From Diadema setosum (lineage: Eukaryota > Echinodermata > Echinoidea > Diadematoida > Diadematidae), in NCBI RefSeq assembly GCF_964275005.1, contig NC_092695.1, positions 10,803,697-10,867,696 of the forward strand: a stretch of 64,000 bases of DNA, given 5' to 3'. Below, piece after piece: positions 1-64,000 of this stretch. How positions within the stretch are numbered: the stretch's first letter is position 1; the number at the start of each line of letters is the position of its first letter. The translations under genes and the position numbers were made by a program. Under the pieces are notes generated by a model. That model had not been told where the DNA came from. It saw nothing but the letters and a program-made list of their open reading frames with translations, and searched no databases.

Positions 1-1041
1 TGGACAAGACTGACAAACAGAAGACAAAATAGCAGACAAAAACGCACAACGGAGACAGCGATCTTCGGCAGAAGCATGCCAAGAGAAACAGATGATAGTT
101 GTGGGGGAAAAAGTAATATTTTAACGCCTGAAAAAAAGACAAGGAAATAGAGTCTTGAAAGTTAGTCTTGAAAGAAAACGTAAAATATGACAAGCATAAC
201 AGTGAAAATCAATTGGTCAAAATGGGATTACAGGTAAGGAAGTGGTGAAATTTTGTTATTCGAAGTTAATTTTCGAAAAAAATCGTTAATTTTTGGAAAA
301 CGGTTCTTAGTCAGTATATGACAAATGCCGAAGCCTCACAATTTCGTGTTTGTGTGAGAAAATAACCCAAATTTAAGTAATCTTTTGTAAAAGTGAAAAT
401 CATAATGCTTTTCCTGGACGAAAAATATCAAAGTAATGATCAGTCAGATAAATGACTGTCAAGAACTATTTCGTGAAAATAAGCGGACCATCACAATTTC
501 ATAACTTCCTTAATTTTCATCCAATTTAGATCAAATTTTCGTTGTTCCACTTAGAACACTACTTTTTTTTTCAGACATCCCGTTCAACTGATGTGGAATT
601 TCATTATTAGTGATCAGGAAGAGAAGGACGTAGAAAATAGGGAGTGACATGGAGATTTCAGTTCAGTTCATTTTTTTTCCATGATACAAAAACCCAAAAG
701 GTATTATAGTATTCAGACAGAGAAAAAAATTCATAACATTAAGTGGATGTAAACGAAGACATGCATGAAGACATAAAATTAATTTAATTACATGTAAATC
801 AAATGTTCCTTTTACAGGTAGATAGAATACAAAATTGCTTAATTTCATGACTTTTTGTAAAAAATATTGTACTTAATTTCTCTTGCATTTCTATTATAAA
901 AAGATTGCAATTACAAATCAGAACTTGGTGCAGGAACTTTCAAGAAAAGAAAAGTTGTTTGATTGGATGACCGCCATTACAAAATGCATTCATAACAGGT
1001 TAATCAACGTAAAAAAAAAATCATGGAAATCAAGAACTCAC
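1..1041 (-). other. Copy A intron 9 (partial)
   Basis: No gene seen. From about 150 onward the sequence is closely similar to copy B intron 9 (about 24,690-25,550), so both come from one duplication. In B the tail exon lies some 250 bases beyond the equivalent of position 160, which puts the missing exon of copy A just outside the window. Confidence 0.7.
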
Positions 1042-11814
<10,773 letters not shown>

Positions 11815-11919
11815 TGTAAAACCCTATCCCGGTTCTATTACTACAGTCGTTTTATGGCTGTACCATTCGCATTAGGCAATTATAGTGGGGGCAAGGTCGT
11901 GCACGTACAAACTCTAAGA

Positions 11920-12036
11920 GTTGTGTGTGTGTGTGTGTTTAGTTACCCGTTGACGAGGAGCATAGATGTTCAATTACAGGCAGTCCTCTGACGCATCGGG
12001 TGTGTGCATGTAGAGTAAATACTATCACATCGCATT
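11920..12036 (-). pseudogene. Relic of esterase exon 2 upstream of copy A
   Basis: 11947-12000 on the minus strand reproduces the 3' half of exon 2 (ASEDCL, stop, LNIYAPRQR) together with its donor and the adjacent (GT)n tract. The codon after SEDCL is TAA (11974-11976) instead of the TAC in exon 2. Bases about 12,010-12,036 then resemble intron 1 sequence near 11,480-11,505. The rest of the exon is missing. It is a dead fragment of a gene copy, lying in the 5' flank of copy A. Confidence 0.8.
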
Positions 12037-12127
12037 GAAGCAGGGTCAGCTCCGTTCTTCGCTTCAGTAGACAAACGTGACGATTGTTATGCAAAGACGG
12101 AGCATTGATCCTTAGAACATATACACC

Positions 12128-12275
12128 CCTGGGGGGCGCACTTCATGAAGCATTTTGGTCGGATATTTTTCTGACTAAGTGTTACAAGCTACTGAAATCT
12201 TTGCATCTGATTGGCTGAGGGCAAATTTGTCCAACAACTTTGTCGGACAAATTGCTTCATGAAATGCTCCCCAGG
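12128..12275. mobile_element. Small inverted-repeat element (148 bases)
   Basis: Ends match as inverted repeats: CCTGGGG..CTTCATGAAGCA at the left and TGCTTCATGAAATGCTCCCCAGG-like at the right. Inner arms around TTTGTCCAACAACTTTGTCGG also pair. Non-coding, typical of a miniature element. Confidence 0.8.
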
Positions 12276-12282
12276 TCTTTAT

Positions 12283-13383
12283 AAGGCACCGACACACCTT
12301 TCCGGATAAGCTACGCGGGCTTGTCGTGAGTAGGGATTTTCCAGCACGCAGGAGAATTTTCTACGAGCAAACAAGGATGTTGGCGAGTTCCGTACTTGCG
12401 CCTTACTGCTAGAGGGTGCCATTTACCTGCTACTTGCGTGTATTCCGTGTGACCTGGGCGAGAGCTTTGAAACTGATCAAATTTCAGTTACGAGTGACAT
12501 ACGGGAACTGCGAATTAGTACCTGCGTTACAGTTAAAAGCACCTGAGTGGGAATGGCGAGGTGCGAGGTGCTGCAGCTAAGGGCCTCCTACGAGGTGTTC
12601 TGCGTGTACCTCTGCGGGCAACCCCCGCGACTCATCCGGAACGAGGTTTGAGCATGCTCAAGGCCTTAATTGTCACACCGTGTCTAGAGAAGCCTTGCAG
12701 GGAAAAAAAAAATGCTACCCGCACCTCCCAGCAGTTGGTCCGCACCTGACAAATAGCACGTATCTCGCCCGTAGTTGCCCGGAGGTGCGCATGCAAGTCC
12801 GATTTACCAGCAGCCAAGTTTTGAGCATGACCAAAACTTTTTCCGGGTGAGTCGCGGGGATTGCCCCCAGAGGTCCACGCAGAACGCCAGTAGGAGGCCC
12901 TTAGAGGCAGCACCTCGTAGGCTACTTCGAAGCTGTAACGCAGGTACTTCTCAGTCCCCGTATGCAGCCAAGATAATGACATTCTGTGGGACTTCTGCCA
13001 TTCCTTCAGAGGAATTCCTTCACTGAGTTATCAGCCCCCAAGCGCATGGCACGCAGGTCACACAGAATGCCCGCAAGTAGAACTTAAGTAGAACGCGTTC
13101 AGCAGGTAAAACACATGCAAAACTCAGAAATTGTTCGGTATCCCCACAAAACTACCCACACGCTACAAGCCCGCGTAGCTTGCCCGAAAAGGTGTGACAG
13201 GGCCTAAACATGGTTGCGGGTAAAAAGGATTCGCGTGCGCACCTCCGGGCGACTACGGGTGAGATACGTGCTAGGTACTGTCATGTGCGGGTCATGTGCA
13301 GTGACCTCTGGGTAGTAAAAATTGTTCTTCGCAAGTCGCACGCAAGGCTTGTCCGGAAAGTAAAGGTGTTTCGCGGCCTTTAT
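12283..13383. mobile_element. GC-richer inverted-repeat mosaic element
   Basis: The left end (ACACACCTTTCCGGATAAGC then TACGCGGGCTTGT) has an inverted match at 13164-13206 and a weaker one at 13337-13383. Inner segments at about 12,755-12,797 and 13,230-13,270 are also inverted copies of each other. Homology to the copy B 5' flank resumes at about 13,385, so the element was inserted into the copy A flank after duplication. Confidence 0.7.
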
Positions 13384-13384
13384 G

Positions 13385-13529
13385 TAAGAACCGCGTATAC
13401 CTAGTAAGCAAACAGAGTCGACTGATACTCAAAGTGACTTGTTTTGATTTCAACCGCTCATCATTCCTCAATCTCTGTCACGATGATTTCTGACCCGAAT
13501 CCATCACACACACACACACACACACTATA

Positions 13530-13561
<32 letters not shown>

Positions 13562-14040
13562 ACGCACCCACACACACATGCAAACACGCCTAACACATGT
13601 ACAATTTATTTTCTTATCGCAAATTTGACATTCATTTACATACAACAGACCAGACTTGGAGTTTCTGAAATTGGACTTTGTGTTCCCTACTTTAAATAGA
13701 CATACTTAATTGTATAGTGATGTCTGTTTTTTAAACGTACCTAATATTTAGTGGGTATCAGAATTAAGACACGGAGTGTTTGATATGATTTTGCTCCATC
13801 ATAAACTTGAATCATGCATTGTCATGGTTTCACGAGTATCCTAACTTGAAGTACATTTAGTATTGGGCAATGATTTTGAAATCTGTTAGAAAAGATGAAT
13901 GTTTTGTTTTTCAGCATAGCTTCGAAATTACATGAAAAGGCAAGGATCTGTCCTGTGCAAAGGGAAAACGGCGATGATATGCCTAATTCCCCCAAATGAC
14001 ATCATCACAATGACGCAATAATAGTGAACAGTGTCCGGGC
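13385..14040. other. 5' flank shared with copy B, no gene
   Basis: Resembles 37,640-38,270 of copy B in order (AAGCAAACAGAGT..GACTGATACT, CA repeats, GGATCTGTCCTGTGCAA). Contains a (CA)n tract at 13505-13575. No coding sequence seen. Confidence 0.6.
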
Positions 14041-14059
14041 ACTAGCATTGGTATTCTAT

Positions 14060-14412
14060 ATTTTTTTTCCCAACCGGTTTATCTTAGAATAATTACATGT
14101 ATATTGTTATAGAATAGTATATCATTTACTTATCATTTATCTAGCGATCCACATCCGACAAGCTTTGCTTTTTAGTGGATCACTATTTTCCATAATCGAA
14201 TTTATTTTCCGCTCGCCCACGAAGTATTCATACAGTGTTTTTCCTAATCATTGTACATGTATATTGTTCTATAATTTGTCTCGTATATATATTACATGAA
14301 TCTTTTGCAAACGTTTGAACAATATTATTTCATGGCATGTATACTTAGTACTATGTTTTTTGATTTTCGATGATTGGAAATAAACTATGATTGAATTGAA
14401 TTGAATTGAATG
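14060..14412 (+). mobile_element. Retrotransposon 3' tail with (TTGAA)n end
   Basis: Ends GGAAATAAACTATGATTGAA followed by three more TTGAA units: an AATAAA-like signal and a short tandem tail, as at the 3' ends of CR1/L2-type LINEs. The left boundary is approximate. Confidence 0.6.
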
Positions 14413-14919
14413 ATGCAAATCTATAATGCCGAGAGATTTGTTTTGATTGGAATAGCTGGTCTGTGCTGTGCAGAGAACTTTGTGTGAGGTGCGCAATTTA
14501 CTTTGCGAATGAAGCTGATGGCGTGTTGACTGGTCACACCTGAAGGTTTGCTTCACGGAGCGCTTGTACCTCTCCGGTTTGATCTCAGGCAGCTTGTCAG
14601 GGAGAATGCTGATGTCAGATGGGGAAGCGGTCTCTCAAAATTGATTCTTTTTATGGGAAACTCGGTTATCGGTTTAACGTCCAAGACAGCAAAGAACGAA
14701 CGAACAAACAAATAAAAAAGACTACACACACACACACACACACACGCACACACACACACAATCACACACAATCACACACACAATTACACTCAATCATGCA
14801 CATAGATGCAAATCAACACAAACAATCCCAAACGCGCTAACACGCCTCGGCTGCTACATACACTGATATAGTCCAAGTGCCAAATTCAGTTTCGGGCCTA
14901 ACTTTGTCTTACAGTCCGC

Positions 14920-15540
14920 CCATTATTTTTAATGAATTTACCCTATTTGGAAGGTGCTGGATCCGGATAGTGATAAGGCAACTATTGCCCCCCCCCCCCT
15001 CCAAGAGTTTTGAGATATCCAAAATGATTAAAAATTGAAATTTTGACTTAGACTTAAGTATTTACACCAATAGGTGGAAAATTCAAAATGAATTGATAGT
15101 TTTACCCTATTTCCAGGCTGCCGAATTCGAATCTGATGGAAGCTATTCTTGCATTCCTGAGGATTTTTTTTTTTTTATATCAAAGATGTTTACCAAAAAT
15201 GTATAGTTCATTGTTAATTCCTTTTAAATGGTGACAAAAGGAAAGATTTGATGTTCATACCCTAGAGGGTGCTGAATTTCAATCGGGATGATGCAACTGT
15301 TGCCCAAGATGCCTTAAGGGCCTTAAGATATTCAAAAATGGCCCTAAAAATTGATATTGTAATATTAGTATTACCTTATACAATGGCAAAAATGAAAAAA
15401 AAAATATATATTGAATAATAGTTTTACCCTATTTCGAGGATGCCGAATCCGAATCTGGTTGACGGAACTTTTTCATCCTTGAGGGTTTATGAGATACGTT
15501 TTGTTTTTTTTTTTTTGGCATTTTTTTTTCTCCCAGTATC
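14920..15540. repeat. Alternating tandem repeat, copy A side (4 units)
   Basis: Degenerate units of about 150-170 bases built on a 'TTTACCCTATTT..GGTGC.GAATCCGAAT' core. Units with GCAACTATTGCCC (14,980; 15,290) alternate with units with ATTCTTGCATTCCTGAGG-type text (15,140; 15,460). The same array with more units is at 41,730-43,000. Confidence 0.75.
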
Positions 15541-15740
15541 ATCTTTTACGCCCTCGAATGCAGGAGGAGACGATCTTCGACTTGGTGTTTATTTGAATTA
15601 AATCTTGTCGAAGACTATAGGAGACTACCCAACCAAACTGTCATTATCTTCACTACGGAATGATCGCTTTGACCACTTGTTGACAGCTAACAATATCAGT
15701 ATGTATAATTGTACATGTATTTATGTATGAATATAAATAA

Positions 15741-15771
<31 letters not shown>

Positions 15772-15990
15772 CTCCTAGATGGGTCATTTGGAAGACATTT
15801 CCATTTGTTTTATATGCAGATTTATTATATACATGTTCAATGGCAGTTTACGCAATGGAGACACGAAAATTGTCTCCTTAATGACCAGTTGTCTCCCTAA
15901 TGAAGACACTTCCCCCCAATATGTCTCCCTAAGGTGCCAACTAGGGATATATATATATATATATATATATATGTAGAGAGAGAGAGAGAG
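15741..15990. repeat. (TA)n and (GA)n microsatellites
   Basis: TA runs at 15741-15770 and 15948-15972, then GA at 15975-15991. The DNA between shows no gene. Confidence 0.85.
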
Positions 15991-16170
15991 AGGTAGTATA
16001 CAAATAATTGATGTTTGTAAGTGTAATGGACAGAGTATTTCGTGACATGAAAGATGAAATCATCCATTACGAGACCCAGCCGAGTTGAATGGATCAATAT
16101 GATTTCATCTTTCACTGAATGACTGTCCATTGCACGGATGAAAACATCTATTATTTGTTTTATAACACCT
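15991..16170. mobile_element. Fold-back element (about 180 bases)
   Basis: Left arm CAAATAATTGATGTTT..GTAATGGACAG..GAAAGATGAAATCAT pairs with the right arm ATGATTTCATCTTTC..CTGTCCATTGCAC..CTATTATTTG, around a loop of about 40 bases. Confidence 0.8.
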
Positions 16171-16249
16171 AAAAATATATCCGTGTCATGTGATGTTTGA
16201 AAAGAATTAGAAAATATAGATAATATAGATAATATTGCTTGGATAAAAG

Positions 16250-16970
16250 CAAATAAATTATTTTTAAATAAACAAAAAAACAATTATCGAGTACATATTT
16301 AGTAACTGTTAAACAACTTCCTGACCAAGTGGTATTTGATAATTCTGTCATTAAAGAAGTCAAGACTACAAAATTTCTCGGTATAATAGTTGACAATAAG
16401 CTAACTTGGAATTGTCATATTGATAATGTTTGTAAGATAGTTTCAAGAAATATTGGCATCATTAATCACGTTAAACGGATTCTCCCCAAGTCAGTGCTTC
16501 TTATGTTATATTCAACTCTTATTCTTCCTTACCTTTATGGCGTAATGGCAAGGGGAAATGCAATACAAACTAAAATGGACAGGGTGCTTCTCTTGCAGAA
16601 AAGAGCGATGCGTTTGATATGCAATACCGCTTATAGATCACACACTGATGTTTTGTTTAAAGAAAACCGTATTCTTAAGATTACTGATTTATATCGTCTT
16701 CAGCTGGGTTGTTTTATGTACAATGTAGAAATTAACGCTACTCCTGTTGTATTTAAGGAAATGTTTCGAAAAAATAATGTTATACATAATTACTCAACAA
16801 GGTATGGGAATGATTATCATCTTCCTAAAAATAGAACTAGTTTTGCAAACAGAAATTTCATGTTTACTGGTCCTAAGCTTTGGAATTCCTCTGATCGTTA
16901 ACTAAAACAAGCTCAGAGCTTGAATAGTTTAAGTATAAGCTAAAAAATGTGTTTCTTGATAAGTATTAAT
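16250..16970 (+). pseudogene. 5'-truncated LINE, C-terminal part of reverse-transcriptase ORF
   Basis: The frame 16329-16901 reads like the region after the RT palm of a jockey/CR1-group LINE: KFLGIIVDNKLTWNCHI, then YSTLILPYLYGVMARGN, and a terminal TGPKLWNSSD. The same blocks occur in order at the end of the intact LINE at 17497-20466 but with many differences, so this is another family. The frame stops at TAA (16899-16901); LKQAQSLNS continues in the same frame after the stop, then a one-base slip at about 16,930 ends it. No endonuclease or RT catalytic motif is left, so it is inactive. Confidence 0.82.
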
Positions 16971-17076
16971 AAACAGTTTAATGGTAATAAAACGTATGTA
17001 TATTTAAATCAATGTTTTCTAGAAGTACTTTCATTAAGTATACTCGGAAGGTTATCTTCTGTTTCATTCGTTATTC

Positions 17077-20000
17077 TTGTTTGTTTGTTTGTTTGTTTGC
17101 TTTTATTTCTGCATTCAATCAAATGCAATTTGAATGCAAACTTCAAAAAGTACAAAGACAAAGAATAACAAGTGCAGTGAAATAAACCGATAACAGTACA
17201 TAAATAGATTCACATAGGTGATTGCATTGAGCAATGCTGATACACAGAAACATGAAATAAAATATACAGTATTTTTCAGTAAACAACAGAGATAATTGAA
17301 TGCAGGAGACCACCATCATAAGCGATTAAGCTTGAAATGGATGGAGGCCTCATAAAATGACTATCCAACGACATAACTCTCTTGAAGGAAGGTGATCAGG
17401 TGAGTGCAGTGCAGTTGCAGGTGAGAGTGCAAGATGCAGTTGAAGGAAGAAAATAGAGATTGACAATAAGATGACAATCTATACTATAAATATTTGTTAG
17501 CTCAATTGGTTTGGAGAATATAATTGTATCAAATATCGTTTAAGTGAAGCTTTCAAAGAATAAATACTTGAACAAGACTTTATATTATCCGGGAGATTAT
17601 TCCAAATATCCGGACCCGAATATCTTATAGATTTATGTGTTACTAATAATTTGGGATTCAAAAGGTGGAAATTTCTACATATACGAGTAGGGTACGAATG
17701 GACAGAAGTATTGAACCTAAACATGTTATCAAACGATGATGAAAGTTGATGATGTATATATTTGAACATAATTACTGCTACTTGAATAATATTCAAATCA
17801 AAAACCTTCAATGTTTTAAGCTCATGAAATAAAGAATCAGTATGAGCCAGAAAATGCGATCCTGTACAAATACGTATAACTTTCTTTTGTAATTTAAATA
17901 TAGAATTTATTTTGGTAGAGCCGCAAGTACCCCATACAACATTGCAATAACTTATATATGGGAGAATTAAGGAATTATATAATAGAAATAAAGTTGAACA
18001 AGGAAGAAAGGACTTCAGCTTGGAAATTATCCCTATATTTCTAGAAATACACGTTGTAACATGATGTAAATGCTCATTCCAAGTCAAACTTTCATCTATA
18101 TATACTCCTAGAAATTTTGAATTCATTTTCTTTTCTAATGGGATATCATCAATGTTAATATGTATCAACGTATCTTCATTATGAGAATGAAGTTTGAAAT
18201 GAATAAAATGAGTCTTTTTTATATTCAAAGAAAGTTTATTAGACTTAAACCAATTTGATACTTTACTAATTTCAATATTTAGAGTGTCATTTATAATCTT
18301 AAGATCTTTATGAGAATAAAATATATTCGTATCGTCAGCAAATAGAACAAAAGAGAGAAGAGAGGATGTATTTATGATATCATTAACATAAAGAAGGAAT
18401 AATAATGGGCCTAGAATTGAGCCTTGAGGAACACCACATTTAATTAAAAGGGGGTCAGATTCACAACCATTAAAAATAACATATTGTCTTCTATTAGTTA
18501 GATAATCTTTAAGCCATAAACGTGCTTGTCCTCGAATACCATAATGACTAAGTTTGGTGAGTAAAATAGAATGATCAAGAGTATCGAATGCTTTACTCAA
18601 ATCACAAAATATACCTGCAACATGTTCTTTGTTTGCAAAAGCACTCGTAATTTTGTCATAAATTTGTATTAGTGCTAAATCAGTTGAATAATTTTTTCTG
18701 AAACCATATTGATTGGGAATAAGTAAATCATACTTATTAATAAATTTAAGAAGTCTATTATAAACAATTTTTTCTAAGATTTTGGATATACTAGGCAATA
18801 AAGAAATAGGACGATAATTGCTAATTTCATGAGAATCATCTTTTTTATGTACAGGATTAACTTTCGCTATTTTCAGCAGATCAGGGAAAATACCTTGTGA
18901 TAAAGAAAGATTAAATATATAACTTAACGGTTCTGCGAGTGGATAAACTATTTCTTTCAATAACATCATACTTATTTTATCAGAACCACAAGATTTAGAG
19001 CTATTTAAAGATTTAGTGATACTAATGATTTCACTGGGACTTGTTGGATTAAGATAAATAGACTCTTGATTTTGGTCAAAAAGATAATCTGTAAAATGAG
19101 CAGAAGTATTGCTAATTTTAGTAGCAAGTTCCGGACCGATATTAACGAAAAATGAGTTAAATGAATTAGCATACATATTGGGATCATTTATTTTAATACC
19201 GTTTAATGTGATATCATCCGTTGGCGGAGAATCAGGCTTTTTACCTAGGACCTCTTTAATAATTTTCCATGTTGCATTAATATTCGAAGAAACCTTTTTC
19301 ATTCTGTCAGAAAAATATAATCTGCGGGATAAACGAATCAATTTTGTCAATTTATTTCGATAAACTTTATACATATTCAAATTAAATTCAGTTGGGTTAC
19401 GAATATGTAACTTATACAAAAAATTACGAGTTTTTATGGATTTCAAAATACCTTTTGTAATCCAAGGATTTCTTGGTTTATTTCGGTTAATTTTTATTCT
19501 GCATAAAGGAATATTATTTTCATAATAATATAATAATTTATCATTAAAACATTTATATGCCAAATTAACATTGTTAATACTATAAATATCTGTCCATTCC
19601 TCTAAAAATAAATTCTGTTTCAATAATTCCACATTACGTTTTGACTCTTTATAATACCATATTTTATCATGTAATTTATTACGACCCACTTTACATTCAC
19701 AAATTGAAAATATTGGTAAATGATCAGAAACTTCAGAACATAATATATCCCCCATAATTGTATCATTATACACATTCGAAAATATATTATCAATCTGAGT
19801 TGTCGAGTGTGGATTTATCCTGGTGGGTTTATTGATAATTGACATAAAACCATATGAATACATTAAATGCATAAAATTAAGGGAATTATTGTTATCGGAT
19901 GTGGGCGAAAAGTTAATGTTGAAATCACCAAAAATAAAAACATGTTTACTTTCATTACCTATCTTATGGAGATATAAATCCAATTCATCACAAAATAATT

Positions 20001-20803
20001 CACAATTCAGATCAGGAGGTCGATAGATTAAACCTATAATAACATTTTTAGAGATTGGGTTCTCAATTTCAATAAATAACGTTTCTGCATATCTTAACGT
20101 GATTTCAGAACGGATTTTGAACTGTAAATTTTGCGCAATATAAAACGCAACACCGCCACCCCTTTTTCCTTGACGATCAGCCCTAACTAATTTATGATTG
20201 GGTAAATTAAAGATATCTGGGGAGTTTTGATGTAACCAAGTTTCACTTATTCCAATAACAGAAAATTCAAAATTGTTTAAAGAGTGCAAAAGATTTTCCA
20301 AATATTCAAAATTTTTATTCAAACTCCTAGAGTTTATATGAAGAAGTGAAATATTATCTGAACCATACGATACAATATCATTGAATTCAAGGGGTGTGTA
20401 ATATTTACTGTCGCGCACAGGCATAACGTCATCAGGAATATCGGGGGTATTCACATGTGACGCCATTCTGTAATACAGAAATGTAAATTACCGGAGATTT
20501 GAGAGACAACAACTGCATAGGTGCTAATGTGCATTTTGCAAGTGCATACTACTGTGCAGGTGTGTGTACAAAGTGCAAATGTGTGTGGGGTTTCAATATA
20601 CAATACAAAATTTGGTACAATTAGACCCATCTTGGTCACACTTACAATAATTACTAGTACGCAATTACAACAGATCACCAGGGGATAGCCGGACCACTCA
20701 GTATAAAGGTGTTGTGCTTTAAAACACGTACAGACAGAGAATTCAAGGACCGTGACAATTGCTCAGTTAAAATTCAGGGAGACTTTCCCGTATACAGGGG
20801 GGG
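17077..20803 (-). mobile_element. Apparently full-length non-LTR retrotransposon (jockey/CR1 group)
   Basis: Contains one long open ORF (17497-20466), about 340 bases of 5' leader and about 400 bases of 3' UTR. On the minus strand the 3' end reads AGAAATAAAAG followed by (CAAA)n at about 17,080-17,100, a polyadenylation-like signal and short tandem tail. The 5' edge is set at the G-run at 20,801-20,817 and is uncertain. No separate ORF1 is seen. The unbroken ORF argues for recent insertion. Confidence 0.85.
17497..20466 (-). CDS. LINE ORF2: endonuclease-reverse transcriptase (989 aa)
   Basis: Drives target-primed reverse transcription of the element. An apurinic-type endonuclease domain spans about residues 35-255: HINSRSL (43-49), ISETWL (73-78), RGGGVAFY (102-109), FGDFNIN (179-185) and SDHLPIF (247-253), with the usual acidic, Asn and His residues present. 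A reverse transcriptase spans about 500-800: NYRPISLL (550-557), CDLSKAFDTLDH (621-632), GVPQGSILGPLLF (678-690) and the catalytic FADD (709-712). A LINE-type C-terminal extension follows with LPYISYCNVVWG and SIRYSGPDIWNNLP. No stop or frameshift interrupts it. There is no RNase H or PHD domain. Codon use is very AT-rich. Exact clade (CR1, L2, Rex1, Daphne or jockey) needs a tree. Confidence 0.93.
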   Translation of the reverse strand: MASHVNTPDIPDDVMPVRDSKYYTPLEFNDIVSYGSDNISLLHINSRSLNKNFEYLENLLHSLNNFEFSVIGISETWLHQNSPDIFNLPNHKLVRADRQGKRGGGVAFYIAQNLQFKIRSEITLRYAETLFIEIENPISKNVIIGLIYRPPDLNCELFCDELDLYLHKIGNESKHVFIFGDFNINFSPTSDNNNSLNFMHLMYSYGFMSIINKPTRINPHSTTQIDNIFSNVYNDTIMGDILCSEVSDHLPIFSICECKVGRNKLHDKIWYYKESKRNVELLKQNLFLEEWTDIYSINNVNLAYKCFNDKLLYYYENNIPLCRIKINRNKPRNPWITKGILKSIKTRNFLYKLHIRNPTEFNLNMYKVYRNKLTKLIRLSRRLYFSDRMKKVSSNINATWKIIKEVLGKKPDSPPTDDITLNGIKINDPNMYANSFNSFFVNIGPELATKISNTSAHFTDYLFDQNQESIYLNPTSPSEIISITKSLNSSKSCGSDKISMMLLKEIVYPLAEPLSYIFNLSLSQGIFPDLLKIAKVNPVHKKDDSHEISNYRPISLLPSISKILEKIVYNRLLKFINKYDLLIPNQYGFRKNYSTDLALIQIYDKITSAFANKEHVAGIFCDLSKAFDTLDHSILLTKLSHYGIRGQARLWLKDYLTNRRQYVIFNGCESDPLLIKCGVPQGSILGPLLFLLYVNDIINTSSLLSFVLFADDTNIFYSHKDLKIINDTLNIEISKVSNWFKSNKLSLNIKKTHFIHFKLHSHNEDTLIHINIDDIPLEKKMNSKFLGVYIDESLTWNEHLHHVTTCISRNIGIISKLKSFLPCSTLFLLYNSLILPYISYCNVVWGTCGSTKINSIFKLQKKVIRICTGSHFLAHTDSLFHELKTLKVFDLNIIQVAVIMFKYIHHQLSSSFDNMFRFNTSVHSYPTRICRNFHLLNPKLLVTHKSIRYSGPDIWNNLPDNIKSCSSIYSLKASLKRYLIQLYSPNQLS

Positions 20804-20819
20804 GGGGGGGGGGGAGTAA

Positions 20820-21363
20820 AGGGGAGTAAACAGTAAAGGTTCATTTCTTGCAACATCTGTATTGGCTATTGAATGTGGGACTTTTAACCATGCACCCATT
20901 AACACACGTATCAGAGAAAAAAAAAAACAGTACAAATACTGAATGGAAATCAGGGTGTTGATAGCAACCCGTTTAACATTCTAATGGTACACTGTATATA
21001 ATGTACACTGTAAACACTTTATACATAAACTTGTGCTTTGTAACATATACATGACTTGTTTGTATATCCATAGTACGGTTCATGTGCCCTTGTAAATAGT
21101 GTATATATGGTGTTTTTTTTTTATTTCACTCAGCCTTATCTTTGATATCATTTTGACTACATTAACAAGCAGTGCTTCTAAGTAGTCCCCTCCACATTTG
21201 TATATGGTGTTATTCTATCTCAGAATATCACTATATTTTGTATATACATGTAATATACTCTGTATAGTTTTGATATAATGTCCACTATGTGTTATACCGT
21301 GTATATTTTATCATATAATGTCCACCATGTGGAATATGAATAAATATCATTTCATTTCATTTC
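20820..21363 (+). mobile_element. Retrotransposon 3' end with (CATTT)n tail
   Basis: AT-rich non-coding stretch ending GAATAAATATCATTTCATTT plus further units: a polyadenylation-like signal then CATTT repeats, as at the end of an L2/CR1-like LINE or a dependent SINE. The left boundary is not clear. Confidence 0.55.
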
Positions 21364-21448
21364 AATGTGCGACCTGATATTGTTTGAGATCGAGAAAGTG
21401 CTGAGCTGATGACGTACTCAATATATATATACTGTATATATATATATA

Positions 21449-23279
21449 CATGGTGTCCCCCCCCCCCAAAAAAAAACAAACAAAAAAACAAAAACGGAAA
21501 GGTGGATTTTCAGAACCTTGCGTTCTAAAAGTGATACATTTTTATTTTTGACATCATTAGAAAGAGCATTTTCCGCAGAAGACAATGATACCAAAATAAT
21601 CAAATTTGGTTCAGTACTTTTATTCTTTGCCAATTTCTGTATATGCAGTCATTTTCAAATTTCGCTTGATTTTTGCGACGTATGAGCGAATAATTTGGGT
21701 GTGACAGGCATTCCATATGGTGAATATACTATTGTGTGAGCCTGTTGATCCATGTCAACAAAAGATACAGCTTTTACAATGGGCGCAGGCCAGAATGAAA
21801 CCCCTGAAAACGTGCCAAGCCAGTTTTCCTCATACAGACTTCGCTGCAGAGAGCTCCGGGTCGCTCAATACTATTGTTTCTTTTGTCCCCTTCTCGCTTT
21901 AGGCATAGCAGACATAACAATGAACTGCTGACGATGGGCTGACAATTTTGCTTTTAAACGGAGAAAACATAAATAAAATATGGTTATTTCCTTAAAAGTC
22001 GCAAACAGTAACATATAACATATGAGCGGAAAGCTTGCATTATGACAAAAGTGATCGCTTAAAATTTAGTGTTACAGTCAAAAAGGTTACATTAATCAAT
22101 GGGAAATTTCAGCTTTATTTTGAATATCAAAAGTAACTTTTTTATTTTATCAATAACATCTACAGTTGATCTAGCAATGTGATCTAGGAAACTATTCTGA
22201 AAGAATATGGCTTATCAGGCAAATAACATGACCCCAAAGATTTTCATTATTACGAATTTGCAGTAAATGTTATTTTTGTTAGCTTTTGATAAACTAGCAT
22301 ATAATATTAAAATTCAAACTTGGTTGGCGAAATCCGATTTTGGTGCACTTTGGCGTAGTGGCATCGTTTAGATTCGGCATCTAGCACAAAGCGTGTCGAA
22401 TACTCGTATTGGAGCATTGGATTTCGGTAGGTACGGAACGAGTTTGAGCAGTTTTGAGAGTAAAAACGAGGCGCTCCAGAACGAGCTAGCAGCCGTTTTG
22501 ACCCAATTTGAGCGAGAAAATGCTGCTCTAATTTGCGTCTACGCGCTGTCGATCTACTCCGCTGCCTACCCATGAGGCTGCGTTCGGAAAATGGATAGTC
22601 ATCGAACGGCAAGGTTCGTCAACATTATATTATGTAAAATGGCGATTCTGCGGAGCGAATTTTGAAGATGGTAGTCTTTTGAACGGCAGAATTTGCTCAA
22701 AAAATGTACAATGGTGATGCTCCGAAACAGATTTTGGGAAAATTTGTGAAAATGATATGCTCAGGAACGAAAAGATATGGCCGAAAATGAGGGTCTCCGG
22801 TACGTCCCCAATATGCATACATATGGGAGTACACCTCCCCCTCCCCCCTCCCCCCGGATTGCACGGTGTTTTTTTTTTTTTTTTGTGGGGGGGGGGGGAG
22901 GCACGTCCGCACACACACACACACACACACGCACACAAACAAACGCACACACATGCACACAAAAATGCGTACACACACACAGTATGAAAGCTGTATCTTT
23001 TTTTTTTGACGTTATAGATCAATGGGCTTACACAATACACCGCTGTATGGAACGCCTGTTGCAACCAAATTCTTCGCTCATATACGTCGCAAAAATCTAG
23101 CGAAATGTGAAAATTACTCCATGTACAGAATTGGGCGTAGAATAAAAAGTTCTGAACCAATATTAATTATTTGGTATCATTGTCTTCAGCGGAAGATGCT
23201 CTTTCTAATGATGTAAAAAAAAATACAACGCAAGATACTGAAAATCCACCGTTCCGCTTTTTTGGGGGACACGCGGTAT
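21449..23279. mobile_element. DNA element with about 250-base terminal inverted repeats
   Basis: 21,452-21,720 and 23,040-23,279 are inverted copies (GTGTCCCCC..GGTGGATTTTCAG at the outside, TCTTTCTAATGATGT and GCGACGTATGAGCGAA-like text inside). The interior has no transposase; the frames at 22,300-23,160 are low-complexity or CA-repeat artefacts. Interior tracts include T18-G12 at about 22,868 and (CA)n at 22,912-22,980. Confidence 0.78.
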
Positions 23280-24319
23280 AATGCATTCTTGTGTTCATGG
23301 GCATAATGGTTTGTATGTGAGAATGTAGCTCTTTTATTTATGTCTCTTACATTTGAAAAAAAAAAAACCTTAAAAAACAAGAAAGATTCATTGCATAGAC
23401 AATTCCTTAGTTTGGATTGAATTTTCTTCTGTTTATCTCAGTTTTTATGTGATGAACAATGTGTACAAAAGCTGATTATATGCTGAGTTTTAACTGAATA
23501 CTTATCATGTTTGAAAGTGTAAATTGAACAGACAGGTCCGGTTTGGATTTTTTTTAATAAACAAAGGACAATTTCAATATCAATTTTGAGTGCATTATAT
23601 TTTGCAGGGACTGTAACAATATCACAATGTACAAAATGGCGGATGGTGCACGACGAAACTGACCTTTGTGTGATTATTACGGGATTGGTGTGACAGATTA
23701 ATGGCTTCTAAATAATGATCACACATTTGGCTATCGATTCTAGAGACAAATTTGAATTGTCGGGATGAAAGTAAAGAATAATGGGAAAATGCCATCCACA
23801 TATTAAAAACTGTAAGCGAGAAAAGCTCTGTTGCTAGCCGTAATAAAAATCGATGACAACATATCAATTGTTTATCCGATAAAAGGTATCACACCCTAGT
23901 TTCATCATAAATGTATTAAGGAAGTCGACCAGTTGTCTTTTTTCTCTTTTGACCTGAAAGTTGCAATCGTGAATCAGAAATTGAGCTGTGTCATTAAACA
24001 TTGCAGTCTTGAAATCTAAAACTGGCGTCTCGGCAGTTTTCTTGTACGTATTAAAGTAATGCCACTATCAAAGTATGTTATTTCTGAAATTAACGTATAT
24101 GTACACAATATTCATCTCTGAGGACATTTGTAAGAAGGTACATTATGACACGTTTGATTTCATCCATATTAAACCTTCGCCACCCTCTCTTGTTATAAGC
24201 TTTTACTTTTCATTTTCCTTTCGAGCAACTTTTTAACCCAGTCACCGAGCCAGTAGGCTTGTCCATGATTTTTTATAGGTGGTCCATTAAAAGTCTCACT
24301 GGTTCTCAATTGTCCGCTT
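23280..24319. other. 3' flank of copy B, no gene recognised
   Basis: AT-rich. The strip next to the stop codon should hold the 3' UTR of copy B, but no canonical AATAAA on the minus strand stands out. Confidence 0.5.
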
Positions 24320-24435
24320 TCAATTACACGTGGTGCCATCCTTGTAATCTTCGAAAGCCCGCTGCCATTCGACCATGTCGTCCTTCCAGTCATCATAACT
24401 TTCCCGCCATTCTTTCTCCTCCTGGTCAATGCTGC
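24320..24435 (-). CDS. Copy B exon 10: WAT-type tetramerisation tail and stop
   Basis: 37 codons plus TGA, acceptor CAG|GCAGC. Reads [20 protein letters not shown], then [18 protein letters not shown]. Three Trp and one Tyr each seven residues apart, then Cys six after the Tyr: the same pattern as the vertebrate acetylcholinesterase T-peptide, which forms a helix that tetramerises around proline-rich anchors. The other two frames are noise; the correct one is fixed by phase 1 from exon 9. Confidence 0.88.
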
Positions 24436-27330
24436 CTGATTATTAGAATAAAATCGTTGATAGAGTCAGTTTAGCCTTATGTTAGGTACAAATCAGGAAA
24501 ACTAAAAAAAAAGTAAATATTATCAAAAATGTTCAATGACTAAGAGGTTAAAACAGTGACGAGCTCATCCAGGATATTGCACTAAAAGTGTTGTTAAAAT
24601 GTTGGTAAAGCATCACATTATAACTTGAAGCGTGGATTGCAAGCAGGTCGAAATCTGCTTTGAGGGGAATGCCGGACCGGTTCAAAGTTAGTCTTGAAAG
24701 ATAATATAAAATATTACAAGCATAACAACGAAAATCACTTGGTCAAAATGGAATTACAGGTAAGGAAGTGGGGAAATTTTGTTATTCGAAGTTAATATTC
24801 ATTAATTTTTGGAAAACAGTTCTTAGACAGTTTATGATAAATTTCGTAGTCTCACAATTTCCTGTTCGCGTGAGAAAATAACCCAAATTTAAGTAATCTT
24901 TTATAAAAGTGAAAATCATATGCTTTTCCTAGATGAATAATTTCAAGTAATGATGAGTCAGATGGTATGACTGTCAAGGACTATTTCGTGAAAATAAGCG
25001 GACCATCACAATTTCATAACTTCCTTAATTTTCATCCAATTTGGATCAAATTTCCATTGTTTCACCTAGAACAGTTTAATTTTTTTTTTTTTCAGACTTA
25101 CCGTTCAACTGATGTGGAATTTCATTATTAGTGATTAGGAAGAGAAGGACGTAGAATATAGGGAGTGACATGGAGATGTCAGTTCAGTTCCTTTTTTCCA
25201 TGATACAAAAACTCGAAAGTAAATATAGTGTTCAGACAGAGCAAAAACACATAACATTGAGTGGATGTAAACGAAGACATGTATGTAGACATGAAAGGAA
25301 TTAATCACATGTAAATTGAATGTTAGTATTACAGGTAGAGAGAATACACAATTGCTTATTTTTATAACATTTTGGTAAAAAGTTTTGTATTTTCCCTTTC
25401 ATTTCTATCATAAAAAGATTGCAATTACAAATCAGAACATGGTGCACGAACTTTCACGAAGAGAAAAGTTGTTGATTGGATGACCGCCATTACAAAATGC
25501 ATTCAAAACAGGTTAATCAACGTAAAAAAAAAAAATCAAGGAAATCTTGGACTCACTTGTAAAGCTAATGAGAGTAGGCATATAGTGATTCCAGAAGCGA
25601 CATCCCCTCGCTCTAGCGGCTCTTCCCACTCCCATCTCAAGGGACAGCTCTTTGTGACTGAGCTCAGGGATGGTGTAGAGAGGCCAGAAATCTTCCCCGT
25701 CTCCTCGGGGAACGTCTTCACTGGGTCTACTGGGATCTCTGTTATACGGCAAAGAATCATGATTTGTAGTCATCTTAAGGGCCCCTGACATCGAAATGCA
25801 TGTTGATTTGTGTTGATTTATGATATCCTCAACATCACTTTTGCGGTGAAACGAATATGGAGAATCATTCCATATATTTTTCACAATTTTTTCTTCTATT
25901 TTTCTTCAGATTACTTGGGAACGCTCACAAAAATCCTTCCAAACCAATATTCCTCTTGTGACCTCATCTGTCAATCATTGCTAAAGTACTGATATGTTTA
26001 ACAAAAGACATTGGAATGCACCTTCCCCTCGACTCAGCATAGCTTGCATGTTTCTTCGTCATGTCTTTTGTTAGTCACATTAATATCACAAGTATTCTGA
26101 AGAAAAATAGAAGAAAAAATCGTTGAAAATAATAATATATGGAATGTTTCTAGGTATTCGTTTCATCGCAAAAGTGATGTTGAGGGTATCATAAATCAAC
26201 ACAAATCAACATGCATTAGGATTTCATGGGCCCTTTAAATATGAGTGCCGTCATTCAATCAAAGAAATTCCATATTGATCATTTATCATTAAGACCAGTT
26301 AAGTTGCTCATATTTGAAAGCCTAAGTGGATATCACCAGACTTCATCTTCATGAGTGTATGAAAATAACTATATAAATGTTATAAACGGTTCCATGACAT
26401 TTGCTGGTCCGACAATTGCTCCCATGACATTTCTTCACATTATAAAGCCAATCATAAATTCTACCCACAAACATGACCCCAACCCTAATCCTAATCCTCA
26501 TATCAAACTAAACTTAAAACCCTATCACAACCATAACCGTAACCCTAAGTCTTTGGAAAAAAAAAAAAAAAAACCTCGGAGCAATTGTTGCACGAGCAAT
26601 TTGATGTTGTGTCACCGTCGTGAATCCGCATGGATTATTGCACAACCATGCGGAGATAACTCGACCACAGAACAAAGTAGGGCGCCATGTGTTTATGTAT
26701 CTTCTTCTTCTTCATTTCTTTTGTCGAATCCTTGCGGTTCTTGTGACATGATGGTTCATTACTTTCTGTCCATAACGTCTCGAAGATCCTTTACCTTAAG
26801 TCATGTGTCCTCCTTTATATGTCTCGGCTGCATGGTCTCCCTCTTCCTCTCTGCTCATGAGATGGTGTCCGTAGTGATAATTGGGGGACTAGTTTATCTT
26901 TTCTCCTAGAGTATTGGTCAGCCAGTTCCAGCCTTCGCAGTCTTATCTCATCAAAGACTGGGTAAATTCCTATAGTCTGATAGTTCTGTATTGCTTATTT
27001 TGTGATGATCTCCATCTACCTTAACATTGGGGGCCGATCTGAGTAGTTGGATGCAACAACAGTTACTTTCCAATTTCCTGGCTTCTTTGTTGGTGACTGT
27101 CCAAGCTTCGCACCCGCAGAATAGTATTCATTCCAAAATTAATACTGTCATTATCCTCTCCTTACTCATTCTGGACTTCCACACAGACTGATACCCATGA
27201 ATCATACATCCCACGAGTCATACAGCCCACGAATTTGACACTAGACAAATAAAGCCCATAGGTTCGATGTCAAGTCTGATTTCCGTCAGGTCATAGATAA
27301 AGCTTCTTTCTTAATGTGTACATACAGTTA

Positions 27331-27368
<38 letters not shown>

Positions 27369-30300
27369 AGTAACATAATGAGCATATTTAATTTTGACAA
27401 TTATTATGTCGTAGGGTGTCTCAGGATGATATATATATACATATGAATTACACATGTATACATACACATACGTAATATACATGTTGATATGGTATATGAA
27501 AGACAGGTTGACGATGGAGAAATCCACTCCTAAATTCAAGAAAAGGCACTTGTTATCTAGGGCCACTTTGACCTGCCTCCATCTGTTTCTGTCTCAAATT
27601 CTTGGAGTACTTTTAGTGATACTAATCCCCCTATTCTTAGGATGGCCATCTTAACGACTGTGCGTAGATAATTACAGCATTGGTCCAACTGGTGCGGTTC
27701 TACTTGAATAGATTTCTTCATGAATTCTAGCACAACAACACCTGCCACTCGGTGACACCTGAGACACTGGGACGTGGTCATTTGATTAAACTCTCTCTAG
27801 GAAGCCAAACTTTTCATTCCGCATCTTTATGACCACTACAGTTTAATGATTACAAATTATGATAGGAGGCACATGTGTACTATTGATTTAGAGTAACTCA
27901 GAAATTCCAATTTCTACAACTAACTCCCCTAAGGGTCCAGTTTACCTTTGGGAGCATTGATTTGAAAAATATTCAAGATATCGCCTTTCGTGCATATCAC
28001 GTGTAGGTCTGTTGTCCCGCAAAACATCCTGCCATGTAAAATTTTTGCAGTAAAGTCTAAAATTTAAAGAGATATCAGTATGTATGTAGGCCGTAACTGT
28101 AGACGGTTTAGTCCAGAAACATGTTTATCATAACGATTGTTCACAGTTTGTATATCTAACAATACTTTACATTGATTTTACATATTCAAATTTTCACAGT
28201 GGTTGTTTTAATACCTAACTCACATTTTAGAAGTATTTTCAAGCACTAATGCTGAGTTTTTGTTTCATTTGCAAATGGTAAATCATGCCTTTAAGAGCCT
28301 TAGTCACTGGAGGAGGCTTCGAAGCGATTGCTGCGACTGAAAAGAGTAACAAAATGGTTTTCCCTCTTAGACACCTCCATGCTGATTAAAGAGAAATCGC
28401 CAAACGAGATGATGACTGATTCGCCTAGAAGTTATACTGTGACGTCCCCGTAACGTCATCGGATAGCTACGTTTCCGAGATATCTTGTCAGGAGCGGAGA
28501 CGTCTCCGAGTCAATTTCGATATCGATGAAAGTAAAAATAAAATAATTATAACTGATTCGATTCTTTCGCGACTCAATCGAGATCAGACTAGTTCCGAAA
28601 TATGAGTACAATCATAGGTTGGCATTTTTATAGTCTCAAGCCAATTAGATACCCACTTTAGCCTATTTCTCCCTACCCCTTGAGTTAAGACTACTTCAAA
28701 AGTCATCATCAAGTGCTCAATGTAACGAGCCGGGCTGATCAGAGTTTGCCATCAGCATGCACCAGAACTTATTTGTCCCAACCGTATAACAGCAGACACA
28801 TAGCGCGCATAAAAATGATAGTAAAAAGTTATAATTTTTTATTGATTTATTATATGTAAAATAATTATATTATAAAGATAAAGGCGTAAATATTCATATT
28901 TGAATGACGCGCCTCAAATACAAAAACAACAACAACAACAACAACAACAACATCACTCGCAATTTTTGTGTGTATTATCTTACTCATCTGCATACGAAGA
29001 TAAACAAAATGCAAATTTTATCGAAATAATACATTGAGAAAATATCAACTTGAAGACATATGAACGATAGCTTACCCTGATTTTGCAAAGTTTGTCCAGA
29101 ATTCCATGAATTTCACGGAGAGGGCGTTTTCTTCGGCGGTCATGTTGTGTGCCTTGATGTTGTACAGCTCGTCAATAAAGGGCATCCCAAAGACAAATGT
29201 CAGGTCTTCTGCATGGCCAGCACCAAGCCACGGAGTAGAAGGGTAGACATCTCCAACTTGAAAAATGCTCCTAGCAAAAAACAGAACAGGTTGATACATT
29301 TCACTGGATTTAAAGAGTGACTAGCATTGACTGCAATTAATAAAATGTCAAAAACGGCAGATGATCGTCGCCAATTTACATTCTTATTATGTTGACATTT
29401 TTAAGAAAAATTAGTGGTATTACGTTATCATAGGAAAGTTTCTGTAAAATACGTGAATATTTCAAGTTCCATTACCATTATACACGTTACGAAACGACAA
29501 CTTCGTCTTAATCGATGTGGCATAACTTTAATTATTGACTTCTCTGTGAAGGAGTCATCTGCTGAGTCACCGATGCATGAGTGAACACACATTACAGAAA
29601 AAAGTCATTTTTCAAAACTAACACCAGTCTTGTTAAGGGTCTGTGAAACATCCTGTTTCTATGAATGTATAAGTGCCGTTGTTCTTTTATCATCCATTGT
29701 TTGACCACATATGCAATATTGGCAGTACTTTTTTTGCATTGTATAGTATGATCACTCAATTGCGCTACAACACGACGACTCCCTCTTGCGTTTACAATAC
29801 ACTCACAATATCGGCTATCACTTTTCAGTAAACTGAATTGGTTTTTTGCAGTCACGAAGGATTTAACACGGTCAATTTTCCCTAAAATTGTGCCAACTTT
29901 AAACAATACAAACACACGAAAGTTCCAAGAGGTGTGAGGGGGTTAAAGGATTGGTGATGAAACAGCAACAGCACTTGAACATGTACCAAAAATAGAATGT
30001 TTCACAGACCGAAGCCCCCATCCCGCCAAAAAAGATTGTTACTCGTATCTGACTTGACATGTCATTGCCACTATACTTGACATGTCATTGCCACTATCAC
30101 ACAGAAGTTAGGAAAAGATGTAGAAATACCCCTCTTAGATTATCTTGCTCAAATCCCATTCATTCGAAATTTACGTCATATATATTAAGAGGGGAGTTAC
30201 ATTTTTTGCTGTATGTATCATATTATTCAATAGCACATATCATTCTAATCCTATGCCATAAAAAGTGTAAAAGGAGGGTACAATGTAAACACACACACAC

Positions 30301-30822
30301 ACACACACAAAATCAGTCTATACGTTTTGACAAGAAAAGCGTGAACTAGACTGCGTACTTTGTTGGCTCGTGGGTCATGAAATATTTGTATACCACCCCC
30401 CCGGCGTTTGCGTGCTCCCTGATTACGTAATCTGTTGGGGCAGCAAAATCGATGTCGGTTCCAAGATCAACGAGGGATAGAAAGTAGTCCGCGTCCGGGT
30501 CATCTGCGATGGTCCAGTCAATGTACTCCTGGTTGATGGAATCCCCGAGGATATCATCGGTAAACCCGAAACTCTTGAAATAGTTCAAGAAGGAGTCGAA
30601 GGTCGTGCGATTGACCACAGGTGGAGTGGGGCTGCCGACATACTCTTGTAGAAAGAGGAACGGAACGAAAGTCCCCTCGTCCTTGTTGAACCCCGCGAGT
30701 AGCGGTACTCTCGCAAAGTCTCCTATCTCGTAAAGGTTCGTTGGGGTGTCTGCCAGAAATGTACCGTCAAGAGTAACTGGATAACCCCCGTCGAGATTAT
30801 ACAACTATTAAGAAGTTGAGAG

Positions 30823-30854
<32 letters not shown>

Positions 30855-33800
30855 ATACAATAATGTAATTGTGACACATTGTAATATGCTTTCAGGGAAC
30901 ACATATTTCTAATTCCACATTTTAAGGCAAAATCGTCATATTGGACAGCATAATCATGCCCAATTAGAATTGACGGCAAGCTTGCAATGTTACCACACAG
31001 CAGTGTTTCTACTTTTTCTTTAATTTCTTTCCCGTTCATCCAGTTATCTTTAATAAAGAAAAATGTATCTCTTTTGATTTATACAGTATCAAAATACATA
31101 TTGTTTTGCGTTTTTGCCCATAGGACAGATGTCCATGCTTTTTAATGCCTAGAAATTTAGATATCTCGCAAGTGATTGACAAATTTCCTTACATCGACGG
31201 AAATAATCGTCTTACGATATAAAATGTACGAACGTCAATGTAAGGCATTAGTTTGGTCAGTCAGTTGAAATAAATACATCTCTACGGAAGAATTTCATGA
31301 ATTTGAATTGATATATCATTCCTTACGTTCATAAGGGAAATAATCAATGGTAATACTTTGTGGCAACTCGACACATCTATTTGTAGTTTGAAAATGCGTA
31401 ACATGATTCCCTGTAATAGCATATAATATTATGTTGAAAGATATGTTACTTAAACTATAATCAAATATTATTTTTCAATTCTTAATTCAGTACATTGATT
31501 AATTACCTTATATTCATGCACGCATTGGACAACAAAATGGTGGTAGGAATATCATCAGCGAATGAAATGAACGACAGGGGCATTAACAATGTCTTAATGA
31601 TGTATAGGACAGTATGACCGATTTTATAATCCATGAAGGAAAACATTATGGTCGATAGTATCGTAGGCTTTATATTATTAACGTCCAAGAGTAAAACAAT
31701 TCATCTTTTTGGAAGAAAGGTTTATGATATCAAATCGTAGTTTCCTGGGGAAAATTTGCAGATTTTTTTCTTTTCCTGAAGCCAAATTCTGTCTAATGAC
31801 AGAAAAACAAAATCCGATTTTAGAATTCCTTTTTCCCCCAAAAAAAATATTCAAATAATGCATGTGGCTAAAGAGAACCGGGACTCTGATTTGCAGCTTG
31901 GGTACGATCAATCGTTTCATAAAACTAGAATTTTGTATGCTAATTTTGATACACTGAGATATTATCCAGTACGGAATGGTAATATAAAAGATACGTTCTA
32001 GTGATGAAACTATAATGACATCTTATTAGTTTCAAAAGTTAGTACGTTTGCCATCATGATCTATTATCCGGTACGTATAGCTACCTTCTTTTTTTGTTCT
32101 AACGCTTTGAGTACTTATTTTACGTTGGTCTGTTGCCATCTCATTTTCCTGGGGGTAAGAATGTGATTACTGCAGTAATGTGATTTTTAAGAATTTGTAA
32201 TGGCTGTTCTTTTTTTTTTTTAATCAATTACCATCTGCTCCACAGTAGCATTTGTTGTTTTTTTAACCATACTTTACCTCATTGGCCTTCGTCCTGAGTT
32301 CGTCAGCTTCTTGGAGTTTGAGGCAGGCAACCAAAACTTCGGAGGTGGACGTATCGCACCCGAAGGCGACCCCCAACTCTCGGGACAGCCTCCTTTCCCT
32401 CTCTGGATCGTGCTTAAAGGTCCTACCTTTGAAAGCACTACCGCTCTGTTTCAGTGATAAATGTACAAATGAACAAATCAAAATTAAATAAGATACATAA
32501 ATTATGTTAAGTCAAAGGGATTTAATCTGACGTCGTCTCTAATTAACATTTTTCAAGTGGAACAGGAGCTGCAACTTTGATTCTGCTGATACAAAATGTT
32601 GTTTGCATTTAACATAGGCTGTAATACTTGAACATCGTCACCAATGAAAATCTTTCATTGCACAGTACTGTCACTTTACTACGCGTGAACACATACGCTC
32701 ACATGTGGATGTGTACACATGCAATTACACTCAAACAAACATAAACACACACACATATACATTTACAGTAGATATTGCTTGTTTGAGCAAAAAACAAACA
32801 AACAATCGACTTATTTCGCCTTATTGCCTGGTACTCCTATCAACCACTTATAGTTAATGAATATTAAAGGATATGTGCTCTTTTGTGCCATAGAAATTGC
32901 TGTTCGGACTGCAGAACTCACCTGTAAGATGGCTTTATTGAAGAAACCTCGGCTGAGTTTGGAAAGGAGGTGGAAACTGACGCTCGCCGACCCGGCACTT
33001 TCCCCGAAAATGGTGATATCATCCTTGTTACCATCAAAGGCTGTAAAAAAGAAAAAAATAAGTTGATTTTTTTACGAATGATATAGTGACGCTTTGGTTG
33101 GTGCTCATGCTCACGTTTTAGAGTGATGATTTGTAGCACTGATTTAAAGTCGAAAGCTACTACATTTTCAAGTTTATTTTGTAGCATGGAGTAAAATCAG
33201 AGGAACTCTTGAGATGACATTACGTTCATTTTTCTTTCACGAAACTAACATCAGCCAGATTCTGTTTTTTTTTTTACCGAATCCGCGCTACTAAGGTAAA
33301 AATTCATAGATACAAGACACAGAATGATACATGGAGCTACTAATAATTTAAAAAGTTTACAAACATTTAAAATCCCACGTAATACACAATCAAAGTCATC
33401 ATAATAAATTACAAGTGTACGAGAATACCGGGCATATATCACCCTACATCGTTAATTATGTAAATTCTTTAAAAATTGGTTCATACGTGTCGGGGGGGGG
33501 GGGGGGGAAAGGGGTGGGGGCGATGGGGGGGGGGGGTGCTCGCCCCCTCCCACTTTTTGGCACCATACAAAGGAATACATAAGGTGTCACCACTTTGGGC
33601 CCCCACGTTTTTACCCCGAAAATGCGTAAAAGGTTTAGAAAGAAATAGAGACGTTGAAATTGAAGTGTGAGCGCGACAAGGGTTATGTTTTTTTTTTTCA
33701 CTGAAGACCCCCCTTTTTTTGTTTGTTAGTTCATGAAACCCGGAAGTTGCCCCCCCCCTCACACACACACACACACACGCACACACACCTTTTTGTAAAC

Positions 33801-33911
33801 GGTCCGCCGGCACATGGTTACAAATACATGACATAGTACTGGTAAGGCATAAAATGATTTTCTATAATATTTTCATGACTTGCTCGAGGGCGACTCTTTT
33901 CCTTAAAAGAA

Positions 33912-33955
<44 letters not shown>

Positions 33956-36477
33956 CAGTATATATATATATATTCTGAAGGAAAGAGTGTAAAGTAGGTC
34001 TTCCGTAGAATTCCAATCAGTATGTCATGTACGCATGAATCAACACTATACATTCTTACAATAGACACATAATTACCGTTGTCAAAATATCAATTCCAGA
34101 TGACCCATGAGAAAGCCGATAGATACCGTAGTATTGGTATAGTTAGTTGGTTGTGATATTTTTCAATGTGCTCAATTTTACGCTTTTTCCTTATACGTCA
34201 AAGATAACTTATCAACGAAATCGACTGTCTCTTTATTGGAGTAAATTTCTTGAATCAATTCTTACCCTCGATGTTGTTGTAAATCCATTCCAGCCCAGCG
34301 ACCTGATCCAGCATACCATAGTTTCCTGGTGCCACATCGTCCTCTGGAGAAAGAAAAGGAAAGAAGGAAAGTTAGTTGCAGTGTAAGTGACGATATGGGG
34401 GATATACAAGGAGAGTAAACGGATCGGAAAATATAGCGTAATGGTGGATTCGATATACATACCTGCTAATACCCCATGCCACAGAGATTTATTCTCGTCG
34501 GTCACTCGTCGGAAGCAAGATTTGTCGCTTCCGGCCAACCACCGAGGTGTATCTAATGGCAGTCTGATGAATCCAACTTGTGTTGGTGGACCATCGGGTC
34601 AGTGGTCAGTGTCAGGCATATCGGGCGTGATCCGGTGAGGCAAGATCGTCCGGTAAAGATCACGAGCTGACACTGACTGACTTGTAGTCGACCAACACAA
34701 GTTGTATTCAACAAACTGCGATCCGATACACTTCGGTGGGTGGCCATCGGCAACAAACTTTGCTTCCGACGAGTGACCAATTGGATGAAATCCCTGTGGA
34801 ATATGGGTATTAGCCCGATCACTATAACCTGACATCAGGTAATAACATGGGCTGAATTCGCCTAGATACACACTGTATAATAAACGGTAAAGGCCATAAT
34901 TCTACAGTAACTAGAGAGAGGTACAGGTCCCTAGTTAAGGTATGTTTTCAGTGGATGCCGGCGCAAAAGTGATTTGAAGGAAATTATAATAGTACTCCTT
35001 AAACTAAACATAACTATGTTTGAGATTACATTGCTCTCTAAAGACTGAGAACGTACACAAAGCGGTTCGACAAAGGCCTAGAAAACAAAAATAGGTGGCG
35101 TACATAATACAAACTTGCATTATTGTACAAATTTGTTTCATAGGAAAATTCAATTGAAAATAAATGAGGAAATGTGCACATAAGATATATAGTTAACCCT
35201 AGCATTCTATGCTAAACACCCAAGTAAATGACAATAATCCACTCGGTATTATCGCCAAATTACGTGAAGTGCATACCTGTTGAAAATTGCGCAAAGATAT
35301 TTAAGCGGTAGTTTATCGTCACTATTATGACGTCACCAACAGTGACCAATGGGATGCCACTATAATCATACGTCATAGCCGTTCCAGCGCTGAAACCTCC
35401 CCCGTGAATCCACACCATTACAGGAGTGCCAGGTTGCTGCAAGATTAGAGAAAAGACAACAACCACAACAACAAAAAGCACAGGAATGTATAAACGCCAC
35501 TTGCCACACATTTTCACAACCAAAATGTGCATATAATTATGTATGGATAACTTCTTATCATCAACTCATCGTTTTCTTTAACCACTTACAGGAGAATCAT
35601 TCTAACTCTGTGGGGATTGCCGTATTTGCCAGAAGGAATATGTTGAAATTCAGTTGTTTTCCGTTTGATAGCGACAAAAACTGTGTATCATTTAATTCAA
35701 TGTAGAATAATGATATGCAACCCTGATATCATTGAGGAGAATAACAAGGTGTGTGTGTGTGGGGGGGGGGGGCGTGGATCAATGTCCATCTGAGCCTATT
35801 TCAAAACACAATCTTTCTCAAATTAATGGATTGCTTGCGTAGAGCTGTTTTTGTTCCATCAACTGATTGACAATTTGCCTTGAATCACTGAATACAAATA
35901 AGCACCGTATGAAGCAGTGCTTTACTAGGAGCTATACAAGGTGTGCCTAAAAAACGGTAATAGAAGTTTAAAGGTCACCTTTGTCAAGAATACATGGTTA
36001 ATACAACGTAATACAATATTTAACGTTTATTAAATGGTTATAGGTCTTCTACAATACGAAGCAACTCATCAGCTTTCATTTGACACTTTGCTTGCGTCAA
36101 CACTGTTACGGATCACTGAGCTAGGGCCCTTCAAAGCTGAAGGGAACAAAACCTACTTTTTCCATCAACGCAATAATTTGAGCAATTAGTTTCATAATAT
36201 ATGCGATTTTTTGTTGTAATACATTGTACATTTTGCTTTCATTGAATTTGTGTGACAACATACTTGTGTTATTGGAAATAAAATTGCATTTGAATTTAGA
36301 TTTTATTCAAATTCCTCCAAAGTTAGAAAGAAGAGTCTTGCTATCTCCAATCTTTGGAATGACTGCCGATAGTAAAGAAGACAAAATCCGACTTTTGCAC
36401 GAGTCGTTTCTTTCAGAAAAATACCACAAGTATTCACACAGACACACAAACACAACATACATTAATTTCGTGTGTGG

Positions 36478-36514
<37 letters not shown>

Positions 36515-36754
36515 GGGTTTGTTTGCAAAAACCGATAAGTCCATTTTTGAAGATTTTGATGTACGATCTCTGTCATAAAGTACAAAATAATACCTTTTAA
36601 ATGATTATTGCTCACTACCTATACAGGTATATTTCTTAAGTTATGGTCAAAAGAAGCAAACATTTTCTTATTATTCTCTTTATTTTTCTTGACCTTTAAT
36701 CGCAAATATCTCCATTTGACAAATATGGACTTATCGGTTTTTGCAAACAAACTC

Positions 36755-36842
<88 letters not shown>

Positions 36843-37412
36843 ACATGATAATTCCCATAATTATCATTCGGTTATTACCCGTTGGCTAGGGGCATAGATG
36901 TTCAAGTACAAGCAGTCCTCTGACGTGACGGCGTATAAATCCTCGGACGGGTCTTGTACACAGGCCGCTGAGAACTCGGTAGCATTTCTTTCGCCTGTCC
37001 ACGAAGCCTTTGGTAGTGGGGGAGCGAATCGCTCTGGCGGCTCGGCAAAGGGCACTCCCTGTAGAAGAAATAAATATAACCATTTTTTTTTAAAATTCTC
37101 TTATCATTATACGTAGATATTGCAAAGACCACCAAAGAGATTACATGTTATCTCTATCTTATTTTCATCATACTTTTCTTATAAAAGAGAATGAATGTTT
37201 AAGAGGGACGTAGAGAAGAAAATGACCCTTGTCGGTTCATGATGACTTACCAGAAACAGGTCAACATCACGCGTCTTATTGATGAACGTGTCTTCGCTGA
37301 AGCGGACAGTCTTTCCGACGAGGATTCCCTCATTGACTGTCACTCGAATATTTTGTGCATTCACCACTTCGAGGACAGTGAAAACTGCCAGGGCAAGGTG
37401 AAGTGTCTTCAT
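24320..37412 (-). CDS. Copy B: complete cholinesterase-like carboxylesterase with T-peptide tail (601 aa)
   Basis: Ten exons: 37251-37412, 36879-37058, 35277-35436, 34266-34343, 32922-33040, 32278-32445, 30359-30804, 29076-29270, 25557-25738, 24320-24435. They total 1806 bases, all in frame, with GT-AG junctions. The product is a predicted secreted esterase: signal peptide 1-20, glycosylation sequons at Asn45 and Asn79, Cys87-Cys103 loop, HGGGF 125-129, Ser208 in GESAG, Glu332 in NKDEG, His457. The catalytic body ends near residue 563 ([13 protein letters not shown]), and exon 10 adds an aromatic tail with the Trp spacing of the acetylcholinesterase T-peptide. The length is typical for T-tailed cholinesterases (about 580-610 residues). 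The choline-site Trp of the omega loop is missing, so a true acetylcholinesterase activity is doubtful; a tetrameric non-choline esterase is my best reading. Confidence 0.93.
25557..25738 (-). CDS. Copy B exon 9
   Basis: 182 bases, [20 protein letters not shown] to [13 protein letters not shown]. Donor A|GTGAGT, phase 1. Confidence 0.91.
25775..26238. mobile_element. TTAA-flanked fold-back element, family 2 (copy B intron 8)
   Basis: Starts TTAAGGGCCCCTGACATC and ends CATGGGCCCTTTAA; arms of roughly 110 bases (CATGTTGATTTGTGTTGATT and its complement) around an AT-rich core. It has no counterpart in copy A. A decayed relative may lie at about 47,880-48,090. Confidence 0.83.
26383..26600. repeat. 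Inverted CGACAATTGCTCC ends around a telomere-like AACCCTAA-type tract
   Basis: CGACAATTGCTCC at 26410 and its complement-like GGAGCAATTGTTG at 26578 flank an imperfect C-rich tract (CCCAACCCTAATCCTAATCC and AACCATAACCGTAACCCTAA). The frame reading NPNPNPH comes from this tract and is not a gene. Confidence 0.6.
27930..28294. mobile_element. Fold-back element inserted in copy B intron 8, empty site in copy A
   Basis: Ends CTAAGGGTCC..TTTACCTTTGGGAG and an inverted match before CCTTTAAG. In copy A the two flanks are contiguous (ACTCCTTTAAGAGCC at about 1,974-1,986), so this insertion came after the gene duplication. Confidence 0.72.
28921..28952. repeat. (AAC)n microsatellite
   Basis: About ten AAC units in copy B intron 8. 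No sign of function. Confidence 0.95.
29076..29270 (-). CDS. Copy B exon 8: catalytic histidine exon
   Basis: 195 bases, [20 protein letters not shown] followed by [13 protein letters not shown], with His457. Boundaries as in copies A and C. Confidence 0.91.
30359..30804 (-). CDS. Copy B exon 7: catalytic glutamate exon
   Basis: 446 bases, [19 protein letters not shown] onward with Glu332 in [12 protein letters not shown]. The donor AA|GTACGC is shared with A and C. The residue three after the catalytic Glu, which corresponds to choline-site Phe330 of Torpedo acetylcholinesterase, is Phe here but Leu in copies A and C. Confidence 0.9.
30805..32277 (-). other. Copy B intron 6
   Basis: Starts with (GA)n at 30,818-30,854. 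An imperfect inverted repeat of about 110 bases at 31,160-31,280 resembles the one at 46,517-46,631. No gene. Confidence 0.6.
32278..32445 (-). CDS. Copy B exon 6
   Basis: 56 codons, [20 protein letters not shown] onward. The first ten residues differ from copies A and C (FKGRTF against L-x-PWAF), in a stretch otherwise almost invariant between the copies. Confidence 0.91.
32922..33040 (-). CDS. Copy B exon 5: nucleophile serine exon
   Basis: 119 bases, [20 protein letters not shown] then [20 protein letters not shown]. Acceptor TTTTTTACAG, donor GTGAGT. Confidence 0.91.
33448..33800. repeat. G-run and (CA)n low-complexity block in copy B intron 4
   Basis: Two G-runs (33,492-33,507 and 33,525-33,536), TTTTTTTTTTCACTGAAG and (CA)n at 33,760-33,788. 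Overlapping reading frames are low-complexity artefacts. Confidence 0.8.
33917..33972. repeat. (TA)n microsatellite
   Basis: Two TA runs separated by TTACAG in copy B intron 4. Confidence 0.95.
34266..34343 (-). CDS. Copy B exon 4 (78 bases)
   Basis: Reads [20 protein letters not shown] then IYNNIE; too short for an open-frame scan, identified by homology to copy A exon 4 and its splice sites. Confidence 0.89.
34465..34814. mobile_element. Large hairpin element in copy B intron 3
   Basis: Arms of about 100 bases: GCTAATACCCCATGCCACAG..CGTCGGAAGCAA on the left, TTGCTTCCGACG..GTGGAATATGGGTATTAGC on the right, with inner arms CCAACACAAGTTG pairing too. GC-richer than its host intron; no counterpart in copy A intron 3. 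Confidence 0.85.
35277..35436 (-). CDS. Copy B exon 3: HGGGF exon
   Basis: 160 bases, encoding [20 protein letters not shown] and the [15 protein letters not shown] strand. Same boundaries and phases as in copy A. The NYRLG usual in the family is NYRLN here. Confidence 0.91.
36480..36838. mobile_element. TA-tipped fold-back element in copy B intron 2
   Basis: 36,511-36,545 and 36,725-36,760 are inverted copies (GTTTGTTTGCAAAAACCGAT then AAGTCCAT). Both arms end in (TA)n tracts, and (TG)n (36,797-36,838) follows at the right. Confidence 0.82.
36879..37058 (-). CDS. Copy B exon 2
   Basis: 60 codons, one more than copy A (inside the loop [17 protein letters not shown]). The Cys87-Cys103 loop is 15 residues long between the cysteines and has no Trp, unlike the choline-binding omega loop of acetylcholinesterase. 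Confidence 0.91.
37251..37412 (-). CDS. Copy B exon 1: signal peptide
   Basis: 54 codons from ATG at 37412, leader [20 protein letters not shown], donor GTAAGT. The frame is open upstream for 27 more codons, but the hydrophobic leader and the match with copy A fix this ATG as the start. Confidence 0.9.
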
Positions 37413-38515
37413 TGTAAAATAAGAAACAGTTCTTTGTATCAAGGTGTTTTGTGGATGTGGCATTCTCATCGGGCAACAGTGACGACAGTTCATGCACGCA
37501 CAAATTCTTTTACCTCAGTTTCTGTCTGGGCCAGCTCCGACCTTATATACAAGTTTACCTCCTTTCCAGAAAAGAACGTGCCGTTGACAACTACCACAGG
37601 GTAAATATGGAATTTCGATCTTCGATCATCCACACCCTGGTCTTACGTAAGAACTCCGTAAGCAAACAGAGTGGACTGATACTGATTCGTAACTCAACAT
37701 TCCTCAATGCGTCATTACGATTTCTGACTGCAATCTTCGTCATATAAGAAAAAGAAACTTTATCACACACTCACACCTACACACACACGCACACACACAC
37801 ACGATCATTATTTTCTTATTCTAAATTCAGATTTTTGGCACATAAGGCAGTACAAATCTGAGTGAGTCATCACTCTGGGTCATGACTTTATTTCTGTCTT
37901 GAGGGATCACGAATGTTTGCACAAAGTTCGATCGTATCATTCTGTCTACGCTTGACAGCAAGCTTTAATAGTGTTCACCGGACTACATAGCTTAAAGATT
38001 ATTAGGTCAAAGCGTCTTTGATTGGACTTGTTGTTCCTTACCTTTTTTTTTTGTATTTTGTGTTTTCTGCAAGTATTCATTGGATATCAGGGTTCTAGCA
38101 TGAATTTGTTCCATCACAATCTTTAATCATGTTATCTGATTATAAGGTTCAACCACAATTATAATATGTGACAGTGATTTGGAAACCGTTAGAAAAAAAA
38201 AATAATATGTTTTGTTTATTGTTTCCAATAGGCATGGCAGACTAGGATCTGTCCTGTGCAACTGAAAGAAGGCAACATTTGATATTTCTGCTTCAACAAC
38301 ATATTTTTTCTAACATACATTTAAGGCTTGTTGATCACTGGATCAAGATAACGCGATCACATTTAAATAATCTGGCAGAGATTTATCTCCTTGTTTGGAT
38401 TGGAATAGCAGGTCTGTGCGGTGCAGTGAATTTTATGTCAAGGTTGGGCTCTTTGTTTTGGAAACAAAGCTAATGGCGTGTTGACTGGCCATATCTGAAG
38501 GTTTGCTTCATTAGA
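37413..38515. other. 5' flank of copy B, no gene
   Basis: Homologous in patches to 13,385-14,556 upstream of copy A, up to a shared GCGTGTTGACTGG..CTGAAGGTTTGCTTCA block (38,475-38,510; 14,522-14,556). Confidence 0.6.
37542..37549 (-). promoter_or_regulatory. TATA box candidate of copy B
   Basis: TATATAAG on the minus strand about 130 bases before the ATG of copy B. Start of transcription would fall about 100 bases before the ATG. The equivalent position of copy A (near 12,050) has lost it. Confidence 0.5.
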
Positions 38516-38529
38516 GTCCCCCCCGTCTC

Positions 38530-38540
38530 GAATGTATGTA

Positions 38541-38588
<48 letters not shown>

Positions 38589-38606
38589 GAAATATATATA
38601 TGTACG

Positions 38607-38635
<29 letters not shown>
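38530..38635. repeat. (TA)n hairpin
   Basis: Two long TA tracts around ACATATGAAATATATATATG; can fold on itself. Reading frames of Ile-Tyr repeats here are artefacts. Confidence 0.95.
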
Positions 38636-38638
<3 letters not shown>

Positions 38639-38732
38639 GGGGCCGCGGAACCGGGGGTGGGGGGGCTGGGGGTGCGGCCCCCCTCCCCCCAAAAAAACTT
38701 TTGGATCGTGAAAAAAAGAAGAAAAGAGAAAC

Positions 38733-39025
38733 TAGAAATGTCGCTATGGCGACTGATGCCTCCGCCATAATGCATGATTCTCCCAATAGGCGTATAGTAC
38801 AATGTCTTCACAATGTGTAATCCATGACAGTTTCATATAACTGGCAAAATATTGAAATGACAGGTCTGTCAGAAATGTCTTGATCTGGGTTTGCTATAAT
38901 TTTTTTAAGAGTGCAGGTACACATATTTGGGGATTTGAGAATTTTTACTTGAATTCTGATGGACCTTTTTATTAGTTTATGCATTGAGTAATTTCCAAGG
39001 TATGAAGAAAGAGTGTAATGATGGT

Positions 39026-39073
<48 letters not shown>

Positions 39074-40108
39074 CATATATATATATATTTTTTTTTGGGG
39101 GGGGGGGATTGAAACCTGGCCTTTGACCCTAAACCTCTGACCTTTGACCTTCTGGCTGGAAATTTCCCGGAGAATCTCCATTAGGTAATGCATGTATTAA
39201 GTTTTGAAACTAATAATGCAAGCATTGCATACATACTAGTATATGAGGGACAAAATAAAATTTTGAGGAGTTGACCTTGACCTTTGACCCCTGACTATTG
39301 ACCCATGACCCCTAAATTCCCTAGATAATCCCTGCCAGTCAGTACATGCATATTTACGAAGTTCCACGAAGATACATTGAACCATTTGCGAGAAAAGTGA
39401 TATTGCAACATTTTCACCTCACCTTTGACCTTTGACCTTTGACCTTATGACATGAAACTCTCTCTGGAGAATCTTTACGCAGTAGTACATGTCCACACCA
39501 AGTTTCAAGAAAATACCTTTGGGGCATTGCATAGATATGGGGGAAATTGCAACATTTGTAGCATTTGACCTTGACCTTTTGACCTTTGACCTCTTGCCAA
39601 TGTCACCAAAATCTACTCAACTAATTGTCCCATCATACATCATCCTTGGACCAAGTTTGGTGAAAGCTGCTTCATCAAGTTTTGAGTTATCATGTAAACA
39701 GATAAATTTTAGGATTTGACCTTGATCTTTGACCTTTGACCATTGTCCGATTTCACTGAAAAACTAATCAAGTAATTGTTTTATCATACATCATCCTCCA
39801 ACAAAGTTTGGTGAAATTTGCTTGATGCAGTCTTGAGTTATCGCGTAAACGGATACAATTTCATGATTTGACCTTGACCTTTTACCTTTGACCTTTAGCT
39901 GATTTCACCCAAAATCTAATCAAATAATTGCCCCATCATACTTCATACTTGGACCAAGTTTGGTAAAATTCCAGTAAATATTACTCAAGTTATCGCGTAA
40001 ACGAAAGCGGACGGACGTACGGACGTACAGACGTACGGACGTACGTACGGACGGACGGACAACCCGAAAACATAATGCCTCCGGCACCACTTCGTGGCGG
40101 AGGCATAA
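38733..40108 (+). mobile_element. AGGTCA-rich dispersed repeat, copy 1
   Basis: Starts CTAGAAATGTCGCTATGGCG and ends at the hairpin CCTCCGGCACCACTTCGTGG-CGGAGG. In between are many TGACCTTTGACC units (AGGTCA half-sites with one-base spacing on the other strand) and a GGACGTAC tetranucleotide-type tract at 40,006-40,062. An inverted second copy is at 60,828-62,132. Reading frames are not conserved coding sequence. Confidence 0.85.
39031..39107. repeat. (TA)n, T-run, G-run composite tract
   Basis: TA repeats pass into T10 and then G11 inside the AGGTCA-rich repeat. The same order is at 40,365-40,415. Confidence 0.9.
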
Positions 40109-40364
40109 AAAAAAGAAAGAAAGGGGAAAAATCGGGGGAAAAATCACACTACCCGAATTTCTCACAAAAAGTGTGCTTCAGATCGCTTTATCTTGATTTT
40201 AAAAACGCAAAAGCTCCGTCGAGTGGGAGGGGGCATCCCCTCCCACACCCTCCCCCTCTACCTCATTAGACTTTGTACACACAGATAATGCACACGCGGA
40301 ATAAGAGCTAAATGCCGAGATTTTACTATCAACACTTTCCTGAAAAGAAGTCCAAGTTTCCATA

Positions 40365-40370
40365 AATATA

Positions 40371-40402
<32 letters not shown>

Positions 40403-40415
40403 GGGGGGGGGGGGG
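40365..40415. repeat. (TA)n, T-run, G-run composite tract
   Basis: TA repeats, T18, then G13. The same composite as at 39,031-39,107. Confidence 0.9.
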
Positions 40416-40692
40416 ATGGGGGAGGTAGAAAAAGAATCCAAGTATTGCACCAAAAGTTTGCACCAGATCGCTGAATTTCTGGTCTGAAAATGTAAGATCA
40501 CCTTCGTGTGGGAGGAGAAATATCCCTTTTGTATATACACCCTCATGAGCATGCCTTTTCTGTTTGATTGCTTAACAGACAACGTTCATGAAATTAATTG
40601 TAACAATGAATTAATACAAGAAGTTTAGTTAAATGTTACCACTTTATAGGCAAATTGTTCAATAATAATCCACATCAAAATATCCTGCTACC

Positions 40693-41085
40693 TTAAAGGG
40701 ACTGTACAGTAATGATTGAGGTGGGGGTTCATGTTTTGAACATTCTTAAGTGAGATAATGAGAAACCTCATGTGAAATATGAAAGAGCATGTAATTTTAA
40801 GAAGGATTCAACGTTTTAGCTTGATAAAAATCGGTTTTGAAATGGGTGAGATATCCCCAAAAGTGATAATATTAAAAGGCGACATGCCCCAACTTTATTA
40901 GGACCTCTTTGTTTCACCTTGTTTATGGATAACTCAGCCATTTCAAAACCGATTTTCATCAAATAAACTTTTGATTCCCATTAGAATTGCACGCTCTTTG
41001 ACATCTCATAGAGTGGTTTCTGAATATCTCGCAAAACGTAAAAAGCTAAATTCTCGCCTCGCCCAGAACTGTACACACCCTTTAA
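40693..41085. mobile_element. TTAA-flanked fold-back element, family 1, second copy
   Basis: TTAAAGGGACTGTACAGTAA at the left and CTGTACACACCCTTTAA at the right. Close relative of 9921-10303, with the same inner arms (GATATC..AAACCGATTTTCATCA). Confidence 0.87.
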
Positions 41086-41094
41086 ACAAGTGGG

Positions 41095-41550
41095 GCCGTT
41101 TCAAGTCGATAAAAGACGGAAAACATGCATCAAATTGCACCTTTTACAACATAAAAATGCAAAAAGTTCTCACCCCTTCCCCGTTCCCTCCGCTCGCTTG
41201 GGCTCGGTCGCTTCGCTCCCTCGCATAGTAACCACCGCCCCTCCCAATATCACAAGATCATTATCCAGGCTACGCCGGTGCGTCTAAGCGGGGGGGGGGG
41301 GGGGGGGGCGGGTTCAAGTCGATAAAAGACGCACAAAGATGCATCAAATTGCACCATTTACAACATCAAAATGCAAAAAGTTCTCCCCGTGGGAAGGGGG
41401 AACATCCCCCTCCCACACCCCCAACCCCCCCCCCCTTTCCCTCCGCTCGCTCGGGCTCGGTCGCTTGGCTCCCTCGCATAGTACCGCCGCCCTCCCAAGA
41501 TCACAAGATCATTATCCAGGCTACGCCGGTGCGTCGGGGGGGGGGGGGGG
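41095..41550. repeat. Tandem duplication of about 220-240 bases
   Basis: Two units begin TTTCAAGTCGATAAAAGACG and GGTTCAAGTCGATAAAAGAC, each ending GGCTACGCCGGTGCGTC followed by a G-run (41,289-41,309; 41,536-41,550). Confidence 0.85.
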
Positions 41551-41729
41551 GAGTGACCTTGATACCCCCCCCCAAAAAAAAAATGAAAAACGTTCCGCGG
41601 CCCCTGAGATGTATTATAAATATACACTCACACAATCACACTCATGCACACACAGGAAAATCCTCATAGGCACAAACACACAAACACGACTTCTTTAACG
41701 CCAAAGTCAGATTTAAGGCCTGTTATCTT

Positions 41730-43010
41730 TCGCCGTTCCCCCATTATTTTTTTTAATAATCTGACGTTTTTCGAGGGTGCGATATCCGATTCTACATTAC
41801 GCAACTTCTGCATTCTTGTGGGTTAATCCAGATAATCCAGATTGCCTAAAAAATAAATTTCAATATACATCCTGATAAAAGGTGACAACTTGATAATAGA
41901 AATGTATATATTCAATTTCGAATGCGCTGAATCCGAAACGTGATGATGCAAACGTCTCCCCTCCGGCATACGATGTCTAAATTGCCCCCCCCCCCCCATG
42001 ACATTCTTAAAATAATTTGAACGGTTTTTTTCCCCAAATTCGAGGACGCCTAAATCTGAATCTGGCTGAAGCAATTCTTGCATTCCCTATAATTTTGAGA
42101 TATTAGAGATGGTCCAAAAATTGAAGTATTTCTTTATGGAAGTTGAACAATAAGTTTGAAAAAAAGTTCAAAAAGTTTGTTTTTTACAATGCCGAGGGTG
42201 CTGAATCCGAATTGGTATAATGCAACTATAGCCCCTGATGGGTTTTGAGATATTCCGAATTTCCTGATAAATGTGCTTACTGGGGAAAATGATAATTTAA
42301 TCCCATTTGGAGGGTGCCGAATCAAAATATCCTTGATGTAAATCTTACATCCTTGACGGTTTTGAGATGTTTCAGATGGCCGCCAAAATTCAAATGGTCA
42401 AATTTCCTCATAAATAGTGAAAAATTGAACAGATCTTACGTTTTCACCTAACTCCAGGGGGTTGAATCCGAGTGGGGATGATGCAACTATTGCACCCCGA
42501 ACTTCAACATATCCAAAATGGCCACCTAAAATTGAAATTTCCATGTTAATAATTCCTTAAAGATGATAGATCCTTAAAATTAAAAAAAAAAATGGACTGA
42601 TAGTCGTACAGTATTCAGAGGGCATCGAAATTAAATCTGGTTGAAGTAATTCTTGCATCCCTGAATATTTTGAGATATTGAAGATGGCTGTAAGAAAATG
42701 AAATTTATATTCCAGCAAACGTATTTTCTTATTAATGGTGAATAATTGAAACGATCTAATATCTTACTTTATTTCGAGGGTGTTGAATCCGAAATGGTAT
42801 AATGCAACTATTGCCCCTCCCCCACGATCTGAGATATCCAAAATGACCCTACAAAATTTGAATTTTTATATGAATATTGTCTCATTAAAAGTGAATGGGG
42901 GAACAGGATAATTTCAACGATCTTTTTAGGGAACCGAATCCGAATCTGGTTGATGCAACTTCTGCATTCTTGAGGGGTTTTGAGATATTCAAAATGTTTG
43001 GTGGCGGTTT
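41730..43010. repeat. Alternating tandem repeat, copy B side (about 9 units)
   Basis: Units of about 150 bases sharing GAGGGTGCCGAATCCGAAT and TTTTGAGATATTCAAAATGG cores. Units reading GCAACTATTGCCCC alternate with units reading TTCTTGCATCCCTGA, so the real period is about 300 bases. Same family as 14,920-15,540. Confidence 0.8.
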
Positions 43011-43175
43011 TGGTTGGCGATTTTCTACTGACATTGTCTTTACACTCCAATATGTCTTGGAAAACGAACTTTGACTCGGTCTCGATTGGACGTAGTTCTG
43101 TCGAAGACTATAACAAGCCCCGTGCCATTGTCTACACTGCTTCTTGACCATATTGACAGCTGTAAATGTGTGCTG
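43010..43175. other. End of the duplicated 5' flank
   Basis: TGTCGAAGACTATA and CATTGTCTACACTGC..TTGACAGCT text matches 15,600-15,690, which marks the outer limit of visible A/B homology. Confidence 0.65.
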
Positions 43176-43303
43176 TAACTTTCTGTTAAAGGAACTACTG
43201 GTGTTACTCGGCTGACAGATCAAAGAGGAATACTGTACTCATCATCACGTTTTCATCGCTCAATCATAAACGCAAAGTGGACTGGATGCGTATAAGGTTA
43301 AAG

Positions 43304-43493
43304 CCAGGGCCCAGTTTCATAAAGCTGTTCGTAAAGTTACGAACAACTTACGAGCGACTGGTGATCAGTTCTTGTGCTGAATTATTGAAATAAGTATTGA
43401 TGTGCTATATAAGTATAGCACATCAGAACTGATCACCAGTCGCTCGTAAGTTGTTCGTAACTTTACGAACAGCTTTATGAAACACCCCCCTGG
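43304..43493. mobile_element. Near-perfect fold-back element (190 bases)
   Basis: CCAGGGCCCAGTTTCATAAA and TTTATGAAACACCCCCCTGG ends; arms of about 75 bases including GTTCGTAAAGTTACGAACAA pair almost perfectly around a loop of about 40 bases. Each arm is itself rich in short palindromes. Confidence 0.9.
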
Positions 43494-44580
43494 TATGATA
43501 TCCCTCCCTTCATACCATGTCCGTTTATCTGAGTTGGCGGACAGGGCACAAATTAATGTGTCGGTCACGTATCTCTACAGATGGTATGGACCTGATCTTC
43601 TTTGTGGATGGAATTCAATCCTCGTTATCATAATGCATGATTCATGTGCATTGTTTGATTAACTCTCCAATTTTACACTCGGCAAAAAATAAAAAAAGAA
43701 ATGAAAATAAACACCCTTTCGAAATCATATTTTTCATAGAAGATTTTGATGAAAATCAATAAATCATATACCATGTTTAAGGTATACATAATTAAAATTG
43801 CTTTCAACCTGGTAGGTCAACATAAAGGGAAACTTCACGCATAAGTAAATACGTCTTGTTTTATCTTCCAGGGCACAAAAGTAAAAATTAAAACAAAAAT
43901 ACACATTGTCTTTCGTTTGCAAATTCCCTTCAAGATGAAAAAGGTCACTGAAGACCAGTTTAACACAATGAGAGACATGAATGAAATAGAAAAATAAGTT
44001 TTAGTTGTCTTTATCTCTTTATAACCTCAAACAAAATCAAAGTGAGAAACTAAAGGTAGAAAAATAACAATTTTTGTCAACTCAAACTTCAAATGACATA
44101 GGGAGCAAGGGCACAAAGGTATAGAATATCTTTTTGTCATTCATTGAATTTAGTAATTTAAGAATTCATGAGACAAATTAAAGAACCGAATGTCATTTAC
44201 ATTTTTTTTTATTTGAGAAATCAGTTCATATTAATACATTTTTGTTAACATTGCATCTTTTCTCATTTCATTTGAAATTGGATTTGACAGAAAATTCTTT
44301 ATTTCCCCCATTATTTTTAACTTTTATTGATATTTTGGGCGTCAGAGACATTCATGGAGATTGTAGGTTTATTTTTGCGACTAAATTCATGTTTTTATTG
44401 TGTTCAAAATGCCTTTCCATGGAAAAGAGAGCATTTACGCATAAATGACAACTTGTTCATTTCTGCATTTTGTAATTTTGTGCATGGACAAGAAAAAGAA
44501 AGGCGTTCACTCATGCTTAAAGTTTCACTGTTTTGACATATCAATTTCATAATCAATCAAATTACCGTTCAGATGGTATA
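43494..44580. other. Intergenic, no feature recognised
   Basis: Very AT-rich; several short open frames, none with a domain or homologue that I recognise. Confidence 0.5.
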
Positions 44581-44870
44581 TAATGCAGTAACATTTATGC
44601 AAACATTCACTGAGAAATATAAACTTGAAAAGTGTTTATTTGTTTGTTTGTTTTTTGCTGAGTGTCTATATCTTGATTTGTGTAACTCCCGTAACTTATT
44701 CATTTGTATAATGTACAAATCATTGTACAACTGCAGGGGGCCCGTGGAAAGCGGTTGAAAAAAACTGAATAGGTCAACCCTCTAGGACAATAAGAAAACA
44801 AATGAATGGATAGATAGATGAGAAGATATATAAATGAATAAATCAGTGAATCATGCTATTATGCTGTGGG
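44580..44870 (+). mobile_element. Possible LINE 3' end
   Basis: GGGGGCCCGTGGAAAGCGGTTGA followed by AACTGAATAGGTCAACCC and then a degenerate GAATGAATA/GATAGATA tail. This order resembles LINE 3' UTRs, but no coding part remains. Confidence 0.45.
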
Positions 44871-45439
44871 TCTAGTTCTGATTGATTCTGATGCAATCCG
44901 TGACTCTTGCGAAAAAAAAAATGGAAAACTAAATTGGTTACTTGCAATAACCATTTTATTGAAGAAAACATCACGCACAGAAATAACTAGAATAATTATA
45001 TTCCAACAAAAATATAAAGCCTCTTTGTATGGTTGATTTTAGACAGCTACATTTAGTGCATTGAAGGAAACATCCCGCACACGAAAAACTATAGAGTGAA
45101 AATATTGCGATAGAAGTATCCAGTCTCTACTTCCATTAAACATTGAAAATGAATTCACACCGACCCGTTTCCTCAAACTACGACTACTAGTAAGTCTTTT
45201 TAAATTTTTTTTTTTTACTGTTGTTCGATCATGCTTGTGTGTAAAATTTGTAACATTTGCAAACAAACTAGATTGACAAGGAGTGAGTAAAGGTTAAAAT
45301 GGAACACTTCCTGACAAACATTTGGAAACTAGAAATATCACTGAAGGTGATCCGCCTAACACTGCTGTCCTGGTACACAGCCGTTGATCAATGTTGATGG
45401 TATATATTATTTCCAGCATATGGTTTCATTGCGAATTGC

Positions 45440-45497
45440 GTCTAATACCTAAAGAGATGGTATAGTTTTGGTTGAGATGTGAATTCGGGTTGTGATT

Positions 45498-45580
<83 letters not shown>

Positions 45581-45890
45581 TGTGTATGTGTGTCTGTGAT
45601 AATTAGAAAACATTTATCATGAAATGTTAAAGAGCATACGATTATACCAAGTAACTTCAAGTGAAGCTCTTTGATTATACTAGGAATTAAAAGATCAATT
45701 GAATGAAATCGGTTTTGAAATGGTTGAGATGTCAAAGAACAAAGAAGGCCTATGATAATAAAAAACAGGACCTACCTTTTATTATATCTCAACCACATCA
45801 AAACCGATTTCATCAAACTCCTACTTAGAATATATGTTTTTCAATATCCTATATGATTTTTAGCATTTCATGAATATAATAGGCTACATA
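45440..45890. mobile_element. Decayed fold-back element with (TA)n(TG)n core
   Basis: AAATCGGTTTTGAAATGGTTGAGAT and its inverted match ATCTCAACCACATCAAAACC form a hairpin; wording resembles family 1 (9921, 40693). Contains (TA)n 45,505-45,547 and (TG)n 45,548-45,580. Confidence 0.6.
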
Positions 45891-46516
45891 ATTGAGGAAT
45901 TATATCGGTCATCCTCATATCTCAATCTGTCTTATGAATGCAGACATTGATGAAATTGTAAATTGCTGTATATTTTTTTCTATGTCTGAGCTGACTTATC
46001 AAATCCTATTGTTTGTTTGTTTGTGAGATAGAAATATAAACCACAAACACGTTTAATTGCCACTAAATCAGACATTATGTGAACTTTTTTGGAAAGGTGG
46101 ATACGATCATAATATGTAATCAATCAGACAGTAACCCCTCAGTCCTGTGACTTGGTTTTGCCCCTATAGCATAATAAATTCAATAAAGCAAAACTCCTTC
46201 CATAATATAAGAAGTTGTCTAAAGTATTCTGGAAAGTTACAAGTGATATTTCCTGACAGCTAATTACATTATTCGAATAAACATTAAAGCCTTATGCAGA
46301 AGCATAAATCATCTGAAAAGAGAAACTCTTTGTCGTACGTAAATGACAATTAAAACAAAGGTCAGAAATTGTATTTGAAGTTTTGTAGAATTACCTTACG
46401 AGTGACAGTGCATAACATTTATAGCCAGCTGATTGTGGCGGCAGTTAACCAACGTGAAGACAGAATAAGATTTCGCCACATATATCAATTCATTATTGCG
46501 TGTAAAATATAAAAAC

Positions 46517-46631
46517 TTGCAACTGATTGACAAATTGCCCTACGTTAACGTAAATAAGCTCTGAATTAATTAGTAATTATATAAGTAAACACTGAACAAT
46601 TCAGTGCTTATTTACGTCAATCAGTTGCAAT
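46517..46631. mobile_element. Short fold-back element
   Basis: GCAACTGATTGAC..ACGTAAATAAGC..GAATT pairs with AATTC..GCTTATTTACGTCAATCAGTTGC. A weak relative is at 31,160-31,280. Confidence 0.75.
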
Positions 46632-46793
46632 AAAGGAGGATATTTAATAAACGTGTAAAATTTTCGCCCTTGTTTAAAAAATCACATCATTTTTTTTTTT
46701 GATATTTTACCAACCATATCAACAATAGTAGTATGAAATGTGGTTTTGCGCTGTTTTGCCTCTGTGTCTCATGCACATTCATTAGGAAGCCTA

Positions 46794-46912
46794 TTAGTTA
46801 TTACAGGTAGCCCCTTTTTTGTAATCCTCGAACACCCGCTGCCATTCTACCATCTCCCCCTTCCAGTCGTTGTAGCTTTCCCGCCATTCTCTCTCCTCTT
46901 CCGTCATGCTGC
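46794..46912 (-). CDS. Copy C exon 10: WAT-type tail and stop
   Basis: 38 residues and TAA: SSMTEEEREWRESYNDWKGE, then MVEWQRVFEDYKKGATCNN. Same Trp/Trp/Trp/Tyr spacing and terminal Cys as copy B. The nearby plus-strand frame at 46740-46964 is its shadow. Confidence 0.88.
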
Positions 46913-49900
46913 CTGCAACATAAACAACACCAAAAGGAACATATCACAGCACCTTACCAAGTAATCATACTCGATGATATTCCAAAAATCCAGCAACATC
47001 GATGCTATAAATACTCCTCTTCCACACTACAATGACTACACAAGGAACTTTCTTATTCATACATTGTACAACCGAAAATGACAGCGTCAAGGTCGAATGG
47101 AAACTCCGAACCAAAGAAACTTAACCTTCAAAATTATAATGGTAACCAAATTATATCTATCAAAATGGAATCGTACACTCGCACGTGATTAATTAGATGT
47201 TTTCTGCAGCGATTAAAATCATACTTCTTTTTTTCAAGCCACAATTCAAACGTCAGACCAGTTCAAGAAAGTGTAGTGTATAATGATGAGATGATTTATG
47301 TCTGTCTTACTTGTAAAGATCATGAGAGAAGGTATGTAGTGATTCCAGAAGTGACATCCCCTCGCTCTAGCGGCTCTTCCCACTCCCAGCTCGAGTGATA
47401 ACTCTTTGTGACTGAGCTCAGGGATGGTGTAGAGAGGCCAGAAATCTTCCCCTTCTCCTCGGGGAACGTCCTCACTGGGTCTGCTGGGATCTCTGCGTTC
47501 AGTTATATGACAAAGAATCATTATTCGTATTCCTTTCTTTATGAGTATCAACGTGCTGTTAATAAACAGTTATTCAACCGAAATTAGAAATTAACCATGT
47601 CATTATTGAGACCGTAATGGTTAATGTCGTTTTGTTCGGAAGCTACCGTGTATTTCACTGGATTTGGTCCACTCTAATAAAAATATAAATAACAACATAC
47701 CAGAAACTTGTCAGAAATAATATCAAATCAAGACCCCACGCTTTATCGCTTCATATGCCCTGTCGATCTTTACTTGTATGTGACCGCTTGAATATTTACA
47801 TAAGTATGTGCCTATCCCAGTAATCTATCGAAATCAAAATTTCTTTTATTTTTCTTCACATTGCTTGGATACACCTAAAACAAAAACAAAAATGCTGATG
47901 ACATCATCTGTCAATGAATTTTTTCAGTACTTAATTGATTTAAATGCACTGAAATGTTAATGTTAATAATCATTTCAACACAGATACATGCCCGATACAC
48001 TCAGTCTGGTAAAACGTGCAGTCCAGTGTTTTGTGTTCTTTATTTCAGTACTTTAAGCAATGATTGACAGATGATGTCGATGCCAGAACTTTGAATGAAA
48101 AAGAAATATTTTTGTTGCTGTTGTTGTTGTGTGTATGTCTCTCTGCCTGTGGACGTATCCGAGTAATCTAGAATGAAAAGGTAGAAATATTACCATTGCC
48201 ATAAGATATTTAACACGTATTTACATGTGTAGCTATTCCTTTGACCACATAAGCAATGATGAGTGTATCATAAATCACAAGTCATAAGTAAGCAAACATT
48301 TGCATTATATAGTTTCCTTTCGACGTGCTGACTTAATAAAGAAATCCACTTCAAAATTACAACAAAATGGCACTTATAAGCTGTGAGCACTTGGACTTGG
48401 CTCCATATCCTTTTCTTCCTGAAATTAATCCTGTCGGGATCACCATCTCAACCTTAGATAATTACAGAGTTAACAAGCGGCGTGGCTCTTCTTGAAGCTC
48501 CATTTGCGCTCTCATTTTAGACTAAGCATATAGAAAAATTCTAAAACAAACTCTCTAGGCCTACTGCTCATCTTAACCTATACCCTGTTGAGAGAAAGAA
48601 AATGTAGTGCACAAAGCATCATTATTTGCAATCGATGGGTGTGAGTAATTGTTTTAATTATCTAGTTACTATTTTAATGTGAAATGGGAGTTGTAAACAA
48701 AAGCTTACCCTGACTTTGCAAAGTTCGTCCAGAATTCCATGAACTTAAAGGAGAGGGTCTTTTCTTCTGCGGTCATATTGTATGCCTTGATGTTGTACAG
48801 CTCGTCAATGAAGGGCATCCCGAAAACAAAAGTCAGGTCTTCTCCATGGCCCGCTCTACGCCACGGGGTAGAGGGCACGATGTCTCCATACTGATAAAAG
48901 CTCCTGGCAATGAACATTGTCATGAACAGATGAAACAAATTGATACATTTCTCTGGATCCAAGGAATAATTCGCAATGATTTCAATCATTGATCAAAATA
49001 AAAAGAAATGGCAAAAAAAGTTAACAGTCATCATTTTACATAGTGATGATTACTTACATCAATCACGAAAAAAAAATAAGTATTTAATATCATGGTAAAT
49101 AACATTAGAAAAGTGTCTTCAAAATATGTGAGTACTTGAAGTACTCTTCCCATTTTTATGTAAGGTTCCACTCGATCTTTTTTCTGATCTTATTCTTTCT
49201 ACAATATTAAACGGAGATAATATACTGCGCCTACACACACACGTACACAAACGCATGTAACTTAGTTTACACGTTATAACAAGAGAAGTATAACATGAAC
49301 CAAATTGCGTACTGTGATGGCTCGTGGGTCATGAAATACTTGTACACCGTCCCTCCGGCGTTTGCGTGTTTCCTGATTACGTAATCAGTCGGGGCGGCAT
49401 AATAAAAGTCTGTTCCCAGGTCAACCAAAGATTGAAAGTAGTCCGCATCCGGGTAATCTGCGATGGTCCAGTCAATGTACTCCTGGTTGATGGAATCCTC
49501 TAGGATATCATCGTTTAACCCATAACTCCTGAAAAAGTTGACCATTACGTCGAATGTTGCGCGATCGACCACAGGCGGTGTGGAGGTGCCAATATAGTCT
49601 TGAAAAAAGAGGATCGGAAACAAAGTTCCCTCGTCCTTGGTAACTCCAGCGAGTAGGGGTACCTTCGCAAAGTCTCCTATCTCGTAAAGGTTCGCAGGGG
49701 TGTCTTCAAGAAATGTACCGTCAAGAGTAACCAGGTAAGCTTCGCCGATATTATACAACTGTCAATAAAGAAAGAGATAGGGACGGTAGAGACGGAGATA
49801 CAGAGAGAGAGAAAAAAATACTTATATAATATTTACTGGCCTCGAGGGAGATACCAGAAAATATTGCCCAAACTGAAAAAATATTGCCCGAGTCGAAGAG

Positions 49901-52900
49901 GAGGGCAATATTCTTTCAGTGCGGGCAATATTTATGTGGTATTTCCCTCAAGGCCAGTCAAAATCATAATTATTACCTAACCCCTAGGTAAATTAGGAAA
50001 ATATGTAATTACGACTATACACGTTGATATAGATCAAGCCAAATTTGACTACCTGTAGATCATTACCAACAATGTCATGTCGAATAACTGAAAAATTGTT
50101 CATCAATGTATATCATTAAGCTTCAACTTCAAAGATATATGTAGTTGTAACAGGCGAACTTCAAACATCTGAACGGTTTTACACTTTATTTTTTGCTTCT
50201 GTTTCAATTAGTTGCAATAACTGATTGTTACCATGCAGTTATTGAGCACAAATGGACTAGTCATTGTTTGACGTGTAGTGCTGCTGGAAGTGGTCGTGTG
50301 CGAAAAAGCAATTCCACATTCTTTGATATCGTTTGGATACAAACTAGGCCAAATAGAAGTGAACCCATCATTGCAATGTTTCCATGCAGCTTTGTTTTTA
50401 TTAGGTGATCCGAGTATCCTCTCGGATCACCTTCTGTATCTCTACGGATTCTTTGTTGGTTCTTCTTATTTCTGGACAAAAGTTGTGTATCTACTTACTC
50501 AAAAAGTTCTCAGAGTATCAATTTCAAACTCATACCGTATATGTATCATGTCCCTAAGACGACAAATCTAATGTATCATTGTGATCAGTCGACCGTGACG
50601 TCACTATGACGTCATTATATGAAAACACATTTTCATTCATATCTCATTATTGGAATGGAATTATTCAATGAAATTTACGTCACAAACATTTCAAGTTATG
50701 CGCATTTTACTCATATTCTCAAAATTCGTATTTTCTCCTAAAACGTGCGCGTACGCGCGCGTTGAAATATTTGTATGCTCAAATCGAGCTCAAATTTTTT
50801 TTTTTGCACACGTTTCAGACCATTTGGAGCATTTTTTGAAAAATTGAAAAAATCGGACGGACGCGTACGCGCGCGCACATATACGCATGCACAGTTCATA
50901 TGCAACAGAAATTTCCCGTTTTTTCACGTTTATCGGATGCCTGAAATGTCAAGGAATATTTCTACCAAGTTTCAAGTCAATCTGACTCAATATGACGTTA
51001 TACGGGCCCGTCAAAGTTGAAATTCCGCGCGCGCGTCAATGGCGATATACAGTGCAACAATGCCAAAAAACCGCCAATTTTAAATCCGATATTACTCGTC
51101 AGGATGGACGGTGACCCCCCATTTTCTTTTTATAGTCTGAAAGCTGATGAGTTGTACATGTCATTTCATTGGTTGTCGATGCTGGAAAAATGATTAAAAG
51201 ATATCAAATTTCTTAATAAAATAAAAAAAGTAAATTTTCAAAATGACGTCATCGAGTTTCAAGTTCACTCGAGCGTATCGCACTAATCCTTTGCCAATTT
51301 TCACCCAGATTTCAGTATGATGTAGCTTATTAAATACTCTTTCATTAATGTACAACAACATTTTGATTGGATGACGGCATCACCTCGTAATCTTGTCAAA
51401 TTTGACCAATTTACGTGTTATCTCTATGGGAGTGCAGTTTTTCTGGAAATGAAAATTGACATGACTATCTTTATCGAGCACTAGCTCCCTTATGCTTCGG
51501 TGAATTTCTCCCAGATTTTAATATGTTATAGCTGAGACTTTGTGCTATCGTAATTGTGCCCTCTATTTTTTCATTTGATGTCGGGATCACGTCCAAAAAC
51601 TTGGTTGAAATTAAAGCTTATCTTCGATGTATAGAAATATGTCCTTTTTTCTGCAACTTTCTCTGCAATAACTCGAGAAAAACATACCCTATCACCACCA
51701 TATTTTGCACATGTTTTGTTCATGTCAGGGGCATTATTTCATAAAATAACAATTATTTGATCAGGTGCCATCTTGGGTATGTAAATTAGGGTCAAAAGTC
51801 ATAAATGTTTCATCCTGTATCTTGGTGAATACATTTATTTATTTATTTATTTATTTATATGTTTTATTTTCACAGGGTGGCTCCGTCAGTGGGTTAAACA
51901 CTGTTGTTCTTGGAGGCCCTGCATGAACACATACATACAAATAAACACAAAAATGTATGATAATCATACAATACCAACAACAAAATCATGTCTTATCTTT
52001 CCCATATTTTGTACACGTAAAGACCATGTTACAAGGATCATTTCAGAAAATAACCACTTTTTCCTCAGATGCCATCTTGTCTGTGGAAAATGGGGTCAAA
52101 GGTCATATGTACTTCTTTCAGTATCTTCGTTATGACGTGTTATCTCTATGGGAGGGAATTTTTTTAAATGTGAAAATTGACATGATTGTCTTTATCGAGC
52201 ACTAGCTCACTTTCCCTTTAGTGAATTTCTACCATATTTTAGTATGTTGTAGCTAAGACTTTGCGCTATTGCAATTATGCCCTTTGATTTTATACGATGT
52301 CGGGATCACGTCAAAAAACGTGGTTGAAATTAGAGCTTATCTTCGATGTATTGAGACATTTTTCTCTTTCTGCAACTTTCTTTGCAATAACTTAAGAAAA
52401 AGCAGGCCCTGTCATCCCCATATTTTGCACATGTTTAGTTCATGTCACGTACATTATTTCATAAAATAACAACTACTTGATCAGACGCCATCTTGGGTAT
52501 GTAAACTAGGGTCAAAGGTCATAAATGTTTCATCCTGTATCTTGGTGAATACATGTCTTATCTTTCCCATATTTTGTACACGTACCATGTTACAAGGATC
52601 ATTTCACAAAATAACCACTTTTTACTCAGATGCCATCTTGTCTGTGCAAAGTGGGGTCAAAGGTCATATGTACTTCATTTTGTATCTTCGTTATAGTGTA
52701 TACGGAATTTGGTACCAAAGATGGCAGACCTGACTCCCTTTTCTAAATGAGAATCCAAACATCACACGGCCATTGTTCCTAAACACAGATGAAACCTGTA
52801 TGGTCATGCCTATATTGGGATCAGAACTCAAATCATTGATTTTCGAAAAGATCGGATCACCTAATTTGTCAGTGTTGACAAATTCCAAGTCTAGTCTTTT

Positions 52901-55900
52901 TTTTTTAATTATTTTACTTTCGTAAAGCGCATTAAAGGGGATGGCTAGTAACAGGTCAGTGGGAATCAGTGGGAATGCTGGGGGATGATTGTTCCAATCC
53001 TTGTGGGATTCATTTGAGTACATTATGTGTCTATTGTTGAGTGAAAATTATTTGCTTCAGAATGGTCTCATATTCAAGGTGCAGTTAATTCCTTTAACGG
53101 CGCTAGTCGTTAAAAGGGGTATACACTCGCTCACTGACTTGTTTTCTGCCTTTGAGGGCGTTCGGCGCTAGTCGGAGCCTGAGAGCAGGCGGCATACGCA
53201 AAGAGCGCCGCCGAAAACATGAACGTGTGATCTCCTTTGATGGTTCCCGATGGCGCAACCGCATTAGTACGCTTAGCAGTGCGCGTGGGAAAGCTGAACA
53301 TTTAGCGTGGGAAAGTTTAGCAATTAATGTGAGAAGGGATCATTCTGTACGTGGATTTCACGGAGAGAGCATCAATTTTGGGCCCTCGCTTAAATTATTG
53401 TATAGAGCTATTCATTCGGATACAAAATCGTCAACTCTTGCTACGATCAGAGGCAGTGGAATTTCCAAGATGCCAAAGCACATGCCAAAACATTCGCAGC
53501 GGAAAACTTCACGGGCTGCAGCATCGGTCAGTGCTCCTCCTGTACCGACAAGAGCAAGGAGGATTGCTCGGAATGCTCCCGCACCCAGTACACGCCGGGA
53601 AGGAACGACTACTCCCCCTCCAGTGTCCTCGCGATCCGCGGGGTCGGCGGCCCGAAGCCCAGCAGACGAACATGATACCAGCCGGGGCACCGGCGCAAGT
53701 TCCGCTGTTGGGCAGCCGGACTACAGGGTGCAGACTGAGGACCGTGATACGGGGCAGGCGGCCGGGAGGCGAGCTCATGTGACGGCCCAGCCTGAGCAGG
53801 ACATGGGTGGCGCGGTCGGCGATAACGGTGAGTACCCAATGAAGGGCTGCTAGTGCCTTGGCCTACGGTGACCGTACATAAGGTTAATGAAATGCCTGTG
53901 ATCGAGGACGTTGAACAGGGTCAGTCGTCAGACGGATTCCCGAAGCCTCCCCTGATGTCGACACCTAGGGAAGAGCTAGGTTCAACGGTTCCCATATCGA
54001 CCAAAGAAAAGATATGGAAGGGCGAGTTTGTAGATTTGGGTTGTTTACTCAAGAATGTCCCGATTCAAAGTGATCAAACCCCTATACTCAGGTGCTGCAC
54101 TAACTGCGACCAGATTCAGATCGCATTCAGATCGAGGAGTTGTACAAAACGGTGCCGTTTCGGCGCTATATTTTCTTAATTTTTCAACAAAAACTACTAG
54201 GATTATTTACATGGGTCGATTAAACCTAAATGATTGATTTCGGTGACTGATGCATTTCATTGCTTATGATGCAGAAAATGTTGTCTTATAAGGCGAATAT
54301 CTTCAGCTCAACGATGCTCACTAAAACTCACAATCACTTGCACATGCGCACAGCATGCATGCAGTGCAGTGCATTGACAGCTGTATTGCTGGCTACATGA
54401 TGCATATTCATTTCACCTTATATGCACCGTGCGATGGTGCATCATTCATATCCTTGAGCGTCCGTAACGTTGACGTCATTGTTCACGCATGCGTAGATGC
54501 GTACTAATGGATATAGCAGCAAGTCTTTCCACTGTTGCACTAGGGCAGGCCGCTTATTACTCCTAAAAATGTGGAAAATTTTGCAGTTTCTAGATAAATG
54601 GGTGAGAAGAACCAAGTCGAAAATGTAATGCATATTTCATTTTTTTTTTAATTGTCACTGTGTTTATGATAGAAATTTAGACGTGCTTTATTTGTGAAGT
54701 CGCCGTGAATGTGGCAATGGAGTTATTTGTGATTTTTGCTCCCGCTCAGCAGCGAGGTAGCCGCCAGGACCGCGCCTTGCGGCGCGGTCTCCGGGGCTAG
54801 TGCTGCACTACAACTACAGCCGCAGCGCAAAGTCCCACGAATTACCACCATAGAGCAGTGAACTAGTGCCTTCACTGTATACGCATCAGTGTATACCGAG
54901 AGACACGGTTCCCGGGCGAGAGAGTTGTTCAAGTATATGGACGTCGTTAGATCTGCTGCCCGTTTTCCCGGCTATGGCTGGCGCACTAGAGTCGCGTTTC
55001 ACCTCCCACTCATTCCGAATAGGTGCTACCACGGCGGCAGCAGTAGCGGGTTTTGACTCGCAGGTAATCCAGCAGATGGGGCGCTGGGTGACAGATACAC
55101 ATAAACGTTACATTCGCATAAATTTGGTAGGGGCAGAATAGTCCCTTACATGTTGGGGACAGTTTATGTTCGTAGCTTCATGTTGCTATAGTTACTAAAA
55201 TAGTGGATATGTTTTTGTTATGTTGGTATATACTGTGGTATGCTGAGGAACGAGTGTCTTGCTCACTACAACATTCAGTTTGAGCACATAAACTTTTGTA
55301 AATTAACATGTTAGATTATAGACCAGTTCAAGTATGATTAACCCAGTTTACTAGGGTTAATCCAGCTTAGAAATTGTGAATTATGTCGAAAAGTATGGAC
55401 AATTTTACTATATACAAAGGCTTGGGCACATAGAGCAAATATTTGGTTGAGCCAGACGCTGCCGGGTGATAGTTTTCTTTGTTTTGCAGGCAGGCGAGGC
55501 CGGCGTACGATCCTGGTAGTTTGGGACTGGTAGCGTACTGGGCCGGGAGATTCGCCAGGCGAGAGGGAGTCCAAGCAATGAGGCAGCGGGCTCCAGTCCA
55601 ATGGAGAGGATATAGGGGGCTTCGACTCGGCCAGGTTCATAGCAGGCTGGAATCGATTCTTTCGTCTCAGCACTTCTGCAACTTGTCACACGTCATCATC
55701 CACGCGGGTACAAACGACATCGGGTTTTTTCCGAAGAAAGCACGGATGGAGCTGGTCTCAGAGACAATGTTTGAATTGCAGCAACTTCTTCCAGAAGCAA
55801 TGATTGTTTGGTCGGAAATCCTGCCAAGGAGGAAATACGCCCGTTTTGCGGATTCCCACCAAAATTGTGCTGATAGGATTCGCCTTGCTATGAACAAGCG

Positions 55901-56256
55901 AACACGCGCATGTTGTCTGCAAGCAGGGGCTCCTGTTATTACGCATCAAGCCATCCGACATCATGACGCCACTCTTTACAGACAGGACGGGATACACTTA
56001 TCCGATGTTGGCATAGCACTATTTCTAAAAGACCTCAGAAGCGGGATAGCCGACATGATAATTGATATGATAATAATTAATAATTGATATGATTTATATA
56101 GCGCCAAATCCACTCTGCAGAGTGCTCTAGGCGCGGAAGGAAGAGAAAGTGAAGGAGACAAAGACATACAAATATCAAATACATGTAACGAGTAATCAAA
56201 TTGAGGCTTTAAACAAGTGAGTTTTTAGACTGCTTTTAAAAGGGTCTGATGAAGAA

Positions 56257-56289
<33 letters not shown>

Positions 56290-59200
56290 GGCTGAAGGTA
56301 AGTTATTCCATAAGGTGGGAGCAGCACGGCTAAAGGCACGTGTGCCCCATATTGTAGTGAATCTTGGAATTATCAGAGAACCGGAGTTGGATGAACGTAG
56401 AGATCTAGCAGGGATGTAATTATGGAGTAAGTCAATGTTATACTGAGGAGCAGCGCCCTGAATGCAATGAAATGTCAGAAGTAACATCTTAAAAATAATG
56501 CGATCTTTGACTGGTAACCAATGAAGTGATCTCAAAATAGGGGTGATGTGAGTGTGCTTCTTGGATAGTGTAATGATGCGTGCTGCCGCATTTTGAAGCC
56601 TCTGTAGCATGGAGAGCTGAGTTAAATAAGACAGAGTTTCCAAAATCGAGCCTAGTGGATATCAAAGCATGGACTAATTTTTCGGTAGAAGATCGGTTCA
56701 AATATTTTCTAATGAAGCCGATATTGCGAAGTTGGTATCTTACAGATCTACAAATGCTAGAAACTTGATGAGACATAGTGATATGAGCTAGGTGTGGTTT
56801 GCTTTTGTTTTGTTTTGTTTTTGTCTTTTTATGTGTCAGTTGCCTCTTGCACTCACGTTGGGTACACCAATAATGATGTACCACAAATCTTTACTGGTAC
56901 AGGTATGTACTCTGAATTTGGCAAAACCTATAACGACTGTTTAATGAGCTAGGAGTGATTTGTTTTTGTTGCCCCTTTTCACTCACAATAACGTGGGCAC
57001 ATCAATACCTACCACAATGTTTGATTGATGCATGTACTGAGAATTTTGTTAAACAATAGCAACTATGTCTAAGTTGTTAAATAATAATAATAATAGACAC
57101 GGGTAGTGAGGTTGGTAATGAAAGGTGTTCATTAGATTGATAAGGGAGTCTATGAGATCGTTTTGAGTTCGATAACTCCCAAGTTTGGTAGTAAATGTTT
57201 TGTAATGTTTTGTGGGGCTAGAGATAGTCATAAAATGCCTTTACTATAGGATGTAAACTAGCTCTTGTCCCGATGTGTGCTTTCTAGATTAACGTTGTGT
57301 ATAGCAAAACAACAACAACAAAATATGTGTAACGTGGATCTTTATTGCGTCCCCCCTTTTATGCCCCAGTCACACAGTGTTTTACGATGGATTACGTCCG
57401 CCGCGGATAGATACGAATGAGTGGACGCAGGGGGACGCAGCGTGGACGCAGGCATCCGAAGGGACGTATGTAGACGTAACTGCCCGTAACTCATCCGTAA
57501 AGAAACGCAAAATGACGTCGCCGAACCTGCGAAATTTTGAAATGTTCAAAATTTCGCAGAGGGACGCCACGGACGCAAACTTACGCAAGTAACCGTAACC
57601 AAACGTAACTATCCGTAAGTCTACGTACCTACCCGTGGCTTGGACGCAGACCATCCGTAAAAAAATTTACCTCCCGTCCGTTTGCGTTCGCTTACGTCCA
57701 CCGTAAGTATCCGAAATTAACCGCAAGTTAACGTATCACAACAGTTTCGTCCGCTTACGAATATTTACGGACAGCTACGGATGTTGCGGACAATTACATC
57801 CTTCGACGTTTTCCGTTTTCCACTCGCATGATGGGAACACAGAGACTCGTGGGAAGGCACACTACTCCTGTTGCCAAGCTGCAGCGTCTTTACCTGAAGG
57901 AATGCTACAACACAGTCGGAGCGGTGGAGAGGCAGAACTACATGGTCAAATTATGAAATTTCTCCCGCAATTAATGGTAATTTTAAGTGGCACCCATATA
58001 CCATGTATACTCATGACATCGGTTGACTCTTGGTGCTGAACTTTTTTTTCTTGTACTCTTCGATTGTATATTTTTCGAAAAAAAAGCAATATTTTCGGTA
58101 GGGGTTGGGGTGACAGCATTTTATAAACTTTTCTGGCCGGGGAAGGTGTGGGACAGGGGCAACTATATAAAATGAGAACGAATTTAGTATTTCTCTATAG
58201 TCTTACCCATGCACTTTACGCTGTATCGAATGTGTATTACATTTTTTTTTGATACTACTACTACTACTACTACTACTAATAATAATAATAAAGGACATTT
58301 ATATTGCGCAGCTACTGTAATAATATACTCTACTGCGCATTACAAAATGACATGCATACAAGAAATTCAAACAGAAAACACATTACTTCAAGAGATGACT
58401 TGATATTGTACTTGGGTGTGGGAGGGATGTTTGAAGGTTTTAATGTCTTTTTTCTGTAAATTTTATAAGCACTGCGTTATCATAAATATCTCCTTAAACA
58501 TATCCTAATAAGTCATGAATATCGCTGAACAACGACAGCGTAACCACAGTTTGTCTATTCCATGACTGCAAGTAATATTTTCTTACTCTAATGTTTAACT
58601 TTTCGATATATATTGTATTTTATTTGTGGTATAGTGATGTTATATGTGACCCTGCACCACAAAACACACAAAAAGTCGCCGCACATGAAATCTTAGTTGG
58701 GAGCATTTTCTGAAAGAGAAGACTTTAAGCTTTAAAATGATGTATTACTCAAATCAAATGGACTCTCCTAACCTATCTAAATATTGGAAAGAATGCACAA
58801 ACTCAGAAAAAGTGTGAACTGAGAAAAGAGACTCTGAAGTAGTGTGTCTATTCAAGCGCTTAGTCTTTATCAAGCCGTGCTGGTTATGCGATGAATGGGA
58901 CAAAAAACAGGATGGAAACAACCGGAGTAACAACAATGAGGGGATTATCAGATTAAACTGAAATTGATAATGATAATAATAATAATAATATTACTAATAA
59001 TGATTATAATGGTAATGCTATTAATAATAATAATAATCATGATAATAATAATAATAATAATGATAATAATAATATTACCAATAATGATAATAATGGTAAT
59101 ACTATTAATAATAATAATAATAATAATAACAATAATAGTAATAATAACAATAATGATAATAACAATAAGAAGAATAATGATAAGGCCTTATTTACCCAGG

Positions 59201-62200
59201 GTAGCCAAGTCGAAATCGGCTCGGTTGACCCATTTCACCTATTTTCAGTCCTCACACAAAATCAGTGTGTGCGACTTTTTGTTCGTTTTGTGATGCACGG
59301 TCACATACATTCTTTACATTTTTGACGTTTATTCATATTTGAGTTGCACAAACAAACTTCAAGTTCAAAATTTCATATATCTTTTATTATTGTAAAGTAA
59401 ATTAAAGGATTACGATTTTTTCACAACTTGTACGTAATTCTATTTCAGTTTCCCCCAGTGTACAATGTAAGACAGTCCAAAATGTGATAACCTTGCTGTC
59501 ATAATACACTGACTTAGCAGGGATCGTAAGAGAAAACCAAATTGCCATATTGTTCATAGCAATCTGTTACTATCCGTAACTATCCGAAAAATGCGCAACT
59601 CTCCGCAAGTGTTCAGAACTATTATGTGCCAATTCGTAAGAATATCCGCAAGTGGACGCAAGTATTCGCATCTGGTCGTATCTGTTCGTATCGCATGCAT
59701 TTTTTGCCCGCATGTTTTTGTACAAATTTCTGGTGACGGCAAAAGATCCGCGGGGGTCCGTGGAAAATATGGCTTTTTTGGACGTAACGCCGGACGCAGA
59801 GCATTATGTGACTGGGGCATAACCGCTGTACCGTGGACGCGCGGCGGCGCTGGGGCTGTGTTCCTCACGGTACAAATCTGGGTGGCGTCGCTTCGTGTTC
59901 ATGACTGGTGCGGTGCTGCGCGTCTTTTCTGGTGGGGATTGGTAGAGGCGGAAATTGTTCATTTCTGGGCCTCTGCGCAGATGTAGTTTATACAGTACAT
60001 GAAATGTTTTCCACTTGTTATGTCAAACTCGTAGGGAAGGGTGTATTTCGGAATGTTTGTTTTATTAACAATTGTTATTGTGGCCATTTATGCATCGAGA
60101 GGCACCGTGAGGAAAGCCGGCGGGTCACGGACGCGCCCGCCTTTGACTAGTGCCGAGCACTTTTCTGATGCAGGGGGCTTTTGTATATGGGTCTGTACGC
60201 GCTTGTGGGTTCCGAGTTGAGTGGGCTCGCCTGTCAATCAGAGAAGTCCATTGTAGTTATACTCGATGGGGATACTTCTCGGATTACCATGCAGGGAGTC
60301 CTCCGACAAGGGCCTAAGAGGCAAGGCGGGAACCGGGGTGCTTGTCTGTAGGTGGCCCGTACGCAGAGAGCACTGCCATATATATATGTTGTTGATTCCA
60401 CGGTGCAGATGCTCGTCATGAGATAAATACAAATTTGCGGAGAGAAAACCCGGGTCCTTCCAGAGTTAGACATAGCAGTGGCGTGTTTGAAAGCACTTAC
60501 TACTTGGATGATATTGCTGTTTGTCGGTGTAAAATTACCGAATCCTGAAACCGGAAAGTATAATTGTGTATAACAAGCATTGGTATGATCATGTTTTTAC
60601 TTTCTCGTCTATAAAGTGTACAACCCTATCATGTTATCATGAGTAACTATGTTATGTAATGTGGTAAGCACTTTTTGTTTTGGTAAACTTGTACTCTCCA
60701 ATAAATCCACGAACATGCATACGCCATTCTCGGTTTGTCTTTATGTCGGAAGTGCAGTGAGTGTAAATGTTTCCAGGTTAGCATGCCTGTACAGTATCGG
60801 GGTTATCGTGTCTTTTACCTTGTCTTTTTTATGCCTCCGCCACGAAGTGGTGCCGGAGGCATTATGTTTTCGGGTTGTCCGTCCGTCCGTACATCCGTAC
60901 GTCCGTACGTACGTCCGTATGTCTGTACGTCCGTCCGTCCGCTTTCGTTTGCGCGATAACTTGAGTAATATTTACTGGAATTTTACCAAACTTGGTCCAA
61001 GTATGAAGTATGATGGGGCAATTATTTGATTAGATTTTGGGTGAAATCGGCTAAAGGTCAAAGGTCAAAGGTCAAAGGTCAAATCATGAAATTGTATCCG
61101 TTTACGCGATAACTCAAGACTGGATGGAGCAAATTTCACCAAACTTTGTTGGAGGATGATGTATGATGGGACAATTACTTGATTAGTTTTTCAGTGAAAT
61201 CGGACAGAGGTCAAAGGTCAAAGATCAAGGTCAAATCCTAAAATTTATCTGTTTACGTGATAACTCAAAACTGGATGAAGCAGCTTTCGCCAAACTTGGT
61301 CCAAGGATGATGTATGGTGGGATAATTAGTTGAGTAGATTTTAGTGACATTGGCAAGAGGTCAAAGGTCAAAAGGTCAAGGTCAAATGCTACAAATGTTG
61401 CAATTTCCCCCATATCTATGCAATGCCTGAAGGTATTTTCTTGAAACTTGGTGTGGACATGCACTACTGGGTAAAGATTCTCCAGAGAGAGTTTCATGTC
61501 ATAAGGTCAAAGGTCAAAGGTTAGGTGAAAATGTTGCAGTATTACTTTTCTCGCAAATGGTTCAATGTATCTTCGTGGAACTTGGTACATATGCATGTAC
61601 TGTCTGGCAGGGATTATCTAGGGAATTTAGGGGTCATGGGTCAATAGTCAGGGGTCAAAGGTCAAGGTCAACTCCTCAAAATTTTACTATTTCCCCCATA
61701 TACTAGTGGTATATGCAATGCTTACATTATTAGTTTCAAAACTTAATACATGCATTATCTAATGGAGATTCTCCGGGAAATTTCCAGCCAGAAGGTCAAA
61801 GGTCAAAGGTTAAGGGTCAAAGGCCAGGTTTCAATGCCCCCCCCCCCAAAAAAAAAAAATCTATTTTGTATCGTCATCACACTCTTTCTTCGTACCTTGA
61901 AATTACTCAATGCATAAACTTCCCCAAAATTCCCCAAATATGTGTACCAGCACTCTTAGAAAATTATAGCAAACCCAGTTCAAGACATTTCTTACAAACC
62001 TGTTCAATATTTTGCCAGTTATGTGAAACTGTCATGGATCACACATTGTGAAGACATTGTACTATACGCCTATTGGGAGAATCATGCATTATGGCGGAGG
62101 CATCAGTCGCCATAGCGACATTTCTAGTTTTTTTTTTTTTTTTATCGTTAGTATAAACACCATCCCTTTAAGTTGCCATTGCAACTCCACTTGCTGAATT

Positions 62201-62871
62201 GTATTAATTCTTTTCGATATCATAAACTTAAAGGAAGGACGAACATGTATTTAATGTGATTTTGACTTGAAATAAATAACATTTACTGGTGATTGAGTTG
62301 TAAAAATAAAAATTTGCTTAAACGTAACGTTACTAACCGCGGAATTGCCTAAACAAGTAAAAAAAAAGTTGAAATGATCATGTTCTACTGGTGAAACCAT
62401 AGGACAAGTCATTTGCTTTAAACATTTATCACCTTGTATAAACAGCTAGTTGCTTTTTCGGATTTTGAGATTCTAAAAAAATTTACCTATTTTAAATATT
62501 TTCATGTTTGTTTGTTGGTGTTTTATTCTATTTGGGATGAGACCGTGATTACGACTGCGAAGTTCTTTTTTAAACGATATCTATAAGTTGGTTTTTCTGT
62601 TTAGATTACATACTTTTTGTACTATAATAGGTATATTCTTAGTTATTTATTTATCTTTTTATAATTATATATACTTAAAATATATGTATTAATTGTAACT
62701 TACCTCATTACCTTTCGCCCTCAGTTCGTCGGCATCCTGGAGTTTTAGGCAGGCAACCAAAACTTCGGAAGTGGACGTATCGCACCCGAAGGCGACCCCC
62801 AACTCTCGGGATAGCCTCCTTTCTCTCTCTGGATCGTGCACAAAAGCCCATGGCATAAGGGCACTACCGCT
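46794..62871 (-). CDS. Copy C: cholinesterase-like carboxylesterase (exons 6-10, 5' end outside window)
   Basis: Exons 62704-62871, 49313-49758, 48709-48903, 47311-47492 and 46794-46912 have the lengths (168, 446, 195, 182, 119) and phases of copy B, and join in frame to 370 codons including TAA. Catalytic Glu (GVTKDEG), His ([13 protein letters not shown]) and the aromatic tail are present. The His block reads RRAGHGEDL instead of LGAGHAEDL, and NKDEG is TKDEG. Intron 6 is 12,945 bases, against about 1.5 kb in A and B, and is filled with transposons. The remaining exons should lie beyond 64,000. Alternatively exon 6 belongs to a fourth copy and the left part is a truncated gene; in-frame, intact splice sites favour one gene. 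Confidence 0.78.
47311..47492 (-). CDS. Copy C exon 9
   Basis: 182 bases, [20 protein letters not shown] to CHFWNHYIPSLMIFT; donor A|GTAAGA. Confidence 0.9.
47690..48120. repeat. Degenerate inverted repeat in copy C intron 8
   Basis: ATGACATCATCTGTCAATGAA at 47,898 and its inverted match CAATGATTGACAGATGATGTC at 48,058 suggest an old fold-back element of family 2. Confidence 0.5.
48709..48903 (-). CDS. Copy C exon 8: catalytic histidine exon
   Basis: 195 bases, SFYQYGDIVPSTPWRRAGHG then [13 protein letters not shown]. Catalytic His kept. Confidence 0.89.
49313..49758 (-). CDS. Copy C exon 7: catalytic glutamate exon
   Basis: 446 bases, [20 protein letters not shown] onward. Glu in GVTKDEGTLFPI. 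The donor position GTACGC is shared with the other copies. Confidence 0.88.
49834..49959. mobile_element. Small fold-back element at the start of copy C intron 6
   Basis: TACTGGCCTCGAGGGAGATA and TATTTCCCTCAAGGCCAGT ends with repeated AATATTGCCC inside; almost the whole 126 bases pair. Confidence 0.88.
49960..50401. other. Copy C intron 6, left part
   Basis: No gene or clear repeat recognised; ordinary AT-rich intron sequence. Confidence 0.5.
50735..51040. repeat. CG-alternating tracts
   Basis: CGTGCGCGTACGCGCGCG at about 50,744, ACGCGTACGCGCGCGCAC at about 50,860 and CCGCGCGCGCGTC at about 51,026 stand out in AT-rich DNA. Confidence 0.8.
51413..52696. repeat. Direct tandem duplication inside the 50402-52863 element
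   Basis: Unit 1 (51,413-52,132) and unit 2 (52,133-52,696) both begin ACGTGTTATCTCTATGGGA and end TGTATCTTCGTTAT-like. Unit 2 is shorter because unit 1 carries an inserted retrotransposon tail. Confidence 0.85.
51831..51985 (-). mobile_element. Retrotransposon 3' tail inserted in unit 1
   Basis: On the minus strand it ends GTGAAAATAAAACATATAAA then (TAAA)n. The matching position in unit 2 is an uninterrupted GGTGAATACATGTCTT, an empty site. Confidence 0.7.
53152..54090 (+). pseudogene. ORF1-like part of the Ngaro-type element
   Basis: A 233-codon frame (53152-53853) rich in Ser, Arg, Pro and Ala without a known domain is followed by a second frame (53853-54179) with STPREELGSTVPISTKEKIW and KGEFVDLGCLL. 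That block resembles a recurring 'LG..VP..(V)K.KIW.GE(F/Y)VD...LL' motif that I associate with tyrosine-recombinase retroelements of marine animals. Homology appears to stop near 54,090. Function: probably Gag-like, inferred only from position. Confidence 0.5.
54770..54792. repeat. GC hairpin
   Basis: ACCGCGCC TTGC GGCGCGGT is a perfect 8-base-stem hairpin between the ORF1-like and recombinase segments. Confidence 0.75.
54920..55141 (+). pseudogene. Tyrosine recombinase, C-terminal catalytic part
   Basis: FTSHSFRIGATTAAAVAG carries the HxxR box, and MGRWVTDTHKRYIRINLV carries the GRW-x-x-D block and the catalytic Tyr (in KRYIR). The preceding helix (RARELFKYMDVVRSAARFPG) is in another frame, so a frameshift lies at about 54,960-54,985. 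The N-terminal half is missing. The gene ends at TAG (55,139-55,141). Confidence 0.75.
55490..56087 (+). pseudogene. SGNH (GDSL-type) hydrolase of the retroelement
   Basis: In the frame 55479-56087, HVIIHAGTNDIGFF gives block III (GxND) and DGIHLSDVG gives block V (DxxH, catalytic Asp-His); GYRGLRLGQ may supply the block II Gly. Block I is broken: TILVVWD reads in one frame up to about 55,527 and SxxxAYWAGR continues in another, so the GDS serine motif is split by a one-base slip. A TTTTCTTTGTTTTGCAG tract just before it may be a splice acceptor. SGNH domains are known companions of some Ngaro and CR1 elements. Confidence 0.72.
56083..56800 (-). pseudogene. 5'-truncated LINE (L2/CR1-like), C-terminal RT part and 3' UTR
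   Basis: Two minus-strand frames together cover the end of an RT ORF: SSICRSVRYQLRNIGFIRKY and STRLDFGNSVLFNSAL (about 56,630-56,780), then RLQNAAARIITLSKKH, LHWLPVKDRIIFKMLL and TRAFSRAAPTLWNNLP (56,290-56,620). A frameshift separates them at about 56,610-56,640. A 30-base A-run (T-run at 56,258-56,287) replaces the expected ORF end. The 3' UTR has the GGATTTGGCGCTATATAAAT end typical of such LINEs. Confidence 0.8.
56890..57359. other. No feature recognised
   Basis: Between the truncated LINE and the next element; a short (AAT)n at 57,080 and AC-rich text only. Confidence 0.5.
58251..58291. repeat. (CTA)n(ATA)n microsatellite
   Basis: About eight ACT units followed by five AAT units. Confidence 0.93.
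58645..59305. mobile_element. Element nested inside 57360-59821
   Basis: TGTGACCCTGCACCACAAAA..AAAAAGTCGC at the left pairs with GCGACTTTTTGTTCGTTTTG..GTCACA at the right (about 35 bases), flanked by TA on both sides. The middle carries the (AAT)n array 58,968-59,175. Confidence 0.85.
58966..59177. repeat. (AAT)n-rich array
   Basis: Interrupted AAT/GAT array of about 210 bases. The all-Ile/Met reading frame over it is an artefact. Confidence 0.95.
59822..60827. other. GC-rich block, then AT-rich spacer, no gene recognised
   Basis: 59,822-60,480 is GC-rich like 53,150-55,700 and has open frames on both strands without a domain I recognise; probably 3' part of the Ngaro-like element. 60,480-60,827 is ordinary spacer. 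Confidence 0.45.
60828..62132 (-). mobile_element. AGGTCA-rich dispersed repeat, copy 2 (inverted to copy 1)
   Basis: Starts at the hairpin CCTCCGCCACGAAGTGGTGC-CGGAGG and ends GCCATAGCGACATTTCTAG. Includes four AGGTCA half-sites in a row with one-base spacing at about 61,054-61,080, and further pairs near 61,207, 61,360, 61,505, 61,650 and 61,795. Opposite orientation to 38,733-40,108. Confidence 0.87.
62133..62703 (-). other. Copy C intron 6, exon-6-proximal part
   Basis: AT-rich, nothing recognised. Confidence 0.5.
62704..62871 (-). CDS. Copy C exon 6
   Basis: 56 codons, [20 protein letters not shown] to ADELRAKGNE, acceptor TTAAACAG, donor GTAAGT. Nearly the same as in copies A and B. 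Confidence 0.88.
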
Positions 62872-64000
62872 CTGTTTAAGTAACAGATGTACGAATAAAC
62901 AAGTAGAAATAGAACAAATGACATAAGCTTTGTCAAAAGCATTCTATCTGACTTTTGCCTCAAAATGACACAGGAAGACATACGTTGATACTGCTAATTT
63001 CATCGCGCAGTCTGAAATCTGAATTACAAGACTGTCATAATATTGTACACATTCACTATATATATACACATATAATTATGTATATATACACACACATATA
63101 TAATATACATATATATATATATATTTATATATATTGTTATGCAACATATTTAAGCATATTATGTATATGTATGTACATTAGATGACTAGTTTCTTTCCAA
63201 AACGTGCTAAATCCACAAAATACCCAAACTTTAATCTGTTAAAAATCAGTGAAGCTGCGTATATTTTCCGAGGCACATTAAAAAAAAGCAACAATATATT
63301 TATGGAGTTCTTTTGATGGGCACAAAGTAGTGTAAGCATGTTAAATAAAGATCCAGGTTTTTGTCCTTACCATTAAAAGGGGGTTTGGCACTTTTTGGGA
63401 TGGAAGTGTTCATTCTTACATGGTATCCATACATTGTATATATATATATATATATATATGTTTGTTGTTGTTGTTGTTTTTTTTTTTTTTGCAGAGTATT
63501 AGACATATATATATATATATATATATATTATAGGTTTTCCCGCCCAATTTCATCAGATTTGCATTCGATTTAATGATGCGAGCATTCATTTTCGAGCGAA
63601 TTCGAATGGTCACCGAGATCAACATTCAAAAAGCTAAAAAGTGTTACGACCAAAATCACTTTGAAAATGATCGCACAAAAGAAACAATCAACTAATGTTC
63701 AGGCGGTTTATTAACAGTGATATTGTGGGTACAGACTCGTAATCGGTTTTCACATCAGTACAATAATGATCAATAGAAACAATTACAAATCGGTAATGGA
63801 ATCACTTACATATTTTGTTATCAAGTAATCCTTTGAAAATGTTCAGATACGATGTTCGATGCACCGATGAATGATCCTTGACGCACAGATGAATGATTCC
63901 TCTGACGTAACTCCAAAGGCACAGGTTGCATTAATCCACGGTATAAATCCGGGGTAAAATCCACGATAGATATCCACGGTATAATGTTCACAGCGAAACG
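62872..64000 (-). other. Copy C intron 5 (partial)
   Basis: Over 1.1 kb without the exon 5 (GESAG) sequence, longer than the 454-476 bases of introns 5 in A and B. Holds (TA)n tracts at 63,057-63,145, 63,437-63,460 and 63,506-63,530. The sequence after 63,560 is not recognised. Confidence 0.55.

Follow-up and report, generated by a model that had tools for sequence, protein, structure and literature searches.

Does the last exon of a carboxylesterase gene in an echinoderm encode the T-peptide of acetylcholinesterase (AChE) and butyrylcholinesterase (BChE), and what would such a tail do there? The question is raised by positions 24320..24435 of the window, by which we mean the whole stretch of 64,000 nucleotides that was analysed. 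In the same genome, COX1 (contig C102, 15,708 bp) stays open when TGA is read as Trp, and AAA as Asn suits conserved Asn positions, in keeping with the echinoderm code (code 9 rather than 5, in our judgement); we take the animal to be a sea urchin. In vertebrates the T-peptide has its own last exon and is known mainly for placing AChE at synapses and keeping BChE tetrameric, and a T-like tail is also carried by ACE-1 of C. elegans. According to parts of two papers, the vertebrate enzymes use a WAT-polyproline mechanism, in which ColQ and PRiMA anchor AChE, and lamellipodin and other peptides serve soluble BChE (PMC8518539, PMC5943944). The H-peptide C-terminus is described in part of another paper as widespread in invertebrate AChEs (PMC3045457), a prevalence that makes a T-type tail unexpected here. 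A search of titles and abstract openings, with most subscription journals outside its scope, found no paper on T-peptides of non-cholinergic or echinoderm esterases, which does not by itself show novelty.

Three tandem esterase genes lie on the minus strand of the window: A, which starts at about 11814 and runs past position 1 of the window; B, at 37412-24320; and C, which starts outside the window and ends at 46794. Gene models were built from homology and splice sites, using DNA only. The model of B is intact, its ten exons giving a 601-aa protein, with GT-AG introns that are consistent in phase and in a few cases weak in consensus. The start codon and a signal-peptide-like leader, judged by eye, are in exon 1 (37251..37412), which is followed by exon 2 (36879..37058), exon 3 with the oxyanion-hole HGGGF (35277..35436), exon 4 (34266..34343), exon 5 with the nucleophile Ser in GESAG (32922..33040), exon 6 (32278..32445), exon 7 with the catalytic Glu in NKDEGT (30359..30804), exon 8 with the catalytic His in GAGHAED (29076..29270) and exon 9 with the end of the catalytic domain and a phase-1 donor (25557..25738). 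All are on the minus strand and come from the gene model, the four catalytic motifs being located by alignment as well.

For A and C, the exon limits are those of tblastn matches, again on the minus strand. Gene A starts, with its leader, in exon 1 (11653..11814) and continues through exons 2 (11233..11409), 3 (9672..9830), 4 (7212..7289), 5 with GESAG (6297..6416), 6 (5675..5842), 7 (3722..4168), 8 (2725..2922) and 9 (1040..1222) to a tail exon just below window position 1 (C11:10802853-10802969), which was found by the tail search of the genome. Within the window, gene C has exons 6 (62704..62871), 7 (49312..49758), 8 (48708..48905) and 9 (47309..47491), and its exons 1-5 are outside the window, in L003. 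There, exon 5 of C (L003:1891-2010) has GQSAG rather than GESAG around the nucleophile Ser, and exon 3 (L003:4070-4228) has GGGV rather than GGGF at the oxyanion hole.

The tail exon of B (24320..24435, minus, ending in TGA; located by translation, profile and alignment) and that of C (46794..46912, minus, ending in TAA; located by translation) lie exactly where an earlier note on this DNA had put them. Translation of both last exons gives W-x6-W-x6-W-x6-Y-x5-C, as the note had read it, directly after the catalytic-domain end (...FWNHYIPSLMIFT in C) across a GT-AG phase-1 intron. Its statement that the tail has an exon of its own, the last one, is borne out from DNA by the B model, by a scan of 30 loci and by all 35 pairings with exon 9 described below. 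Conservation in two copies, as it was put there, is right for B and C but too narrow, as A is tailed too.

Relationship of the tail to the T-peptide

The profile of the tetramerisation domain (AChE_tetra, PF08674) has a curated cut-off of 25 bits. Scored alone, the tail of B reached 23.8 bits (E 3.7e-5) and that of C 24.4 bits (E 2.3e-5), so the profile check suggested for B gave a match, but one just under the cut-off, as it was for C. Over the cut-off were one C14 paralogue (26.8 bits) and AChE1 of the same genome (44.8 bits), and within the full-length B protein the score was only 16 bits (E 0.01). At E<=1e-3 the profile matched 21 of the 24 tails scanned, which were our choice from 31 in hand, AChE1 included. 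A first search of the genome with PF08674 at E<=0.001 returned AChE1 alone and, taken by itself, misses the family.

Alignments extend the match. B was aligned by phmmer over residues 49-600 with Torpedo AChE (6euc) at 309.9 bits, with zero gaps from FWN to the final Cys (Cys600). When ten family tails were compared by hhalign with four AChE tails, two from vertebrates and two from this genome, the probability was 96.6 and the E-value 5.1e-10. In AChE1, on C22, DNA and frames read by eye place the tail likewise behind a phase-1 intron after an FWxxxxP stretch, and the intron before the family tails has the position and phase of the AChE1 intron.

Six positions (three Trp, a Phe, a Tyr and a Cys) are invariant in 24 aligned tails. 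Some tails, AChE1 and AChE2 included, have one more residue separating the second Trp from the third, and some C14 tails share the resulting W-x6-W-x7-W with AChE1 and AChE2, bridging the two groups. The hydrophobic moment of the tail is 0.54 in B, 0.52 in C and 0.48 in D, with shuffles at about 0.19 and fractions of shuffles reaching the observed value of 0.0006, 0.0014 and 0.0018, respectively. By the same measure the human AChE tail has 0.45 (fraction 0.0052), and the less amphipathic AChE1 tail has 0.33 (0.0738). Thus, the amphipathic character of the B, C and D tails equals or exceeds that of the vertebrate model.

That the tail is of the vertebrate AChE/BChE T-peptide type, as the earlier note had held from the spacing, is upheld by the PF08674 match, the Torpedo AChE alignment without gaps, hhalign and the common intron position and phase. 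From these we conclude that the tail is homologous to the T-peptide (WAT domain) of AChE and BChE, beyond a mere likeness of spacing. An unrelated amphipathic helix could also have come upon heptad-spaced aromatics by convergence, and the shortness of the tail and the scores of B and C just under the Pfam cut-off leave some room for this. We find it hardly credible, given the hhalign profile-profile E-value, the ungapped alignment combined with a matching intron position and phase, and the C14 tails that link the two groups.

With homology preferred, the tails can be set beside their relatives. They resemble the vertebrate AChE-T/BChE T-peptide in the spacing W-x6-W-x6-W-x6-Y-x5-C after FWNxxxP, in being amphipathic and in having their own last exon. 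They differ from it in being more acidic, in matching human AChE at 7-10 of 28 core residues (B, C and D), and in sitting on enzymes without the choline site, at 34 or more loci outside AChE genes. AChE1 and AChE2 on C22 both have the tail, behind a phase-1 intron in AChE1, but unlike A-D they keep Trp84 and encode the bulk of the catalytic domain in a single exon; the tails differ from that of B in W-x6-W-x7-W and a longer end. These two AChE-like genes were located at C22:6164458-6167647 and C22:22169813-22176438.

Distribution of the tail and the enzymes that carry it

A search of the genome (912.7 Mb) with the 39-aa tail of B gave at least 35 matches at E<=10, the best at 1.0e-20. Among the matches listed, 19 are on C14, 14 on C11, one on C20 and one on C22; 13 of the 14 listed on C11 fall in a tandem cluster at 10.74-11.00 Mb. 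No stop codon lies inside the matched range in any of the 35 listed tails, and the C14 tails are 33-67% identical to that of B. A separate search with exon 9 gave 44 matches in the genome. Each of the 35 tails could be paired with an exon-9 match of its own, on the same strand and 263-2385 bp upstream of the tail, so that even the weak ones among the tails (E up to 2.17) are probably genuine.

Nine exon-9 matches remained unpaired. Four of them (three on C14 and one on C15, with E from 1.1e-10 to 0.0056) probably belong to the family, and the genome tail searches found no tail at these four. The other five, on C4, C7, C22, C18 and C12, are weak (E 0.017-2.67), three of them with stops. Two further tail queries returned the same places and added AChE1 (C22:6164482) along with two weak hits (E about 5); these two hits we take as chance. 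The total is at least 36 tails, of which two are in AChE genes on C22 and at least 34 are on C11, C14 and C20, many of these 34 in tandem arrays. Tails were read at 30 fetched loci (L005-L034) and in AChE1 and AChE2, four C14 tails being left out.

The aromatic/Cys pattern and an in-frame phase-1 acceptor before the tail are present at 30 of 30 fetched loci, and an in-frame phase-1 GT donor is present at 28 of the 28 loci that contain exon 9, mostly just past FT codons and in some cases with weak consensus; the scan used a permissive window, in which single donors prove little. Across six close copies (L005-L010), the DNA of the tail has 90.5% identity without gaps, against 63.5% with many gaps in the adjoining upstream intron and 73.2% just downstream. 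Pooled over 210 pairs from 21 tails, pN/pS is 0.170/0.592, the pairs being non-independent and the most diverged tails being left out.

These figures bear on whether the exon is a relic, kept by recent duplication and rarely or never spliced in, so that the enzymes end at exon 9. Such a relic would be compatible with gene models that come from DNA alone and with exon 9 of B reading on for about a dozen codons to a stop. Nevertheless, we judge it very unlikely: the 35 listed tails are free of stops within the match even where, on C14, they have diverged from B, pN/pS is low, the tail is far better conserved than the adjoining intron, and the splice sites are in place at every locus scanned for acceptor (30) or donor (28). 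Of wider import is that a large family of esterases, lying outside the AChE clade, has conserved the T-peptide.

As to the enzymes themselves, B matches the type B carboxylesterase profile (PF00135) at 399.6 bits, with a cut-off of 27. Residue numbers below are those that we take to be of Torpedo AChE, the sites being located by motif. In an alignment of 12 sequences, genes A-D keep Ser200, Glu327, His440 and the oxyanion-hole GG, have gaps at Trp84, Phe288 and Phe290, and lack Tyr334; of the 34 tailed loci outside C22, these four are the ones in which Trp84 could be scored. The gap at both acyl-pocket sites, Phe288 and Phe290, extends to gene E. Trp233 is absent in B and kept in A, C and D. 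AChE1 and AChE2 keep Trp84.

In the tree, AChE1, AChE2 and the human and Torpedo AChEs form a clade (support 98/97) with A-E outside it, and A-D form a separate clade (100/99); with 12 rows and two long branches, E, CES1 and the C16 esterase are not firmly placed. Gene E (C14:22374141, 22.37 Mb; L027 and L046) was partly recovered, its Trp84 exon being missing from the model. It has Asp at the catalytic Glu site and an AChE1-like W-x6-W-x7-W tail, and it may represent a link between the two tail types.

For B, phmmer scores were 309.9 bits with the tailed AChE, 287 and below with AChE constructs that end before the tail or within its start, 258 with mammalian carboxylesterases and about 255 with an AChE that is presumably from mosquito (Anopheles type). 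The catalytic domain of B alone is therefore not much nearer to AChE than to carboxylesterases. From these comparisons, the host enzymes A-D are carboxylesterase-like and probably not cholinesterases.

The family could still consist of working cholinesterases, an amplified AChE/BChE set that helps to control acetylcholine. AChEs are the best PDB matches of B, at 309.9 bits with the tail, and cholinesterase-gene amplification in animals is already in print, to go by a title (Chatonnet 2017, J Neurochem 142:73). We think this unlikely, with Trp84, Phe288, Phe290 and Tyr334 all missing in A-D, with A-D outside the AChE clade, with the Anopheles-type AChE scoring below carboxylesterases against B, and with two separate AChE genes that keep Trp84 in the same genome. 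Amplified cholinesterase genes have reportedly been described by Chatonnet et al. in 2017 with echinoderms included.

Under the carboxylesterase-like reading, two untailed groups serve for comparison. Mammalian CES1 shares PF00135 and likewise does without the cholinesterase Trp84 or Phe288/290, but by the alignment it ends without a tail. The C16 esterase cluster, for which 11 N-terminal esterase exon matches were listed, shares PF00135 and the split-exon pattern, but no tail match was found there in three tail searches of the genome. Either the tail predates the split between AChE and the family, in which case it was lost in CES1 and on C16, or it moved; the common intron favours descent over movement. 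It thus seems that a bundling tail was retained, and increased in number, on enzymes which in all probability do not act as cholinesterases.

Elsewhere on C11 (L052, C11:35970000-35974400), two adjoining single-exon esterase-like frames have an altered nucleophile-Ser motif and probably encode esterase-like proteins without this chemistry.

Assembly and a candidate anchor

Taken jointly, we consider it quite probable that the tail is a true T-peptide, that its exon is ancestral and common with the T exon of vertebrate AChE and BChE, and that it is borne by a large, partly tandem carboxylesterase family, for which tetramers and a non-choline substrate would be expected. In such a mechanism, the tailed esterases would be secreted, and the 38-residue tail would form an amphipathic helix. 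In the secretory pathway, four tails would wrap one polyproline-II strand, and the Cys near the end could form a disulphide. The product would be a tetramer, either soluble, like serum BChE with lamellipodin peptides, or tethered. A plausible tether would be a ColQ-like collagen encoded on C24, in which polyproline exons lie ahead of the collagen exons. The substrate would be an ester other than a choline ester.

ColQ- or PRiMA-like proteins had been proposed as something to look for in the same genome, and the search turned up a candidate of the first kind and none of the second over the cut-off. A PRiMA search of the genome (PF16101) gave 84 matches, the best at E 2.3e-4 and none over the cut-off; ten of these loci, when read, were mostly polyproline or histidine runs, several with stops. 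When a hand-typed ColQ C-terminus was used as the query, it matched C24 in two adjoining stretches (51% and 52% identity, E 1.6e-6 and 7.6e-4) that share a strand and follow each other in the right order; the range of one match counts a stop. The exon next to them, NSINEEAALAYRLDDKKLYFRDDSTWNCL, runs on into a collagen stretch, and a search of the genome found this exon once.

In the 19.8 kb upstream on C24 there are five collagen exons, and polyproline occurs in one frame or another at four places. At two of the four, which precede the collagen exons, the frames were read by eye as exons, LPPPPMIPPPPP and IPPPPPPSPPLFLP; the IPPPPPPSPPLFLP frame is in phase with the collagen exon that follows it. 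Ahead of these polyproline exons is a VWC domain. The gene (C24:24674300-24693464; L053-L056) also has two Cys-rich exons, one with DUF4215 over the cut-off and the other weak. It is like ColQ in its C-terminal exons, collagen repeats and putative N-terminal polyproline, and unlike ColQ in its VWC domain, which ColQ is not known to have, and apparently in lacking a Cys pair next to the polyproline: scanning the 19.8 kb for CC followed by PP gave none, and no adjacent Cys pair was found beside polyproline. Judged from its sequence, this collagen is a candidate anchor for the tailed esterases and no more than that, polyproline being common and no such Cys pair having turned up.

Alternatively, the tail may serve for soluble oligomers, dimers or tetramers, formed through any proline-rich peptide or by helix packing, with no dedicated anchor and with stability in body fluid as the benefit. 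Part of one paper describes serum BChE tetramers that use the polyproline of lamellipodin and other proteins (PMC8518539), and the PRiMA search with none over the cut-off points the same way; the ColQ-like collagen with polyproline exons in the same genome points the other way. We regard oligomers of this kind as a serious possibility, even if not the outcome that we would expect.

Going further than the T-peptide reading that we prefer, the assembly module of AChE might have become a general scaffold, in which at least 30 diverged, non-cholinergic secreted esterases with one T-peptide code would form hetero-tetramers on the ColQ-like VWC-polyproline-collagen. We put this forward tentatively, as a rather doubtful extension. 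If true, it would give a combinatorial, matrix-bound array of esterases. A T-peptide at 34 or more non-AChE loci of one echinoderm suggests an assembly device separable from acetylcholine hydrolysis, and esterase anchoring perhaps came before the cholinergic synapse or spread beyond it. The origin of ColQ/PRiMA anchoring becomes testable outside vertebrates.

Other open frames in the window

Between exon 9 and the tail there is a 24-letter hydrophobic open frame (about 25100-25171 in B, 579-650 in A), which in B has a phase-1 donor and was first taken for a signal-peptide exon of a free secreted tail. It is 24/24 identical between A and B and 87.5% identical in L006. However, L008 and L009 have it in broken form and no such match was found in C, and it was therefore rejected as a conserved exon. 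A 248-aa frame at 53107-53850 had no match at E<=0.01 in a Pfam search.

Between genes B and A, a 996-aa open frame on the minus strand (17500-20487) matches an endonuclease (PF03372) and a reverse transcriptase (PF00078), and is a long non-LTR retrotransposon ORF. On the plus strand, a frame of 204 aa at 55473-56084 contains a GDSL/SGNH hydrolase domain (PF13472, 38.1 bits); it lies in gene C, within the long intron that separates exons 6 and 7, and is perhaps part of a mobile element.
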